Below, piece after piece: positions 1-64,000 of a DNA stretch of 64,000 nt. Position 1 is the stretch's first letter. Each line of letters starts with the position of its first letter. The stretch lies in the NCBI RefSeq assembly GCF_009664835.1, contig NZ_CP045929.1:2914001-2978000 (forward strand). Direction: 5' to 3'. The stretch is from Allosaccharopolyspora coralli. Its GTDB lineage: Bacteria; Actinomycetota; Actinomycetes; Mycobacteriales; Pseudonocardiaceae. The notes beneath the pieces were generated by a model, which worked only from the letters and a program-made list of their open reading frames with translations, made no database searches and was not told the origin of the DNA. Both the position numbers and the translations under genes were made by a program.

Positions 1-552
1 GTGCTGATCTTCACCTCGAACCTCGGTACCGGCGACATCTCCAAGGCCGTGGGTCTCGGGTTCTCCGCGGGCTCGAGCACGGAGTCGAACTACGAGCGGA
101 TGAAGTCCAAGGTCAACGAGGAAATGAAGAAGCATTTCCGGCCGGAGTTCCTCAATCGCATCGACGACGTGATCGTGTTCCACCAGCTGACCCAGGACGA
201 GATCATCTCGATGGTCGACCTGCTGATCGGCAGGGTGGAGACAGCACTCAAGGGCAAGGACATGTCCCTGGAGCTGACCGACAAGGCCAAGCGGCTGCTG
301 GCCAAGCGGGGCTTCGACCCGGTGCTGGGCGCCCGCCCGCTGCGGCGCACGATCCAGCGCGAGATCGAGGACCGGCTCTCCGAGAAGATCCTCTTCGGCG
401 AGGTCGAGGCCGGTCAGATCGTCATCGCCGACGTGGAGGGCTGGGACGACGAGTCCGGCTCGGACGATTCCGCCCAGTTCGTCTTCCGCGGCGAAAGCAA
501 GCCCGCACCCGTCCCGGACGCCCCGCTGAACATGGCGGACACCACCGACTGA
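1..552 (+). CDS. clpC: ClpC, C-terminal part (partial at left edge)
   Basis: C-terminal 183 residues of the Hsp100 unfoldase that feeds proteins to the ClpP protease in the cytoplasm. Visible are the end of the second AAA+ module (TSNLGTGDI sensor region, then FRPEFLNRID with the sensor/arginine-finger motif) and the D2-small domain (GFDPVLGARPLRRTIQREIEDRLSEKIL), which is diagnostic for ClpC/ClpB-type proteins. The tail after about residue 145 is acidic and variable. The window opens inside the gene: the GTG at base 1 is an internal Val codon, not a start. A strong hairpin follows the stop. The family is certain; ClpC rather than ClpB rests on the actinobacterial-type C-terminus. Confidence 0.93.
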   Translation: MLIFTSNLGTGDISKAVGLGFSAGSSTESNYERMKSKVNEEMKKHFRPEFLNRIDDVIVFHQLTQDEIISMVDLLIGRVETALKGKDMSLELTDKAKRLLAKRGFDPVLGARPLRRTIQREIEDRLSEKILFGEVEAGQIVIADVEGWDDESGSDDSAQFVFRGESKPAPVPDAPLNMADTTD

Positions 553-566
553 CGGGCGCACACCGA

Positions 567-604
567 CAGGTTCCTCCGCCGCCTGCGGGTGGCGGAGGAA
601 CCTG
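567..604 (+). terminator. Terminator hairpin after clpC
   Basis: Perfect 14-bp inverted repeat: left arm 567-580 (CAGGTTCCTCCGCC), 10-nt loop, right arm 591-604. It starts 15 nt after the clpC stop. There is no T-tract, as is usual for high-GC actinobacterial terminators. Confidence 0.8.
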
Positions 605-736
605 TGCGTGTCGGTCGTCTGCTCGGCGAGGAAGTGGTCGCATCGCCGTCCGTCTTGTGGGACGACTCTCCGCGCGAAGACGGATTCTTCGCGGGCGAGA
701 AGTGGAATTCGTGATTCGCACGGGTAGACCTGGGGT

Positions 737-1699
737 ATGGCACGCATCGGAAGTACCGAACTCGACGTTTCCCGGCTTTGCCTCGGCGGCAACGTCTTCG
801 GCTGGACCGCCGACGAGGCAACGTCCTTCGCACTGCTCGACGCCTACGCGGACGCGGGCGGCAACATGATCGACTCCGCGGACGTGTACATGGCGGGCGC
901 GGAGGGCAACTCCGGCGGCGAGTCCGAGGAAGTACTCGGGCGCTGGATGGCGTCTCGCGGCAACCGCGATCAGATGGTCATCGCCACGAAGGTCGGGCAG
1001 CTGCCCGGACGCGAGGGCTTGTCCCCGGAGACTGTCGCCGCGGCCGCGGAGGATTCGCTGCGGCGGCTGCAGACGGACTACATCGACCTGTACTACGCGC
1101 ACGTCGACGACTCGTCCGTGCCGCAGCAGGACTCTCTCGCCGCGTTCGACGCCCTGGTCCGGGCGGGAAAAGTGCGCCACGTCGCGGCGTCCAACTTCGC
1201 CACCGACCGGCTCACCTCCGCCCTCAAGATCTCTCACGAGCACGATCTCGCCCGTTTCGTCGCCGTTCAGCCGCACTACAACCTCGTGGAGCGGGAGTAC
1301 GAACGGGACCAGGCACCCACGGTCGAGCACCACAACCTCAGCTGCTTTCCGTACTTCGGGCTCGCCAAGGGCTTCCTCACCGGCAAGTACCGCCCGGACG
1401 CCGCGCACGTCGACACAGGTGCGGAACAAGGTGCGATGGGCTGGGCGCGCGCCAAGGGCGCCAGGTCCTACCTCGCCGAGGATCGTGGCCCGCGAGTGCT
1501 CAAGGTGCTCGACGAACTCGCAGCGGCCCACAGCGTTTCGGTGTCGGCCGTGGCGCTGGCTTGGCTCGCAGACCAACCGAGTGTGACCGCGCCGATCGCG
1601 AGTGCTCGTACTCTCGATCAACTCGGGGAGATCCTTCCGGCCGCCGAGGTGACCCTCTCTCAGGACGAGCTCGAGGCACTCGACTCGGCATCACGGTAG
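737..1699 (+). CDS. Aldo/keto reductase
   Basis: 320-residue NAD(P)H-dependent oxidoreductase with the TIM-barrel aldo/keto reductase fold, about the usual family length. The catalytic tetrad can be placed: Asp and Tyr in DSADVY (about residues 48-53), Lys in IATKVG, and His in YYAHVDD. Residues near 260-300 (PIASARTLDQLGEIL) form the C-terminal cofactor-phosphate loop. The ATG at 737 starts the conserved MARIGSTELDVSRLCLGG N-terminus but has no clear ribosome-binding site. It stands alone between the clpC terminator and a separate SDR gene. The substrate cannot be told; members reduce sugars, ketones and quinones. Confidence 0.85.
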   Translation: MARIGSTELDVSRLCLGGNVFGWTADEATSFALLDAYADAGGNMIDSADVYMAGAEGNSGGESEEVLGRWMASRGNRDQMVIATKVGQLPGREGLSPETVAAAAEDSLRRLQTDYIDLYYAHVDDSSVPQQDSLAAFDALVRAGKVRHVAASNFATDRLTSALKISHEHDLARFVAVQPHYNLVEREYERDQAPTVEHHNLSCFPYFGLAKGFLTGKYRPDAAHVDTGAEQGAMGWARAKGARSYLAEDRGPRVLKVLDELAAAHSVSVSAVALAWLADQPSVTAPIASARTLDQLGEILPAAEVTLSQDELEALDSASR

Positions 1700-1828
1700 A
1701 GCCAGACTCGCACGTCACGGTCGAGCGGATGCGCGTCTCGCACAGGCGAGGCAGCCGTGGCTCGCTCACTCGGCCGTGATGTGCGAGTGTGCTGTTCGAT
1801 CCTCATCAGACTCTCGGGCGGTTCCGGC

Positions 1829-2815
1829 ATGAAGCTCTCGCAGCGGCTACCAGCGTCGTGCACCGACTTTCTGGACCGGCTCGCCGATACCAGCGTGGTC
1901 GTCGGCTACACCGAGCTCGGAGCACGCCTTCGACGTGCCGGGTGGTCCCAGGACGATCCCGAACCGGGGGCATTGCGCAACGCGATCGCCGTCGTCACCG
2001 GCGGAAGTTCCGGCCTCGGCGAGGCGACGGCCGTCGGTCTCGCACGGCTCGGGGCGACGGTGGTCCTGTTGGTCCGTGACCTGAGCCGGGGCGAGCAAGC
2101 GCGCGAACGCATTCGGTCCGAGGCCCCGAACGCGGACATCGTTCTCGAGCGGTGCGACGTCTCCGATCTCGCCGACGTCCGTCGGTGTTCCGGCGAACTG
2201 CGGTCCCGCTACACCGAGCTCCACGTTCTCGTGCACAACGCGGGCGTGCTGCCTGCACACCGCACCGAATCCGTCGACGGCCACGAGATCACCCTGGCCA
2301 CGCACGTGCTCGGCCCGCTGCTGCTCACCGAGGAACTCCGACCGTGCCTGCGGAACGCGTCCAGCGCGTGCGTCGTCTGGGTCTCCTCCGGGGGCATGTA
2401 CACCCAGTCGCTGCCGGAGGATCCCGAGTACCGCGAGGGTCAGTACCGGGGCGCGACCGCGTACGCCCGCACAAAACGTCTTCAAGTCGCGTTCACGCCG
2501 CTGCTGGCGCGGCGCTACCGCACCGACGGCATCCGTGTGCATGCGATGCATCCCGGCTGGGTCGACACGCCGGGCGTGGCCGAGTCACTCCCCGGTTTCC
2601 GCCGCGTCACCGAACCACTGCTGCGCGACCCGCACACCGGTGCCGACACCGTCGTCTGGCTGGCGGGGACGACACCCTCACCCGAGGGCGGCAGGTTCTG
2701 GCACGACCGACGTCCACGACCGATGCATTACCTGCCGTGGCAGTCGGACGATCCCGAATCGCTGCGACGTCTGTGGAAGTACTGCGCGCGTGAGTCCGGC
2801 GTTCAGCCGAGCTGA
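1829..2815 (+). CDS. SDR-family oxidoreductase (DHRS12-like)
   Basis: 328-residue short-chain dehydrogenase/reductase. The Rossmann cofactor motif TGGSSGLG lies near residue 62, HNAGV near 140, and the catalytic pair is in AYARTKRLQ (YxxxK). A long N-terminal extension before the Rossmann fold and a C-terminal tail with a conserved FWHDRRPRPMHYLPW stretch resemble the DHRS12-like subgroup. I place the start at ATG 1829 (MKLSQRL). The frame is open further upstream to 1757, but that extension does not look like the family. Substrate unknown; lipid or steroid-type ketones are possible. Confidence 0.78.
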   Translation: MKLSQRLPASCTDFLDRLADTSVVVGYTELGARLRRAGWSQDDPEPGALRNAIAVVTGGSSGLGEATAVGLARLGATVVLLVRDLSRGEQARERIRSEAPNADIVLERCDVSDLADVRRCSGELRSRYTELHVLVHNAGVLPAHRTESVDGHEITLATHVLGPLLLTEELRPCLRNASSACVVWVSSGGMYTQSLPEDPEYREGQYRGATAYARTKRLQVAFTPLLARRYRTDGIRVHAMHPGWVDTPGVAESLPGFRRVTEPLLRDPHTGADTVVWLAGTTPSPEGGRFWHDRRPRPMHYLPWQSDDPESLRRLWKYCARESGVQPS

Positions 2816-2826
2816 TCCTCTCGAGG

Positions 2827-3081
2827 TCACGAAACCTGCCACTGTTCCCGCAGCCGCCACAGGGACACGTGGCGTGTCCGGCCTTCGGCACTGCGCCGTC
2901 GGTATTCGCGAACGGCTCCCGCGCGACTGAGTTCGTCCAGCGCGTGCCACGTGTTGGCGCGGGAGAGCCCGACCTCGTCGGCGACCTCGGACAGACTCAG
3001 CCCGTCGGGGTGTCGCGCGAGCACGCGCCGAACGGCCCGTTGCCACGAGTGATCCACCGCGACCACCTCGCCCAGTTGCAT
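2827..3081 (-). CDS. Small winged-helix DNA-binding protein
   Basis: 84-residue protein that is almost entirely one helix-turn-helix: HPDGLSLSEVADEVGLSRANTWHALDELSRAGAVREYR matches an ArsR/MarR-like recognition helix and wing. The start is ATG at 3081; the frame stays open far upstream, but only this part reads as protein. It is convergent with the SDR gene (11 bp between stops) and divergent from the WhiB gene 57 bp away. It may regulate the neighbouring reductase or whiB genes, but nothing in the sequence proves a target. Confidence 0.6.
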   Translation of the reverse strand: MQLGEVVAVDHSWQRAVRRVLARHPDGLSLSEVADEVGLSRANTWHALDELSRAGAVREYRRRSAEGRTRHVSLWRLREQWQVS

Positions 3082-3138
3082 CGCTTTCGCATCGATTCTA
3101 CCCTCGTCACCGTCTCCTTCGTGGTGAAGGGAGTCGAG

Positions 3139-3489
3139 ATGGCGAACAAGAGCAGGGCTCCGACACTGCACCGGCTGCCACGCCCGGTCACCGAACGCTG
3201 GGACTGGCAACTGCGTGCGGCGTGCCGGGATGCCGACACGAGCGTGTTCTTCCCACCGGCCCGAGGCTCGGCGCGCGAGCTGAGCGAGGCACGAGGAAAG
3301 GCTCTGTGCATGCAGTGTCCGGTGCGTCTCACGTGTTTGCAGTACGCGCTCGACGTCGAGGAGTCGTTCGGCATCTGGGGCGGTCTCACCGCCGCGGAGC
3401 GCCGCGAGCTTCACGGTCGTCGCGCGAATCCCCCGCCCGGTGCGGAAGAGTCCCACCCCGTCACCGAGTCCGGAGAGCGCCGTCCATGA
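3139..3489 (+). CDS. WhiB-family [4Fe-4S] transcription factor
   Basis: 116-residue WhiB-like regulator, an actinobacterial iron-sulfur protein that responds to redox or nitric oxide and binds sigma factor and DNA. The four cluster cysteines are C29, C57, C60 and C66 (C-x27-C-x2-C-x5-C), followed by the GIWGG beta-turn at 78-82 and a basic stretch (ERRELHGRR). The start is ATG 3139; the upstream open frame has no family similarity. Its last 29 bases overlap the 3' end of the convergent MerR/B12 regulator gene. Which of the WhiB1-7 subgroups it belongs to cannot be settled by eye. Confidence 0.88.
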   Translation: MANKSRAPTLHRLPRPVTERWDWQLRAACRDADTSVFFPPARGSARELSEARGKALCMQCPVRLTCLQYALDVEESFGIWGGLTAAERRELHGRRANPPPGAEESHPVTESGERRP

Positions 3490-4366
3490 CTTCATCGCAC
3501 GCATCGTCCAACGAATCCGGTCGCGCGACACCGTCCGACGCCACGACTCGGGCCGACCAGCCCGATCCGGCCACCACCACACGCGTGCCGGTGTCGGTCA
3601 GCGCGGCCACGTCGATCTTGCGGGCGCACCGCGCCGTGTGCGCCCAGAGCACCAAGTTGCGCGGCCGCAGGCGGCGCACGGCCTGGAGAAGAGCCTCGTG
3701 GGGCATCCGAGCCCCGAGGAACCGGGCGGGACATCCCCGCTCGGAAAGCGCCGCGTGCAGAGCTTCCAGCGGCAACGTGTGTTGTTCCTCCGCGACGCAC
3801 GCGAGCAACGCGGGCAGCCGACGGGACTGTGCCGGGACCGGCACGCCGTGCAAGGCGCGCAGAATGCCGACCGTCGCGGCGTGTTCACTGGCGACCACGT
3901 CGTCGCCCAGGTCGAAGTGGTCGCCGAAGGTTCGCAGCAGCGGCGTGAGAATCTCGTCCCAGGTGCGCACCACTCCCCGCTCACCGAGATGTCGCGCGAC
4001 GGTGTCGTGAATCCGGGCGACGTCGAGGCTCTGCGCGGCGCGCGCCAGTCCGCGCACGGCGGAATCGGCACGCCCGACCGCGAGTGCGCCCGAACCACCG
4101 CCGTCCCGTGCAGGAACGTCCGTCGTCGTCCCGCCTTGAGCCAGCTCCGCTGCCACCGCAGGCGGCACCCCTTCGGTCCTCAGCGCGATCATGCGGTCCA
4201 GGCGCGCGAGATCCTCGGTCGTGTAGCGACGATGTCTGCCCTCGTCGTGCGAGCCGGGCCCGAGGCCGTACCGCCGGTCCCAACTCCGCAGTGTCGGAAC
4301 AGCGATGCCGAGTCGCTGTGCGACGGCGCCGATCGTCAACGCGACATCGGCTTCCGACTCGCCCAT
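3461..4366 (-). CDS. CarH/LitR-like MerR regulator with B12-binding domain
   Basis: 301 residues: a MerR-type helix-turn-helix (residues 9-75, LTIGAVAQRLGIAVPTLRSWDRRYG), a helical B12-binding-2 domain (about 105-175) and a Rossmann-type cobalamin domain (about 185-295). Such proteins use adenosylcobalamin as a light sensor and repress carotenoid or stress genes in the dark. Retained signatures are Glu161-His162 (the EH pair of the helical domain) and His196 in EEQH, at the place of the lower cobalamin ligand. The Trp-His pair of Thermus CarH (W131-H132) is Phe151-Asp152 here, judged by spacing to EH. ATG 4366 follows AGAGGTG. It is divergent from a polyprenyl diphosphate synthase with an inverted repeat between them. 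Confidence 0.8.
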   Translation of the reverse strand: MGESEADVALTIGAVAQRLGIAVPTLRSWDRRYGLGPGSHDEGRHRRYTTEDLARLDRMIALRTEGVPPAVAAELAQGGTTTDVPARDGGGSGALAVGRADSAVRGLARAAQSLDVARIHDTVARHLGERGVVRTWDEILTPLLRTFGDHFDLGDDVVASEHAATVGILRALHGVPVPAQSRRLPALLACVAEEQHTLPLEALHAALSERGCPARFLGARMPHEALLQAVRRLRPRNLVLWAHTARCARKIDVAALTDTGTRVVVAGSGWSARVVASDGVARPDSLDDACDEVMDGALRTR

Positions 4367-4427
4367 CAGGCGTCACCTCTTCCGTCAGTGGAACGGCGCC
4401 GTCCGCTCCGGCCGGGGCCGGGCCGAG

Positions 4428-4460
4428 TTGAGCCGTTCCTGCACTGGTCCTATGGTGCAG
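4428..4460 (+). promoter_or_regulatory. Candidate promoter and operator of the polyprenyl synthase gene
   Basis: A sigma70-like pair, TTGAGC (4428-4433) and TATGGT (4451-4456), with a 17-nt spacer. An inverted repeat, CTGCAC (4439-4444) and GTGCAG (4455-4460), overlaps the -10 box and would suit repression by the divergent MerR/B12 regulator. Assignment is by position and symmetry only. Confidence 0.4.
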
Positions 4461-4495
4461 TTCGAGTCGGCTCCGTACCAACGCGGGAGGGTCGC

Positions 4496-5575
4496 ATGTC
4501 GAACGTCGCGGCCTCGGGCTCTGCTGAGCGGCTTCGCCCCGTGCGCGTCGACGACGCGTTCCGCGAGCAGGTGCATCGGGCGATCGTCACGTTTCTCGCC
4601 GAACGGGAAGGGGAACTGCGGGCCGCAGCGCCGGACGCGGCCGAACTGATCGAACTCGCAGTCGATTTCGTCCAGGGCGGCAAGAAGCTGCGTTCGACGT
4701 TCGCCTACCTCGGCTGGCTCACCCGGCGGCCCGATTCGCTCCCGGCGCTGCGCGCGGCCGCGAGCCTGGAACTGCTCCACGCGTTCGCGCTGATGCAGGA
4801 CGACGTGATGGACCGGTCGACGACCCGCCGCGGCAGACCGTGTCTGCACGAGACCGTGCAACACCGCCACCACGGCATCGACCAGCGGTTCGGCGAGTCC
4901 GCCGCGACGGTCCTCGGGGATCTCTGCCTGATCTGGTCCGAGCAGATGTTGCGGACCAGCGGACTCGACGAGGCCGCACTCCGCCGAGCCAACGACTGTT
5001 ACGACGCCATGCGCCAAGAACTCGCGGTCGGCCAATACCTCGACCTGCTGTACACCCACCGCGAAAACGCAACCCGAACCGACGCTCTACGGACCGCCCT
5101 GCTCAAATCCGCTCGCTACACGGTCACCCGCCCACTGCAACTCGGAGCGCGACTGGCAGGTGGCGACGACCAGCTGCACCGCGACCTCGCAGCGTACGGC
5201 GACGCGATCGGACAGGCGATCCAGATCCGCGACGACATCCTCGGCGTGACCGGAGACCCCGTGGTGATGGGGAAGCCGACCGGGGACGATCTGCGGGCGG
5301 GCAAGAGGACGACCGTGGTCGCGACCGCCCTGGAGCTCGCCGATCCTGTCCAGGAGCGCACTCTCCGAACCATGCTCGGCGACCGCGCGGCCGCGCAGCA
5401 CTCCGCCGCGCTGGTCGACGCCCTGCTGGAGACCGGCGCGATCGAGCATCTGGAGCAGGTGATCAGCGAGCAGCTCACCCGAGCCGAAGCATCCTTGCAG
5501 GCTGCGGACATCACGCCGGAGGTGGCCACCGAACTCCGCCGCATGGCCCGTCGCTGCGCCGATCGTGTGAGTTGA
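4496..5575 (+). CDS. Polyprenyl (geranylgeranyl-type) diphosphate synthase
   Basis: 359-residue trans-prenyltransferase that condenses isopentenyl diphosphate with allylic diphosphates. Key motifs: GGKKLRS (IPP binding, about residue 62), first Asp-rich motif QDDVMDRS (about 101), GQYLDL (about 180), and second motif IRDDILGVTGD (about 243). The length and the DDxxG form of the second motif match actinobacterial short-chain (C15-C20) enzymes. ATG 4496 follows GGGAGG. It is the only isoprenoid gene of the light-regulator cluster; phytoene synthase and desaturase are not in the window, so the end product (carotenoid, menaquinone tail or other) is open. Confidence 0.85.
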   Translation: MSNVAASGSAERLRPVRVDDAFREQVHRAIVTFLAEREGELRAAAPDAAELIELAVDFVQGGKKLRSTFAYLGWLTRRPDSLPALRAAASLELLHAFALMQDDVMDRSTTRRGRPCLHETVQHRHHGIDQRFGESAATVLGDLCLIWSEQMLRTSGLDEAALRRANDCYDAMRQELAVGQYLDLLYTHRENATRTDALRTALLKSARYTVTRPLQLGARLAGGDDQLHRDLAAYGDAIGQAIQIRDDILGVTGDPVVMGKPTGDDLRAGKRTTVVATALELADPVQERTLRTMLGDRAAAQHSAALVDALLETGAIEHLEQVISEQLTRAEASLQAADITPEVATELRRMARRCADRVS

Positions 5576-5638
5576 TCCTGCGCCGCGACCACCTCGACCG
5601 ATACCGAGTCACTCGACGGGAACCGGTGGTGACGGAAG

Positions 5639-6346
5639 ATGGAGTTGCAAGGGAAAAACGTGCTCGTGGCGGGCGCCACGGGTGTCCTGGGCAGCAGGGT
5701 CAGCCGTGCGCTTCGGGACGAAGGTGCGCGCGTCGCGCTCGCCGGCCGCAACCGGCACGACCTCGACGCCCTGAGCGGCGAGTTCCCGGACTCGCCCACC
5801 ATCGAGTTCGAAGCCATCGACACCGACTCGTGCACCCGTTGTGTCGAGACGGCTGTACGGGAACTGGGCGAGCGGCTCGACGTGCTGGTCGTGACTCTCG
5901 GCGTCGCCGCGTTCGGCCCCGCGCGCGAGACCGACTCGGCGGTGGTGGAGCACCTGCTCGCGGTCAACACGCTGGCCCCGATCGCGCTCACCACCGCCGC
6001 ATTACCGCACGTGCGACGCGCCGAGGGCACTGTCGCCGTGCTCTCGGCGATCCTGGCCGACCACCCCACGCCGGACATGGCCGCCTCTTCGTCCAGCAAA
6101 GCCGCCGTCAGCGCGTGGTTGACGGCGCTTCGACGCGAAGAACGATCCTCCGGGGTCTCGGTGTTCGACATTCGTCCGCCACATATGGACACCGGGCTCG
6201 CCGACCGCGCCATCGCGGGCACGGCGTCCCGCCTCCCCACGCCGACCGACATCGACCTCGTCGTAGGGCAGATCCTGTCCGGGCTGCGTGACGGCGCGCG
6301 TGAGTTGAGTTTCGACGTCCGTGCCGGGGAATTCAGCCTGCGTTGA
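5639..6346 (+). CDS. SDR-family protein lacking the catalytic tyrosine
   Basis: 235-residue Rossmann-fold SDR. The N-terminal cofactor motif GATGVLGSR is intact (residues 12-20). The usual YxxxK active site reads SSSSK (about residue 155), so the lysine is kept but the tyrosine position is serine. It lies 63 bp after the synthase in the same direction and is probably co-transcribed. SDRs of this type recur in LitR/CarH-controlled gene sets. It may be a weak or altered oxidoreductase or a non-catalytic cofactor-binding protein. Confidence 0.75.
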   Translation: MELQGKNVLVAGATGVLGSRVSRALRDEGARVALAGRNRHDLDALSGEFPDSPTIEFEAIDTDSCTRCVETAVRELGERLDVLVVTLGVAAFGPARETDSAVVEHLLAVNTLAPIALTTAALPHVRRAEGTVAVLSAILADHPTPDMAASSSSKAAVSAWLTALRREERSSGVSVFDIRPPHMDTGLADRAIAGTASRLPTPTDIDLVVGQILSGLRDGARELSFDVRAGEFSLR

Positions 6347-6471
6347 GGTGCCACGACCGTCGAGGATTCCGTGCTCGTCGGTTCGTCGCTGACAGGCGCT
6401 GTCGGTTCGATAGCAGGTACCATCGATGCACGATCAGGGCAACTGGTTGATGCCGAAGGGACTGGTCCGGG

Positions 6472-7965
6472 ATGGCGGACGGCACGTCGCTGTGTCTGGT
6501 GACCGGCGCCAGCGGCTACATCGGTGGCCGTCTGGTGCCGCGGTTGCTCGCCGACGGTCACCGGGTGCGTTGCCTGGTGCGTTCGCCGGAGAAGCTGCGC
6601 GACCTCCCGTGGCGTGACGAGGTCGAGGTCGTGCGCGGCGACCTGACCGACGAGGACGCCGTGCGGAACGCCTGCGAAGGCGTCGACGTGCTGTTCTACC
6701 TCGTGCACTCGTTGACGGAATCCGGATTCGCGGCGCTCGACCGCCAGGCTGCTCTCGTCACCGCCCAGGCCGCCCGGGAGTCCGGGATACGTCGGATCGT
6801 CTACCTCGGCGGGCTGCATCCCTACTCGAGCGAGCTCTCCGAGCACCTCGGTTCGCGCGCGGAGGTCGGCGAGGTCCTGTTGCGCAGCGGGGTTCCCACT
6901 GTCGTGTTGCAGGCGGCCGTCATCATCGGATCCGGCTCGGCCAGCTTCGAGATGCTGCGCTACCTGACCGAGCGACTCCCGGTGATGATCACCCCGACCT
7001 GGGTGCGCAACCGCGTCCAACCGATCGCCGTGCGCGACGTGCTGCACTATCTCGCCGCTGCCGTGCACCTGCCTCGGCACGTCCACCGCACCTTCGACAT
7101 CGGTGGCCCGGACGTGCTCACCTACGCCGAGATGATGCAGCGCTTCGCCGCCCTGGTCGGCCTGCCTCGGCGTCGGATGCTGCCGGTAGCGGTCCTGAGC
7201 CCGGCGCTGAGTTCGCACTGGATCAACATCGTCACGCCCGTACCCAAGTCCATCGGAGCTCCGTTGATCGCCTCGCTGGTACATGAAGCGGTGTGTACCG
7301 AGCGGGACATCGACCACTACGTCACTCCGCCGGCGGGCGGAGTGACCGGATACGAGCAGGCGGTCCGGCTCGCGTTGCGCAAAATCGCCCACGCCGAGGT
7401 GGAGACCCGGTGGTCGGATGCTTCCCCCAGGCACGCTCCCTCGGACCCGTTGCCGTCCGATCCTGTGTGGTCCGGCGGTAGCGCTTACGTCGACGAACGC
7501 TCCCGGGACACGGAGTTGCCCGCCGCGAGGGTGTGGCAGATCATCGAGAGTATCGGCGGCCGCAACGGTTGGTACTCGTTCCCACTCGCCTGGGCGGCTC
7601 GCGGCTGGATGGACCGCCTCGCCGGTGGGGTGGGACTGCGCCGTGGCCGACGAGACGCCCACCGGTTGCGCACCGGTGACGCACTCGACTGGTGGCGCGT
7701 CGAACACCTCCACGAGGGCCGGCTGTTACGACTGCGGGCCGAGATGAAGGTGCCGGGACAGGCGTGGCTGGAACTGTCCGTGACTCCGCTGCGGTGGCAC
7801 GGCTCGCGCTATCACCAGCGCGCGGTGTTCGTCCCGCGCGGACTGGCCGGGCACGCCTACTGGTGGGCCGTCGCACCGTTCCACGGTCTCGTCTTCGGCG
7901 GCATGGCTCGCAACCTCGTCGCCACCGCAGGCCGTGTGTCCACCGATGACGAAGTACACGAGTGA
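6472..7965 (+). CDS. NAD(P)-binding protein with C-terminal DUF2867 domain
   Basis: 497 residues in two parts: an atypical SDR/NmrA-like domain (TGASGYIGGRL at residues 8-18, then YLVHSL and YLGGL; to about 300), and a DUF2867 domain (about 330-490; SRDTELPAARVWQIIESIGGRNGWYSF and a C-terminal FHGLVFGGM region) with an SRPBCC-like helix-grip character. ATG 6472 begins MADGTSLCLVTGASGYIGG. This two-domain protein is often encoded beside photolyase and LitR genes, which supports membership of the light/oxidative-stress cluster. Substrate unknown. Confidence 0.8.
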   Translation: MADGTSLCLVTGASGYIGGRLVPRLLADGHRVRCLVRSPEKLRDLPWRDEVEVVRGDLTDEDAVRNACEGVDVLFYLVHSLTESGFAALDRQAALVTAQAARESGIRRIVYLGGLHPYSSELSEHLGSRAEVGEVLLRSGVPTVVLQAAVIIGSGSASFEMLRYLTERLPVMITPTWVRNRVQPIAVRDVLHYLAAAVHLPRHVHRTFDIGGPDVLTYAEMMQRFAALVGLPRRRMLPVAVLSPALSSHWINIVTPVPKSIGAPLIASLVHEAVCTERDIDHYVTPPAGGVTGYEQAVRLALRKIAHAEVETRWSDASPRHAPSDPLPSDPVWSGGSAYVDERSRDTELPAARVWQIIESIGGRNGWYSFPLAWAARGWMDRLAGGVGLRRGRRDAHRLRTGDALDWWRVEHLHEGRLLRLRAEMKVPGQAWLELSVTPLRWHGSRYHQRAVFVPRGLAGHAYWWAVAPFHGLVFGGMARNLVATAGRVSTDDEVHE

Positions 7966-8010
7966 CGGGCTGCCCGAACGAGACCGAGAACAGGCAGGTG
8001 AGGTGGGCGC

Positions 8011-9465
8011 ATGCGGCAGGTCGACGTGGCGATCGTGGGTGCCGGTCTCGCAGGGTTGAGCGCGGCTCGGCACCTGTCCCGACGCGGTCTGTCGGTGACC
8101 GTGCTGGAACAGGCCGACGACGTCGGAGGGCGTGTCCGGACCGACGAGGTCAGCGGGTTCCGGCTGGATCGAGGTTTCCAGATCCTGTTGCCCGCCTACC
8201 CTGAAGTGCGCGCGCTGTTCTCGCTCCCACGGCTGGGTCCGTGCCCGTTCCCGCGTGCCGTCGCGGTTCCCGATGCCAGTGGCACACGCCGCGTGCTCGC
8301 GGACCCGAGACGGCGTCCAGGAGCGTTGCCGGACCTCTTCGGCAGCCGTGACCTGTCGACATGTGACCCGCTCGCTCTCGCCGCTGTGTCCACACGAGAC
8401 TTACTGACTCCCGCGAACCGTCTCCTGACGGCCCGCGACCGTTCCACGCGCACTGAGCTGAGGCGGTGGGGACTGTCCGAAAGAGCGATCGCGCGAGTTC
8501 TGCGACCGTTCCTGGCGGGCGTGTTCTTGGAGGATCGGCTGGACACCTCCGCCAGGTTCTTCCACCTGGTGTGGCGCAGCTTCGCCCGAGCCTCGCCCGT
8601 CGTGCCGTCAGGCGGCATGGGCGTTCTCGCCCACGACCTCGCGGACCGTTTGCCGGCAGGGTCGATACGCTGCGACGCGGGCGTCGCCAGCGTCGAGAAC
8701 TCTCGGGCCGTGCTGGAATCCGGGGAAACCGTCTCGGCAGACGCGATCGTCGTCGCCACCGACGGCACTACTGCCGCGCGATTGCTGCCCGGCCTGCGCG
8801 CACCACGCTGGAACTCCGTCACGACGTTCTACCACCGCAGCCAGTCATCTCCGAGTGACGGCGCAGTGCTCACCACCGATCCCCATGGTCACCTGCTGAA
8901 CACCGTCGTACTCAGCGACGTCGCCGCCTCCTACGCTCCGCGCGGGTCGACGTTGGTGAGTACCTCCGTGCTCGGTGTGCCTTCGGATCTCAGAGGGCGT
9001 TGTGGATCTGAGGTCGGTGGTCCGGTACCGCCGCCCCAGTTCGTGCCTCGCGGCGTTGGGGTCCTCTTGAGTACCAGGCGTACGCGGCGAGAACCCCTGC
9101 CTTGCGAGGCACGAACTGGAACGACGGAGCCCCTCACTTTTCTGCGGCTGGGCACGTATGAGGCGTGCCCTACGGGCACCAAGGAAGTTCCCAAATGCAC
9201 TCTCACCGACACCGAGAGAGCCGTTCGAGAACGACTCGCTCGTCTGCACCAGGGCACGACCGGTGATGTCGAGCTCGTCTCCCACTACCCCGTCGCCCGT
9301 GCGGTACCGACGTTGACTGCGGGCTCGCCGCTGCGTCGGCCGGTGCGACTCGCGCCCGGGCTCTACGTCTGCGGAGATCATCGAGAGACACCTTCCATTC
9401 AGGGCGCGCTGTTCTCCGGCAGGCGCGCCGCCGGGGCGGCGCTGGCCGATCTGCGGCGCAGGTGA
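8011..9465 (+). CDS. FAD-dependent amine-oxidase/desaturase-like oxidoreductase with a 71-residue repeat-derived insert
   Basis: 484-residue flavoprotein of the phytoene desaturase/protoporphyrinogen oxidase-like superfamily. The FAD motif is IVGAGLAGLSAARHLSRRG (residues 7-25) followed by GGRVRTDE; the C-terminal FAD motif is LYVCGDHRETPSIQGALFSGRRAA. Residues 328-398 do not belong to the fold. They are encoded by a mobile repeat (8993-9202) plus its 3-bp target duplication, which together add exactly 71 codons and keep the frame. Without it the protein would be 413 residues and read VPSDLTDTERAVRERLARL across the join. ATG 8011 has GAGGTGGG upstream. It may still work if the insert is a surface loop; otherwise it is a disrupted allele. 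Confidence 0.8.
   Translation: MRQVDVAIVGAGLAGLSAARHLSRRGLSVTVLEQADDVGGRVRTDEVSGFRLDRGFQILLPAYPEVRALFSLPRLGPCPFPRAVAVPDASGTRRVLADPRRRPGALPDLFGSRDLSTCDPLALAAVSTRDLLTPANRLLTARDRSTRTELRRWGLSERAIARVLRPFLAGVFLEDRLDTSARFFHLVWRSFARASPVVPSGGMGVLAHDLADRLPAGSIRCDAGVASVENSRAVLESGETVSADAIVVATDGTTAARLLPGLRAPRWNSVTTFYHRSQSSPSDGAVLTTDPHGHLLNTVVLSDVAASYAPRGSTLVSTSVLGVPSDLRGRCGSEVGGPVPPPQFVPRGVGVLLSTRRTRREPLPCEARTGTTEPLTFLRLGTYEACPTGTKEVPKCTLTDTERAVRERLARLHQGTTGDVELVSHYPVARAVPTLTAGSPLRRPVRLAPGLYVCGDHRETPSIQGALFSGRRAAGAALADLRRR
8993..9202 (+). mobile_element. MITE-like element, 210-bp copy A, inside the FAD gene
   Basis: The ends are imperfect terminal inverted repeats: GAGGGCGTTGTGG (8993-9005) against the complement of CCCAAATGCACTC (9190-9202). 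The direct repeat TCA flanks it at 8990-8992 and 9203-9205. It encodes no transposase. Inside are palindromes around TGCCTTGCGAGGCA and GTGCCC-TA-GGGCAC. Closely matching sequence recurs in reverse orientation at 62111-62322 and, internally deleted, at 60462-60509. TCA duplications fit the TNA targets known for IS1031-type IS5-family elements (inference). Confidence 0.8.
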
Positions 9466-9679
9466 CACGGAGTATCCACCGAGCCGAACGCGCAGACCTG
9501 GCGGACGTACCGCAAGAACCCGAACGCGTGGCCGCCACCTCCTACACTCACCAGGAAAGGCAGGACGGCCTCGGGAGACACGGTGACGACAAGGCAGGCG
9601 GGAGCAGAGTCCTCGGCGTGCGTGTGACAAGTCCTGAACACGACTGCGGCACCGACAGTGTCGCCGACGGGAGTGTTCG

Positions 9680-10378
9680 ATGAGCCCGCGTCCGTACGTG
9701 CTGCTGTCGGTGGCCACGGCGTTGGACGGCTACATCGACGACAGCAGTTCGCGTCGGCTGCTGCTGTCCAACGGCGAGGATCTCGAGCGCGTCGACGCGG
9801 TCCGCGCGAGCGTGGACGCGATCGCGGTCGGCGCGAACACGATCCGCACCGACAACCCTCGCCTGCTCGTCCAGTCCGACTCCCGACGCCGACAGCGGCT
9901 CGACGCCGGACTCGGCGCCACACCGACCAAGGTCACCTTCAGCGTCACCGGCGACCTCGACCCGGCCGCGCACTTCTTCACCACCGGCGACGCCGACAAG
10001 CTCGTCTACACTCCCACGGGTCGGCGAGCACGGCTGATCGACACGCTCGGCGAGGTCGCCACCGTCGTCGACGCGGGTGAACCGTTCTCACTGACCACCG
10101 TGCTGGCGGACCTGGCCGCCCGCGAGGTGCGGCGCGTCATGGTCGAAGGGGGCGGTGTGATGCACACGCTGTTCCTCGGTGCGGACGTCGTCGACGAACT
10201 GCACCTCGTGTACGCGCCGTTCTTCGTCGGTGACACCAGCGCCCCCCGGTTCGTGCGTCCGACCCCACTGCCGCAGAACTCGGCGCGCCGCATGACGCTC
10301 GCCGAAACGAGGCAGATCGGCGACGTCGTTCTGCTGCGCTACCTGCCCCTGGGCGGCGAAAACCCGTCGCCGCCGTGA
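9680..10378 (+). CDS. RibD C-terminal-domain (dihydrofolate reductase-like) reductase
   Basis: 232 residues, a single RibD-C domain: SVATALDGYIDD (N-terminal strand and helix), the AIAVGANTIRTDNPRL motif near residue 55 that contacts NADPH and ribose phosphate, and VMVEGGGVMHTLFL near 155. RibD-C proteins reduce the ribosyl group of pyrimidine intermediates in riboflavin synthesis; stand-alone forms without a deaminase domain also act in unrelated pterin-type reactions. It follows the FAD gene by 214 bp, a stretch in which I see no convincing gene, and is convergent with the CNNM gene (3 bp between stops). Its link to the FAD enzyme (flavin or pterin supply) is inference. Confidence 0.8.
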   Translation: MSPRPYVLLSVATALDGYIDDSSSRRLLLSNGEDLERVDAVRASVDAIAVGANTIRTDNPRLLVQSDSRRRQRLDAGLGATPTKVTFSVTGDLDPAAHFFTTGDADKLVYTPTGRRARLIDTLGEVATVVDAGEPFSLTTVLADLAAREVRRVMVEGGGVMHTLFLGADVVDELHLVYAPFFVGDTSAPRFVRPTPLPQNSARRMTLAETRQIGDVVLLRYLPLGGENPSPP

Positions 10379-10381
10379 CCG

Positions 10382-11665
10382 TCACCGAGGTTCGTCCGGT
10401 GAATGTGCAGCGATGCGAACGCGGTCGACACGGCGCCCGTCCATGGCGAGCACGGTGAAGCGATGCCCTACGGCGTCGACGAAGTCGCCTTCCGCGGGGA
10501 CGTACCCCAAGCGGCTCATGACGAAGCCCCCCAGCGTGTCGTACGGACCTTTCGGCAGGCTGATGCCGGTCTGTTCCTGTACATCGTCGTGGTGCGTGAG
10601 GCCGTCGATGTCGTACGTGCCGTCCGAGTGCGGCGTGGCTGGTGTCGCGCTGGGGTCGCGCTCGTCCCAGATCTCGCCGACGATCTCCTCCACGAGGTCC
10701 TCGATGGTGACGATGCCGTCGGTCCCGCCGTACTCGTCGACGACCACCGCCACGTGGCCGCCCGACTGCCGCATGTGCGACAGGGCGCTCAGCGCGGGTT
10801 TGCTGCGGGGCAGAGCGGGCGCCAGGCGCACCACCTCCCCGACGGTGAGACTGCCGTTCCAGTGGAGCAGGTCGCGGACGTGGATGAATCCGAGGACGTC
10901 GTCGGTGGTCTCACCGATCACCGGGTACCGGGAGTGCGGCTTGTCGAGGATTTCGTCGACGGCGTCCGCGAGCGTCGTCGACGCCTGCAGGAAATCCACC
11001 TCGGTACGCGGAACCATGACCTCCGAGAGCACGCGGTCCCCTACTTGGAACGCGTCGTCGAGCAGTTCTCGCTCCTCGACGCTGAGCTGCTCGTTGGTGC
11101 GCACCATGTCCCGGAGTTCGTCCTGGGTGACCGACGACTCCGCTGCCTGTGGGTCCACCCCGAGTAGTCGCACGACGGCGTTGGTGGACTTCGACAGCAG
11201 CCAGATCATCGGCTTGGCGAGTGTGGCGACCTTGTCGAGGACGCCCGCGGTCAGCAGTGCGACCCGCTCCGTGCGTTGCAGCGCCACCCGTTTCGGCGTC
11301 AGCTCACCGAACACCAGGGACAGATAGGACACCAACGCGGTCACCAGTACCAGAGCGAGAGTGGCGGCGATCCCCACCGGTACCCCCCACCCTTCGAGCA
11401 CTGGCTCGACGCGGACCGCGATCGTCGCCCCGCCGTAGCTGGACGCGAAGAACCCGGCGAAGGTGACCCCGATCTGCACTGCCGACAGGAACCGGTTCGA
11501 GTCCGCGCGCAACGCGGCTACCCGAGCACCACGACGTCCCTGCTCGGCCAGCTTGCTGACTTGGCCTTCGCGCAACGCCACCAATGCGATCTCGGCAGCG
11601 GCGAAGAACCCGCCGCCGAGCACGAACACCATGACCAGGGCGAGATTCCACGCGATGCCGTCCAT
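10382..11665 (-). CDS. CNNM/CorC (HlyC-type) membrane transporter
   Basis: 427-residue inner-membrane protein of the DUF21-CBS family, associated with Mg2+/Co2+ efflux or homeostasis. Domain order: DUF21 membrane domain with hydrophobic segments near 5-25, 60-80, 98-120 and 135-155; a CBS pair (about 205-330, MVPRTEVDFLQ and VVVDEYGGTDGIVTIEDLVEEIVGEI); and a C-terminal CorC_HlyC domain (about 340-420, YDIDGLTHHDDVQEQTG to YVPAEGDFVDAVGHRFTVL). The start is ATG 11665, giving the conserved N-terminal helix. The old label hemolysin is not supported by function. Confidence 0.88.
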   Translation of the reverse strand: MDGIAWNLALVMVFVLGGGFFAAAEIALVALREGQVSKLAEQGRRGARVAALRADSNRFLSAVQIGVTFAGFFASSYGGATIAVRVEPVLEGWGVPVGIAATLALVLVTALVSYLSLVFGELTPKRVALQRTERVALLTAGVLDKVATLAKPMIWLLSKSTNAVVRLLGVDPQAAESSVTQDELRDMVRTNEQLSVEERELLDDAFQVGDRVLSEVMVPRTEVDFLQASTTLADAVDEILDKPHSRYPVIGETTDDVLGFIHVRDLLHWNGSLTVGEVVRLAPALPRSKPALSALSHMRQSGGHVAVVVDEYGGTDGIVTIEDLVEEIVGEIWDERDPSATPATPHSDGTYDIDGLTHHDDVQEQTGISLPKGPYDTLGGFVMSRLGYVPAEGDFVDAVGHRFTVLAMDGRRVDRVRIAAHSPDEPR

Positions 11666-11741
11666 GTCCCGAGTCTGGCATCGTCACGGCGTCCGCGAGC
11701 TCGAATACGCGCCGGAAACGATGCATGAGCCGGTCAGCGCG

Positions 11742-11934
11742 TCACACGAGTAGGGCGAACAGGCCTCCACCGGCGGCGATGCCCACGAAGACACCACCCG
11801 CGACCTGCGGCGCGGTGCGAACTCGCGACCAGGCCACCCCAGCAGCCCGGACCGCCAACACCACAGCGGACCGTAGGTGATCGGGAACACGACCGTCGCG
11901 CCTGCCGCGACCGCCGAATGCAGGCACCTCTCCA
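11742..11934 (-). pseudogene. Frameshifted remnant of a PAP2-type phosphatase/membrane protein
   Basis: Two reading frames of the minus strand join into one recognisable C-terminus: HSAVAAGATVVFPITYGP in the first, then, after a one-base shift near 11845-11860, AVVLAVRAAGVAWSRVRTAP and QVAGGVFVGIAAGGGLFALLV in the second, ending at a stop. HSA followed by an ITYG-type helix and WSRVR plus a final hydrophobic helix resembles the phosphatase core of PAP2 proteins, where the histidine and arginine are catalytic. The N-terminal half is absent, so this is a decayed fragment between the CNNM and YggT genes. Confidence 0.5.
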
Positions 11935-11944
11935 TACCAGCGTG

Positions 11945-12220
11945 CTACAGGCTGAACGCGATCGACCGGAGGAGGAACGTGGCCAGCAGCACCGCCGTGA
12001 ACGCCAGGTCGATCGCCACTCCACCCGCACCGACCGGCCCCAGCACCCGGCGCACCGGCGCGATCACCGGTTCCGTCGCGGTGTGGGTGAGCTCGCGGCC
12101 GCGGCTCACCCAGCTCGGCACCGTGGTGAGGACCGATGCCCAGTCCAGCACCAGACGGACGATCAGCAGCAACAGGAACACTGTCAGCACGTATCCGAGC
12201 AGGGTTCCGATGAGGCTCAT
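11945..12220 (-). CDS. YggT-family integral membrane protein
   Basis: 91 residues with two hydrophobic segments (about 5-27, LLGYVLTVFLLLLIVRLVLDW, and 66-88) around a short conserved middle (TEPVIAPVRRVLGPVGAGGVAIDLA), the YggT repeat pattern. In actinobacteria a yggT gene usually sits near sepF and divIVA; here it is isolated. ATG 12220 follows an AAGGAG-like sequence. Function is unknown; a role in membrane organisation or osmotic tolerance has been proposed for the family. Confidence 0.85.
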   Translation of the reverse strand: MSLIGTLLGYVLTVFLLLLIVRLVLDWASVLTTVPSWVSRGRELTHTATEPVIAPVRRVLGPVGAGGVAIDLAFTAVLLATFLLRSIAFSL

Positions 12221-12344
12221 GGCGACTCCTTCGTGGCGGCCGGGCTCGTACTCCTACCAACGTGCCAGACGTGTCCGAAGTGCCCGACGAGGGACCCGCC
12301 CGAGCGGCCAGTGGGACGGGCACACGACCACCACCGCAGACCAA

Positions 12345-13409
12345 TCAGAGCGCCGCAGGCTGTTCCTCGACGCTGCGGACCAGGTCGAGGGCCCGGCCGA
12401 GGGTGTCCAGCCGTTGCCGGACGGTCTCCCCGGCAGGATAGAAACGAACGGTGTCGACTCCGGCGTCACGCCACACCCGCAGACGTTCCCGCACCATGTC
12501 CTCGGTGCCGATCAGCGTGGTGGCGAGCACCATGTCGTCGGTGATCAGCTCGGCCGCGCCCGCGCGGTCCCCCGCTTGCCAGCGCGTCCACACCCGCTGG
12601 GCGACCTCGCCCCATCCCTGGCGGCTGTAGGCGTCGTTGTAGAAGTTCCGTTCGGCGGAACCCATTCCGCCGAGGCTGAACGCGAGTCCCTTCTTGCGCT
12701 CGGCCACCATCTCCCGCAGCTGGGATTCGTCGTCGACGAAGGCCACTTCGGCGCCCTGACACACGTCGAGATCGGCTCGGGTGCGTCCCGAAGCGGCGAG
12801 TCCGGCGTCCAGATGGTCGAAGTAGGCTTCCCGCGCACCCTCCGGCACGAAGCTCGTGCCGAGCCAGCCGTCGGCGAGCTCACCGGTGAGCCGCAGCGTC
12901 TTCGGCGACAGCGTGGCCAGATAGATCGGCACGTCGTGCTCGGCCCGCATCGACAGCCGCATCGGCTTCGAGTCGCCGGGCAGCGGGAGCGTGAATTCCC
13001 TTCCGTCGTAGGAGACTTTCTCACCGGTCGCCGCCTGCCGCACGATCTCCACGGTCTCGCGCATCCGGGTCAACGGCCGCTCGAACGGAACCCCGTGCAG
13101 ACCCTCGATCACTTGCGGCCCGGACGGGCCGAGCCCCAACAGGAATCGACCGTCCGAGATGTTGGCCAGGGTGATCGCCGCCCGTGCGATGGCCATTGGT
13201 GTGCGGGTAGCGAGCTGGATGACCCCCGAGCCGAGCAGCATCCGTTCGGTCCGCGCCGCCAGGTATCCCAGCGGCGACGGTGCCTCCGATCCCCATGCCT
13301 CGGCCACCCAGCAGATGTCCAGGCCGAGCTTTTCCGCCTCGGTCACGTAGTCGACGACCTCGCCCCACGGGCCGGAGGACGCTTCGATCGTGGTCGCGGT
13401 GCGCATCAT
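12345..13409 (-). CDS. LLM-class (luciferase-like) F420- or FMN-dependent oxidoreductase
   Basis: 354-residue bacterial-luciferase-like TIM-barrel enzyme. Hallmarks are the N-terminal barrel with AEKLGLDICWVAEAWGSEA (about 25-43), LATRTPMAIARAAITLANISDGRFLLGLG (about 75-105) and YLATLSPKTLRLTGELADGWLGTSF (about 180-205). In mycolata-type actinobacteria this subgroup mostly uses F420. The start overlaps the stop of the upstream SRPBCC gene (ATGATGA context at 13409-13406), so the two are translationally coupled; the second Met at 13406 is also possible. The substrate is unknown. Confidence 0.85.
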   Translation of the reverse strand: MMRTATTIEASSGPWGEVVDYVTEAEKLGLDICWVAEAWGSEAPSPLGYLAARTERMLLGSGVIQLATRTPMAIARAAITLANISDGRFLLGLGPSGPQVIEGLHGVPFERPLTRMRETVEIVRQAATGEKVSYDGREFTLPLPGDSKPMRLSMRAEHDVPIYLATLSPKTLRLTGELADGWLGTSFVPEGAREAYFDHLDAGLAASGRTRADLDVCQGAEVAFVDDESQLREMVAERKKGLAFSLGGMGSAERNFYNDAYSRQGWGEVAQRVWTRWQAGDRAGAAELITDDMVLATTLIGTEDMVRERLRVWRDAGVDTVRFYPAGETVRQRLDTLGRALDLVRSVEEQPAAL

Positions 13410-13921
13410 TCCCGCCCCTGTTCCGCCATGGTCTTGATCGCCTCGACGGTCGCGTGGATGCCGCTCTCGAATTCCCGGAGTCGGACGTAGACGATCTTCT
13501 GCTCCTTGTCGGGCATCCGCTCGATCGCCTCCGACAGGCCGGAACGGCCCGGCCCCAGTTGCACCCATTGCGTCAACAGCGTTCCGCCGTCCTGCGCGGT
13601 GCAGGTGAAACGCCAGACCGCCGCGGGACTGTCGGGGTTCTCCACCGCCCACGCGAACACGGTCGGTGGCTCGAAACGCACTACGTACGAAGTGGTGGAC
13701 CACTCCCCCATCTCTGTGTGCGCGTTGTGACCCGCGAACCGGGCGCCCACGGCCGGGCCGGTCAAGCCGTCCAGCCATTCGACCGACTGCAGCTCGGAAC
13801 TCACGCGCGGCATCAGTTCGATGTCCGAGACGAGCTCCCAGACCCGTTCCGGCGGCGCGTCGACCCAGGTTCGCGACTCGACCGTCGGGGTGTCCGCGTA
13901 GCGTGCGCCCGTCCATTCCAT
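13406..13921 (-). CDS. SRPBCC-family (polyketide cyclase/START-like) protein
   Basis: 171-residue helix-grip protein. The pattern VESRTWVDAPPERVWELVSDIELMPRVSSELQSVEWLDG at 15-53 and GTLLTQWVQLGPGRSGL near 117 are typical of SRPBCC ligand-binding proteins, which have a deep hydrophobic cavity. The overlap with the luciferase-like oxidoreductase suggests they act on the same hydrophobic substrate. ATG 13921 is the first in-frame start. Confidence 0.8.
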   Translation of the reverse strand: MEWTGARYADTPTVESRTWVDAPPERVWELVSDIELMPRVSSELQSVEWLDGLTGPAVGARFAGHNAHTEMGEWSTTSYVVRFEPPTVFAWAVENPDSPAAVWRFTCTAQDGGTLLTQWVQLGPGRSGLSEAIERMPDKEQKIVYVRLREFESGIHATVEAIKTMAEQGRE

Positions 13922-14026
13922 GACCCGCGAACCTCCTGATCGGCTGTCAGTGCAAGTCGATGACCACCACAGTTTCTCAAGCGGACTGAGGTGTCAAGAG
14001 GATGCGGCGACCACCGAGGCACCCCC

Positions 14027-14524
14027 TCAGTCGGCGAAACGTTCCCGGACGTCCGGTCGCTGCGCGAGGTGCGGCGGATACCCCGGCCCCATCCGAGTCC
14101 GGGTGTTCTCTGCGGTCATCGGCTGCCCGCACGAGGAGCACGCCACCTCGGCGGAACCCTCGTGCCCGCACGTGTCGTGCACGTGCGTCACCGGCGGTCC
14201 CGCCTCACCGGCCAGCCACCGATCGCCCCAGGCGCTCATCGCCAGCAGCACGCCGTAGAAGTCCCGTCCCTTCTCGGTGAGCACGTACTCGTGACGCACC
14301 GGCTCGGTCTGATACAGCGCCTTCTCCAACAGGCCTTCGTCCACCAGCCGCCGCAGCCGCTCGGTGAGCGTGTTGCGCGCGATGCCGAGCGACTCCTGGA
14401 ACGTGTCGAAACGCCGGATCCCGTAGAACGCCTCGCGCAACACCAGCGGCGTCCACCAGTCGCCCAGCAGATCCATGGTGCGCGCCACCGAACAAGGCCA
14501 GCGCGCGAACGAAGTCCGCCTCAT
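14027..14524 (-). CDS. HxlR-family transcriptional regulator
   Basis: 165-residue winged-helix regulator: CSVARTMDLLGDWWTPLVLREAFYGIRRFDTFQESLGIARNTLTERLRRLVDEGLLEK is a complete HxlR/DUF24 domain. The C-terminal extension carries HDTCGHE and ACSSCGQPM, so Cys and His pairs could bind zinc or sense thiol stress. ATG at 14524; longer upstream frames are shadows of the divergent methyltransferase gene. The 90-bp divergent spacing suggests it regulates that gene and possibly itself. Confidence 0.85.
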   Translation of the reverse strand: MRRTSFARWPCSVARTMDLLGDWWTPLVLREAFYGIRRFDTFQESLGIARNTLTERLRRLVDEGLLEKALYQTEPVRHEYVLTEKGRDFYGVLLAMSAWGDRWLAGEAGPPVTHVHDTCGHEGSAEVACSSCGQPMTAENTRTRMGPGYPPHLAQRPDVRERFAD

Positions 14525-14614
14525 GAGCACCAGGATAGGTCGCAGCGGCACCGAAACCCAGCGTTCGGCGCCCGGCTTCTGTCGCCAGGAACACCCTCGT
14601 GAAACACTCCACCC

Positions 14615-15502
14615 ATGCAGGAGAACCCGCATACCGGCAGCGTCCCTGCGCAGCACAACAGCGGTGTCCATGCGCCGAACGCCGAGCAGTCGCGAGCGTG
14701 GAACGGGGACGACGGCCGCCACTGGGTCGACCACACTCAGCGGTACGAGTCGATCCTGCAAGGATTCGACCGACCCCTGCTGCAAGCCGCCGAGCTGTCC
14801 ACGGCAGATCGCGTCCTCGACGTCGGCTGTGGGTGCGGACAGTCCACGTTCGCAGCCGCCCGACTCGTCCCGACCGGTGCGGTGACAGGGCTCGATCTGT
14901 CCGAGCCCATGCTCGCGTACGCACGCGACCGCGCCGGACCGACACAGTCCGCCGAGGTCACCTTCGAGCTCGGCGACGCCCAGCGACACGCGTTCCTTCC
15001 CGGCGGATACGACGCGGTGATCAGCCGGTTCGGCGTCATGTTCTTCGCGGACCCGTCGGCGGCGTTCACCAACATCGCCGCAGCCGTGCGGCCGGGAGGC
15101 CGGCTGGCCTTCGTGTGCTGGCAACCGGCCGACCGTAACCCGTGGACCCGCAAGACCGCGGGCACGCTCGCCGAGTACGTGGACTTCCCCGACGAAGGCG
15201 AGCACCGGTGCGGTCCGTTCGCGTTCGCCGACCCCGCTCGAATCCGGGAGGTGTTGGCGGGTACCGGCTTCGTCGACGTCGACATCACGGCGATCACCGA
15301 ACCGATGCGAACGGCCGACGACGTCGAGGACGCGATCGGCTTCATCTGCGAAGGTTCGATGGCCACCGCCCTGACCGAAGCCGGACCGGACCTCGCGACC
15401 CGCGCTCTCGACGCCGTCCGCGCCGCGCTGGCACCCCACGAAACGGATGACGGTCTCGTGCTACCGGGACACGCCTGGCTCGTCTCCGCTCGCCGAGCGT
15501 GA
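14615..15502 (+). CDS. Class I SAM-dependent methyltransferase
   Basis: 295 residues with a Methyltransf_11/25 core: motif I VLDVGCGCGQSTFAAARL (about 67-84), the acidic residue after beta-2 in GLDLSEPMLAYAR, and the post-I region DAVISRFGVMFFADP (about 135-149) with the late LAFVCWQ strand. Similar proteins act on small molecules or sugars, and none of the motifs indicates which. It is divergent from hxlR and convergent with the gntP-type gene (20 bp between stops). Confidence 0.82.
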   Translation: MQENPHTGSVPAQHNSGVHAPNAEQSRAWNGDDGRHWVDHTQRYESILQGFDRPLLQAAELSTADRVLDVGCGCGQSTFAAARLVPTGAVTGLDLSEPMLAYARDRAGPTQSAEVTFELGDAQRHAFLPGGYDAVISRFGVMFFADPSAAFTNIAAAVRPGGRLAFVCWQPADRNPWTRKTAGTLAEYVDFPDEGEHRCGPFAFADPARIREVLAGTGFVDVDITAITEPMRTADDVEDAIGFICEGSMATALTEAGPDLATRALDAVRAALAPHETDDGLVLPGHAWLVSARRA

Positions 15503-15522
15503 ACTGCCCCGCGTAGCCGGAG

Positions 15523-17019
15523 TCAACTGAACGCCAGGACTGCGCTCAGCAGTGCCGCGAAGCCGAAGGCCAAGCCGCCCATCAAGGTCTCCATCATCGT
15601 CCACGTCTTCAACGTGGTGCGGATGTCGAGGTCCATGTAGCGATTGAACAGCCAGAAGCCGGAGTCGTTGACGTGGGAGAGCACCGTTCCTCCCGCCGCG
15701 ATCGACACGACCACGAGCGCGATCTCCGGCTGGGACAGGCTGAACTCCTGGATCAGCGGCGCCACGATCGGTGCTGTCGTCACGATCGCGACGGTTTTCG
15801 ACCCGAGCGCGACCCGCAACGCGGTAGCGATGAGGAAAGCGAGGACCACCACGGGCAACGACGTCGCCCCGAGCAGGTCCGCGAGCGCGTCCCCGGCCCC
15901 AGTCTGCTTCAGCACCTCACCGAACACTCCGCCCGCACCGGTCACCAGCAGCACGAGTGCGACCGGACCGAGCGAGGCTCCGGCGGCCTTCTCGATGCGT
16001 TCACTGCTGAACCCGCCGCGAATTCCCAGCACCCAGAACGACAACAAGGTCGCGATGGTGAGCGCGATGACCGGCGCGCCGATGAACTCCATCGTCTCTC
16101 GGATCGCACCCTCGGGTAACACAACGGAAGCGAACGTGTGCAGCATGATCAGCAATACCGGCAGGGTGATGACCGTGACCGTGATGCCCAGCGACGGCGG
16201 CGCCTGGACGGTGACGCCTCCGCCGCCCCCGCGGGAGTCCTGTTTTCCCGAACCGTCCGATGTGGAACTGGATCCCGCCTGGGTGTCGGCTTCCGCGACC
16301 AGTTGCGCAGGCACCGGAACGTTCAACCGGTCCCCGACACGGATACCGAAGAGGTAGGCGCCCAGGAACCACGCTGGGAGTCCGCACACCAAACCCATGA
16401 TTGCTACCCATCCCAGGTTCGCACCGAGCAGGCCCGCAGCAGCGACCGGTCCGGGGTGCGGAGGCAGTACTGCATGCATGATGGCGAGTCCGCCCACGGC
16501 AGGGAGCGCCACGGTGACGACCGAACGGCCGGATCGTTGGGCGACGGCGTAGATCAGTGGCAGCATGATGATGAACCCGACGTCGAAGAACACCGGGATG
16601 CCGAAGATCAGCGCGGTGAGCCCGACCGCGAGCGGCGCCCGCTTCTCCCCGAACGACGACAGGAGTCGACTGGAGAGCACGTGCGCCGCCCCGGACTCCT
16701 GCATCATGCGCCCCAGCATCGCGCCCAGCGCGACGATGACGGCGATCTCGCCGAGCGTCTCGCCCATTCCGTCCTCGAGAAGACCCGGCAGGTCCGCGGG
16801 CCGGATTCCCGCGACGATGCCGACAACGACACTGACAACGAGCAACGCCACGAACGCGTGCAGTTTGGCTTTGATGACCAGGAGCAGCAGGAGCGCGATT
16901 CCGCCCACGACGAGAAGCAGCAACGTCCACGGAGGAAGTGTCCACGCCATGGGCGGATCGTCGGCGGCCAGCACGTCCGGTACGGAACCGAGGACAGAAT
17001 CGTGCGCGAGGGTAGGCAT
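15523..17019 (-). CDS. GntP-family gluconate/glucarate:H+ symporter
   Basis: 498-residue permease with about 12 hydrophobic segments and GntP-type signatures (LHAFVALLVVSVVVGIVAGI near 50-70; MHAVLPPHPGPVAAAGLLGANLGWV near 160-185; HVNDSGFWLFNRYMDLDIRTTLKTWT near 450). ATG 17019 follows AGGAGG. It is last in a four-gene operon after gudD, which makes a hexarate or gluconate-type acid the likely cargo. A Ser/Gly-rich loop of about 35 residues near position 245-280 is longer than usual. Confidence 0.87.
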   Translation of the reverse strand: MPTLAHDSVLGSVPDVLAADDPPMAWTLPPWTLLLLVVGGIALLLLLVIKAKLHAFVALLVVSVVVGIVAGIRPADLPGLLEDGMGETLGEIAVIVALGAMLGRMMQESGAAHVLSSRLLSSFGEKRAPLAVGLTALIFGIPVFFDVGFIIMLPLIYAVAQRSGRSVVTVALPAVGGLAIMHAVLPPHPGPVAAAGLLGANLGWVAIMGLVCGLPAWFLGAYLFGIRVGDRLNVPVPAQLVAEADTQAGSSSTSDGSGKQDSRGGGGGVTVQAPPSLGITVTVITLPVLLIMLHTFASVVLPEGAIRETMEFIGAPVIALTIATLLSFWVLGIRGGFSSERIEKAAGASLGPVALVLLVTGAGGVFGEVLKQTGAGDALADLLGATSLPVVVLAFLIATALRVALGSKTVAIVTTAPIVAPLIQEFSLSQPEIALVVVSIAAGGTVLSHVNDSGFWLFNRYMDLDIRTTLKTWTMMETLMGGLAFGFAALLSAVLAFS

Positions 17020-17087
17020 CGTTGCCTCCTGTCGGTGAAACAGTCCGGTAGGAGAAGTCGGCGGCGCCGGCGCCTGCCGAAGCGGCG

Positions 17088-18434
17088 TCAGTCCCGGCTC
17101 AGCGCGGGACGTGTGGGATCGAACGTCCAGCCGGGAACCAGGTACTGCATCGGAGCGGCGTCGTCGCGCGCTCCGAGCCCTTCCCGGAGATAGAGCTCGT
17201 GAGCGCGATCGAGTTGGTCATCGTCGAGTTCCACACCGAGGCCGGGGGCGTCCGGTACACGGAGCAGACCGCCGGTGATACGCAGCGGTTCTCGCGTGAG
17301 CCGCTGGCCGTCCTGCCAGATCCAGTGCGTGTCGATCGCCGTGATCCGGCCGGGTGCGGCGGCAGCGACGTGGGTGACCATCGCCAACGAGACGTCGAAG
17401 TGGTTGTTGGAGTGCGACCCCCAGGTCAGTCCCCACTCGTGACAGAGCTGGGCGACCCGCACCGAGCCGCTCATCGTCCAGAAGTGCGGATCCGCCAAGG
17501 GGATGTCCACCGCGTCCGTGCGCACCGCGTGTCCGAGTTGGCGCCAGTCGGTCGCGATCATGTTGGTAGCACACGGCAATCCAGTGGCACGGCGGAACTC
17601 TGCCATCGTCTCCCGGCCGGAGTACCCGTCCTCGGCACCGCACGGATCCTCGGCGTAGGCGAGGACGTCGCGCAGTCCGAGACCGATCTCGACGGCCTCG
17701 CCCAGCCGCCACCCTCCGTTGGGGTCGATCGTGATGCGCGCGTCGGGAAAGCGCTTCGCCAGCGCGGAGATCACCGCGGCCTCGTCCGGTGCCGGCAGGA
17801 CGCCGCCCTTGAGTTTGAAGTCCCGGAACCCGTAGCGCGCGTGCGCTGCCTCGGCCTGGCGCACCACCGATTCGGGGGTGAGTGCTTCCTCGTGCCGAAC
17901 TCGCAGCCAGTCGTCGACGGCGCCGATCTCGTCCTCCGGGCCGCGATACGCCAGATCGGTGCTCGTCCGATCCCCGACGAAGAACAGATAGCCCAACACC
18001 GGGACGTCCGCACGCTGCTGGCCCTCACCGAGGAGCTCGGCGACCGGCACACCCAGATGCTTGCCGAGAAGATCGAGCATCGCGGACTCGATCGCGGTGA
18101 CGGCGTGGACCGTGACCCGCAGGTCGAACGTCTGCGTGCCGCGCCCGCCGACGTCGCGGTCCGCATAGCGAGCACGCACGTTGCCGAGCACGGATCGCAC
18201 TCGCGCCACACGGCTGCCGACGACGAGTTCGGCAGCGTCCTCGAGCGTGCGTCGGATCGTCTCCCCGCCGGGAACCTCGCCGACACCCGTGCGCCCCTCG
18301 GAGTCGGTCAGGACGACCAGGTTGCGGGTGAAGTAGGGGGCGTGTGCGCCGCTGAGGTTGAGCAGCATGCTGTCGCGCCCCGCGACGGGAACGACACGCA
18401 TTCCGGTGACCACCGGTCGCAGTGCTGAGGTCAT
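17088..18434 (-). CDS. gudD: Glucarate dehydratase
   Basis: 448-residue enolase-superfamily enzyme that dehydrates D-glucarate to 5-dehydro-4-deoxy-D-glucarate. The catalytic pattern is visible: KxK-type base in FRDFKLKGG, metal ligands in ITIDPNGGW and AYAEDPCG, then NMIATDW, and the second base histidine in [21 protein letters not shown]. Length fits GudD. ATG 18434 follows GGGAGG; the frame extends upstream but that part overlaps the dehydrogenase gene and is not protein-like. It lies between the semialdehyde dehydrogenase (16 bp upstream) and the permease. Confidence 0.92.
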
Positions 18435-18450
18435 GATCGCCTCCCGAGGT

Positions 18451-20043
18451 TCAGTGTCGACCGAGTTCGCCGTCGACGCGGCGCCACAGACTGCCGGGGT
18501 TGGTGTCGCGGACCGAACTCGGCAACAGTTCCGCGGGAACGTCCTGATAGGCCACGGGCCGCAGGAACCGGTCGACGGCGAGCGTGCCGACGGAGGTCGT
18601 CCGGGAGTCGGAAGTGGCCGGGAACGGTCCACCGTGGACCATCGCGTGTCCGACCTCGACGCCGGTCGGCCATCCGTTGAACAGGATGCGCCCCGCGGTG
18701 AGTTCGAGGGATTCGAGCAGTGTCCCCGCTTCGGACCGATCCGACTCCGAGGCGTGCACCGTTGCGGTCAGCTGACCTTCGACATGCGCGGCGACTTTCC
18801 GAACCTGTTCCTGGTCACGGCACCGGATCACCAGCGAGCTCGATCCGAACACCTCGTGCTGCAGTGCGCTGTCCGTGGTGAAGCTGTCGGCGTCGGTCGC
18901 GAGCAGGGCGGATCGGCACCGGTGGGGTAGCTCCGTCTCCGCTCCGCGAGCCAGCACCTCGACGGCCGGATGTGCCGCCAGGGCCGAGAGTCCCTGCTCG
19001 TAGGCAGCCGCGATCGCCGGAGTCAGCATCGTCGCGGGCGCACTCTCGCCCACTGCCGCGGCGGAGGTGTCCAGGAACCTTCGCAAATCCGGCCCGTCGA
19101 CGGCAACGACCAGTCCCGGGTTCGTGCAGAACTGTCCGGCACCGGCCGTCAGCGAACCCACGAACGCGTCGGCGATCTCCTCGGCGCGCTCGGCGAGTGC
19201 GCCCGGCAGCAGGAACACCGGGTTCGTGCTGCTCATCTCCGCGAAAACCGGAATCGGCCGCGGTCGCGCCTGCGCCGCTGCGAGCAGCGACAGCCCACCG
19301 GAACGCGACCCCGTGAATCCGACCGCCTGAATCCGCGGATCCATGACGAGCCGGACGCCGAGCCCGGGCCCCGAACCGAACAGTAAAGAGAACGTCCCCG
19401 CGGGTAGACCTTCGTCGGCCACCGCGGCGGACACGGCGCGCGCCACGAGTTCGGACGTACCAGGATGCGCGTCGTGCGCCTTGACCACGACCGGGCAACC
19501 GGCGGCAAGAGCGGAGGCCGTGTCGCCACCACCGACGGAGAAGGCCAACGGGAAATTGCTCGCACCGAACACCGCGACCGGACCGAGCGGGACTCTTCGC
19601 TGCCGGATATCCGCCCTCGGCGCGGGAGTGCGGTCGGGTTGCGCGGGGTCGATTCGGGGATGTTCCACGCCGTCCTCGCGCAGCAGCGTCGCGAACATCC
19701 GAAGCTGACCCGTCGTGCGGGCCCGCTCGCCCGTCAACCTCCCCATCGGGAGCCCGGACTCGGCGTGAGCTCGCTCGAGCAGGGCAACACCCACGGCGTC
19801 GATGTTGTCGGCGATGCGTTCCAGGAACCGCGCGCGTCGAGCCGGATCCAGCGCACGGTACGAACCGAAGGCTTCTCGCGCCGCCTCGCAGGCTCGGTCG
19901 ACGTCCTCGTCACTGCCGTAGGCGAAGGCGGGCTCCAGTTCCTCACCCGTACCGGGATCGACGGCCCGGATCTTCGCGCCCGATCCGAACACCGCGCTAC
20001 CGGCGACGAACATGTGGCCGGTCGGTTCACTCATCCTGCTCAT
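18451..20043 (-). CDS. 2,5-dioxovalerate (alpha-ketoglutarate semialdehyde) dehydrogenase
   Basis: 530-residue NADP-type aldehyde dehydrogenase. Catalytic Glu is in [15 protein letters not shown] and Cys in [14 protein letters not shown]; cofactor loops [15 protein letters not shown] and GFTGSRSGG are present. The length and [13 protein letters not shown] region match the alpha-ketoglutarate semialdehyde dehydrogenases of hexarate and pentose pathways. It converts the kdgD product to alpha-ketoglutarate. The first ATG (20043) forms ATGA with the kdgD stop; ATG 20034 is the alternative. Function follows from the operon. Confidence 0.9.
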
Positions 20044-20960
20044 TCCTCCGTCCCCTGCTTGACCAGATCGGCCAGCATCGCGACTTCGCTTTCGTCCAGA
20101 TCCGTCAAGGGACTGCGCACCGGCCCCGCCGGACGACCGATGACCTTCATTCCCGCCTTGACGATGCTCACCGCATAGCCGTTGCGTCGGTTGCGGATGT
20201 CGCAGTACGGCAGCACGAACTGGTTCAGGTACCGGTGGACCGTCGCGCGGTCGCGCTCGCGCACCGCCGCGTAGAAACGCGACGCGAACTCCGGGACGAA
20301 GTTGAACATCGCCGACGAGTACGTCGTGACGCCCATTTCCAGGTAGGGCAACGCGAACGTCTCGGCGGTCGGCAGACCGCCGATGTAGGTGAGCCGGTCG
20401 CCCATGCGGGAGTGGATCCGGGTCATCTTCTCGATGTCACCGACCCCGTCCTTGAACCCGATGAGGTTCGGACATTCGTCGGCCAACCGCGCCACCGTAG
20501 TGTCGGTGTAGATCGCGTTCGCACGGCTGTAGAGGATCACCCCCACATCCGTCGCCGCGCACACCGCGCGAACGTGCGCGATGAGGCCCTCCTGGTCGGT
20601 CTCCGTGAGATACGGAGGCAGCAACAGCAACCCGTCGGCGCCGGCGCGGCCTGCGCTCCGCGCCATCTCCACGGCCATCGCGGTGCCGTATCCGGCAGGG
20701 GCGACCACCGGCACGTTCGACGGAGCCTCCCGCACCGCGGCAGCCACCACCGACTCCACTTCCCCTGGGGTCAGCGAGAACAGTTCCCCGGTACCGCCGG
20801 CCGCGAACAGACCGGACGGCTCGAATGTGCTCAGCCATCCGATGTTGTCGCGGTAGGCAGGCTCGTCGAAGGTCAGGTCGTCGCGGAAGTGCGTCACCGG
20901 AAACGACAGCAGCCCGGAAGCCAGGCGATCGGCGACCCCGGGCGGCGAAAAGCGTGACAT
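20040..20960 (-). CDS. kdgD: 5-dehydro-4-deoxyglucarate dehydratase
   Basis: 306-residue DapA-superfamily enzyme that decarboxylates and dehydrates 5-dehydro-4-deoxyglucarate to 2,5-dioxovalerate. Signatures: [13 protein letters not shown] (about 54-66), YSRAN with the conserved Tyr (about 145), and the Schiff-base Lys in [10 protein letters not shown] (about 170). I choose ATG 20960, about 10 nt downstream of GGGAGGG; the GTG further upstream would put that ribosome-binding site inside the coding region. First gene of the hexarate operon and divergent from the LysR gene. Confidence 0.9.
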
Positions 20961-21069
20961 TCGGGTTTTCCCTCCCACACTCCGTACAACGTGTGGCGGT
21001 GACGTTAGAGTGGGCGATCAATGCGCGTCCAACTCCAATAAGGCATTCATCGATACCGAGGCCGCATCA

Positions 21070-21945
21070 ATGTTCACGCTCAGCCAGCTCACCGGGTTCG
21101 TCGCCGTCGCCGAGGAAGGCCATTTCGGCCGCGCGGCGGACCGTCTGCGCATGACGCAACCACCGTTGAGCCGTCAGATTCAGCAGCTGGAAAAGCAGCT
21201 CCAGACCCGATTGATCGACCGCAGCAGTAGGACGGTACGGCTGACACCGGCGGGCCGAGCGTTCCTGCAGGACGCGCGACGGTTGTTGCGCGACGCCGAG
21301 AACGCCGCGTTGTCGGTTCGCCGGGCCACCGACGGCCACGCCGGTGTGGTGCGCATGGGATTCACCGCGACCTCGGCCCACGACGTGCTCGGCGGGTTGC
21401 TCAGCTGTGCGCGCGAGCATCTCCCCCACGTCGAGTTCGTGCTCCGCGAACTCGTCACCCGGGACCAGATGGAGCGGATCTCCTCCGGTGCCCTCGATCT
21501 CGGCCTGGCACGTCCGCCCGCTCGGCCGGAGTTGACCTCTCGCCTGTTGCGTTCCGAACCACTCGTCGCCGCTCTCCCCGAAGGCCATCCGCTCGCCGAG
21601 CAGCTCACACCACTCGAACTGGACGCGTTCCACGGCGCGGAGGTCGTGACCTACTCACCGTCCGAGGCGCGATACTTCCACGATCTGCTCGTGGGTGTCT
21701 TCCAGACGGCGGGGGTCCGGCCCACGTACGTGCAGCACGTCAGCCAGGTACACACCGTGCTCGCGCTGGTCGAAGTCGGACTGGGGATCGGGCTGGTTCC
21801 GTCCACGGCGGCGAAGTTGCGGGTCGACAACGTGGTGCTGCGACCCGTGATTCTCCCGGATCCGAACCCGGTGGAACTGCACCTCGTCTGGCGAGAGGAC
21901 AACGACAATCCCGCCCTGCACTCTCTGCTCGACATCGTCGGCTGA
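21070..21945 (+). CDS. LysR-family regulator of the hexarate operon
   Basis: 291 residues: an N-terminal LysR helix-turn-helix (MFTLSQLTGFVAVAEEGHFGRAADRLRMTQPPLSRQIQQLE) and a C-terminal substrate-binding fold (about 90-291). ATG 21070 starts right at the family N-terminus; the open frame back to 21010 lies in the intergenic region. The 109-bp divergent region to kdgD contains an AATGC/GCATT inverted pair (21020-21024, 21043-21047). Activation by a hexarate intermediate is the likely logic, by position. Confidence 0.86.
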   Translation: MFTLSQLTGFVAVAEEGHFGRAADRLRMTQPPLSRQIQQLEKQLQTRLIDRSSRTVRLTPAGRAFLQDARRLLRDAENAALSVRRATDGHAGVVRMGFTATSAHDVLGGLLSCAREHLPHVEFVLRELVTRDQMERISSGALDLGLARPPARPELTSRLLRSEPLVAALPEGHPLAEQLTPLELDAFHGAEVVTYSPSEARYFHDLLVGVFQTAGVRPTYVQHVSQVHTVLALVEVGLGIGLVPSTAAKLRVDNVVLRPVILPDPNPVELHLVWREDNDNPALHSLLDIVG

Positions 21946-22019
21946 GGCGAGTTCATGCCGGCCCAATCCTACAACGGTCGTGTACCGTGGCCGCGATCAG
22001 TCCATACAGGACGATCTCC

Positions 22020-22060
22020 GGCGGAGAGTCCCTTGTTCTGCCCGTGAGGGACTCTCCGCC
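22020..22060. terminator. Bidirectional terminator between lysR and the glucuronide symporter
   Basis: Perfect 14-bp inverted repeat: GGCGGAGAGTCCCT (22020-22033) and its complement (22047-22060) around a 13-nt loop, between the convergent lysR and symporter genes. Confidence 0.8.
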
Positions 22061-22091
22061 GATTCGAGCGCACGTCGACAGTACTCGGGCC

Positions 22092-23462
22092 TCACGCCTC
22101 CGAGACCGACGCCGATGTCTCGGACCCTCGCTCGGACCGCCGCTGCCGCAGCTCCTCGGTGATCTCCCCGAATCGCTGCTCGGTCAGGGGATAGGCGACC
22201 ATGATCGCGAGCGCGAGCACGGTCAGCAGGGCCGGGACGAGGCCGGACGCGAGCCGGATACCCCACACGGCCGCCTCGGTCTGCACCGACGCGCCGCCGA
22301 CGTATCCGGCCAGTCCGATGGTGAACGACGCCGACGCCCCGCCGAGTGCCTGCCCAACCTTGCGAACGAACGAGTACACGGCGTAAGTCGCCCCCTCACT
22401 GCGGACTCCGGTACGCCATTCCCCGTACTCCACGGTGTCCGCTTCGAACGACCACATCAACGTGGAGATCAGGCCGAGACCGAAACCGCTTACCACGAAG
22501 AAGCCGATCGCGAGAGCGAGCATCGACGCGGGAACGACGGTGATTCCCAGGAACCCGATGATCGCCACGACACCGCCGCCGGTGTATCCGGCCTTCTTCC
22601 CGAACCGGCGCACGATCCGTGGCGCCAACGGCGCGGCGAGGAACATGGTGCCGGTCTTGGCGAGCATGATGGCGATGTAGACGTTCGCGTTGCCGAGCAC
22701 GTCCCTGGCGTAGTAGACACCCATCGTCTGCACCGAGAACAGGGCACTGAGCAGCACCAACGAGCTCAGACAGAGCAGAATCAGCGGACGGTTCGTCCGG
22801 AGTGAAGCGACCGATTGCTTCCAGCTGACCTGCTCCACCTCACGGTGCACCGTCTCCTTCGCGGTGGCGAACGTGAACAGATACAGCCCGAAGCCGACCA
22901 CCACGAACACCGACGTGGTCCACGTCAACGAGGATTGCAGGTCCGCCGAGTTCTCGATCTGCGGCGAGACCACGACCGCCAGAACCAGGGCCACCAAGGC
23001 GTATCCCATCGACCGAGCGGTGGCCAGCTTGGTGCGCTCCACCGGATCCTGGGTCATCGCCGCCGCGAGGGATCCGTACGGGATGTTCACGAAACTGTAG
23101 GCCGTGCACATCGCCGCATACGTCACGTAGGCGTAGATCAGCTTGCCCGCCAGGCCCCAATCCGGCACCCAGAACGTCGCCACGCTCAGCAGCAACAAGG
23201 GCAGCGACGCGAACAACAACCAGGGCCGGAACTTGCCCCACCGGCTCGACGACCGGTCGACGAGGCCGCCCGCGATCAGGTCGGTAACCCCGTCCCAGAT
23301 GCGGACCACGAGAAAGATCGTTCCCGCGAGCACGGCCGGAATCCCGGCGACGTCCGTGTAGTACAGCAGCAGGAACATCGTGGACATCGAGAAAGCCAGA
23401 TTGTTCGCCGCATCTCCTGCGCCGTACCCGGCGATCTGGCGTGGATGGAGCTTCATGAACAT
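22092..23462 (-). CDS. GPH-family glucuronide/sugar:cation symporter
   Basis: 456-residue MFS-type carrier of the glycoside-pentoside-hexuronide family. The N-terminal GYGAGDAANNLAFSMSTMFLLLYYTDVAGI and RIWDGVTDLIAGGLVDRSSSRWGKFRPWLLF are the family signature, with 12 hydrophobic segments. It lies 39 bp downstream of the beta-glucuronidase gene, which makes a glucuronide or glucuronate the likely cargo (UidB-like). The C-terminus is a short Ser/Arg-rich cytoplasmic tail. Confidence 0.88.
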   Translation of the reverse strand: MFMKLHPRQIAGYGAGDAANNLAFSMSTMFLLLYYTDVAGIPAVLAGTIFLVVRIWDGVTDLIAGGLVDRSSSRWGKFRPWLLFASLPLLLLSVATFWVPDWGLAGKLIYAYVTYAAMCTAYSFVNIPYGSLAAAMTQDPVERTKLATARSMGYALVALVLAVVVSPQIENSADLQSSLTWTTSVFVVVGFGLYLFTFATAKETVHREVEQVSWKQSVASLRTNRPLILLCLSSLVLLSALFSVQTMGVYYARDVLGNANVYIAIMLAKTGTMFLAAPLAPRIVRRFGKKAGYTGGGVVAIIGFLGITVVPASMLALAIGFFVVSGFGLGLISTLMWSFEADTVEYGEWRTGVRSEGATYAVYSFVRKVGQALGGASASFTIGLAGYVGGASVQTEAAVWGIRLASGLVPALLTVLALAIMVAYPLTEQRFGEITEELRQRRSERGSETSASVSEA

Positions 23463-23501
23463 TCCTCAACCGGAGTCGGTGACACGATGGCCTGGACGAG
23501 C

Positions 23502-25286
23502 TCACTTCTCGCTGCGCCACCGGCGGCGCAGCGAGAACGCGGCGGCCTTCGGACGACGTTCCCGGGTGAACACGCCCTTCTTGTTCCCGTCGACCCTGGC
23601 GAAACCGGATCCGGTGGCGAAGTCGGCGAAGTTCCACACCTGTTCCCCGGCCACCGACTCGATGCGGTCGAACACGCGGTGATACATCTCGAGGAACTCG
23701 ACCTGATACTCCTCGGACCACGGCTGCGGCGTGACCGAGTGCAGGCCCGCGACGGTGTCCGCGCCGTACTCGGTCATGACGATCGGCTTGCCGTACCGCC
23801 GCTCCCACTCGAGGAGTTCCGCTTCGAGTCCGCGCTCGGCAGCGGCGAGATCTCCGGGATGCGTGTACCAGCCGTAGTAGCGGTTGAGCATCACCACGTC
23901 GGCGAGCTCGGTGAGGACACACTTGTCCGGCGGTGCCAACATGATGTTGACGAAACCCACCGGCCGGGACGGGTCCAGTCGACGAGTCTCCTCGAACAGC
24001 GGCTGGAAATACTTGCGCGACTCCTCGGTGTGCGACTCGGGTTCGTTCGCGATGCTCCACAGCACGACGCTCGGGTGGTTCTTGTCCCTGGCCACCAGTT
24101 CCCGGATCGCCTGCCGGTGATTCCGCTGCGTCTGGTTGCCGATGGTGTCCTCGGAGAACGTCCGCTGGTCCGGCGGCCCACCCAGGATGCCGCCCGCCAC
24201 ACCGAGGTTGAGCCCGACCGCAGCCGTCTCGTCGATGACGACGATCCCGTGGCGGTCGGCGTAGTCCAGCACCTCCTCGGCGTACGGGTAGTGCGAGGTC
24301 CGCAGCGAGTTCGCGCCGATCCAGTCCAGCAACGCGAAGTCGTGCACCATCGACACGTCGTCGTGTCCCTTGCCGCGCACGGCGTGGTCCTCGTGCATCC
24401 CGAAACCGGTGAAGTAGAACGGCTCGCCGTTGATCAGGAAGCGGTTGCCGTCCACGGCGACCGTGCGCACACCGACGTTGAGCGAGTACGCGTCGACAGA
24501 AGTCCCGGAGGCGTCGCGGAGTTCCACACCGAGCTCGTAGAGATGTCCTTCGCCCGGACGCCACGGGTGCACGTCCACGATTTCGAGGGTTCCCGAAGCT
24601 CCGTCACCGGCCGCGACCTCGGCACCCGAGGAATCACGCAGCGCCGCGTGCACCGTGAGGCCTTCGGCGCCCCTGGCCTCGACTTCGTAGTTCACGGTTC
24701 CGGTCGTGCCGTTCAGGCCGGTGACCACGGTGACATCGTCGACGTGGGCCTTCGGTGTCGTGTACAGCCACACCGGCCGGTGCAGGCCGGCGTAGTTGAA
24801 GAAGTCGTGGTGGTAGCGCTGACGCTTGCCGTCCGGGGTGTCCTCGACGTGGCCGGGCGGGATCGACGCCCAGTTCAACGTGTTGTCGACGACCACCGTG
24901 ACGCGGTTGTCGGCACCCGGGGTCACGACGTCGGTCACGTCGGCTTCGAACGGCGTGTAGCCCCCCTCGTGCTCGGCGACTTGCTGCTCACCGACCCATA
25001 CGACCGCCCGGTGCGTCGCGGCGTCGAAACGGAGCACGATCCGCTCGCCGCTCCACCGCGCAGGCACGTGCACCGACGTCTGGTACCAGACCTCGCCGAC
25101 GTGATCTCGGATCTCCGGGTCGGCGAACAGGTCGTTGTAGCTGGCAGGCACCGGTACCTCGACCGCGTCCGGCAGCGTGCGCCACCACCGCTGGGAACGC
25201 CCGACGCCCTCGACGTCGACCGTGAAGTCCCACAGGCCGTCGAGCCTGTACCGGTCGCGTTGTGCGTTGGCGATGGGTCGAAGCAT
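23502..25286 (-). CDS. uidA: Beta-glucuronidase
   Basis: 594-residue GH2 glycosidase: a jelly-roll sugar-binding domain (about 1-175, WDFTVDVEGVGRSQRWW and FDAATHRAVVWVGEQQVAEHEGGYTPFEADV), an immunoglobulin-like domain (180-270) and a TIM barrel (275-594). The acid/base Glu is in WSIANEPESH and the nucleophile Glu in VMTEYGADTVAG. The NKKGVFTRERRPKAAA end matches beta-glucuronidase, where the Asn-Lys pair reads the uronate carboxylate. No signal peptide, so it is cytoplasmic and works on imported glucuronides. ATG 25286 follows GAAGGAG. Confidence 0.92.
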   Translation of the reverse strand: MLRPIANAQRDRYRLDGLWDFTVDVEGVGRSQRWWRTLPDAVEVPVPASYNDLFADPEIRDHVGEVWYQTSVHVPARWSGERIVLRFDAATHRAVVWVGEQQVAEHEGGYTPFEADVTDVVTPGADNRVTVVVDNTLNWASIPPGHVEDTPDGKRQRYHHDFFNYAGLHRPVWLYTTPKAHVDDVTVVTGLNGTTGTVNYEVEARGAEGLTVHAALRDSSGAEVAAGDGASGTLEIVDVHPWRPGEGHLYELGVELRDASGTSVDAYSLNVGVRTVAVDGNRFLINGEPFYFTGFGMHEDHAVRGKGHDDVSMVHDFALLDWIGANSLRTSHYPYAEEVLDYADRHGIVVIDETAAVGLNLGVAGGILGGPPDQRTFSEDTIGNQTQRNHRQAIRELVARDKNHPSVVLWSIANEPESHTEESRKYFQPLFEETRRLDPSRPVGFVNIMLAPPDKCVLTELADVVMLNRYYGWYTHPGDLAAAERGLEAELLEWERRYGKPIVMTEYGADTVAGLHSVTPQPWSEEYQVEFLEMYHRVFDRIESVAGEQVWNFADFATGSGFARVDGNKKGVFTRERRPKAAAFSLRRRWRSEK

Positions 25287-25433
25287 GGTTGCGCTCCTTC
25301 TGGGGTCGGTTGCTGACCTCGTCGTCGACGGATCGATCCCGAGCGGGACCGTCCGACGACGAGCCCGCGCCGATGTGACGCCGCACACGTCGGCATCGCG
25401 ATTGACACAAGCTAGGAAAACGCGATTCTGTTC

Positions 25434-25447
25434 GGCAATAAGTTGCC
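25434..25447. promoter_or_regulatory. Candidate LacI-family operator, site 1
   Basis: Inverted repeat GGCAA-TAAG-TTGCC between the divergent uidA and lacI genes, 24 bp before the lacI start. A TTGACA hexamer lies at 25402-25407. A matching site occurs before uxaC. Confidence 0.5.
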
Positions 25448-25470
25448 AGTTGTTGTCTTCGGGAGCGCAC

Positions 25471-26469
25471 ATGGACCGAACCGGCCCGACGATCTACGAC
25501 GTGGCCCACCTGTGTGGGGTCGCGGCCTCCACCGTGTCGCGCACGTTCGCCAACCCGGCCCGGGTCAGCGCAGCCACCCGGGAGCAGGTCCGTGCGGCTG
25601 CCCAGGAGATCGGCTACGAACCGCGACCGCTGGCGCGCGTCGAAGCACCCGGCCGCACGCGCACCCTCACGCTCGTGGTCACCGACATCTCCAACCCGTA
25701 CTACGCACCCATGATCAAGGCTGCTCAGGCGCGGGCGGGCGAGAAGAACTACACCCTCGCTCTCGCCGACAGCGACGAGTCGGCCAAGGTCGAGGTGAGC
25801 AACCTGCGGCAACTGCTCGCGACGAGCAGCGGAGCCATCCTGGCCACGTCACGCCTGTCCGACGAGGTGATCCACACGCTGACCCACCACCGCGCGCTGG
25901 TCATGGTCAACCGCACCGTCGAGGGTGTGCCGAGTCTCGTCGTCGACACGGCGGAAGGGATGCGCAAGGCCGTGCGCCACCTCGCCGCACTCGGTCATCG
26001 CCGCATCGCCTACCTCTCCGGGCCGCGCAACTCCTGGATCAACAGCGCCCGCTGGCGGGCCGTCCAGTCGGAGACCCACGCGCTCGGCGTCGAGGCCGAC
26101 TTCCACGGCCCGTACACACCGAATCGCCGTGGCGGCGAGGAAGCCACCGACAGGTTGATGCTGGCACGCTCGACCGCCGCCATCGCCTACAACGATCTGA
26201 TGGCCATCGGCGCGCTGCAACGACTGCGGTCGGCGGGCCTGAGCGTCCCCGACGACCTCAGCCTCGTCGGCTGCGACGACATCTTCGGCGCCGATCTGAC
26301 CGTGCCCGGTCTGACGTCCATCTCCGGGCCGACCGAACGCGTGGGCAGCGACGCGGTGGACACCCTCGACGCCCAGATCTCCAGGCACGGCCCCGAACGG
26401 GATTCCCAGCACTACGACGCACACCTCGTGGTGCGCGGCTCCACCGGCCGGCCGAAGGACGGCAACTAA
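25471..26469 (+). CDS. LacI-family regulator of glucuronide catabolism
   Basis: 332 residues: an N-terminal LacI helix-turn-helix and hinge (TIYDVAHLCGVAASTVSRTFANPARVSAATREQVRAAAQEIGYEP) and a periplasmic-binding-protein fold (about 62-325, LVVTDISNPYYAPMIKAAQ; GCDDIFGADLTVPGLTSI). ATG 25471 is chosen because the HTH begins 8 residues in; the longer frame covers the uidA promoter. It is divergent from uidA and followed by uxaC, with similar inverted repeats on both sides. A glucuronate or fructuronate-type inducer is likely. Confidence 0.88.
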   Translation: MDRTGPTIYDVAHLCGVAASTVSRTFANPARVSAATREQVRAAAQEIGYEPRPLARVEAPGRTRTLTLVVTDISNPYYAPMIKAAQARAGEKNYTLALADSDESAKVEVSNLRQLLATSSGAILATSRLSDEVIHTLTHHRALVMVNRTVEGVPSLVVDTAEGMRKAVRHLAALGHRRIAYLSGPRNSWINSARWRAVQSETHALGVEADFHGPYTPNRRGGEEATDRLMLARSTAAIAYNDLMAIGALQRLRSAGLSVPDDLSLVGCDDIFGADLTVPGLTSISGPTERVGSDAVDTLDAQISRHGPERDSQHYDAHLVVRGSTGRPKDGN

Positions 26470-26470
26470 C

Positions 26471-26484
26471 GGCAACCGGTTGTC
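26471..26484. promoter_or_regulatory. Candidate LacI-family operator, site 2
   Basis: Imperfect palindrome GGCAACCGGTTGTC, one base after the lacI stop and 31 bp before uxaC. It shares the GGCAA-N4-TTG(C/T)C pattern with site 1, as expected if one LacI protein controls both transcription units. Confidence 0.5.
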
Positions 26485-26515
26485 GGCACGGAGCAGGGCG
26501 GCGACGCTGGCGGGC

Positions 26516-27985
26516 ATGAACGGCGGCACAACACCGAGCACCGGCCCGGACCTCTCCGCTCGCTACGGCGGACGGGTGCCTCTCCAGCCGCATCCGGACA
26601 GGCTGCTTCCCCCGAACCCGGACACACGAGCCGTCGCGCGTCGCCTGTTCGACGACGTCCGCGACCTTCCGCTGATCAGCCCGCACGGCCATATCGATCC
26701 CCGCCTGCTCGCCGACGACGAACCGTTCACCGACCCGGCATCGCTGCTGGTCACCCCCGACCACTACGTGACTCGCCTGCTGCACGCGGACGGGGTGCCG
26801 TTGCATCAGCTCGGCCTGTCCGACCGGGACGGCGTCGAGACCGCTCCACCACGCGAGGTGTGGCGCAACTTCTGCGAGCGGTGGCATTTGTTCCTCGGCA
26901 CCGCGTCGCGGCAATGGATCGAGGCTGAGCTGCACGACGTGCTCGGTGCGACCGTGCAGCCCTCGGCCGAGACCGCCGACGAGTTGTTCGACGAGCTGGC
27001 CGCCCGCCTGAACAAGCCCGAGTTCCGCCCCCGCGCGCTCTACGACTCGTTCCGGATCGAGGTGTTGGCGACAACCGACGACCCAGCGGACGACCTCCGG
27101 CACCACCGCGCCCTGGCCGCCGACCCCACCTGGCGCGGTCGTGTCGTGCCGACGTTCCGCCCTGACGCCTACCTCGACGCCACCCGCGCCGACTGGCCAC
27201 AGTCCCTGGACCGACTCGCCTCGGTGAGCGGAATCGACACCCGCGACTACGACGGTCTCATCGCGGCACTCGAGTCGCGGCGAGAGTACTTCCGGGACAA
27301 CGGAGCCACCGCGACCGACCACAGTGCACCCGACGCCGGGATGGAGTTCCTGGACACCGCCGAGGCGGCTCGCCTGTTCGACCGCGTCCGTGCCGGACAG
27401 GCCGATACGGGTGAGGCGCGACTGCTCTCGCGCCACCTGCTCGGAGAGATGGCCCGAATGTCCAGTGAGGACGGAATGGTGATGGCGCTGCATCCCGGCA
27501 GCAGGCGCAACCACCATCCGGACACGCTGCGCCGGTTCGGCGCCGACACCGGGCACGACATCCCGTTGCAGATGGAGTTCACCCGCGCCCTGCAACCGAT
27601 GCTGGAGCGATTCGGCACGAATCCGCGGTTCCGGACCGTGTTGTTCACACTCGACGAAACGGTCTTCTCGCGCGAGCTGGCACCGTTGGCCGGCTTTTAC
27701 CCGTCGGTGTATCTCGGCGCACCGTGGTGGTTCCTCGACGCGCCCCGGGCGATGCACCGTTTCCGCGACGCCGTCACCGAGACGGCCGGGTTCCACCGAA
27801 ACGCGGGATTCATCGACGACACTCGCGGATTCTGCTCCATTCCGGCGCGCCACGACACCGCTCGACGCGTCGACGCGGCACACCTCGCAGGGCTCGTCGC
27901 CGAGCACGTGCTCACCGAGGACGACGCACACCGCGTCATCCGCGACCTCAACGACCGTCAGCCCCGTACCGCGTTCCGCCTCTGA
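26516..27985 (+). CDS. uxaC: Glucuronate isomerase
   Basis: 489-residue uronate isomerase of the amidohydrolase superfamily, converting D-glucuronate to D-fructuronate. Family marks: SPHGHIDPRLLA with the metal-binding HxH (about residue 49-60), VWRNFCERWHLF, VLATTDDPADDLRHH, and FYPSVYLGAPWWFLDAP followed by GFIDDTRGFCSIPARHD near the end. The start is ATG 26516; a TTG at 26480 would overlap operator site 2. The last base of the stop codon is the first base of the next gene (TGATG). Confidence 0.92.
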   Translation: MNGGTTPSTGPDLSARYGGRVPLQPHPDRLLPPNPDTRAVARRLFDDVRDLPLISPHGHIDPRLLADDEPFTDPASLLVTPDHYVTRLLHADGVPLHQLGLSDRDGVETAPPREVWRNFCERWHLFLGTASRQWIEAELHDVLGATVQPSAETADELFDELAARLNKPEFRPRALYDSFRIEVLATTDDPADDLRHHRALAADPTWRGRVVPTFRPDAYLDATRADWPQSLDRLASVSGIDTRDYDGLIAALESRREYFRDNGATATDHSAPDAGMEFLDTAEAARLFDRVRAGQADTGEARLLSRHLLGEMARMSSEDGMVMALHPGSRRNHHPDTLRRFGADTGHDIPLQMEFTRALQPMLERFGTNPRFRTVLFTLDETVFSRELAPLAGFYPSVYLGAPWWFLDAPRAMHRFRDAVTETAGFHRNAGFIDDTRGFCSIPARHDTARRVDAAHLAGLVAEHVLTEDDAHRVIRDLNDRQPRTAFRL

Positions 27986-29268
27986 TGCCGCGCCTCGACC
28001 GCACCTCCACGCACCGCGCCGCACCCGCACCGGTACGCGCCGTGCACTTGGGTCTCGGCGCCTTCCACCGCGCGCACCAGGCGGTCTACACGATGGTCGA
28101 TCCGGAGTGGGGCATCGCGGCGTACACGTTCCGCAGCACCACACTGCCTCGGCAGCTCACCGAACAGGAGGGCCTGTACACCGTGCAGACCCACGGTGAG
28201 GACGGACCGCGGGTCCAGGTCGTGGACTCGATCAGTCGCGCACACCCCGGCGGAGATCACGAACAATGGCTCGCCGACCTCTCGTCTCCGGAGATGGCGT
28301 TGGTCACGCTCACCATCACCGAAGCCGCGTACCACGTGAGCACTCCGCTCGACGGGACCGCGCTCGGCAAGCTCCTCGCCGGGCTACAGGAACGTCATCG
28401 CACCGGTGGCGCACCCCTCGCGCTCGTACCCTGTGACAACCTGCCGGGCAACGGCGGCGTCCTCCGTGCCGCACTGCTCGCTGCCGCCTCGGACGCCACA
28501 CCGGAGTTCCGTACGTGGCTGAGCGAACACGTATCCTTTGTGGACACCGTTGTCGACCGGATCACCCCCGCCACGACCGACGCGGCTCTGGCCACGGTCG
28601 CACGTGAGCTCGGCGTCCACGACCAGGTTCCGGTGGTGACCGAGCCGTTCAGTGAGTGGCTGCTCCGGGGTCGGTTCCCCCAAGGGCGACCCCGGTGGGA
28701 ACAGTCGGGCGCTCGATTCGTCGACGACCTCGACGCCTACGAACAACGTAAACTGTGGTTTCTGAATGGCGCCCACACGCTGCTGGCCTACACCGGTCCC
28801 GCATTGGGCTGCACGACCATCGACGAGGCCGTCCGCCATCCGCGTCTCGAGGCGTGGATGGAGTCATGGTGGGACACCGCCGAGTGCCATGCCGAGCTGC
28901 CGGGCGACGAGCTCCGCGACTATCGCGGCAAGCTGCGCGAACGGTTCGCCTCGCGCGGCATCCGGCACCGTCTGCTGCAGATCGCCGCCGACGGGTCGCA
29001 GAAAATCCCCGCGCGCATTCTGCCCGTGTTGCGAGCCGAACGCGCACTCGGCAGGATGCCGGCCAGCGCGGTCGCAGCACTGGCCGGATGGGTGATTCAC
29101 CTGCGCACCCAAGACGTCCGCGACCCCGATGCCGAGAAACTCACCGCGCTGGCGCACTCGGATGAGGCGGTCCTCCACCTTCTGGGCGCTCTGTCGCCCG
29201 AACTCGCCGACGACCGTGAACTGGTCACCGCCGTCGAAGAACGCCGCTCGGACCTCGAAACCGGGTGA
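27985..29268 (+). CDS. uxuB: Fructuronate reductase (mannitol dehydrogenase family)
   Basis: 427-residue polyol dehydrogenase-type enzyme, expected to reduce D-fructuronate to D-mannonate with NADH. Rossmann start HLGLGAFHRAHQAVYT, then YHVSTPLDGT, LVPCDNLPGNGGVL, and the catalytic motif in QRKLWFLNGAHTLLAYTG (Lys, Asn and His of the family). Translationally coupled to uxaC by TGATG. No mannonate dehydratase (uxuA) follows, so the rest of the pathway must be encoded elsewhere. Other mannitol-dehydrogenase specificities cannot be excluded, but the context is strong. Confidence 0.88.
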   Translation: MPRLDRTSTHRAAPAPVRAVHLGLGAFHRAHQAVYTMVDPEWGIAAYTFRSTTLPRQLTEQEGLYTVQTHGEDGPRVQVVDSISRAHPGGDHEQWLADLSSPEMALVTLTITEAAYHVSTPLDGTALGKLLAGLQERHRTGGAPLALVPCDNLPGNGGVLRAALLAAASDATPEFRTWLSEHVSFVDTVVDRITPATTDAALATVARELGVHDQVPVVTEPFSEWLLRGRFPQGRPRWEQSGARFVDDLDAYEQRKLWFLNGAHTLLAYTGPALGCTTIDEAVRHPRLEAWMESWWDTAECHAELPGDELRDYRGKLRERFASRGIRHRLLQIAADGSQKIPARILPVLRAERALGRMPASAVAALAGWVIHLRTQDVRDPDAEKLTALAHSDEAVLHLLGALSPELADDRELVTAVEERRSDLETG

Positions 29269-29509
29269 ACAGCTGGGGTCCTCGGAGTACCGCGCGCGCC
29301 GCTTCGGTACACCTCCGCGCGCGCGAATCACCCGTTCGCAGAAGCGAATTCGACGACCTCAGGATCCCGGCCGGAGGTGTGCAGTCGCGTCATGCGAGCG
29401 GGATCAACCACCGTCCTGACGCTGCGCGGGAACGATGGTGCGGCGGACGTTTGTGTTCTTCGGCAGCAGGGCACCTCACGGGTGCACACCCATCGCGGAG
29501 GTGATCGAG

Positions 29510-29650
29510 GTGACGACGACGCACTCGCCGGACCCGCCGGAAGCGGAGAACGAAGGCATCAACGCCGAGGAGCCCGTGGACGACGCGGGCGAGGACGTCG
29601 GCGACGACGAGATGCGCGAAGAACCGGCTGTCACGCTCGGCTACGACTGA
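29510..29650 (+). CDS. Small acidic hypothetical protein
   Basis: 46-residue protein from GTG 29510 with GCGGAGG 8 bases upstream: very acidic (EAENEGINAEEPVDDAGEDVGDDE), no hydrophobic segment and no cysteine, ending TLGYD. It is likely disordered. The longer frame to 29435 lacks a ribosome-binding site. The 241 bases before it (29269-29509) hold nothing I can assign. No function is recognised. Confidence 0.45.
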   Translation: MTTTHSPDPPEAENEGINAEEPVDDAGEDVGDDEMREEPAVTLGYD

Positions 29651-29761
29651 TCGCGCCGAATCGGCCCGTTTGAGCTGCGCACGAGGCGGGCATCCTGACG
29701 ACATGCCTACCGAGGCAAGGGGTCCCTCCCCTCGGTACGGCACTCGTCAGGAGGTGACGAC

Positions 29762-30243
29762 GATGACCGACACGAACCGCGCACCGGACGCGAAGCAGCC
29801 CGGCGGCCCGTGGGCCGCAGATCGAGCAGCGGGGCGAGATTCCGCCACAGGAAGCGGCGCCGCCGTACCCGGACCGGAAGGAACGCGACGATCGCGCCGA
29901 TCGGCCACGTCCCCCACACGCGGGCGATGAGGACCTTTCCGGCGCAGGCGGCAGTTCCGACCCGGTGCGGCCGCCGAAGGAGCCGGAGTCCTCGCTCGGT
30001 GCCAACGCGGGGACCAGCCCCGCAGACGAGCAACCTGCGGAGCACTTCCGAGGCCAGACGGAGGACTACGAAGGAAGCGCGTTGACCGCGCACACGCCGG
30101 GTGTGCAACGCGGCGAACAGCGCGCCTTCGACAAGAGCGCCGAGGAACTGGAGAAACAACGGACGCAACCCGGCATCAACCCGAACCCGCCGCTGGACCC
30201 GGAGACGATGCGCGACACCGGGCCCGCCGATCAGGGCAGCTGA
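29762..30243 (+). pseudogene. Hypothetical hydrophilic protein, apparently frameshifted
   Basis: ATG 29762 has a strong ribosome-binding site (AGGAGG 8 bases upstream) and reads MTDTNRAPDAKQPGGP, but that frame ends at 29930 in Arg-rich, shadow-like sequence. A different frame, one base off, reads well from about 29812 to the stop at 30243: GPQIEQRGEIPPQEAAPPYP and YPDRKERDD, later EHFRGQTEDYEGSALTAHTP and NPNPPLDPETMRDTGP. The two join into a Pro/Glu-rich disordered protein of about 160 residues if one base is corrected near 29805-29815. A shorter real gene from GTG 29965 (92 residues) is the alternative. Confidence 0.45.
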
Positions 30244-30262
30244 CGCACGTGCAACTCGCCCG

Positions 30263-30304
30263 CGTGAGCCTTTTTGGTTGCTATAGCCACTAAAAAGGCT
30301 CACG
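30263..30304. terminator. GCTATAGC hairpin terminator, copy 1
   Basis: 42-bp near-palindrome with arms CGTGAGCCTTTTTGGTTGC / GCCACTAAAAAGGCTCACG around TATA; only two mismatched pairs. The T5 and A5 runs inside the arms give a U-run in either direction. It lies between convergent genes (hypothetical + and nrfD-like -). Two other copies are at 41351-41396 and 48768-48813. Confidence 0.8.
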
Positions 30305-30325
30305 CCGTCGCCGTCTCGTACCCGC

Positions 30326-31273
30326 TCAGTCCTGGGCAGGCACGGGTGCGCTGTGGGCGCGGCTGTCCCGTGCACGCTCGCGTTGCGGGATGACGACGTA
30401 CTTCGGGTCCTGAGCAGAGGCGACACCGGCGGCGTACACGCCGAACCGCGTGCACAGGCCGCCCGCCAGGAATGCGATCCCTGCGGCGAGCCCCACGGAA
30501 CGGCGCCTCCGCGAGAAGAGCGAGAGCACTGCGCCCGTGGCCGTCAACGCGCGAGACGCCGTGAGGAGTTTGCCCGCACGGCCCGTACGGTACGTCTCAG
30601 ACACCAGCCGAGGCGCATGCTCCAACCGGAAGGCGGCGGCGAGTTCGACCGCCGAGCCGAGCAGTCCCAGCCGTACGACGGGCCGGAGTTCTCGTGGTGG
30701 AACGACCAACAACGCGGCCCCGGCGGCGCTGGCGACGGCGCTGCCCGCGAACAACACGGGCAGATCACGGTAACTCTCGTGCCAGGCAGGGGTCGCGGTA
30801 TCCGCCAGCAACACCGCCGTGTACGTGCACATCGCGGGTCCGAGCACTCCGGCCGCACCACCGGCGACCGTGCCCGCCACCGGCAGGCGGCCGGTCAGGT
30901 CGGACGCCGCCGAGGCCGCGGCGAGGCCCGAGAACGGCGCCAATATCCACGACCCGACCGACAACGGTGAGGTCGGCTTGAACACCCGCAGCATGTTCAG
31001 GAAACGCGTGGGCCTGCCCAGGTCGTGAATCAGTGCGACGACGCTGGCCGTCGCGCCGCCGGCCGCGACAATGCGGCCCGTTCGGGTCAGTGTCGGATAC
31101 CCGGTGCGGTCGGCCATCGCGGCCATGCTCGCGGCCGCTCCCGCGGCGCCGCCGAGGAACAGATACAGCGGCACGTCCGGCTGTTCCCATGCGGGTTCCT
31201 TCAGGATCGGCCTGCCGTAGTACGACCGGAACTCGGCCTTGTCCACCATCGGCCGTTCCGCGCGCGGGCTCAC
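30326..31273 (-). CDS. NrfD/PsrC-like membrane subunit of formate dehydrogenase
   Basis: 315-residue polytopic membrane protein with about eight hydrophobic segments. YYGRPILKEPAWEQPDVPLYLFLGGAAGAAASMAA near the N-terminus and HDLGRPTRFLNMLRVFKPTSPLSVGSWIL (conserved His and Arg region) are typical NrfD-type quinone-site features. It anchors the iron-sulfur and catalytic subunits and passes electrons to menaquinone. GTG 31273 is chosen: it overlaps the fdhB stop (GTGA) and has GGAGG upstream; ATG 31249 is the alternative. It ends 21 bp before hairpin copy 1. Confidence 0.85.
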   Translation of the reverse strand: MSPRAERPMVDKAEFRSYYGRPILKEPAWEQPDVPLYLFLGGAAGAAASMAAMADRTGYPTLTRTGRIVAAGGATASVVALIHDLGRPTRFLNMLRVFKPTSPLSVGSWILAPFSGLAAASAASDLTGRLPVAGTVAGGAAGVLGPAMCTYTAVLLADTATPAWHESYRDLPVLFAGSAVASAAGAALLVVPPRELRPVVRLGLLGSAVELAAAFRLEHAPRLVSETYRTGRAGKLLTASRALTATGAVLSLFSRRRRSVGLAAGIAFLAGGLCTRFGVYAAGVASAQDPKYVVIPQRERARDSRAHSAPVPAQD

Positions 31274-32136
31274 CGCCGTCCTCCGAGGAACGCACCCGCG
31301 ACCGTGGCGGCCACACCCAGCGCCACCGCGCCCGCACTCGCCCACATGGCGGGCAAATCCCGGGTGGTCACGACCGGATCCGGAGGGAATCCGTAGACCT
31401 CGGGTTCGTCCAGCAACAGGAAGAACGCACCGTCCCCGCCGACACCGTCCTGCGGATCGTGCCCGTACAACCGCGCCTCGCCGACCCCGGCCTGGTGCAG
31501 CGCATCGACACGCTCGGACGCCCGTTGCCGAAGTTCGTCCAAGTCCCCGTACTGGATGGAATCGGTCGGGCACGCCTTGGCGCACGCGGGCTCCATTCCC
31601 GCGCCGAGCCGGTCGTAGCACAGCGTGCACTTGAAGGCGCCGCCGTCGGTCTCCCGTTTCTCGATGACACCGTACGGACAGGCAGGCACGCAGTAACCGC
31701 AGCCGTTACAGATGTCGTCCTGAACGACGACCGTGTCGAACTCGGTGCGGAACAACGCGCCGGTCGGGCACACGTCGAGACAGGCCGCGTGCGTGCAGTG
31801 TTTGCAGACGTCGCTGGACATCAACCACCGGACACCCGCCTCGCCATCCTGTGCGGGCGCGCCCACCGTGGGCATCCCCAGCTGCACCGCTTCGGAGGTC
31901 TCCGGACGCGGCGCCACCGTCTGCTCGATGAACGCCACGTGACGCCAGTTGTTCGCCCCGAGGTCCGCGGTGTTGTCGTAGGACATCCCGAGCAGGTCGA
32001 GCTCTTCGTGCCCGTTCGCGGGAACCGCGTTCCACTCCTTGCACGCGACCTCGCAGGCCTTGCATCCGATGCAGACCGAGGTGTCGGTGAAGAAGCCCTT
32101 TCTCGGCTGCGGGTGGTCGTAGCCGGTCCCACTCAC
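31270..32136 (-). CDS. fdhB: Formate dehydrogenase iron-sulfur (beta) subunit
   Basis: 288 residues with four ferredoxin-type Cys clusters: CIGCKACEVACKEW (22-35), CKHCTHAACLDVCPTGAL (about 110-127), CNGCGYCVPACPYGV (about 143-157) and CTLCYDRLGAGMEPACAKACP (about 168-189), enough for four [4Fe-4S] centres. A hydrophobic helix at about 262-282 near the C-terminus could fix it in the membrane. GTG 32136 overlaps the fdhA stop (GTGA), and its own stop overlaps the nrfD-like start, so the operon is coupled throughout. Confidence 0.92.
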   Translation of the reverse strand: MSGTGYDHPQPRKGFFTDTSVCIGCKACEVACKEWNAVPANGHEELDLLGMSYDNTADLGANNWRHVAFIEQTVAPRPETSEAVQLGMPTVGAPAQDGEAGVRWLMSSDVCKHCTHAACLDVCPTGALFRTEFDTVVVQDDICNGCGYCVPACPYGVIEKRETDGGAFKCTLCYDRLGAGMEPACAKACPTDSIQYGDLDELRQRASERVDALHQAGVGEARLYGHDPQDGVGGDGAFFLLLDEPEVYGFPPDPVVTTRDLPAMWASAGAVALGVAATVAGAFLGGRR

Positions 32137-35100
32137 GTCTCGTCTCCCCCTTCTCTCGCCCTGCGTTGATACTCCTCGACGAAGTCCCTGAGCGCGGGTC
32201 CTCGTGGCCGTCGTCCGGGCCGGATGTCACAAGTGGCGGCTTTCGACTCCTGGATGTGCACGTTCGGGTCGAGCACGATGGGAAGGAGATCGTTCGCCGC
32301 ATCTCCTGTGGACAGACCGTTGCTTCCCCAGTGGTACGGAAGCCCGATCTGATGGATCGTACGACCCTGCACGCGCAACGGCCGGATCCGCTCGGTGACG
32401 AGTACCCGCGCCTCGATCGCCGTCCGCGAGGAGACGATCGTCGCCCACCCGCCGTGCTCGAGCCCGCGTTCGGTCGCCAGCTCGGGAGAGACCTCACAGA
32501 AGAACTCCGGTTGCAGTTCCGAGAGGTACGGCAGCGTCCGGCTCATCCCGCCCGCGGTGTGATGTTCGGTGAGCCGGTACGTCGTGAACACGTAAGGAAA
32601 CACGCCGCCGTCGGTCGGATGGTACTGGTTGTCGCGACCAGAGTAGCGCTGACGAACGGGATTGTGCTCCTGCCCGTACAACGCATTGTCCACAGGGGAC
32701 TCCTGTGGTTCGTAGTGCGTCGGCAACGGCCCGTCGGCCAGCCCCGAGGGGGCGAACAACCAGGCACGTCCGTCGTGCTGCATGATGAACGGTTCGTTCC
32801 CGGCGATCGCGTCCTGAGCGCGCGCACCCGGAGGCGGATCATAGGTGGGCGCCTTGTCTCGTTGAAAGTCCGGAACGTCCGGGCCGGTCCAACGGCCGCT
32901 GGCGGCATCCCACCAGATGTAGCGCTTCCGCTCGCTCCAAGGATGTCCTTGCGGGTCGGCCGACGCGCGGTTGTAGAGGATGCGCCGGTTGGCGGGCCAT
33001 GCCCACGCCCAGTCGGGGGCCACCCAGCTCTGCTCCGAACCGGGCGTGCGGTTCGCGGCATGGTTGTGCCCACCGCCACGGACCCCACAATAGATCCAGC
33101 AGCCGCACGACGTGGACCCGTCCGCGGCGAGTTCGAGGTACGACGACAACGGCCCGTCAGGGCCGGTTCCGTTGATCTCCGCGAGAACGGCTTCCGCGTC
33201 CGGTTCGGCCGTCGGCCCCTCGGTCGGATAGTCCCAGACGAGGTCCCGCACCGGCCGGTCACGCGGATCGTCGCTGTCGGCGAGCCGCTGCTGGACGATC
33301 CGCCCGAGGTGGTAGTAGAACCACAGGTCGCTGCGTGCGTCACCGGAGGGTTCCACGGCCTTGTGGTGCCACTGCACCAACCGCTGCGTGTTGGTGAAGC
33401 TCCCGTCCTTCTCGGTGTGCGAGGCGGCGGGAAGGAAGAACACTTCGGTGCCGATCTCGTCGGTGCGCAACTCCCCGGTCTCGATCTCAGGGCCGTCCTT
33501 CCAGAACGTGGCGCTCTCGATGAGTTGTAGGTCGCGCACCACGAGCCAGTCGAGGTTGGCCATGCCGAACCGCTGCATCCTGCCGTTCGCGGACCCCACC
33601 GCGGGGTTCTCGCCGACCAGGAAGTAGCCCTTGCACGTGCCCTCGATCTGGTTGCACACGGTGGTGTAAGTGCCGTGATCGCCGCTGATCCGGGGCAGGT
33701 GGTCGAACAGGAAGTCGTTGCCCGCGTGGGCGTTGTCGCCGAACCAGGCTTTGAGCAGGCTCACCACGTAGGAGCGCATGTTGCCCCAGTACCCGGCTTT
33801 GTCCTCGTCCGCGGCGACGAACTCGTCCACCGAGGTGTCCTCGTCGGCGTTGGGCATCGGGACGTAGCCGGGCAGGATGTTGAACAACGTCGGGATGTCG
33901 GTCGAACCCTGGATGCTGGCGTGTCCGCGCAGGGCCAGGATTCCTCCGCCGGGCCTGCCGATATTGCCGAGCAAGGACTGCAGGATCGAGGCGGTGCGGA
34001 TGTACTGCGCCCCGACCGTGTGGTGCGTCCAGCCCACGGAGTACACCCACGCGGTGGTGCGCTCCCGACCGGAGTTGACGGTGACTGCCTCGGCGATCTC
34101 GTGGAACTGCGCCACCGGGAGACCGCATATCTCGGCGACAGCCTCGGGCGTGTACCGGGCGAAATGCCGGCGCAACACCTGATACACGCACCGCGGGTGC
34201 TGCAATGTCTCGTCCATCCGCGGCTTCGCGCGCAGCGGCGCACCTCCGCTGCCGTACCGGTCGGCGCCACCGGCGCGCTGACGGGTGCGGAACCGTCGAC
34301 GATCCTCCGAATCCTCGGTTTCGTACGCCCAGGTTTCGGCGTCGTACTCCCGGTCCTGATCGTCGAAGCCGGAGAACAGGCCGTCGAGGTCCTCCGTGTC
34401 GACGTAGTCCTCCCGCAGGATCGCCGCCGCGTTCGTGTAGGCCAGGACGTATTCGCGGAAGTCCTTTTCCTGCGTCAGAACGTAGTTGATCAAGCCTCCG
34501 AGGAAGGCGATGTCCGTCCCCACCCGCAGCGGAGCGTGCACGTCGGCCAGCGCGCTGGTCCTCGTGAAACGCGGGTCGACGTGGATGACCTTCGCGCCGC
34601 GTTCCTTGGCCTCCATCACCCACTGGAACCCGACGGGATGGCACTCGGCCATGTTGGATCCCTCGATGACGATGCAGTCCGCGTTGACGAGATCCTGCTG
34701 GAAGGTCGTGGCGCCGCCGCGCCCGAAGGAGGTCCCCAGACCGGGAACCGTGGCGGAGTGTCAAATGCGCGCCTGATTCTCCACCTGCACCGCACCGAGC
34801 GCTGTGTAGAGCTTCTTCATCAGGTAGTTCTCTTCGTTGTCCAGGGTGGCCCCGCCCAGGCTCGCGATGCCCAGCGTGCGGTTGACCCAGCGGCCGTTCT
34901 CGTCGCATTCCTGCCAGGTCTGCTTCCGCGTGTCCAGCACCCGGTCGGCGATCATCTCCATCGCCTCGTCCAGCGACAGCCGCTCCCAGTCGCGTCCGTA
35001 GGGACGCCGGTAGAGCACCTCGCGGACGCGAGTCGGACTGGTGACGAGCTGCTTGCTCGCCGCACCCTTCGGACAGAGCCTGCCGCGGGAGATCGGCGAG

Positions 35101-35330
35101 TCGGGATCCCCTTCGATCTGGGTGACCTCGCCGTCGCGCACGTAGACCTTCTGGCCGCAGCCCACGGCGCAGTAAGGACAGACGGAACGCACCACGTCGT
35201 CGGCGTCCTCGGTGCGCGCGTGCCACTGTCGGGTCTGCTCGGACTGTGCCGAGGCCGACCGGCCGAGCGGGTCGGACCCGGTGAGCTGCCGGTAGACCGG
35301 CCACCCCTCGATCCACTGCCGCAGACCCAT
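32133..35330 (-). CDS. fdhA: Selenocysteine-containing formate dehydrogenase catalytic (alpha) subunit
   Basis: 1065 residues if TGA at 34763-34761 is read as selenocysteine (Sec190). Before it: CPYCAVGCGQ with the [4Fe-4S] cysteines (51-60), RGRLCPKG, and ENQARI; after it: HSATVPGLGTSFGRGGAT, the standard continuation of Mo/W-bisMGD formate dehydrogenases. Later parts include GSNMAECHPVGFQWVMEAKERGAK and the MoCo-binding C-terminal domain. It oxidises formate to CO2. No twin-arginine signal is seen at the N-terminus (MGLRQWIEGWPVYRQ), so it probably faces the cytoplasm. A SECIS-like hairpin follows the TGA, and selB and selA lie directly upstream. Confidence 0.94.
34731..34763 (-). promoter_or_regulatory. 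Selenocysteine codon and SECIS element in fdhA
   Basis: Reading the minus strand: TGA (34763-34761), an 11-nt spacer, stem GGTTCCC (34749-34743), loop GGTCT, stem GGGGACC (34737-34731). The stem pairs over 7 bp with one G-U. The loop matches the GGUCU loop of the E. coli fdhF SECIS, and the 11-nt spacing also agrees with the bacterial type. Confidence 0.85.
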
Positions 35331-35372
35331 CTCGCCCCCTCACCCGGTGCGAGTTCGGAATTCGACTCGACG

Positions 35373-37172
35373 CTACCGCGTGTCCTCGCCCACCGCAGCC
35401 CTCGGCGCGCGGCAGCGTCGAGCGGTGTCGGTGATCCGTTCGGTGATCCCCTGCGCATCGAGCTGTTCCAGCAACGGGATCGCGACACGCCGAGTGGTGT
35501 CCAGCGCCCGTTTCGCCTCGCTGACGCTGAACTCGCCGTCGAGTCCGGCGAGGACTTCCGCCGCTCGGGACAGCGCCCCGGGGCCGAGCACCACGCCGTC
35601 GGCGACGCGCGTGAGCCTGCCGAGTCGCACGGCGGCCGCCAGTTCCTTCGTACCGAGCCCGAATCGGGCCAGTTCCTCGGCCTCCGGGGCGCGGAACGGA
35701 TCCGCGGCGAGCCCGCGCTCCACGATACGAACGGCGTCCTCCACGGCCCGCGGCAACGCGTCCTGCTCGCTCGGACTCCGGACCCGGCCATCCACGACGG
35801 TGAATCCGGCGTTCTCCGCGAGACGGGCGGCGAGATCACGCGAGGGCATGTCGAGCTCGCGGCGGAGTTCGTCGATCGGCATCCCTGCGGCGAGTCCGTG
35901 GTCCGCGTCCCACCGGGTCAGGACGGCCCTCGCACGATCGGCGGTACGTATCCAGGTCTCGGTGTCCACCTGCCACCCCTCGACCTCACTACCCGGGACC
36001 GGGAGGCCCGTCACCCGGAACTCGGCGGCGCGCACCTGCCCCAGCCTCGCGAGCCGATCCTCGGCGAGCGCGGTCACCGGATCACGACGAGCCGCCAACG
36101 CGGCGAGCAACGCTCCGCGGCGGCGCGCGAGCCCTCTGCCGGAGATCGAGGGCGGGTCGACGTCGAGGACGCGAAACCCCGCCGCGATCCGGTGCTCACC
36201 CGGGTCGCGCAACAGCCCCGTGTCGGAGACCCGCAACGGCAGCGACGCCTCCAGCAACAGGCGCGCAGTGTGGGCTCCCAGCGGCCGGACGTGGACGGGC
36301 ACGTCAGCGGTGCCGACGTGCAGGACGAGGTGCCGGTGCAACCGTTCGGGGTCGCAGGCATGCAACGCGACGTCGAACTCGCGCGTACCGCGCCAGCGTT
36401 CGGGCGTGAGTAACGCGTCTCCACGCTCGACCTGCGCCCGGTCCGTCCCGCGCAGGTTCACCGCCACCCGCGCGGTGGCGGCCACCTGCTCCGCGGACTC
36501 ACCGAGCACGTGCAGCCCGCGCACTCGCGCCGGGTGACCGGTGCGCGAGACGACGAGCTCGTCCCCGAGCCTGAGCGTGCCGCCCGCGAGCGTGCCCGTG
36601 GCGACCGTGCCTGCTCCGCGCACGCTGAACACCCGGTCGACCCACAACCGCACGTCGGCGTCGAGGTCCGGTGTGGGCAGGCTCGCGGCCAACGACTCCA
36701 GTTCTTCGTGTAGCCGGTCCAGCCCGAGCCCGGTGCGGGCGCTGACCGCCACGCTCGGCATGTCCGCCAGCGTCGTGCCCGCCAGTTCCGCCAGGGCTCC
36801 GTCCCTCGCCGGTGCGGGATCGGCGATGTCCGCCTTGGTGACCACGAGCAGGCCGTGCCGCACACCGTGGGCGTGTAGTGCGGCGAGATGCTCGGCGGAC
36901 TGCGGCATCCACCCCTCGTCGGCGGCGACCACGAACAACACCGCCGGGGCGGGACCGACCCCGGCCAGCATGTTCGGCACGAATCGTTCGTGGCCCGGGA
37001 CGTCGACGAACGCGAGCGTGCGCCCTCCGGTCGCCGTCCACGCGAAGCCGAGGTCGAGAGTGAGGCCACGGCGGCGTTCCTCGGTCCAACGGTCCGGTTC
37101 CATCCCGGTGAGGGCCCTCACGAGCGCGGATTTGCCGTGGTCGACGTGCCCGGCGGTGGCGATCACGTCCAT
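35373..37172 (-). CDS. selB: Selenocysteine-specific elongation factor SelB
   Basis: 599 residues. EF-Tu-like GTPase with G1 AGHVDHGKSALVRAL (7-21), G3 DVPGHE (about 58-63) and G4 VTKADIAD; domains II-III follow to about 340; the C-terminal 250 residues form winged-helix repeats that bind the SECIS (for example FSVSEAKRALDTTRRVAIPLLEQLDAQGITERI). It delivers Sec-tRNA to the TGA in fdhA, whose start is 42 bp downstream. ATG 37172 overlaps the end of selA by 10 bp. Confidence 0.94.
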   Translation of the reverse strand: MDVIATAGHVDHGKSALVRALTGMEPDRWTEERRRGLTLDLGFAWTATGGRTLAFVDVPGHERFVPNMLAGVGPAPAVLFVVAADEGWMPQSAEHLAALHAHGVRHGLLVVTKADIADPAPARDGALAELAGTTLADMPSVAVSARTGLGLDRLHEELESLAASLPTPDLDADVRLWVDRVFSVRGAGTVATGTLAGGTLRLGDELVVSRTGHPARVRGLHVLGESAEQVAATARVAVNLRGTDRAQVERGDALLTPERWRGTREFDVALHACDPERLHRHLVLHVGTADVPVHVRPLGAHTARLLLEASLPLRVSDTGLLRDPGEHRIAAGFRVLDVDPPSISGRGLARRRGALLAALAARRDPVTALAEDRLARLGQVRAAEFRVTGLPVPGSEVEGWQVDTETWIRTADRARAVLTRWDADHGLAAGMPIDELRRELDMPSRDLAARLAENAGFTVVDGRVRSPSEQDALPRAVEDAVRIVERGLAADPFRAPEAEELARFGLGTKELAAAVRLGRLTRVADGVVLGPGALSRAAEVLAGLDGEFSVSEAKRALDTTRRVAIPLLEQLDAQGITERITDTARRCRAPRAAVGEDTR

Positions 37173-38473
37173 GCCCGGACCGCCTCTGTGAGTAGCTGGT
37201 CCTCGTCAGGGTCGACGCTGCGCAGGTCCAGCAGGCAACGTCCGTCCTCGACCCGGCCCACGACCGGCGGATCACCGCGCCGCAACACCTCGGCGTAGCG
37301 CGCGGGCAGGCTCACCGCCGCACTCGGCAGCTCGACGCCGGGGGCGCCGCCACCGCCGACGGCGGCGATCGAATCCACGCTGTGCGCTTCCACTCCTGCC
37401 GTAACCAGCGTGTCCACTACGGCGAGGACTCGGCGGCGGAGCTCGTCCCGCGAGGTGTTCAGCGCGGCAGGCACGCGAGCGATGGGACCGCGCACCGTCG
37501 CCTCCAAGGCTGCCAGCGTGAGCTTGTCGACGCGCAGCGCCCGCGCCGCCGGGTGCCTGCGCAACCGGTGAATCCAGGACTCGCCCCCGGCGAGCAGGCC
37601 GGCCTGCGGTCCCCCGAGCAGCTTGTCGGCACTCGCGGTCACCACGGCAGCACCTGCCCGGAGCGAGGAAGCGGCGTCAGGTTCGTCCGGCAGCGCCGAA
37701 TGCGCCGTCAACAGACCCGAGCCGATGTCGACCACCAGCGGCGCGGGCAAGGCGGCGAGTTCGGCCACCGCCGGGGCCGAGGTGAAGCCGGTGACCAGGA
37801 AGTTCGACGGGTGTACCTTGAGCACGAAGCCGGTTCGCGGCCCGATCGCCGCCCGGTAGTCCTCCACCGTCGTCCGGTTCGTCGTCCCCACCTCGTGCAG
37901 GTGAGCGCCGGTGGCGGCGAGCAGGTCGGGGATGCGGAAACCGTCGCCGATCTCGACGAGTTCGCCACGGCTGACGACGATCTCCTGCCCGGGAGCGAGC
38001 GCGAGCGCGCACAGGAGCAGCGCCGCGGCGTTGTTGTTGACCACGTGCACGTCGGCGGCCTCGGGCAACGCCGTGCGCAACCCGTCCAATGCGCCTCGTC
38101 CCCGTGGGGACCGGCTGCCTTCCGCGAGGTCGAATTCGATGTCGGTGTGTCCTGCCGCCTCGGTGACCGCGGTGACCGCCGCGTCCGACAACGGAGCACG
38201 CCCCAGGTTCGTGTGCACGAGAACTCCGGTGGCGTTGACGACCGGACGCAGCGAGTTCGCCGACCGTGGCAGGCCCGCGAGCGTGGCCGCCACGACGCCG
38301 TCCGGAGCGATCTCCTGGCGACGGACCAACTCCTGCGCGTCGGAGACGGCTTGCTTCACCAGTCCGCGCCCGAGCCGCTGCACGGCAGCGCGGATGTCGG
38401 GTTGTGCGAGCACGTCGTCGGTGCGCGGCACGAGCCTGCGCTGGTCCCCCGTCGGGTGCCGGTCTTCCGTCAT
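37163..38473 (-). CDS. selA: L-seryl-tRNA(Sec) selenium transferase SelA
   Basis: 436-residue PLP enzyme that converts Ser-tRNA(Sec) to Sec-tRNA(Sec). Family regions: RPVVNATGVLVHTNLGRAPLS (about 70-90), VVNNNAAALLLCALALAPG, SRGELVEIGDGFRIPDLLAATGA, and the PLP lysine in TASADKLLGGPQAG. I place the start at ATG 38473 (MTEDRHPTG); the open frame runs further upstream but is not family-like. Couples into selB by overlap. Confidence 0.93.
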   Translation of the reverse strand: MTEDRHPTGDQRRLVPRTDDVLAQPDIRAAVQRLGRGLVKQAVSDAQELVRRQEIAPDGVVAATLAGLPRSANSLRPVVNATGVLVHTNLGRAPLSDAAVTAVTEAAGHTDIEFDLAEGSRSPRGRGALDGLRTALPEAADVHVVNNNAAALLLCALALAPGQEIVVSRGELVEIGDGFRIPDLLAATGAHLHEVGTTNRTTVEDYRAAIGPRTGFVLKVHPSNFLVTGFTSAPAVAELAALPAPLVVDIGSGLLTAHSALPDEPDAASSLRAGAAVVTASADKLLGGPQAGLLAGGESWIHRLRRHPAARALRVDKLTLAALEATVRGPIARVPAALNTSRDELRRRVLAVVDTLVTAGVEAHSVDSIAAVGGGGAPGVELPSAAVSLPARYAEVLRRGDPPVVGRVEDGRCLLDLRSVDPDEDQLLTEAVRAWT

Positions 38474-38582
38474 GGGCGGCGGCGACGCGGTGTGTCGAGG
38501 CTGGCGGTCATGACCCCATGCTGCCAAGTCGTCCCGCCCGCCGCGAGGAGAACTGCGACGGGCGGTCCATTGTGGAACTCGA

Positions 38583-38915
38583 TCAGCGGCCGACGGCCTT
38601 CTCCAGCTCCGCCTTGCTCATCTTGGAGCGACCCGCGACCTTCTGCTTCCTGGCGTCCTCGTACAGCTGCTGTTTCGTCCGTCCGCCTGGCCCGTACCGG
38701 TTACCCGAGCGGATCCCGCCCCGCCGCTGCGGTGAGATGTCCTCGGTGGCGACCGCACTACGCTGCCGTGCCTGTCCCTGCTGCGCCCGGTCCTTGTTCA
38801 CAGTGCGCGCGGCGATCTCCTCGGCGCGCCCCTCGCTGGAGCCACGCTGCTTGGTGGACTCCTTGATGTGCTGGTACTGACGTTCCTGCTTTCGGTTCCA
38901 CGTCGGCTGCGGCAC
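38583..38915 (-). CDS. Small charged protein with a C-terminal Rho-N/SAP-like motif
   Basis: 110 residues, strongly charged: QPTWNRKQERQYQHIKESTK, a Gln/Arg-rich middle (NKDRAQQGQARQRSAV), and a C-terminus TKQQLYEDARKQKVAGRSKM and SKAELEKAVGR resembling the Rho N-terminal/SAP helix pair that binds nucleic acid. Such proteins are often labelled plasmid stabilization protein without evidence. GTG 38915 has GGAGG upstream; an earlier in-frame GTG sits on that ribosome-binding site. It lies between selD and selA but has no known role in selenium metabolism. Confidence 0.65.
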   Translation of the reverse strand: MPQPTWNRKQERQYQHIKESTKQRGSSEGRAEEIAARTVNKDRAQQGQARQRSAVATEDISPQRRGGIRSGNRYGPGGRTKQQLYEDARKQKVAGRSKMSKAELEKAVGR

Positions 38916-39147
38916 CGTCGTCACCTCCCGGCATGTACGTCTCGTCGGCCGTATCGGGTGCGCGAATCGATCTGCGTCGGCCCGAAGCTCAGCTCGCGGC
39001 TGCGAACCCTCCGGTGGCCGGTCTGCACAGCCGGCGGAAGAACCGTCGGCGCACCGTTCCTGACCACAACCTCTCTTCGCGCGACCTCTCAGTCCTACCC
39101 GAAGCGCCACGCCCGTACACATCCGCTCGGCGGTTCGCCAGGCACGC

Positions 39148-40182
39148 TCAGCGCACCACGAGTGGGTGTTCCCCGGGCGCACGCAGCTCCCCGATGACCG
39201 GTGCTCCCGGAATCTCCCCAGCTACGAGCAGGCCGCCGGAAGTCTGCGCATCAGCGAGCAGCAGCGCGTCCTCCTCCCCCACGGTCATGTCGGCGTCCGG
39301 CCGAACCCAGTCGAGATTGCGTCTGGTCCCGCCGCTGACCTGCCCGTCGCGTACGGCCGGGCGGGCGCCGTCCAGGTAGGGCACCGCGTTGGCGTCGATC
39401 ACCACCGTCACCCCGCTCGCGCGGGCCAGCTTGAGTGCGTGCCCGAGTAGCCCGAAGCCCGTCACGTCGGTGGCGCAGACGATGCCCGCGGCCACGGCGG
39501 CCCGCGAGGCGTCCGCGTTCAACGTCGTCATGGTGTCCACGGCTGCGGCCGAGTATCGACCGGTGGCCTTGTGGGCTGTGTTGAGCACTCCGATGCCGAG
39601 CGGTTTCGTCAAGGACAACGGTGTTCCCGGTCGCCCGGCGTCGTTGCGCAGCAACCGGTCCGGGTCGGCGATTCCCGTCACCGCCAGCCCGTACTTCGGC
39701 TCCGGGTCGTCGACACTGTGGCCGCCGGCGAGGTGACAGCCCGCCGTGGTGCACACCTCGAGCCCGCCGCGCAGCACCTCGGTAGCCAGGTCGAACGGCA
39801 GCACCTCACGCGGCCAGCCGAGCAGGTTCACCGCCACCACCGGTCTCGCACCCATCGCGTACACGTCGGAGAGCGCGTTCGCTGCGGCGATCCGTCCCCA
39901 GTCGAACGGGTCGTCGACGACCGGGGTGAAGAAGTCGGTCGTCGCGACGACGGCGGTGCCGTCGCCGATCCGCACCGCAGCGGCGTCGTCCCCCGCGTCG
40001 AGCCCCACCAGCAGCTCCCCTTGCGCGTCGGGGGGCGTGCCGACAGCGAGTGTGGCGACCATGCTCTCCAACTCACCCGGGGGAATCTTGCAGGCGCAGC
40101 CGCCGCCGTGGGCGTACTGAGTCAGCCGATGTCCCATCATCAACATCATGCAGCAACCGCCCGAGGTGCGCTCGGTTCGCAT
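39148..40182 (-). CDS. selD: Selenophosphate synthase SelD (Cys form)
   Basis: 344 residues. Makes selenophosphate from selenide and ATP. The active site reads YAHGGGCACKIPP: Cys29 and Lys32 correspond to E. coli Cys17 and Lys20, so this SelD does not itself need selenocysteine. Downstream marks: TTDFFTPVVDDPFDWGRIAAANALSDVYAMGA and CTTAGCHLAGGHSVDDPEPKYGLAVTG. The start is uncertain: ATG 40182 is used, but ATGs within MMLMMGHRLTQ closer to the active site are possible and none has a strong ribosome-binding site. Divergent from the tRNA-Sec gene 31 bp away. Confidence 0.92.
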   Translation of the reverse strand: MRTERTSGGCCMMLMMGHRLTQYAHGGGCACKIPPGELESMVATLAVGTPPDAQGELLVGLDAGDDAAAVRIGDGTAVVATTDFFTPVVDDPFDWGRIAAANALSDVYAMGARPVVAVNLLGWPREVLPFDLATEVLRGGLEVCTTAGCHLAGGHSVDDPEPKYGLAVTGIADPDRLLRNDAGRPGTPLSLTKPLGIGVLNTAHKATGRYSAAAVDTMTTLNADASRAAVAAGIVCATDVTGFGLLGHALKLARASGVTVVIDANAVPYLDGARPAVRDGQVSGGTRRNLDWVRPDADMTVGEEDALLLADAQTSGGLLVAGEIPGAPVIGELRAPGEHPLVVR

Positions 40183-40213
40183 CCTGTGATGGGCTGCTGC
40201 CCAGTGTGCGCGA

Positions 40214-40308
40214 GGAGGCGTATCCGGCCTGGTGACCGGCGCGGCCTTCAAAGCCGTTGAACGGCAGGTTCTGCCGTTGGCGGGTTCGATTCCCGTCCGC
40301 CTCCGCCA
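40214..40308 (+). tRNA. selC: tRNA-Sec (anticodon TCA)
   Basis: 95 bases including an encoded CCA (40306-40308). Acceptor arms GGAGGCG (40214-40220) and CGCCTCC before discriminator G40305; anticodon TCA at 40248-40250 in loop CTTCAAA with stem CGGC/GCCG; a long variable arm AACGGCAG-GTT-CTGCCGTT; T-loop TTCGATT. The long variable and D arms and the TCA anticodon identify selenocysteine tRNA. It completes selA, selB, selC and selD within 5 kb. Confidence 0.96.
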
Positions 40309-40343
40309 CGCGGCTCCTAGCTCTCGTGTCGTGTCAGCGAAGC

Positions 40344-40414
40344 CGCTGAGCGGCACGCCTGCGGGTTCTCAGCGTCCTCCTCGTGAGGGACAGCGGTTCC
40401 GCTGCCACGGAACC
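40344..40414 (+). other. Two small hairpins after selC
   Basis: CGCTGAG (40344-40350) pairs with CTCAGCG (40368-40374), and GGTTCCG (40395-40401) pairs with CGGAACC (40408-40414) across a 6-nt loop. They lie in the 183-bp gap between tRNA-Sec and the methyltransferase gene and could end the tRNA transcript. There is no T-run, so this is tentative. Confidence 0.3.
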
Positions 40415-40491
40415 TTCAGCGACGAGCGCTCTCCCACCGATCACGGCGGCGGGGGTGATCACTGAGCAGCGAGACCGCTACGGTGCGCCAC

Positions 40492-41346
40492 ATGGCATCG
40501 CAGGCATCCAGTGCCCAAGGGACCGGCGCCCCCGTCGAGCTCGACGGGATCGACACGAACGAGCCGAGCATCGCGCGCAGCTACGACGCAGTGCTCGGCG
40601 GCAAGGACAACTACGCCATCGACCGCGAAGTGCGGGACCAGTTGCTGACGGTCGCTCCCGAGCTCGGCGCCCTGGCGCGCGACAACCGTGCCTTCCTCAT
40701 TCGCGCCACCCGATTCCTGGCGGCGACCGCAGGCATCGAGCAGTTCCTCGACTGCGGCTCCGGCCTGCCCACGGCCGAGAACACCCACGACGCCGCTCGG
40801 CGCGTCAACGTGGACGCCCGTGTCGTCTATGTCGACAACGACGCAGTCTGCGCCGCACACGGGCGCGCGCTGCTCGACGACCAGGATCACGTGCGTTTCG
40901 TCGAAGCCGACCTCGCCGCGCCTCAGCGGCTGCTGTCCGACCCCACGGTCCGGACCACACTCGACCTCGACCGGCCACTGGCGCTGTATCAGGTGGGCAC
41001 GCTGCACCACCTGCCCGACGAGGACGACCCCGCCGCGATCATGGCCGAGTACATCGACGCGCTGCCGGCCGGCTCCTACGTCGTGCTCAGCCACTTCTTC
41101 CACCCAGGAGAGGCCGAGCCGGAACTCTCGGCGCTGGCCACGCGCCTGGAGGCCACCTTCCTGCACAGCCCGATGGGCACGGGCCGGTTTCGCACCCACG
41201 ACGAGATCGCCGCCTATCTCGACGGACTCGACCTGCTGCCACCCGGGCTGGTGTATCTCAACGACTGGTGGCCGGACGGCCCGCAGCCGACCCAGCTCGA
41301 CCCGGTCCGCAACCTCATGATCGGCGCCGTCGGCATCAAGCGCTGA
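40492..41346 (+). CDS. S-adenosyl methyltransferase (DUF574 family)
   Basis: 284 residues of the actinobacterial S-adenosyl methyltransferase family formerly DUF574: the start ELDGIDTNEPSIARSYDAVLGGKDNYAIDREV, ARDNRAFLIRATRFLA, FLDCGSGLPTAENTHDAA (SAM motif I), VVYVDNDAVCAAHGRALL, and LALYQVGTLHHLPDEDDP. This family is expanded in actinomycetes, usually with no assigned substrate. Start ATG 40492, with GTG 40483 as alternative. It ends five bases before hairpin copy 2. Confidence 0.86.
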   Translation: MASQASSAQGTGAPVELDGIDTNEPSIARSYDAVLGGKDNYAIDREVRDQLLTVAPELGALARDNRAFLIRATRFLAATAGIEQFLDCGSGLPTAENTHDAARRVNVDARVVYVDNDAVCAAHGRALLDDQDHVRFVEADLAAPQRLLSDPTVRTTLDLDRPLALYQVGTLHHLPDEDDPAAIMAEYIDALPAGSYVVLSHFFHPGEAEPELSALATRLEATFLHSPMGTGRFRTHDEIAAYLDGLDLLPPGLVYLNDWWPDGPQPTQLDPVRNLMIGAVGIKR

Positions 41347-41350
41347 ACGT

Positions 41351-41396
41351 AGCGTGAGTCTTTTTGGTGGCTATAGCAACCAAAAAGACTCACGCT
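41351..41396. terminator. GCTATAGC hairpin terminator, copy 2
   Basis: 46-bp near-perfect palindrome, arms AGCGTGAGTCTTTTTGGTGGC / GCAACCAAAAAGACTCACGCT around TATA, with one mismatched pair. It begins 5 bp after the stop of the methyltransferase gene and ends 11 bp before the stop of the convergent ferredoxin reductase gene. Confidence 0.82.
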
Positions 41397-41406
41397 GCTC
41401 GGCCGG

Positions 41407-42594
41407 TCACGACGCCACGGTGACCAGCCCCGGCCGGGTCAGTTGCCGGCGGGCCCGTCCGAATCCCCGCGGCGAGTTGAAAGCGAGCAACCCCACGGGT
41501 TGCCCGTCGCGCTCGTACTGGGCGAGGAAGCACCGATCGTCGACCGCGCCCTCCAGGATGCGCACGTCGTCTTCGGGGTGGACGAAACCGGTGAACTGGA
41601 TGCGCACACCGTATTGATCCGACCAGAAGTAGGGCAGGTCGTCGTGGCGCTCGACCGTGCTCCCGGCGAGCAGGTTTCCGACGGCCACCCGAGGTTGCTT
41701 CATCGCACTGCTCCAGTGCTCGATGCGTGCCGTACGGCCGAGATCCTGCCGGTGGCAGCGCGCCACGTCTCCGACGCCGACGACGTTCGGCAGGTCGGTC
41801 ACCCCGCCCGCGTCGCACAGCACCCCGTCCTGAACGCCCACGCCGGAACCGGCGAGCCACCCCGTGTTGGGTTCGACCCCGATTCCGGTGACGACGACGT
41901 CGGCGGGCAGGTGTTCCCCTGTGGACAGATCCAGACCCACGACCCGCCCGAAGGAGGTACACAGTCGGTCCACGCCTACCCCGAACCGCACGTCGACACC
42001 GTGTTCGCCGTGCAGCTGTGCGCAGACCGCGGCCATCTCCTGCCCGAGAGCGCGCGCCAACGGCAGCTCGGCGGCCTCGACGAGCGCGACGTCCAGTCCC
42101 AGCTTCCGGCACGACGAGGCGACCTCGGCGCCGATGAATCCCGCGCCGACGACGACCACCCGCGGCCTCCCGTGCGTCAGTTCGTCGCGTAGCCCCACCG
42201 CGTCCTGCAGGGTGCGCAGGGCGTACACACCCTCCACATCGGAGGCCCCTGGAAGTTGTCGCACCGATGCACCGGTCGCGGCCACCACCCCGTCGGTGCG
42301 GACGTGAGCGCCGCTGACCAGCTCGAGACACGCGTCGGACGGGCGAAGTCGTGCGACGGGGTCGCCGAGTATCCACTCGGCCTCCAGGTCGTCGTAGTCG
42401 GACTGCTCACCCAGCGCCAGCTGATGTTGGTCCGCATCGCCCACGAGAAAGTCCTTCGACAGCGGAGGCCGATCGTAAGGTGGATGCACCTCGGCTCCGA
42501 CCATCACGAGACGCCCGTCGAATCCTTGCGAACGCAGCTGCTGAGCGGTGGAAAATCCCGCCAACGACGTGCCGACGACCGCGATCGTCCTCAT
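41407..42594 (-). CDS. FAD-dependent ferredoxin reductase of the Rieske oxygenase system
   Basis: 395 residues of the oxygenase-coupled NADH-ferredoxin reductase family. FAD motif IAVVGTSLAGFSTAQQLRSQGF (4-25), PPYDRPPLSKDFL (about 41-53), NADH motif VVVVGAGFIGAEVAS (about 143-157), the second FAD site GVGDVARCHRQDLG, and a C-terminal reductase domain with WSDQYGVRIQFTG. ATG 42594 follows GGAGG; upstream in-frame sequence belongs to the ferredoxin gene region. It pairs with the Rieske ferredoxin 17 bp upstream and likely powers the betaine oxygenase at 47656-48774. Confidence 0.86.
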   Translation of the reverse strand: MRTIAVVGTSLAGFSTAQQLRSQGFDGRLVMVGAEVHPPYDRPPLSKDFLVGDADQHQLALGEQSDYDDLEAEWILGDPVARLRPSDACLELVSGAHVRTDGVVAATGASVRQLPGASDVEGVYALRTLQDAVGLRDELTHGRPRVVVVGAGFIGAEVASSCRKLGLDVALVEAAELPLARALGQEMAAVCAQLHGEHGVDVRFGVGVDRLCTSFGRVVGLDLSTGEHLPADVVVTGIGVEPNTGWLAGSGVGVQDGVLCDAGGVTDLPNVVGVGDVARCHRQDLGRTARIEHWSSAMKQPRVAVGNLLAGSTVERHDDLPYFWSDQYGVRIQFTGFVHPEDDVRILEGAVDDRCFLAQYERDGQPVGLLAFNSPRGFGRARRQLTRPGLVTVAS

Positions 42595-42611
42595 GCGACT
42601 TCCTCCGCTCC

Positions 42612-42926
42612 CTATTCGAGAGCCGGCACGGCGACGTGCACGTAGACGAGCCCGTCCTCGACCGTGACCGGATGCGTGCGGACCGGCCGCTTCGCGGGCA
42701 GGCACGTCGGGACTCCGGTGCGCAGGTCGAAAAAAGCCGCGTGCAAGGGACATTCGACGAAGCAGCCCTCCAGGAACCCGTCGGAGAGCGAGGCGTCCTG
42801 GTGGGTGCAGGTGTCGTCCACCGCGTAGTACTCGCCGTCGGCGTTGAACACGGCGACGGGGACGTCAGCGTGGATGCGGACGGACTCACCGGGCGGCAGC
42901 TCCTCGGTACGACAGGCAACGAACAT
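42612..42926 (-). CDS. Rieske [2Fe-2S] ferredoxin
   Basis: 104 residues with cluster ligands C40-T-H42 and C59-P-L-H62, in the pattern CTHQDASLSDGFLEG...CPLHAAFFD. ATG 42926 has GAGGAGG upstream; the longer frame runs into the regulatory region. Electron carrier between the flavin reductase just downstream and an oxygenase. It is read away from mscR across a 344-bp regulatory gap. Biphenyl-type ferredoxins look alike, so partner choice is inferred from the neighbouring Rieske oxygenase. Confidence 0.9.
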   Translation of the reverse strand: MFVACRTEELPPGESVRIHADVPVAVFNADGEYYAVDDTCTHQDASLSDGFLEGCFVECPLHAAFFDLRTGVPTCLPAKRPVRTHPVTVEDGLVYVHVAVPALE

Positions 42927-42937
42927 GACCCCTCCTC

Positions 42938-43200
42938 GTGTTGCGGATAACCCAACGGGGCGCGCTATACGCAACACAATCCCTGAGTGCCCAGAGGCCG
43001 TCAAGAGGCGGTGCCGATTGATTCAACGCTGGCCGATCAGGACTTTTCCACCGTATGAGCGCAAGAACGGCTCGACGCGGACACGTCGTCGCCGTACTCG
43101 ACAGTAGCCCGGAGTCACATCGTCAACACCCCTTGACAGCACTCCCCGGTGCTCTCCATCGTGTTTCACATCGGGCAACCCTTCGCGCATCGCGCAACAC
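42938..43200. promoter_or_regulatory. Divergent control region with GTGTTGCG repeats
   Basis: The 344-bp gap between the Rieske ferredoxin gene and mscR. It holds GTGTTGCGGATAACC at 42938-42952 (+), GTGTTGCGTATAGCG on the minus strand of 42963-42977, and GTGTTGCGCGATGCG on the minus strand of 43186-43200; a weaker GTGTTTCACATCGGG is at 43161-43175. The first two form a 40-bp inverted pair just upstream of the ferredoxin start. They look like binding sites of one unidentified regulator. No gene is seen in the gap. Confidence 0.5.
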
Positions 43201-43270
43201 AGCCCGGGTGATCCTCAACTTCTCCACCCCACCGAACTCCGCGGCGCTGCGTGCCGGAGAGGAGAGATCT

Positions 43271-44359
43271 TTGCTGCACAAGGTCCGAGGTGTCGTCTCA
43301 CTCAAAGAGGGCGCACCCGTGGAACTGACGGACATCCTGGTGCCGGATCCCGGCCCGGGAGAGGCGCTCGTCGCCGTGCAGGCCTGCGGGGTCTGCCACA
43401 CCGACCTCGCTTACCGCGACGGCGAGATCAACGATCAGTTTCCCTTCCTGCTCGGGCACGAAGCGGCGGGTGTCGTCGAGTCCGTCGGCGACGGAGTCAC
43501 CGACGTGGAACCCGGCGACTTCGTGGTGCTGAACTGGCGCGCCGTGTGCGGGCGCTGCCGCGCATGCAAGCGTGGTGAGCAGCAGTACTGCTTCGACACC
43601 CACAACGCTCGGCAACCGATGACCCTGGAAGACGGAACCCCGCTCTCCCCCGCGCTCGGTATCGGGGCGTTCGCGGACAAGACCCTCGTCGCGGCTGGGC
43701 AATGCACCAAGGTCGACCCGGACGTCGAGCCCGACGTCGCCGGACTTCTCGGCTGCGGCGCTATGGCCGGAATCGGCGCCGCGATCAACACCGCACCGGT
43801 TCGACGCGGCGACACCGTCGCGGTCATCGGCTGCGGCGGCGTGGGCAGCGCCGCCATCGCCGGGGCCGAGATCGCGGGCGCACGCCGGATCATCGCCGTC
43901 GACGTCGACCCGAGGAAACTCAACTGGGCGGGCAGGTTCGGTGCCACCGACCTGGTCAACGCGCGGCACGGCGACCCCGTGGAGGCGATCCGCGCGTTCA
44001 CCGACGGGTTCGGTGCCGACGTCGTCGTCGACGCCGTCGGGCGACCCGAAACCTACCGGCAGGCCTTCTACGCCCGCGACCTCGCGGGCACGGTGGTCCT
44101 GGTCGGGGTCCCGAGTCCGGAAGCCACTCTGGAACTGCCGCTGCTCGACGTCTTCGGACGGGGCGGCGCGCTCAAGTCCTCGTGGTACGGCGACTGCCTG
44201 CCCAGCCGCGACTTCCCGATGCTGGTCGACCTGCACCAGCAGGGTCGCATCGACCTGGAGGAGTTCGTCACCGAGAGGATCGCCGTCGACCAGGTGGAGA
44301 CCGCGTTCACGAAGATGAACGCCGGCGAGGTGCTGCGATCGGTGGTGATGTTCCGATGA
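43271..44359 (+). CDS. mscR: S-(hydroxymethyl)mycothiol dehydrogenase (formaldehyde dehydrogenase)
   Basis: 362-residue zinc alcohol dehydrogenase. [32 protein letters not shown] is the typical MscR start; catalytic zinc ligands in [10 protein letters not shown] and GHEAAGVVE; structural zinc cysteines in [18 protein letters not shown] motif [22 protein letters not shown]. It oxidises the mycothiol adduct of formaldehyde to S-formylmycothiol. The start is TTG 43271 with GGAGAGGAGAG upstream; the frame is open much further back without similarity. Followed by the metallo-hydrolase with an ATGA overlap. Confidence 0.9.
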
Positions 44360-44986
44360 CCGCACGGGTGGAGCTCACGCGCACCTCCGGCGTGTTCCAA
44401 CTCGACGGGGGGGACCTTCGAGGTCGACAACAACGTCTGGATCGTCGGTGACGACCACGAGGTGCTCGTCGTCGATCCGTCCCACGAACCGGACCGAATC
44501 CTCGCCACGATCGGCGGGCGCCGCGTGACCGCGGTCGTGTGCACCCACGGGCACAACGACCACATCAACGGTGCCGTCCCGGTCGCCGACGCGGTGGGAG
44601 CACCCATCCTGCTGCACGCCGAGGACGAGGTCCTGTGGAAACAGGTCCACCCCGACCGCACCCCGGACGGAACGCTCGTGGACGGCGATCGCTTGTCCGT
44701 CGCCGACGTCGATTTCGAGGTGCTCCACACCCCCGGACACACCTGGGGCGGGATCTGTCTGCATGCGGCCGAACGCGGCTGGTTGTTCTCCGGCGACACG
44801 TTGTTCCGTGGCGGCCCCGGGGCCACCGGGCGGTCGTACTCGGACTTCCCCACGATCGTGCACGCGATCTCAAAACGACTCCTCGGCCTCGACCCCGCCA
44901 CGATCGTCCACACCGGACACGGCGAGACCACGACCATCGGCGAGGAAGCACCGCACCGCGAGGAGTGGCTGATCCGAGGCCACTGA
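44356..44986 (+). pseudogene. MBL-fold metallo-hydrolase with a frameshift in a G7 tract
   Basis: The gene starts at ATG 44356, overlapping the mscR stop (ATGA), and reads [19 protein letters not shown], then loses frame at seven Gs (44408-44414). With six Gs it continues TFEVDNNVWIVGDDHEVLVV into the open frame to 44986, for a protein of about 209 residues. The metallo-beta-lactamase motifs are intact after the shift: VCTHGHNDH, HTPGHTWGG, FSGDTLF, and HTGHGETT. This hydrolase accompanies mscR in actinobacteria and probably frees formate from S-formylmycothiol. Either the gene is broken, the G count is a sequencing error, or a shorter product from an internal start (for example 44462) is made. 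Confidence 0.75.
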
Positions 44987-45087
44987 GCAGGGGTTCACGC
45001 CCGTTCCACGAACCGGCGGTCCGCATCGGGGCTGCCGGGACGACCCTACGCGCCTTTTGTCCCACCGCTGTGAAAGGACGAATGCTG

Positions 45088-47541
45088 ATGGCACGACACG
45101 CAGTGCCCCGAGTGGTCATCATCGGCGCAGGCATCGTCGGTTGCTCCGTGGCCGACGAGCTGACCGAACGCGGATGGACGGACGTGACCGTGGTCGAGCA
45201 GGGGCCGCTGTTCACGACCGGAGGCTCCAGCTCGCACGCCCCCGGCCTCGTGTTCCGGACCAACGCGTCACGGACGCTCACCGAGTTCGGCGACTACACC
45301 GTCCGCAAGTTCCGGGACCTGTCCCTGGACGGCAAGCCCTGCTTCCGGCCGGTCGGTGGTCTGGAGCTGGCCACCACGCAGGAACGCTGGGACGATCTCC
45401 GGCGCAAGAGCGGCCTGGCCGCCTCGTGGGGAATCCGATCGGAACTCCTCAGCGCCGACGACTGCACCGAGCTGTGGCCGACGGTCGACGGCGAGCAGAT
45501 CTTCGGCGGTCTCTACACACCGGACGACGGTCTCGCCACGGCGCTCCGCGCCGGTGAGGCGCAGGCCCGTCGCGCAAGCGGCCGAGGCGCGGTGTTCCTG
45601 GCACATCACACCGTGCTCGACATCGAGCGGCGCAACGGCCGGGTCAGCGCGGTCGTGACCGACCACGGAGCCGTACCCGCCGACATCGTCGTCTCCGCCG
45701 CCGGATTCTGGGGCCCGACGATCGGTCGCATGGTCGACGTCGACATCCCGCTGCTGCCCATGGCTCACCAGTACGCGAAGACGACCCAGCTCCCCGAGCT
45801 GGTGGGGCTCAACGACGAACACACCGAGGCACGCCGTCCCATCCTGCGCCACCAGGATGCCGACCTGTACTTCCGGGAACACGTCGATCGTCTCGGGATC
45901 GGCAGTTACGCCCACCGTCCGATGCCGGTCGACCTCGACGACCTGGCCGCCGACCCGTCCAGTGCCATGCCGTCGATGCTCACCTTCACCGACGCCGACT
46001 TCGATCCGTCGTGGCAGGAGTCCCTGCGGCTGCTCCCCGGGCTGGCGGACACCAAGCTCGACGAAGGGTTCAACGGCGTCATGTCGTTCACCTCCGACGG
46101 CATGCCCCTGATCGGCGAGTCCCGCGACGTACCCGGCTTCTGGATGGCCGAGGCTGTCTGGGTCACGCATTCGGCGGGTGTCGCCAAGGCCTTGGCCGAG
46201 TGGCTCGTCGACGGTCGCCCCTCGACCGACCTGCACGAATGCGACCTGCACCGGTTCGAACCGGTGCAACGCGACCCGCAGTACGTTCGTCAGCGCGCCA
46301 CGGACGCGTTCGTCGAGGTCTACGACGTAGTCCACCCGCTGCAACCCGCAGAGCACCCTCGGCCGCTGCGCACCAGCCCGTTCTACCCACGTCAACAGGA
46401 ATTGGGGGCGTTCTTCCTCGAAGCAGGGGGCTGGGAACGTCCACACTGGTACGAGTCGAACGCCGCGTCGGTCGATGAGCTCACCCTTCCCGAACGCGGC
46501 GATTGGGCCTCCCGGTACTGGTCCCCGATCGCCGCCGCGGAAGCCGAAGCCACTCGGAACCGGGTCGCCCTGTACGACATGACACCACTGAAGCGGCTGG
46601 AGATTCGCGGTCCCGGTGCGCTGGAGTTCCTGCAACGAATGACGACGGGGCAGATGAACAGGAAGCCGGGCGCCGTCGGCTACACCCTGCTCCTCGACGA
46701 AGCCGGGGGTATCCGCAGCGACGTGACGGTCGCACGACTCGGCGACGACGTATTCCAGGCGGGCGTCAACGGCGCACTGGATCTGGACTGGCTGCAGCAG
46801 CATCTGCCTGCCGACGGATCGGTGGCCATTCGGGACATCACCACGGGCACATGCTGCGTCGGAGTGTGGGGGCCGTCCGCACGTGCGCTGGTGCAGCCGC
46901 TGACCACCGAGGACTTCTCCCACGAAGGATTCGGGTTCTTCAAGGCTCGCCACGCGAACATCGCGGGAGTCCCGGTGACGGCGATGCGCGTGTCCTATGT
47001 GGGCGAGCTCGGATGGGAGATCTACGCGGACGCCGACGTCGGCCTGCGTCTGTGGGACAGCTTGTGGGAGGCGGGCGAGCATCTCGGTGTCACCGCCGCA
47101 GGGCGCAGTGCCTTCAACAGTCTCCGGTTGGAGAAGGGTTACCGTGCGTGGGGTACGGACATGACGGCCGAACACCACCCGTACGAAGCCGGCGTCGGTT
47201 TCGCCGTACGGATGACCAAGGGCGACTTCGTCGGACGGTCCGCGCTGGACAATCTGGCCGCCCAGCCCACCGGCCGCAAGCTCGTGCCACTCGTGTTCGA
47301 CCATCCCGAGCACGTCGTGATGGGCAAGGAACCCGTCTACCACGAAGGGGTTCCGGTCGGCTACGTCACCAGCGCCGCCTACGGGTACACCCTGCGGGCC
47401 TCGATCGCCTACGCGTGGATCGACAGCAACTGGACGGATCCGGGAACACAGGTCCATGTCGAGTACTTCGGACAGGCGTACCCGGCGTCCGTCGCGACCG
47501 AGCCCCTGTTCGATCCCGAGATGACACGGATCAGGCGCTGA
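45088..47541 (+). CDS. dmg: Dimethylglycine oxidase (FAD and folate domains)
   Basis: About 817 residues, closely resembling Arthrobacter dimethylglycine oxidase. N-terminal FAD domain: VVIIGAGIVGCSVADEL, then SSSHAPGLVFRTNASRTLTE, GIGSYAHRPMP and EAVWVTHSAGVAKA. C-terminal GcvT-like folate domain: YDMTPLKRLEIRGPGALEFLQ, SYVGELGWEIY, NSLRLEKGYRAWGTDM. It oxidises N,N-dimethylglycine to sarcosine and passes the methyl carbon to THF as methylene-THF or releases formaldehyde. ATG 45088 has better spacing from AAAGGA than ATG 45082. The next gene is the betaine oxygenase. Confidence 0.92.
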   Translation: MARHAVPRVVIIGAGIVGCSVADELTERGWTDVTVVEQGPLFTTGGSSSHAPGLVFRTNASRTLTEFGDYTVRKFRDLSLDGKPCFRPVGGLELATTQERWDDLRRKSGLAASWGIRSELLSADDCTELWPTVDGEQIFGGLYTPDDGLATALRAGEAQARRASGRGAVFLAHHTVLDIERRNGRVSAVVTDHGAVPADIVVSAAGFWGPTIGRMVDVDIPLLPMAHQYAKTTQLPELVGLNDEHTEARRPILRHQDADLYFREHVDRLGIGSYAHRPMPVDLDDLAADPSSAMPSMLTFTDADFDPSWQESLRLLPGLADTKLDEGFNGVMSFTSDGMPLIGESRDVPGFWMAEAVWVTHSAGVAKALAEWLVDGRPSTDLHECDLHRFEPVQRDPQYVRQRATDAFVEVYDVVHPLQPAEHPRPLRTSPFYPRQQELGAFFLEAGGWERPHWYESNAASVDELTLPERGDWASRYWSPIAAAEAEATRNRVALYDMTPLKRLEIRGPGALEFLQRMTTGQMNRKPGAVGYTLLLDEAGGIRSDVTVARLGDDVFQAGVNGALDLDWLQQHLPADGSVAIRDITTGTCCVGVWGPSARALVQPLTTEDFSHEGFGFFKARHANIAGVPVTAMRVSYVGELGWEIYADADVGLRLWDSLWEAGEHLGVTAAGRSAFNSLRLEKGYRAWGTDMTAEHHPYEAGVGFAVRMTKGDFVGRSALDNLAAQPTGRKLVPLVFDHPEHVVMGKEPVYHEGVPVGYVTSAAYGYTLRASIAYAWIDSNWTDPGTQVHVEYFGQAYPASVATEPLFDPEMTRIRR

Positions 47542-47655
47542 TGTCGTCCCGTGGAACGGTGGCGCATCGTTCGCGAAGCGGTACGCCGCCACCGATCCCC
47601 GCTGCCCGCAGTTCCACCTCAGTGTCGCGTGACCGATGTGAGTGAGGAAGGACCC

Positions 47656-48774
47656 TTGACGACCACCGAGAACGCTCAGAGCCTCCGGACCACGCTGCCC
47701 GGCCACCACTACACCGACCCCATCGTCTTCGCCCTCGAGCAGGACCGAATCTTCGAGCAACAGTGGTTCTGTGCCGTGCGCGGTGACGACCTCGCCGAAC
47801 CGGGCGCCTACCGCACCGTCCAAATAGGACGAGAAAGCGTTCTCGTCGCCCGGGAGCGCAAAGGAGGGCTCAACGCTTTCCTGAACGTGTGCAGGCACCG
47901 TGGTGCGCGCCTGTGCACCGAGGAACACGGGCAGGTGAGCAAGTCCTTCCAATGTCCCTACCATGCCTGGACCTACGGCCTCGACGGGAAACTCATCGCG
48001 GCGCCGAACCTCACCAGCATGCCGGATCTCGACCGGACCGAGTTCGGCCTCACGAGGCTGCACCTGCGGGAATGGTTGGGCTACGCCTGGGTGAGCCTGG
48101 CCGAGGAACCTCCGTCGTTCGAGGAAACGGTCCGCTCGGACGTCGCCGCACGTCTCGGTTCTGCCGAAGAGATCGACGCCTACGACATCGGTTCGCTGCG
48201 CCTCGGCAAGCGCATCGAGTACGACGTCAGGGCGAACTGGAAGCAGATCATCGAGAACTTCATGGAGTGCTACCACTGCGCCACGATCCATCCGGAACTG
48301 ACCGAGGTGCTGCCCGAATTCGCCGACGGGTTCGCCGCGCAGTACTACGTCGGTCACGGCGCCGAGTTCGGCTCGGACGTCGAGGGGTTCACGGTCGACG
48401 GCGGCCAGGGCCTCGATCGGCTTCCGGGCGTCGGCGAGCATCAGGACCGGCGCTACTACGCGATCACCGTGCGACCACAGGTGTTCATCAACCTGGTTCC
48501 CGATCACGTGATCGTGCACCGGATGTTCCCGCTGACACCGGAACGCACCTGGATCGAGTGCGACTGGCTGTACTCACCCGACGTGATCGAGTCGGGCACG
48601 GACCTCTCGCAGTCGGTGGAGCTCTTCGACCGGGTCAACCGACAGGACTTCGACGCGTGCGAGCGCTGTCAGCTCGCCATGAACTCGCGTTCCTACGCCC
48701 GTGGCGGTGTCCTCGTGCCGAGTGAACACCACATCGGCGAGTTCCACGACTGGGTCCGGGAAAAGACAGCGTGA
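47656..48774 (+). CDS. Rieske oxygenase alpha subunit, glycine betaine demethylase type
   Basis: 372 residues. Rieske ligands C79-R-H81 and C100-P-Y-H103; mononuclear iron motif ENFMECYHCATIHPEL with H207 and H212, characteristic of the GbcA/choline monooxygenase/stachydrine demethylase group. Removal of one methyl from glycine betaine, giving dimethylglycine and formaldehyde, fits the preceding dimethylglycine oxidase. The start is TTG 47656, seven bases after GAGGA; GTG 47638 lacks a ribosome-binding site. The stop codon (48772-48774) lies inside hairpin copy 3. Stachydrine is an alternative substrate. Confidence 0.88.
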   Translation: MTTTENAQSLRTTLPGHHYTDPIVFALEQDRIFEQQWFCAVRGDDLAEPGAYRTVQIGRESVLVARERKGGLNAFLNVCRHRGARLCTEEHGQVSKSFQCPYHAWTYGLDGKLIAAPNLTSMPDLDRTEFGLTRLHLREWLGYAWVSLAEEPPSFEETVRSDVAARLGSAEEIDAYDIGSLRLGKRIEYDVRANWKQIIENFMECYHCATIHPELTEVLPEFADGFAAQYYVGHGAEFGSDVEGFTVDGGQGLDRLPGVGEHQDRRYYAITVRPQVFINLVPDHVIVHRMFPLTPERTWIECDWLYSPDVIESGTDLSQSVELFDRVNRQDFDACERCQLAMNSRSYARGGVLVPSEHHIGEFHDWVREKTA

Positions 48775-48813
48775 GCCTTTTTAGTGGCTATAGCAACCAA
48801 AAAGGCTCACGCT
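48768..48813. terminator. GCTATAGC hairpin terminator, copy 3
   Basis: 46-bp near-palindrome, arms AGCGTGAGCCTTTTTAGTGGC / GCAACCAAAAAGGCTCACGCT around TATA, two mismatched pairs. The TGA of the Rieske oxygenase gene is at 48772-48774, within the left arm. The convergent gntR gene ends 28 bp further on. Confidence 0.82.
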
Positions 48814-48841
48814 GCCGTGGCCGTGCGCGGGGCGAGACACG

Positions 48842-49516
48842 TCACAGCACGGCCTTGACCGCCGATTCGAAGTCGCTGACGTGCCGCGCGGCGAGGTGCT
48901 GAGCCTTGTCGCGGTCACCGGCGATGATCGCCTCGACAAGGGGAGCATGGTCCTCCATCAGCCGCGCCGCCTGCGGCAGCCGGGGCGCGAACAGGTACCA
49001 GATCCGCGCCATGAGGTTGTGCAGCTCGGTCAGGCTGCCTTCGAGGTACGCGTTGTGCGCGCACTGATAGATCGTGCGGTGCATGCCGCTGTCGAGCTCC
49101 ATGAGCTTGGCCGGGTCGTCGGACTCGGCCTGCTGCATCTCGACGAGAAGGCTCCGGAGGGTGTCGCGTTCCTCCTGGGTCGCTCGCTGTGCGGCCCACC
49201 CCGCCGCCTGCGACTCCAGGTGCAGCCGAATCTCGGCGATCTGGCTGAGATCGGTGATGTGCACGTCGGCGGCGAACGTGCCACGGCGCGGGTGGATGGC
49301 GACCAGGCGTTCGACCTCGAGCCGGCGCAGCGCCTGCCGCACCGGTGTGCGCCCGAGCCCGAGGCTGGAGGTGATCTCCTCCTCGTGGATCGGCGCGCCG
49401 GGCGGGATCTCCAGCATGACCAGCTTGTCCCGGAGCGCGACGTAGGCCTGGTCACGCAACGGAGCCGCCTGCGGCTGACGAGTACTCGATTCGGCTCTAC
49501 CGGACTCGGACGTCAT
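48842..49516 (-). CDS. GntR-family (FCD/FadR subfamily) regulator
   Basis: 224 residues: winged helix (PLRDQAYVALRDKLVMLEIPPGAPIHEEEITSSLGLGRTPVRQALRRLEVERLVAIHPRRGTFAADV) and an FCD ligand domain (about 95-215; LMELDSGMHRTIYQCAHN and AARHVSDFE provide Asp and His metal or ligand contacts). ATG 49516. Divergent from glyA with a perfect palindrome between. It probably senses a betaine-pathway intermediate such as sarcosine or glycine and represses the glyA-sox operon. Confidence 0.88.
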   Translation of the reverse strand: MTSESGRAESSTRQPQAAPLRDQAYVALRDKLVMLEIPPGAPIHEEEITSSLGLGRTPVRQALRRLEVERLVAIHPRRGTFAADVHITDLSQIAEIRLHLESQAAGWAAQRATQEERDTLRSLLVEMQQAESDDPAKLMELDSGMHRTIYQCAHNAYLEGSLTELHNLMARIWYLFAPRLPQAARLMEDHAPLVEAIIAGDRDKAQHLAARHVSDFESAVKAVL

Positions 49517-49533
49517 GCTGCTAACCTAGCATC

Positions 49534-49553
49534 ACAACTGAAATTTCAGTTGT
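49534..49553. promoter_or_regulatory. Perfect 20-bp palindromic operator for the GntR regulator
   Basis: ACAACTGAAATTTCAGTTGT is fully self-complementary. It lies 17 bp upstream of the gntR start and 58 bp upstream of glyA, so one site could control both directions. Confidence 0.75.
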
Positions 49554-49611
49554 CCGTTACTGGTATACCTAACGCCTTCCCCGTGTCGTCCGCAGCAGGA
49601 AGGGATCGCCC

Positions 49612-50898
49612 GTGACACGCACTGACCAGGAGTTCTTCAATAGTCGGCTTGCGGATGCGGATCCGGAGGTGGCGGCCGCGGTCGATGCCGAGTTGCGGCG
49701 CCAGCAGACCACGTTGGAGATGATCGCCTCGGAGAACTTCGCGCCGCAGTCGGTGCTGGAGGCCCAGGGCTCGGCGTTGACGAACAAGTACGCCGAGGGC
49801 TACCCCGGGCGGCGCTACTACGGCGGGTGCGAACACGTCGACGTCGTCGAGCAGCTGGCCCTGGACCGGGTCAAGGACCTCTTCGGCGCCGCCTACGCCA
49901 ACGTGCAGCCACACTCCGGCGCCCAAGCCAACGCCGCGGCCATGTTCGCCCTGCTCAAACCCGGTGACACGATCATGGGCCTGGACCTGGCCCACGGCGG
50001 ACACCTCACCCACGGCATGCGGATCAACTTCTCCGGCAAGCTCTACAACGTCGTCCCGTACCACGTCTCCGAGACCGACCACCGCGTCGACATGGACGAG
50101 GTCGCCCGCCTGGCCCGCGAGAACAAGCCGCAGATGATCGTGGCCGGCTGGTCGGCCTACCCCCGGCACCTGGACTTCGCCGCGTTCCGCGCCATCGCCG
50201 ACGAGGTCGGTGCCTACCTGATGGTCGACATGGCCCACTTCGCCGGACTCGTCGCGGCCGGGCTGCACCCCAACCCCGTCCCGCACGCCCACGTGGTCAC
50301 CACCACCACCCACAAAACCCTCGGCGGCCCCCGCGGCGGCGTGATCCTCTCCGCCGACCCGGAGTTGACCAAGAAGTTCAACTCCGCGGTCTTCCCCGGC
50401 CAACAGGGCGGCCCGCTCGAACACGTCATCGCAGGCAAGGCCGTCGGGTTCAAGATGGCCGCCAGCGACGAGTTCCGCGACCGCCAGACCCGCACCGTCG
50501 AAGGCGCCGGCCTCATCGCCCGCCGGTTGCAGGCCGACGACGCCACCCAGGCCGGTGTGCAACTGGTCTCCGGCGGCACCGACGTGCACCTCGTGCTCGT
50601 CGACCTGCGCCACTCCCAACTCGACGGGCAACAAGCCGAAGACCGGCTCCACGAGATCGGCATCACCGTCAACCGCAACGCCGTGCCCAACGACCCCCGG
50701 CCCCCGATGGTCACCTCCGGGCTCCGCATCGGCACCTCGGCGCTGGCCACCCGCGGATTCGGCAAGACCGAGTTCACCGAAGTCGCCGACATCATCGCCG
50801 AAGCACTCCAACCCACCTTCGACGACACCCGCAGCAAATCGCTGCGCGCGCGCGTCGAAAAGCTCGCCGCCGACAAGCCGCTCTACCCCAACCTCTGA
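49612..50898 (+). CDS. glyA: Serine hydroxymethyltransferase
   Basis: 428-residue PLP enzyme. It joins glycine with methylene-THF to give serine. Standard blocks: [56 protein letters not shown], and the PLP lysine in [17 protein letters not shown] 49612 follows GCAGGAAGGG. Its place at the head of the sarcosine oxidase operon points to a catabolic SHMT: glycine from sarcosine and its methyl carbon are combined into serine, which sdaA then deaminates. A second, housekeeping glyA is expected elsewhere. Confidence 0.95.
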
Positions 50899-50911
50899 GG
50901 GAGGCCACCCG

Positions 50912-52138
50912 ATGACCGAGCATCCCCCGGAACTGCCGCAGCACCCGGATTTCCTGTGGCACTCCCCGGAACCGAAGCGCACCTACGACGTCGTGATCGT
51001 CGGTGGTGGCGGGCACGGGCTCGCTACTGCCTACTACCTCGCGACCAACCACGGCATCACCGACATCGCCGTGCTCGAGAAGGGCTGGCTGGCGGGCGGG
51101 AACATGGCCCGCAACACGACGATCATCCGCTCCAACTACCTCTGGGACGACAGCGCGGGACTCTACGAGCACGCGCTGAAACTCTGGGAAGGGCTCGAGG
51201 ACGAGCTGGATTACCCGCTGCTGTTCAGTCAGCGCGGTGTACTCAACCTCGCGCACTCCCTGCAGGACGTCCGGGACTCCGTGCGCCGGGTCGAAGCGAA
51301 CAAACTCAACGGCATCGACGCCGAGTGGCTGAATCCGGACGAGGTCAGCGAGGTCTGCCCGATCCTCAACACCTCACCCGAACTGCGCTATCCGGTGCAC
51401 GGCGCGACTTACCAGCCACGCGCCGGTATCGCCAAGCACGACCACGTCGCGTGGGGTCTCGCCCGCGCGCTGGACAGGATGGGTGTGCACCTCATTCAGG
51501 ACTGCGAGGTCACGAGTGTCGAGGTGGCGGGCAGCAAGGTCTGCGGTGTCCAGACGACACGGGGACCGATCGCCGCGGGCAAGGTCGCGCTCGCGGCGGC
51601 GGGGAGCACCTCCACGGTGACCGACACTCTCGGACTCGACCTCCCGCTGCAGAGCCACCCGCTGCAGGCGCTGGTCTCCGAACTCTTCGAACCGGTACAC
51701 CCGACGGTCGTGATGTCCAACGCGGTGCACGTCTACGTTTCCCAGGCCCACAAAGGCGAACTCGTACTCGGGGCGGGGATCGACTCGTACAACTCCTACG
51801 CCCAGCGCGGCTCGTTCCACACCATCGAACGACAGATGCAGGCGGCGGTGGAGTTGTTCCCGATCTTCTCCCGCGCGCACGTGCTCCGCACCTGGGCGGG
51901 CACGGTGGACGTCACCCCCGACGCCTCCGCGATCATGGGACTGACGCCCTTCGACGGCCTCTACATCAACTGCGGCTGGGGCACCGGTGGTTTCAAAGCC
52001 ACCCCCGGCGTCGGCTGGTGCTACGCGCACACGATCGCCCACGACGAACCGCACCCGCTCAACGCCCCGTTCTCCCTCGACCGCTTCACCACCGGAGCGC
52101 TCGTCGACGAACACGGCGCCGCGGGCGTCGCCCACTGA
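50912..52138 (+). CDS. soxB: Heterotetrameric sarcosine oxidase, beta subunit
   Basis: 408 residues. FAD motif [22 protein letters not shown] (about 27-48), [22 protein letters not shown] (flavin attachment region), and the C-terminal [22 protein letters not shown]. It oxidises sarcosine to glycine and formaldehyde or methylene-THF together with the alpha subunit. ATG 50912 after GGGAGG, 13 bp downstream of glyA. Confidence 0.94.
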
Positions 52139-52160
52139 CCACACCGAGGACGTGACGCTG

Positions 52161-52436
52161 ATGATGTTGATTCCGTGCCCGTGGTGCGGGCCCCGTGACG
52201 AGACCGAGTTCCACTACGGCGGCCAGGCGAACGTCGCCTACCCCGCCGATCCGCAGGAGCTCTCCGACGAACAGTGGGCCCGATTCCTGTTCCACCGGGC
52301 CAACCCGAAGGGTGAGTTCACCGAACGCTGGTGCCACACGGCCGGATGCCGGCGATGGTTCGCCGTCCGGCGCGACACGGCGACCAACACGGTCCTGCAC
52401 CACACCTCACAGGATCCGAAGGCGGTGGCCCCATGA
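52161..52436 (+). CDS. soxD: Sarcosine oxidase, delta subunit
   Basis: 91 residues. CPWCGPRDETEFHYGGQA at the start and ERWCHTAGCRRWFAVRRDT near the end give a four-cysteine zinc site (CxxC...CxxxxC), as in known SoxD. LIPCPWCG and YPADPQELSDEQWARFLFHRANPKG are standard. ATG 52161 (or 52164). Its stop overlaps the soxA start (ATGA). Confidence 0.93.
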   Translation: MMLIPCPWCGPRDETEFHYGGQANVAYPADPQELSDEQWARFLFHRANPKGEFTERWCHTAGCRRWFAVRRDTATNTVLHHTSQDPKAVAP

Positions 52437-55264
52437 GCAACGAGTTCCGGCTCGCCGACGGCGGGCACATCGACCGCGACCGTCCGATCGACTTCCACTT
52501 CGACGGTCGGCGGTTGTCCGGGTACGCCGGAGACACACTGGCTTCGGCCCTGCTGGCCAACGGGGTTCACCGGGTCGGCTCGAGCATCAAGTACCGGCGT
52601 CCTCGCGGGATCGTCAGCGCAGGCGTCGAGGAACCCAACGCGCTCGTACAGGTGGACGAGCCCTACGCCGAGCCGATGCTCACGGCTACCACGGTCCCGC
52701 TCGAAGAGGGCCTGCGGGCCAGGAGCCTCCCGGGACGGGGTGAACTCGTCGACGCCGGCGACACCGCACGCAACGACGCCATGCACGCGCACTGCGACGT
52801 GCTCGTCGTCGGGGGTGGACCGGCGGGCCTGGCGGCGGCCGACGCAGCGGCCAGCAGCGGAGCCCGTGTGATGCTCGCGGACAGCGACACCCGGCTCGGC
52901 GGCACCCTGTCCGGACGGCAGGAGAACATCGACGGCCTCCCTGCCTCGTGCTGGGTCGACCGCACGACCCGGTACCTCGAGAACCAGGACGAGGTCCGGC
53001 TGCTTCGTCGCACCACCGTGTTCGGCTACTACGACGACAACTACGTGATGGCCGTCGAGCACCGCGGGCACGGCTCGCAACGCATCTGGCGCATCCGTGC
53101 CAAGGAGGTCGTGCTGGCGACCGGATCCCACGAACGTCCAGTCGTGTTCTCCGGCAACGACCGTCCGGGCGTCATGCTCGCCGGTGCCGCCGAGACCTAC
53201 CTGCACCGGTACGCGGTCCTGCCGGGTCGACGGGCCGTGATCTTCACGACGAACGACAGCGCCTACGCCGCCGCGGTGAACCTGCACGACGCGGGAGTGG
53301 ACGTCGCCGCCATAGTGGACGCACGCGACGTCGTGTCCACCTACTGGGCTTCGCTGTGTATCGAACGCGGGATCCCGATCCACAGCCACGCCGCCGTCGT
53401 GAGTACCTCCGGCCCGAGCAGGGTGACCCACGCCCATCTGTCCACATTGGCGTCGGATCAGGACCGGTTGCCCGGAGTACGCAAGGTCGTCACCTGTGAC
53501 CTCCTGCTGGTCTCCGGAGGATGGACGCCCGCGGTCCACCTGCACAGCCAGGCAGGCGGCGGGTTGCGTCAGGACGAGTCCGTCGGAGCCTTCCTGCCGG
53601 ACGGCGCGCGGCAACGGGTGCGTTCCGCCGGTGCCTGCGCGGGCACGCTCACCACGGGCGAATGCCTGCGTTACGGGGCACAAGCGGGAGCCGACGCCTC
53701 GATCGCGCTCGGGTTCGTCCCCGAACCGCAGGTCCGCCCGACCGCCGAACGGGTACCGGTCCTCGCCGGCACGAACCTCACGTTCGTGCCCAGTTCCAGC
53801 GACACCGAGGGCACCACGCAGTTCGTCGATCTCACCAGAGATGCGACGGTCGCCGACGTCCGCCGCGCGACGGGTGCGGGCCTGACCTCGGTGGAGCACG
53901 TCAAGCGTTACACCACGATCGGAACCGGCCACGAGCAGGGCAAGACCTCGGGAATCGTGTCCACGGGCGTCATCGCCGCGCTCAACGGGCAACATCCGGC
54001 AGAGCTCGGGACGACGACGTTCCGCGCACCGTTCACCCCCGTCAGCTTCGCCGCACTCGCCGGCCAGGAGCGTGGCGATCTCTACGACCCGGTCCGTGTG
54101 ACCGCACTGCACGACTGGCACGTCGCCCAGGGTGCCGAGTTCGAGAACGTGGGTCAGTGGAAGCGCCCGTGGTACTACCCGCGTTCGGGCGAGGACATGG
54201 AGACCGCGGTGCTGCGGGAGTGCCGTGCCGCACGCGAGGGCGTCGCGATCCAGGACGTGTCCACCTTGGGCAAGATCGACGTCCAGGGACCGGACGCGGC
54301 CGAGTTCCTGGACCGCGTTTACACCAACAAGATCTCCACCCTCAAACCCGGCCGGATCCGGTACGCGGTGATGTGTGGTTCCGACGGCATGGTCTTCGAC
54401 GACGGCACCGTGCTGTGCGCGGGCGAGGGACGCTACCTGATCACCACCACCACGGGCGGCGCCGCCGGAGTCTTGGACTGGCTCGAGGACTGGCTGCAGA
54501 CCGAGTGGACGGACTTGCGCGTCCACCTGACGTCGGTCACCGAACAGTGGGCGACGATCGCACTCGTCGGGCCGCAGGCACGGGACGTGCTCGGCCGGGT
54601 CAGCACGATCGACTTGGACAACGACACCTTCCCGTTCATGTCGTGGGTCGACGGTCCGGTCGCCGGGCGCCGTGCCCGAGTCTGCCGGATCAGTTTCTCC
54701 GGCGAGCTGGCATACGAGATCAACGTGCCCTGGTGGCACGGTCGCGAAATCTGGGAGGCCCTGTTCGACGCCGGTCGCCCGGAGTCCATCACGCCGTACG
54801 GCACCGAGACGATGCATGTGCTGCGAGCCGAGAAGGGCTTTCCCATCGTCGGTCAGGACACCGACGGCACCATCACCCCGTACGACCTCGGGATGAACTG
54901 GGCCGTGTCGAAGAGCAAGCACGACTTCCTCGGCAAGCGTTCCTTCGACCGGCAGGACACCCGACGGACGGACCGCAAGCAGCTCGTCGGCATCCTTCCC
55001 GAGGATCCGGAGCTCGTCCTCTCGGAAGGCGCGCAACTGGTCGAGACCCAGGACCTGCCGGAACCTCCCGTTCCCATGCTGGGCCACGTCACGTCCAGTT
55101 ACCGGAGCGCGACGCTGGGCCGTGGCTTTTCGTTGGCGTTGGTCCACAACGGACACCATCGGCACGGGGACACGATCTACAGCCCCCTCGGCGGCGAACT
55201 CGTCCCGGTCACGATCACCGAGACGGTCTTCTACGACAAGCAAGGAGCGCGACGTGATGGCTGA
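52433..55264 (+). CDS. soxA: Sarcosine oxidase, alpha subunit
   Basis: 943 residues. An N-terminal ferredoxin-like domain (about 1-100, FDGRRLSGYAGDTLASALLANG and KYRRPRG), an NAD-binding flavoprotein domain (VLVVGGGPAGLAAADAAASSG near 123; VVLATGSHERPVVFSGNDRPGVMLA), and a C-terminal GcvT-type THF-binding domain (about 560-940; VSTLGKIDVQGPDAAEFLDRVYTN, ISFSGELAYEINVP, VLRAEKGFPIVGQDTDGT). Overlaps soxD by 4 bp and soxG by 8 bp, so subunits are translated in step. Confidence 0.94.
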   Translation: MSNEFRLADGGHIDRDRPIDFHFDGRRLSGYAGDTLASALLANGVHRVGSSIKYRRPRGIVSAGVEEPNALVQVDEPYAEPMLTATTVPLEEGLRARSLPGRGELVDAGDTARNDAMHAHCDVLVVGGGPAGLAAADAAASSGARVMLADSDTRLGGTLSGRQENIDGLPASCWVDRTTRYLENQDEVRLLRRTTVFGYYDDNYVMAVEHRGHGSQRIWRIRAKEVVLATGSHERPVVFSGNDRPGVMLAGAAETYLHRYAVLPGRRAVIFTTNDSAYAAAVNLHDAGVDVAAIVDARDVVSTYWASLCIERGIPIHSHAAVVSTSGPSRVTHAHLSTLASDQDRLPGVRKVVTCDLLLVSGGWTPAVHLHSQAGGGLRQDESVGAFLPDGARQRVRSAGACAGTLTTGECLRYGAQAGADASIALGFVPEPQVRPTAERVPVLAGTNLTFVPSSSDTEGTTQFVDLTRDATVADVRRATGAGLTSVEHVKRYTTIGTGHEQGKTSGIVSTGVIAALNGQHPAELGTTTFRAPFTPVSFAALAGQERGDLYDPVRVTALHDWHVAQGAEFENVGQWKRPWYYPRSGEDMETAVLRECRAAREGVAIQDVSTLGKIDVQGPDAAEFLDRVYTNKISTLKPGRIRYAVMCGSDGMVFDDGTVLCAGEGRYLITTTTGGAAGVLDWLEDWLQTEWTDLRVHLTSVTEQWATIALVGPQARDVLGRVSTIDLDNDTFPFMSWVDGPVAGRRARVCRISFSGELAYEINVPWWHGREIWEALFDAGRPESITPYGTETMHVLRAEKGFPIVGQDTDGTITPYDLGMNWAVSKSKHDFLGKRSFDRQDTRRTDRKQLVGILPEDPELVLSEGAQLVETQDLPEPPVPMLGHVTSSYRSATLGRGFSLALVHNGHHRHGDTIYSPLGGELVPVTITETVFYDKQGARRDG

Positions 55265-55853
55265 CACCTACGGCGAGAGCCCCCTCGTTGCCCGAGCCGA
55301 CACGCTCGTCGCGGCGGCGGACCCTGGTGCGGTTCGCTTGCGTGAGCTCCCGTTCCGTGCCCAGGTCAACCTCCGTGTCGACCCCAAGAGTCCGGCCGCG
55401 GAGCGGATCGGCACGGCGATCGGCGTCATGTTGCCGAACCAGGGCGGTGAGGTCGCCACGAACAACGACCTCACCGTGCTCTGGCTGGGTCCGGACGAAT
55501 GGCTGGTCCTCGGCCCCGACCACGACACCGACCGCATCCTCACTCTGCTGCGGGACGCGTTGGACGACGACTTCGGCTCCGTGACCGACGTTTCCGCGCA
55601 CCGGACGGTCATCGACATCTCGGGGCCGCGCACCCGGGAACTACTCGCGAAGGGATGTTCGCTCGACCTGCATCCCCGGGTGTTCGGTGCGCACCAGTGC
55701 GCACAGACGTTGCTGGGACGAGCGCAGGTCGTCCTGCTCTGCTGGGACGAGCAGCGGCCGCACTACTGGCTTTTCGTCCGCGCGTCCTTCGCTCGCCACG
55801 TCGTCGACTGGCTCAACGACGCCTGCCTGGAATATCGAGGGGGTTGGCCATGA
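55257..55853 (+). CDS. soxG: Sarcosine oxidase, gamma subunit
   Basis: 198 residues of the SoxG family: [29 protein letters not shown] (hallmark), [32 protein letters not shown], and [22 protein letters not shown] 55257 after AAGGAG, inside the end of soxA. The stop overlaps the sdaA start (ATGA). Confidence 0.93.
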
Positions 55854-57196
55854 CGGTCAGTGTGTTCGATCTGTTCTCGGTGGGCATCGGGCCGTCGAGC
55901 TCGCACACGGTCGGCCCGATGAGGGCGGCGAACCGATTCGTCACGAGAGTGCGCGAATCCGGGGTCCTGGCAAACGTCCACGGAGTCCGAGTCGAGCTTT
56001 TCGGCTCGCTCGGCGCCACCGGACGAGGGCACGGCAGTCCGGATGCGGTCCTGCTCGGGCTGGAGGGCCATGCCCCGGAGTCCGTTCAGCCGGGGTCGGT
56101 GCAAGAACGGCTCGTCGAGATCCGTACCGAGGGAACCCTTCGCCTGGGCGGGACCCACCCGATCCCCTATGTCGTCGAGCGCGACCTGATCCTGCATCGG
56201 CGCAAGACACTCTCGGCGCATCCCAACGGAATGCGGTTCAGTGCCACGGATGCCTCCGGCGCCGAACTGTGCACCGTCGACTACTACTCGGTCGGTGGCG
56301 GATTCGTCCTCGACGACTCCACGAGCACGATCCAACCGGACGACACGCAGGTGCCGAAGCCGTTCACGAACGCCTCGGAGCTGTTGTCCCACTCCGTCGA
56401 ATCCGGAGAGTCGATCTCCGGTGTCATGCACGCCAACGAGTTGACCCGGCGCAGTGCGGACGCGATCCACGAACAGCTGCTGCAGTTGTGGCGGGTCATG
56501 GCCGAATGCGTGGCCAACGGCCGTTCCAACACGGGGAATCTGCCGGGTGGCATGCAGGTCCGACGTCGAGCGGCCGACCTCTCGGCGAAGCTGTCCCCGA
56601 CCGACGACCCGATGGAGTGGGTCACGCTCTACGCTCTGGCCGTCAACGAGGAGAACGCCGCCGGTGGGCGCGTCGTCACCGCTCCGACGAACGGCGCGGC
56701 CGGAATCGTGCCCGCGGTACTGCACTACTACGTCCGGCACACCTCGGCGCCGACCGACGAGGGCATCGTCCGGTTCCTGCTCACCGCCGGTGCGATCGGC
56801 GCACTGTTCAAGGAGAACGCGTCGATCTCGGGCGCGGAGGTCGGGTGTCAGGGTGAGGTCGGCTCGGCGTGCTCGATGGCCGCAGCCGGACTCACCGAGG
56901 TGCTCGGTGGCAGCCCCACCCAGGTCGAGAACGCGGCCGAGATCGGCCTCGAGCACAACCTCGGGCTCACGTGCGACCCGATCGGCGGTCTCGTGCAGAT
57001 CCCGTGCATCGAACGCAATGCCGTCGCGTCGGTCAAAGCCGTCACCGCGGCCCGGATGGCCCTGCGTGGAGACGGCAACCACTATGTCTCGCTGGACAAA
57101 GCCATCAAGACGATGCGCGACACCGGACGTGACATGAAAACCAAGTACAAGGAGACCGCACGCGGCGGTCTCGCGGTCAACGTCATCGAATGCTGA
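55850..57196 (+). CDS. sdaA: L-serine ammonia-lyase (iron-sulfur dependent)
   Basis: 448-residue single-chain L-serine dehydratase with beta domain at the N-terminus ([23 protein letters not shown]) and alpha domain after about 185. Cluster cysteines: [12 protein letters not shown] and [18 protein letters not shown]. It converts serine to pyruvate and ammonia, the last step from betaine to central metabolism. Coupled to soxG by ATGA. Confidence 0.94.
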
Positions 57197-57241
57197 TCAT
57201 CGCCCCGCTCCGCCCGACACGCGTCCCCGCGGGAGACACCC

Positions 57242-58090
57242 TTGGCGAACCTGGTCACCCTGAACCTGCACTGCGGGCAGCAGCCTGGAATCGTCCATGC
57301 CGTCAGCGAGTTCCTCTACCAGCGACACTGTGACATCGTCGAACACCAGCAGTTCGACGACGTCACGCGGGGCCAGCTGTTCATGCGTACCGCGTTCCAC
57401 GCCGGCCCCGGGTACGACGGAACCTCATTGCACGCGGATTTCGACACGGTGGCCGCGAAGTTCGGGATGTCGTTCGAGCTGACCGACAGCCGGCCGCGCC
57501 GCGTGGTCGTCATGGTCTCGAAGCTCGGGCACTGCCTCAACGATCTGATTTTCCGCTGGCGCGCGGGCAATCTCGGCGCCGAGATCGTCGCCGTCGTCTC
57601 CAACCACGACACCCTCCGTCCGATGGCGGAGGCGGCGGACCTTCCGTTCTTCCACGTGCCGGTCACCCCCGGTGACAAACCGGAAGCCGAAGCCGAACTG
57701 CTGCGCCTCGTCGACGAGTACGACACCGACCTCGTCGTACTCGCCCGCTACATGCAGGTCCTCTCCGACGACCTCTGCCGAGTCCTGCGCGGACGAGCCA
57801 TCAACATCCACCACTCGTTCCTCCCTGGGTTCAAGGGAGCCAAGCCGTACCACCAGGCCTTCGATCGTGGGGTGAAGCTCGTCGGCGCCACCGCGCACTA
57901 CGTGACACCGGATCTCGACGAAGGACCGATCATCGAACAGGAGGTCATCCGCATCGACCACACCCTCGACCCGCCGCGATTGTCGAACGTGGGGCAGGAC
58001 GCCGAATCCGTGGCATTGGCCCGGGCCGTGCGTTGGCACTGCGAACAGCGCGTGATGCTCAACGGCACAGGCACGGTCGTCTTCACCTGA
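57242..58090 (+). CDS. purU: Formyltetrahydrofolate deformylase
   Basis: 282 residues: N-terminal ACT domain (1-80, LNLHCGQQPGIVHAVSEFLYQRHCDIVEHQQFDD) and a formyltransferase-like domain with ININHH-type motif INIHHSFLPGFKGAKPYHQA and HYVTPDLDEGPIIEQ. It hydrolyses 10-formyl-THF to formate and THF, so it returns folate to the demethylating enzymes and gives formate for FDH. TTG 57242 follows GGGAGACACCC. Last gene of the operon starting at glyA. Confidence 0.93.
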   Translation: MANLVTLNLHCGQQPGIVHAVSEFLYQRHCDIVEHQQFDDVTRGQLFMRTAFHAGPGYDGTSLHADFDTVAAKFGMSFELTDSRPRRVVVMVSKLGHCLNDLIFRWRAGNLGAEIVAVVSNHDTLRPMAEAADLPFFHVPVTPGDKPEAEAELLRLVDEYDTDLVVLARYMQVLSDDLCRVLRGRAINIHHSFLPGFKGAKPYHQAFDRGVKLVGATAHYVTPDLDEGPIIEQEVIRIDHTLDPPRLSNVGQDAESVALARAVRWHCEQRVMLNGTGTVVFT

Positions 58091-58116
58091 CCGCGGCCCG
58101 CAATCCGCCTACCCGA

Positions 58117-58884
58117 CTAACGACGGTCGTCTTCCTTGTGTGGGGGAAGATTCTCGTTCCCGTGGTCCACGGTCGCCTGCTCGGGCGCGGGGTCGACGCG
58201 CCGAGCCGTGCCGCTGTCGGCGGCCGCCTGCTCCGCACTCGCGGACGGCTTCCGTCCCTGAACGCCGCGTTCGTCGTCCCGGGCAGCGACGGCCTTCGTC
58301 GAACCGGTCGCGCCGACACCGGCTTTGCTTTTCGCCTCACGCCCCCGGGCGGCGGCCGCGCGCGCTGCCCTGCGAGAGTCGCGCACGCCGACGGCGACGG
58401 CCACCGCCAGTCGGACCACGTAGAGCACGGCGCTGACGGCGAACAGGACAACGCTGATCCACACCCAGCGCTGGAGGTACGGTTCGGTGGTCATGCCCGT
58501 CGCCGTCACATAGGCCGACTCCCCCTGCCCTGTGATCACGGGGAGGAAGACCAGCAACAACAGGCCACTGCCGAGGGCGGGCACGCGGAGGTGGTTGATC
58601 GCCGGAACTCGCGGCTCGTGCCTGCGAGTCAGTCGGCGTCGCGCCCAGCGCCCCACGAGCAACGAGCGGTCCGCCAACGCGTAGAGCGGAAACAGGAGGA
58701 GATCGTGGACCACGAGCGCGCCGACGAACCAGATCAGCATCCGGGTGGCCATCGACTCGGTCGAGACGAAGCTGACCGCGTATCCGGCGAGCGCGGCGCC
58801 GGCGAGTACGACGAGCAGGTGCAGCGGATTCGCACCGTAGAACCGGCGCCAACCGGAGAGCGTCGTGCTGAGGAGGCGAGCCAT
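58117..58884 (-). CDS. Membrane protein coupled to the molybdopterin oxidoreductase
   Basis: 255 residues with four hydrophobic segments (about 20-38, 48-66, 100-116 and 140-165) followed by a charged Ala/Arg/Lys/Glu tail from about 170 that is probably cytoplasmic and disordered. The start overlaps the stop of the upstream molybdopterin gene (ATGA), so the two act together. I do not recognise a family with confidence; a membrane partner or heme anchor of the oxidoreductase is possible. Convergent with purU. Confidence 0.65.
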   Translation of the reverse strand: MARLLSTTLSGWRRFYGANPLHLLVVLAGAALAGYAVSFVSTESMATRMLIWFVGALVVHDLLLFPLYALADRSLLVGRWARRRLTRRHEPRVPAINHLRVPALGSGLLLLVFLPVITGQGESAYVTATGMTTEPYLQRWVWISVVLFAVSAVLYVVRLAVAVAVGVRDSRRAARAAAARGREAKSKAGVGATGSTKAVAARDDERGVQGRKPSASAEQAAADSGTARRVDPAPEQATVDHGNENLPPHKEDDRR

Positions 58885-60254
58885 CAGGCGCTCCGGAAGT
58901 CGATCGAGGCGACCCACTTGGTGTTGTGCACGCCGGGCAGCGCCGGAACGATCACGCGTGCCGGAAAGCCGTGATCCAGCGACAGGTCGACGCCGTTGAC
59001 CTGGAGTGCGAGCAGGGAGTCGGGATGCAGCACCTGATTGGCCTGCAGCGTCGCGCTGTTGAACGCGCCCGCTTGCTCGACGGACTGCACGAAGGCGTTC
59101 GCCGGGGAAGCCACGCTGGCGCGCTCGGCGAGGTCCCGCAGCCGAACTCCCGTCCACGTCTGCGTCGTGGACCATCCCTCGACACAGGCGATCGGCAGCA
59201 CGGCCGTGTGCTGCGGCATGGCCGCCAGATCCGGCTTACCGATCTCGACATCCTCGGCGCCCCCGGTCAAGCGCAGCACCCAGTCGTCGCCGATGTCCGG
59301 TGCGATCCCCGCTGCCGACGCGGTGCGGTTGACCTGGAAGTCGTTCGGGCCGTCACCGTAGGAACGCCCGCGCGGAGCCAGTAGTCCCACCGGTCGTAAC
59401 GCGTCCACGGTCTGCGCGAGGCCGAGCAGTCCGAGCAGCGCGGCTCCCCCACCGACCACGCTCAGCGCACCACGTCGGCTGATCGTCGGTTCCGCCGGGT
59501 GCTGCGGTGCCAGGCCGTGTTCGTCCGGCGGCTCGGGCTCGGTGCGACGCAGCGGCGTGCGCATCTCGGTTCGCATCGAGCGCGACCGCAGTGCCCGGAT
59601 CATCGTCGGCAACTTGATCGCGACGTGGACGACGAACCCGGCGATGAACACCCACGCACCCCAGTAGTGCGCCGTGTAGAAACTGAAGCCGAAGATGTAG
59701 TCGTACTGGATGTTGAGTACGCCGGTGACGATCTCGAACAGGATGCCGCCGACGAGCGCCAGCAACGACAGCCGTTCGAGTAGCTGAGCGAGGCTGCGCG
59801 CGGGCGGCCAGGTGAACAGCTTCGGCAGCACCGACCACAACTTGGCCAGCACCACCGGAATCAGGGCGAGCCCGAGGACGACGTGCACCCCCTGGTTGAG
59901 CCGGAACAGCCAGGCGGGCTCCGTCGGCCATTCGAACGGAGGCAGCCGCAGGTAGCCGACCTCGGCGGGCATCGCCTGACCGAACTGCGGCCCGTAGGCG
60001 GACCACGACGCCAGTCCGGTGAGCGTGACGATCGGCAGCCCCACCAGGAGCACGACGGCGAACACCGACGTGAGCCAGGTGCCGCGCAGCGGGCTGCGGA
60101 AGGTGCGGGGTGAGAACGGTGGCACCGGCGGACGGAGACGCGCCAGCGTTCGCCACAGCACCTTGGGGAACCCGTACTCCGATGGCGCCTGCGGACTGTC
60201 GTCGTTCTCGGCAGGGCGCTGGTCGACGGTCGAGGTTCGGTCGCGGCGTACCAC
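58884..60254 (-). CDS. Molybdopterin oxidoreductase (SUOX/YedY-like) with N-terminal cytochrome b-type domain
   Basis: 456 residues from GTG 60254. Four hydrophobic segments (about 61-83, 123-143, 161-180, 198-215) with histidines in LNQGVHVVLGLAL and FYTAHYWGAWVFIAGFVVHVAIKLP resemble a di-heme cytochrome b561. An internal twin-arginine-like sequence, ISRRGALSVVGGGAALLGLLG (about 258), precedes an oxidoreductase molybdopterin domain with the Mo-binding Cys357 in PIACVEGWSTTQTWTGVRL. The start is uncertain: no ribosome-binding site, but TACGGT lies 7 bp before the GTG, as in leaderless actinobacterial genes; the frame is open to 60425. Confidence 0.75.
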   Translation of the reverse strand: MVRRDRTSTVDQRPAENDDSPQAPSEYGFPKVLWRTLARLRPPVPPFSPRTFRSPLRGTWLTSVFAVVLLVGLPIVTLTGLASWSAYGPQFGQAMPAEVGYLRLPPFEWPTEPAWLFRLNQGVHVVLGLALIPVVLAKLWSVLPKLFTWPPARSLAQLLERLSLLALVGGILFEIVTGVLNIQYDYIFGFSFYTAHYWGAWVFIAGFVVHVAIKLPTMIRALRSRSMRTEMRTPLRRTEPEPPDEHGLAPQHPAEPTISRRGALSVVGGGAALLGLLGLAQTVDALRPVGLLAPRGRSYGDGPNDFQVNRTASAAGIAPDIGDDWVLRLTGGAEDVEIGKPDLAAMPQHTAVLPIACVEGWSTTQTWTGVRLRDLAERASVASPANAFVQSVEQAGAFNSATLQANQVLHPDSLLALQVNGVDLSLDHGFPARVIVPALPGVHNTKWVASIDFRSA

Positions 60255-60461
60255 TGGGGAAACCGTACCAACAGGGACCGGAAACCTTCTCGTGTGTGCG
60301 CCGGCGTGGAGTTCGGGCGCGCGAACGCCGTCGTGCCGCCGCAGGCTCTGTGGCGGCACGACGGACCGACACCAGTACACGGTTCCGGTCGGCGTCGATG
60401 GCTCAGTCGTGACGGGCCGGACCACCGCGGTGCAGGCGTGGGACGTCCCATTGGTCTCTCA

Positions 60462-60509
60462 GAGTGCATTTGGGTACCGGACCACCGACCTCAGTTCCAC
60501 AACGCCCTC
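60462..60509 (-). mobile_element. MITE-like element, 48-bp copy C (internally deleted)
   Basis: GAGTGCATTTGGG at 60462-60474 joins directly to the other end of the element (ACCGGACCACCGACCTCAG to CGCCCTC at 60509), with TCA duplicated at 60459-60461 and 60510-60512. Relative to copy A, about 160 internal bases are missing. It lies between the molybdopterin gene's promoter and a stress-protein remnant. Confidence 0.72.
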
Positions 60510-60523
60510 TCACTGGGAGGCCG

Positions 60524-60831
60524 CCGGGTGGGAAATCCCGCCACGACCACCGCCAACGAACTCCGCGCCGTCGTCGACGAGGTCGCGGGCACGACGGTTC
60601 CGATCGAGAACACCGTCGCGCAGGGCACGCGGCGCGCGCTTTGGTGGACCTCACCACCTCCGGCGTGCTCGACGTCGGCAACCGCGGCCGCGGTGGATTC
60701 ACGGAAGCCCTCCCGGTCGGCCGTACACCGGTACCGCGACGACACCGCCCGAGACGATAGCGTGACGCGATCCGGAGGAGGGTGCGGTCCACCACGTCCT
60801 GGTTCGCACCGACCCGTACCGGATGCCGTGA
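60524..60831 (+). pseudogene. Remnant of a universal stress protein (UspA family)
   Basis: Three pieces in successive frames rebuild a UspA C-terminus: NPATTTANELRAVVDEVAGT and TVPIENTVAQGT, then ALVDLTTSGVLDVGNRGRGG and FTEALPVG, the last corresponding to the nucleotide-binding G-x-RGRGG loop, and finally AVHHVLVRTDPYRMP at the stop (60829-60831). At least two frameshifts separate them and the N-terminal half is missing. Copy C of the MITE is just upstream. Together with this they fill the gap between 60255 and 60875. Confidence 0.55.
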
Positions 60832-60875
60832 CGAATACCGAGCGTGAACGACGACCCGCGAGACAGAGGAGCAGC

Positions 60876-61919
60876 ATGCGCGTCTTGATCACCGGTGGAG
60901 CAGGCTTCATCGGTTCCCACATCGCCGATCTGGCCGCCGAGGCCGGGCACGAGGTGCGGGTGCTCGACTGCCTGCTGCCCACGGCGCACGGGCAGGGCCC
61001 GCCGCCGCATCTCGACGCGCACGAGTGGGTGCGGGCCGACGTGGGCGACGGTGAGGCGGTTCGGAGCGCACTGTCCGGTGTGGACGTCGTGTGTCACCAA
61101 GCCGCGATGGTGGGCCTGGAGACCGGCACCGCCGACATGCCCGAGTACGTCGCCCACAACGATCTCGGTACGGCCCGCCTGCTCGCGGTCATGGCCGAAG
61201 AGAACGTCCGCCATCTGGTGCTGGCGAGTTCGATGGTCATCTACGGCGAAGGTCGCTACACCTGCCCCGAACACGGGACCGTTCGCCCGGGGCCCCGTGA
61301 TCGCCAGGACCTCGAGGCGGGGGTGTTCGAGCCCCGCTGTCCCGATTGCGGCGAACTTCTGCAACCCGGCCTCGTGGGCGAAGACGCCCCGGTCGATCCG
61401 CGCAACACCTACGCGACGACCAAGCTCACCCAGGAACACCTCGCGGCGAGCTGGGCCCGGCACACCGGCGGCTCGGTCGCGGCGTTGCGTTACCACAACG
61501 TGTACGGGCCGCGGATGCCGCGCGACACCCCGTACGCGGGCGTGGGCTCGCTGTTCCGCTCCGCACTGGCGAACGGGCAGGCGCCCCGGGTGTTCGAGGA
61601 CGGCGCGCAACGCCGGGACTTCGTCCACGTGCACGACATCGCTCGCGCCAACCTCGCCGCGATGGAACAGCAGGCTTCGCCGGAGTTCCGTGCCTACAAC
61701 GTCTGTTCCGGGCAACCGCGCACCATCGCGGACATGGCGCGGGAACTCGCCGTGACCTCCGGCGGTCCGGAACCCGTGGTCACCGGTCAGTACCGGCTGG
61801 GCGACGTCCGGCACATCGTGGCCGACCCGCAACGCGCCCGTGCCGAGCTCGGGTTCACCGCGAAGGTGGACTTCGCGGACGGTATGCGCGAATTCGGCAG
61901 CGCCGAACTCCGCGCCTGA
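60876..61919 (+). CDS. NAD-dependent nucleotide-sugar epimerase/dehydratase with zinc ribbon
   Basis: 347-residue extended SDR. NAD motif ITGGAGFIGSHIADLAAEAGH (5-25), SSMVIYGEGRY, catalytic YATTKLTQEH (YxxxK) and HNVYGPRMPRDTPYAGVGSLF. Unusually, between the active-site strand and the YxxxK helix it carries CPEHGT and CPDCGE about 30 residues apart, a likely zinc-binding insert. ATG 60876 follows AGAGGAG. Product unknown; UDP- or dTDP-hexose modification for cell wall or natural product sugars is plausible, and a DUF2064 gene and emb lie close by. Confidence 0.84.
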   Translation: MRVLITGGAGFIGSHIADLAAEAGHEVRVLDCLLPTAHGQGPPPHLDAHEWVRADVGDGEAVRSALSGVDVVCHQAAMVGLETGTADMPEYVAHNDLGTARLLAVMAEENVRHLVLASSMVIYGEGRYTCPEHGTVRPGPRDRQDLEAGVFEPRCPDCGELLQPGLVGEDAPVDPRNTYATTKLTQEHLAASWARHTGGSVAALRYHNVYGPRMPRDTPYAGVGSLFRSALANGQAPRVFEDGAQRRDFVHVHDIARANLAAMEQQASPEFRAYNVCSGQPRTIADMARELAVTSGGPEPVVTGQYRLGDVRHIVADPQRARAELGFTAKVDFADGMREFGSAELRA

Positions 61920-62042
61920 CCCGGCCTGTCACGCGGTGCGGGGTGGTCGGCGTAGGTGGTTGTGTGGCGGAACCTCACCTCGCGGGCGGCCGGTCTGCGT
62001 AGGCGGAGAGGAATCCGTCGGCGCAATCTGCCTGACCCCGGC

Positions 62043-62322
62043 TCAGAGGGCGTCGTCTCCACTGAGAGTGCATCGGGGAACTGGCATGTGTGCCCGTAGG
62101 GCACGCCTCAGAGTGCATTGGGGAACTGGCCTCGGTGCCCGTAGGGCACGGTCATACCCAGCCGCGGCAGGGTGAGGGGCTCCGGCGATCGGAGTTCGTG
62201 CCTTGCAAGGCAGGGGTTTTCGCCGCGTACGGCGTGGTACTCAAGAGGACCCCAACACAGCGAGGCGCGAACTGGGGCGGCGGTACCGGACCACCGACCT
62301 CAGTTCCCGAATACGTTCCGAA
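62043..62322 (-). mobile_element. MITE-like element copy B with nested end fragments
   Basis: The main copy, 62111 to about 62318-62322, matches copy A in reverse orientation over nearly its whole length, including palindromes TGCCTTGCAAGGCA and GTGCCCGTAGGGCAC. TCA precedes it (62108-62110). The left side is compound: GAGTGCATCGGGGAACTGG at 62066 repeats the start of the element, and TCAGAGGGCGTCGT at 62043 matches the opposite end, so more than one insertion happened here. Its right end differs from copies A and C and abuts the stop codon of the DUF2064 gene. It fills most of the 403-bp gap 61920-62322; I see no gene there. Confidence 0.72.
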
Positions 62323-63000
62323 TCACGCCGATTCGGCGGTGCACGCGCTGATCGCGTCGGCGAAGTGGGAGCGCGGCACGTGCGCGGCGACCTCGATCGC
62401 ATCGTCCATGGTGTCGACGTCGCGCAGCCGCGGGAGCAGCTCCACGCTCAATCCCGCCGCCCGCAGGGCTTGCAGAGTGCGTTCACCGGTGTCCTCAGAG
62501 GACATCGGCACCTCGTGCAAGACCCGCGCGTGGCGTGGATCCCGGAGCCCGAGCGCCCACCAGCCGCCGTCCTCGGCGAGCCCGAGCACGGCGTCCGGAC
62601 CGCCCTGCCGGTGCAGCGGCTCGGTGCTGTCGGTGAGCACGCGGGCCGTAGCCTGCGGAGTGTCCATGCCGATCTGCAGTACCGGCAGGGTGCTGGCCTC
62701 GGCGACGTCGGAGTGCGCGGCGGCGAGCCGCTCGCCGAGACCGTCGCCCCGTTGGGCCAGCAGCGTCACCTCCGCCAATGCCCGCTCGATCTCGGCACTG
62801 CGCACCGCCCGCTGCAGCGTTCCCGTCCAGGCGACGAACGCTGTCGCCTCGGGTACGGCAAGCACCGCGCTCATCGTGTCGAGCAGGCTCGCCGCAGCGA
62901 CCTGCGCGGCGCCCTCCGGACTCAGCGGAGGACACAGCCGGGTCTTCGCGTGGCCCGGCTCGGGCGCTTTCGCCACGACCAGCAGCGCGGTCGAGCTCAT
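62323..63000 (-). CDS. DUF2064 (TIGR04282-type) nucleotidyl/glycosyltransferase-like protein
   Basis: 225 residues. LLVVAKAPEPGHAKTRLCPPLSPEGAAQVAAASLLDTM (6-43) is the N-terminal block of the family, with Lys and Arg for nucleotide phosphate; GLAEDGGWWALGLRD near 135-150 is the second block. The fold is GT-A-like. The family is annotated as an arsenosugar or glycosyltransferase-type protein, but its role in actinobacteria is unproven. ATG 63000 follows GAGGAG. The stop codon directly touches the MITE copy B. Confidence 0.82.
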   Translation of the reverse strand: MSSTALLVVAKAPEPGHAKTRLCPPLSPEGAAQVAAASLLDTMSAVLAVPEATAFVAWTGTLQRAVRSAEIERALAEVTLLAQRGDGLGERLAAAHSDVAEASTLPVLQIGMDTPQATARVLTDSTEPLHRQGGPDAVLGLAEDGGWWALGLRDPRHARVLHEVPMSSEDTGERTLQALRAAGLSVELLPRLRDVDTMDDAIEVAAHVPRSHFADAISACTAESA

Positions 63001-63232
63001 CGGGTCACTCCTCGCTTCGGACGGGTTCGCATCATGCGGCATTCGGCACGGTACGGCGAGTCGGTTGCTCCGTGCGCAGCGTGATCCACGTCATCGGGCA
63101 ATCGGTGCGGCAGCGCGGTCCGAATCGTCCCGGAGTGCGTACGGGTTCGGAGACCGGCCGTCACCCCGGCAGGGCGTGACGCTACCGTCCTGACCATCGG
63201 CACCGTGAACACGGGAGGGAAAGTCAGCGCAG

Positions 63233-64000
63233 ATGAGCGACGAGCCGCCGCGAAGGCAGCGACCGACACGCCGCTGGATGTCCTGGGGAGCCTGGATCGT
63301 CGGCGTACTGGGTGTCCTCACCGCGCTACTCGTGCCGTTCGCACCGGTGCTGGCGGACGAAACCACGGTCACCTGGCCGCAGGCCGGTGAACAGCCCGCA
63401 CCGACAACGGCGTTCTTCGTGCCGTACGCGCCCGCCGAGGTCACCGTCGAGATCCCGTGCGAGGTCGTGCGCACGGCTCAGGGCGCCGATCCGCCCACGA
63501 CCGTGGTCTCCAGTGCGCTGCCGGGACAGTCCGCGAAGGGTTTCGAGGTCGCGGGCACCGCAGAGGACCTTCGTGTGCTGGTCGGCGGACGCGAGATCCA
63601 CCGCGCGCCGCTTCCGGAGGGCGCGTGCGACGTCCGGTTGGAGACCACTCCGGAGCGCAGCGTCCTCAGCGTCGGCGGAGAGCAGGTCGCGGACTCGACC
63701 GCGCACGTGCGCGAGATCTCCGTGTTCACCACCGACCTCTCCCCCGCCGATGCCGACGGCATGTCGGTGCAGGCGCGGACAAGCACGTGGTTCGACAGCG
63801 TGCCCACCACGGCGAAGCTGTGGCTGATCGGTGTGCAGCTGGCCTTGGCCGCCGCGGCACTGACCTGGATGGTCCTCAGCGACCGGCGCCGCGGCGTGTT
63901 CCGAGCCCGACCTCGGCGAAACCGCGGACCGCGTCCCCGCTGGCCACGCGCCTGTGTGGATGCCGTGGTCGTCGCCGCGCTCACCGCGTGGGCGGTGCTC
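63233..64000 (+). CDS. Arabinosyltransferase of the EmbA/B/C family (N-terminal part, runs off the window)
   Basis: First 256 residues, open to the window edge. A transmembrane segment at about 16-42 (WMSWGAWIVGVLGVLTALLV) is followed by DETTVTWPQAGEQPAPTTAFFVPYAP and EVTVEIPCEVVR, the characteristic start of the periplasmic N-terminal domain of Emb arabinosyltransferases; a second hydrophobic segment is at about 200-222 (LWLIGVQLALAAAALTWMVL). Full proteins have about 1050 residues and polymerise arabinan of the arabinogalactan wall with decaprenyl-phosphoarabinose. ATG 63233 has GGGAGGGA upstream. Which of EmbA, B or C cannot be told from this part. Confidence 0.85.
   Translation, partial: MSDEPPRRQRPTRRWMSWGAWIVGVLGVLTALLVPFAPVLADETTVTWPQAGEQPAPTTAFFVPYAPAEVTVEIPCEVVRTAQGADPPTTVVSSALPGQSAKGFEVAGTAEDLRVLVGGREIHRAPLPEGACDVRLETTPERSVLSVGGEQVADSTAHVREISVFTTDLSPADADGMSVQARTSTWFDSVPTTAKLWLIGVQLALAAAALTWMVLSDRRRGVFRARPRRNRGPRPRWPRACVDAVVVAALTAWAVL

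Follow-up and report, generated by a model that had tools for sequence, protein, structure and literature searches.

A selenocysteine-decoding module beside one formate dehydrogenase in Allosaccharopolyspora coralli

The actinomycete Allosaccharopolyspora coralli very probably possesses a complete selenocysteine-decoding module that serves a single formate dehydrogenase, a membrane-bound and molybdopterin-dependent enzyme, with UGA codon 190 of fdhA read as selenocysteine and the FdhABC proteins oxidising formate. The module lies within a stretch of 64,000 nucleotides (NZ_CP045929.1, positions 2,914,001 to 2,978,000), here called the window, in whose numbering the module is described. The genes, the in-frame UGA, a conserved hairpin and one tRNA-Sec are all present there, and FdhD is encoded by one copy elsewhere in the genome. 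On the strength of the families to which the proteins belong, SelD would produce selenophosphate, SelA would convert Ser-tRNA-Sec into Sec-tRNA-Sec, and SelB would deliver the charged tRNA to the ribosome and bind the hairpin located 11 nt after the fdhA UGA, so that UGA 190 would be read as selenocysteine. FdhA, FdhB and FdhC would then convert formate to CO2, with the electrons presumably passing to the quinone pool.

The components that characterize a bacterial selenocysteine-decoding trait were all found: SelA, SelB with a winged-helix C terminus, a tRNA-Sec with a UCA anticodon, SelD, and an in-frame UGA accompanied by a SECIS hairpin (Table 1). A previous sequence-only reading of this DNA had proposed a complete module consisting of selA, selB, selC and selD together with a selenocysteine formate dehydrogenase. 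This proposal is confirmed: the sel proteins score above their NCBIfam cut-offs and the tRNA-Sec above its Rfam cut-off. FdhA matches the NCBIfam model NF041513 (formate_DH_Act) with 1953.4 bits against a cut-off of 1400, from position 2 to 1067 of the 1067 model positions. FdhB scores 164 bits against TIGR01582, under the cut-off of 335. Both fdhB and fdhC (30326-32136) are part of the unit and, because of the hydrophobic end of FdhB and the NrfD-like character of FdhC, the enzyme is expected to reside at the membrane.

Table 1. Features of the selenocysteine module and of the adjacent betaine/C1 cluster (window coordinates)
Feature	Position	Strand	Assignment and remarks
fdhC, NrfD-type membrane subunit	30326..31249	-	PF03916
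fdhB, iron-sulfur subunit, C-terminal hydrophobic stretch	31270..32136	-	PF13247
fdhA, selenocysteine formate dehydrogenase catalytic subunit	32133..35330	-	NF041513
SECIS apical hairpin, GGUUCCC-GGUCU-GGGGACC	34731..34749	-	11 nt past the UGA
In-frame UGA, selenocysteine 190 (NQARI-U-H)	34761..34763	-	
selB, Sec-specific elongation factor	35373..37172	-	TIGR00475, 276 bits (cut-off 242); PF09107 SelB winged helix
selA, L-seryl-tRNA(Sec) selenium transferase	37163..38527	-	TIGR00474, 411 bits (cut-off 268); PF03841
ORF of 110 aa between selD and selA	38583..38915	-	
selD, selenophosphate synthetase, Cys form	39148..40149	-	TIGR00476, 391 bits (cut-off 125); PF00586/PF02769; start codon inferred
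tRNA-Sec (selC), anticodon TCA	40214..40308	+	Rfam RF01852, 80.4 bits (gathering score 47)
Ferredoxin reductase	41407-42594	-	
Rieske ferredoxin	42612-42926	-	
Mycothiol-dependent formaldehyde dehydrogenase	43319-44359	+	TIGR03451, over cut-off
Metallo-beta-lactamase	44462-44986	+	
Dimethylglycine-oxidase-like	45112-47541	+	
GbcA-like oxygenase	47629-48774	+	224 bits (cut-off 670)
SHMT	49669-50898	+	
Sarcosine oxidase soxB/A/G	50912-55853	+	
Serine ammonia-lyase	55844-57196	+	
PurU	57242-58090	+	

On the minus strand the order is selD, the 110-residue ORF, selA, selB, fdhA, fdhB and fdhC, with selD and the tRNA-Sec divergent. As the end of selA shares 10 bases with selB, 42 bases separate the end of selB from the start of fdhA, and fdhB overlaps fdhA by 4 bases, the selA-selB-fdhABC genes probably form one transcript. 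The layout had been described as a one-direction set ordered fdhA-selB-selA; the single direction stands, and the order has to be reversed, transcription proceeding from selA to selB, fdhA, fdhB and fdhC. The adjacency of selD and the tRNA-Sec stands too, with the amendment that selD shares the strand of selA and the tRNA-Sec alone occupies the opposite one. The start codon of selA is either TTG at 38527 or ATG at 38473. The product of the 110-residue ORF has no match in Pfam or NCBIfam, and one locus among the 80 named ones, L036, has a 61% match to it about 2 kb past fdhC. A promoter scan found no sigma-70-like promoter, a result that says little in this bacterial group.

The translation of fdhA comprises 1,065 residues with a single in-frame TGA. 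A motif search returned 91 matches, a few of which are copies of this same gene, and TGA occupies the selenocysteine site in all 91. Other selenocysteine codons were rejected on this count, TGC/TGT, TAG and TAA being detectable only within the same conserved motif. The hairpin has the same 11-nt spacing and GGUCU loop as that of Escherichia coli fdhF (L157). Across 25 distinct sequences, standard pairs account for 96.6% of 175 cells and every slid version of the hairpin pairs worse than the actual register. Compensatory changes affecting both sides are seen at two of the seven pairs, judged against a control that ignores relatedness, and the outermost pair is absent in 6 of the 25 sequences. 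All 77 sequences compared use GGT for the glycine of the loop; at 21 other conserved glycine columns, GGT makes up 170 of 1,598 codons and is the commonest codon at none. The 48-nt stretch does not fold more stably than its shuffled versions (z 0.30). By itself this energy is unremarkable; support for the SECIS element rests on conservation and covariation.

A search of the whole 4.83 Mb genome with RF01852 yielded nine matches, and the tRNA-Sec next to selD is the only one over the cut-off. Its orientation sets the window apart: the tRNA-Sec lies on the strand of selA in all 69 named loci that contain both (80 examined) and in all 56 such loci from the family Pseudonocardiaceae (58 examined), whereas the two are on opposite strands here. 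The pooled figure of 125 out of 125 is not a tally of independent events, as named and unnamed loci may share species. Conversely selD, which shares the strand of selA in the window, is opposite to it in 63 of 65 named loci and in 53 of 53 family loci with both genes. Because selD and the tRNA-Sec are both flipped with respect to selA and yet retain their divergent order, an inversion of the pair best explains the layout. Exact inverted repeats were discarded as the cause of the flip, since none of 11 bases or more exists between the would-be inversion ends. The two exceptions in selD orientation (L068, L076) represent another module type, present in Streptomyces and Amycolatopsis (L068, 2877-12768; L076, 2980-12756), which consists of a distant fdhA (41%), fdhB, fdhC, tRNA-Sec, selA, selB and selD, on a single strand throughout. 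Further arrangements were noted: the tRNA-Sec stands directly ahead of selB, with no selA in the stretch, in L029 (9822-13767), L118 and L125, and in L029, from Haloechinothrix, a Mutator-type transposase follows. Genomes G206 and G217 have two listed tRNA-Sec over the cut-off apiece.

Modules of this sort are widespread in the family. The tRNA-Sec exceeds the cut-off in 271 of 390 family genomes, SelA is found in 265 (34 of 46 genera), and NF041513-like FdhA, scored as present at E 1e-200, in 239 (31 of 46 genera); FdhA and SelA occur together in 224. The genus Allosaccharopolyspora is represented among the genomes compared by this genome only. Among 80 named loci fetched with SelB, at least 51 contain selA, selB, selD, tRNA-Sec and fdhA within the stretch, a lower bound because contig ends cut many of the 80. 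The fdhA gene is more than 55% identical in 49 of these 51 complete loci, and it follows selB within 400 bases in 27 of the 80. The complete loci and the family counts together indicate that the compact set is frequent. The sequence-only reading had stated that sel genes near fdh are known in bacteria, which agrees with clusters in print (for instance those in the available parts of PMC2830990 and PMC7176365), and had regarded a compact, complete set as notable in this group of actinobacteria, a view that the counts above and the published clusters do not support. Nor are the sel genes dispersed at separate loci in all relatives, the outcome named as one that would speak against the proposal: the loci of relatives were examined and this is not the case. 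The module of the window is an ordinary, complete one of a known kind. It is a clear-cut instance, in which a single selenoprotein is visible and selD and the tRNA-Sec are flipped, from a genus of which one genome has been sampled.

The association between FdhA and SelA is imperfect. In fifteen of the 390 genomes FdhA occurs but SelA does not, and in 41 (among them G007, G081, G184 and G232) SelA is unaccompanied by an NF041513-like FdhA, discrepancies that were counted against the preferred explanation. The latter 41 must employ the selenocysteine trait through another formate dehydrogenase or through other selenoproteins. The in-frame stop was read from the FdhA sequences among the matches listed, with G004, G056, G263, G286 and G320, which have FdhA without SelA, left out. 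Among those matches, FdhA lacks the stop in G009, G201, G221, G222 and G223; SelA gave no match in any of these five, and their tRNA-Sec matches are absent or weak (best E 9.7e-8). This is the pattern expected if selenocysteine had been lost, and loss with replacement of the residue is the likely history of these five genomes. A different combination, FdhA with TGA, a strong tRNA-Sec and no SelA match, characterizes G036, G313, G333, G334 and G337. SelA is therefore probably missing from the drafts of G036, G333, G334 and G337, which are 82–83% complete; this does not account for G313, which is 98% complete in about 560 contigs. The survey, being well sampled, lends itself to work on how FdhA and the selenocysteine trait sustain each other.

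Several other explanations have to be weighed against a functional module serving one enzyme. The automatic ORF call cuts fdhA in two, as would be expected if the TGA were a nonsense mutation and the gene a pseudogene; this has practically no probability, as the frame continues for 875 codons beyond the TGA and relatives have TGA at the same site followed by the conserved hairpin, and the idea was set aside on that conservation. A different proposition is that the sel genes are kept for other selenium uses, either more selenoproteins or selenouridine, and that their place by fdhA is historical. Few selenoprotein families were sought and the SECIS model employed (R1) was trained on fdhA alone; moreover, the 41 genomes among the 265 with SelA that have no NF041513-like FdhA imply that the trait can persist otherwise, or with another FdhA. 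Even so, this proposition is most unlikely: across the whole genome the model finds fdhA only, the next match having an E value of 1.9, and just one of the four PF00384 proteins, FdhA itself, contains an in-frame stop, the other three resembling NasC, YdeP/FdhF and NuoG. The best genome match to the selenouridine synthase MnmH/YbbB reaches 21.5 bits against a cut-off of 219.75, so that the selenouridine trait was not detected by this search. SelD has cysteine rather than selenocysteine at what we take, by analogy with E. coli SelD, to be the active-site position, which leaves FdhA as the sole selenoprotein seen. The UGSC selenoprotein family gave no match in a genome search that carries little weight, its control having given no match either. 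The proposal that the module serves one selenoprotein is thus supported, and other selenoproteins, the second outcome named as adverse to it, did not appear in this limited set of searches, there being no second fdhA-like SECIS, no second PF00384 protein with an in-frame stop and no selenouridine synthase over the cut-off. At C1:1319800-1328380 (L203, L159) the fdhD gene lies about 7 kb from a gene for a YdeP/FdhF-like oxidoreductase (TIGR01701). This oxidoreductase may be a formate dehydrogenase that needs no selenium, a point counted against the preferred explanation.

The history of the block raises a further alternative, namely that A. coralli acquired it recently in the form of one transferable unit. 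The sequence-only reading held that the layout would allow such transfer and named codon use as a check. Every part is within 10 kb, and transfer of fdhA and the sel operon as a set has been inferred for other bacteria (PMC1794560 and PMC5029168, in the portions available). In addition, one relative appears to document the process: in Amycolatopsis bartoniae (L024), FdhA is placed among mycobacteria, SelA and SelB fall in starred, mainly mycobacterial sets, and the sequences nearest to SelD are mycobacterial, although in no starred set. This species is likely, from the tree positions, to have received its fdh-sel unit from mycobacteria. For A. coralli, on the other hand, recent acquisition is very unlikely. 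The codon-use distances of six module genes (0.043–0.088) are no greater than those of 17 neighbours (0.047–0.099) and carry no sign of recent transfer. FdhA has a long branch to itself and groups with Pseudonocardiaceae sequences, those of Amycolatopsis and Actinophytocola (88 support, not starred); the starred set around them counts 16 sequences, among which three are from Streptomyces and one is from Allonocardiopsis. The window SelB and SelD are in no starred set, and the SelD sequences nearest to the window's are both mycobacterial and from Amycolatopsis. These trees are quick ones without bootstrap, and the branch of the window's protein is long for SelA, SelB and SelD; the FdhA tree was built from sequences of more than 55% identity, and all four trees from sequences that cover at least 60% of the query in a single segment. 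Further points against recent acquisition are that the scanned genes adjoining the block (mannitol-dehydrogenase-like and SAM methyltransferase) are not mobile-element genes, that the would-be inversion ends have no exact inverted repeats of the length given above, and that SelA is so common in the family. Neither composition nor tree position unlike the host, the marks of a recently transferred selenocysteine unit, emerged from codon use and the FdhA tree, and recent transfer into this genome was set aside on these grounds. The earlier suggestion of transfer as a unit finds support in a relative only, and not in A. coralli.

A glycine-betaine demethylation/C1 cluster (41407..58090) lies outside the module, 1–18 kb from it. 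It contains two routes to formate, the formaldehyde route and PurU. The metallo-beta-lactamase is a possible S-formylmycothiol hydrolase. The substrate of the GbcA-like oxygenase is a presumed one because its score is under the cut-off, and soxG, with 134 bits against a cut-off of 144, yet passes its Pfam cut-off. Another catabolic region at 15523-29268 of the window is devoted to glucuronide and glucarate, with a beta-glucuronidase, glucuronide transporter, glucuronate isomerase, 5-dehydro-4-deoxyglucarate dehydratase and GntP-type transporter, along with a glucarate dehydratase just under its cut-off.

Whether the nearness of the betaine cluster has functional meaning affects how the module is understood. 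The gene neighbourhood suggests that formate derived from betaine methyl groups, via the mycothiol-dependent formaldehyde dehydrogenase and PurU, may be a main substrate of the enzyme. A bolder reading, tentative and on balance unlikely, is that the selenocysteine formate dehydrogenase moved beside the betaine cluster, so that one region would carry out the full oxidation of betaine methyls to CO2, the use of betaine as a carbon source would require traces of selenium, and the flip would give the protein-coding sel and fdh genes a single direction of transcription. The methyl groups would reach CO2 by way of mycothiol-dependent formaldehyde oxidation and PurU, with the selenium enzyme as the last step. 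If true, osmolyte breakdown in an actinomycete would go only as far as the supply of selenium allows, a link that is easy to test. The neighbours fit biochemically, and a formate dehydrogenase of Colwellia is co-located with betaine-degradation genes according to the available text of PMC3691474. The balance nevertheless tilts somewhat towards a chance rearrangement without functional meaning, perhaps the same event that flipped selD and the tRNA-Sec. Near the module, the flanks of the named loci (80 in all, up to 10 kb, some ended by the contig) contain nothing closely similar to the betaine genes: alcohol-dehydrogenase-like matches of 27–35% occur in nine loci and one ferredoxin-reductase-like match of 31% was seen. 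Of the 390 family genomes, 302 carry the dimethylglycine-oxidase-like gene. From FdhA or SelA it is 8 kb away here and at least 249 kb away in 30 other genomes among the matches listed; from the tRNA-Sec it is 109 kb away in G304 and 724 kb in G367. This comparison covers 32 other genomes chosen by eye among the matches listed, with both genes on one contig, and genomes in many contigs fall outside it. The betaine genes also form a unit of their own, conserved with no nearby formate dehydrogenase in the 20-kb stretches L198, L199 and L200. The adjacency is particular to the window genome among those compared, and one case cannot show function; its absence from the relatives compared was also counted against the preferred explanation.

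Colwellia psychrerythraea, a gammaproteobacterium, offers a likeness to the wider region: gbcAB, soxBDAG, glyA, purU, a formaldehyde dehydrogenase and fdhGBAD are close together as in the window, and the available text (PMC3691474) does not use the word 'selenocysteine' or mention a mycothiol route. Nearer to the module itself is Corynebacterium aurimucosum, from a different actinobacterial lineage, in which fdnG/fdxH are accompanied by selABCD, a full sel set by a selenocysteine formate dehydrogenase as in the window. This likeness concerns gene content; the set has been in print since 2010, with a gene order that the authors call highly conserved (PMC2830990, in part). A cluster of this kind in Amycolatopsis mediterranei is related in the accessible part of PMC4048454. 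The FDH1 cluster of Actinomycetospora chiangmaiensis DSM 45062 combines fdhA1-B1-C1 with selA-selB, as in the window, and selenium-dependent formate oxidation has been measured in Actinomycetospora. According to the sections available, that organism has three selenocysteine formate dehydrogenase systems, a permease in the cluster and a SelD listed without a cluster, in contrast to the single system of the window (PMC7176365). The closest counterparts are the NF041513 loci of Amycolatopsis, Mycobacterium and Streptomyces, whose FdhA is 62–77% identical to that of the window in the best segment (41% in L048, L068 and L076). Like the window, these loci have fdhB and fdhC, an fdhA placed directly after selA-selB, and selD and the tRNA-Sec nearby; the window differs from them in that selD and the tRNA-Sec are flipped as a pair relative to selA.
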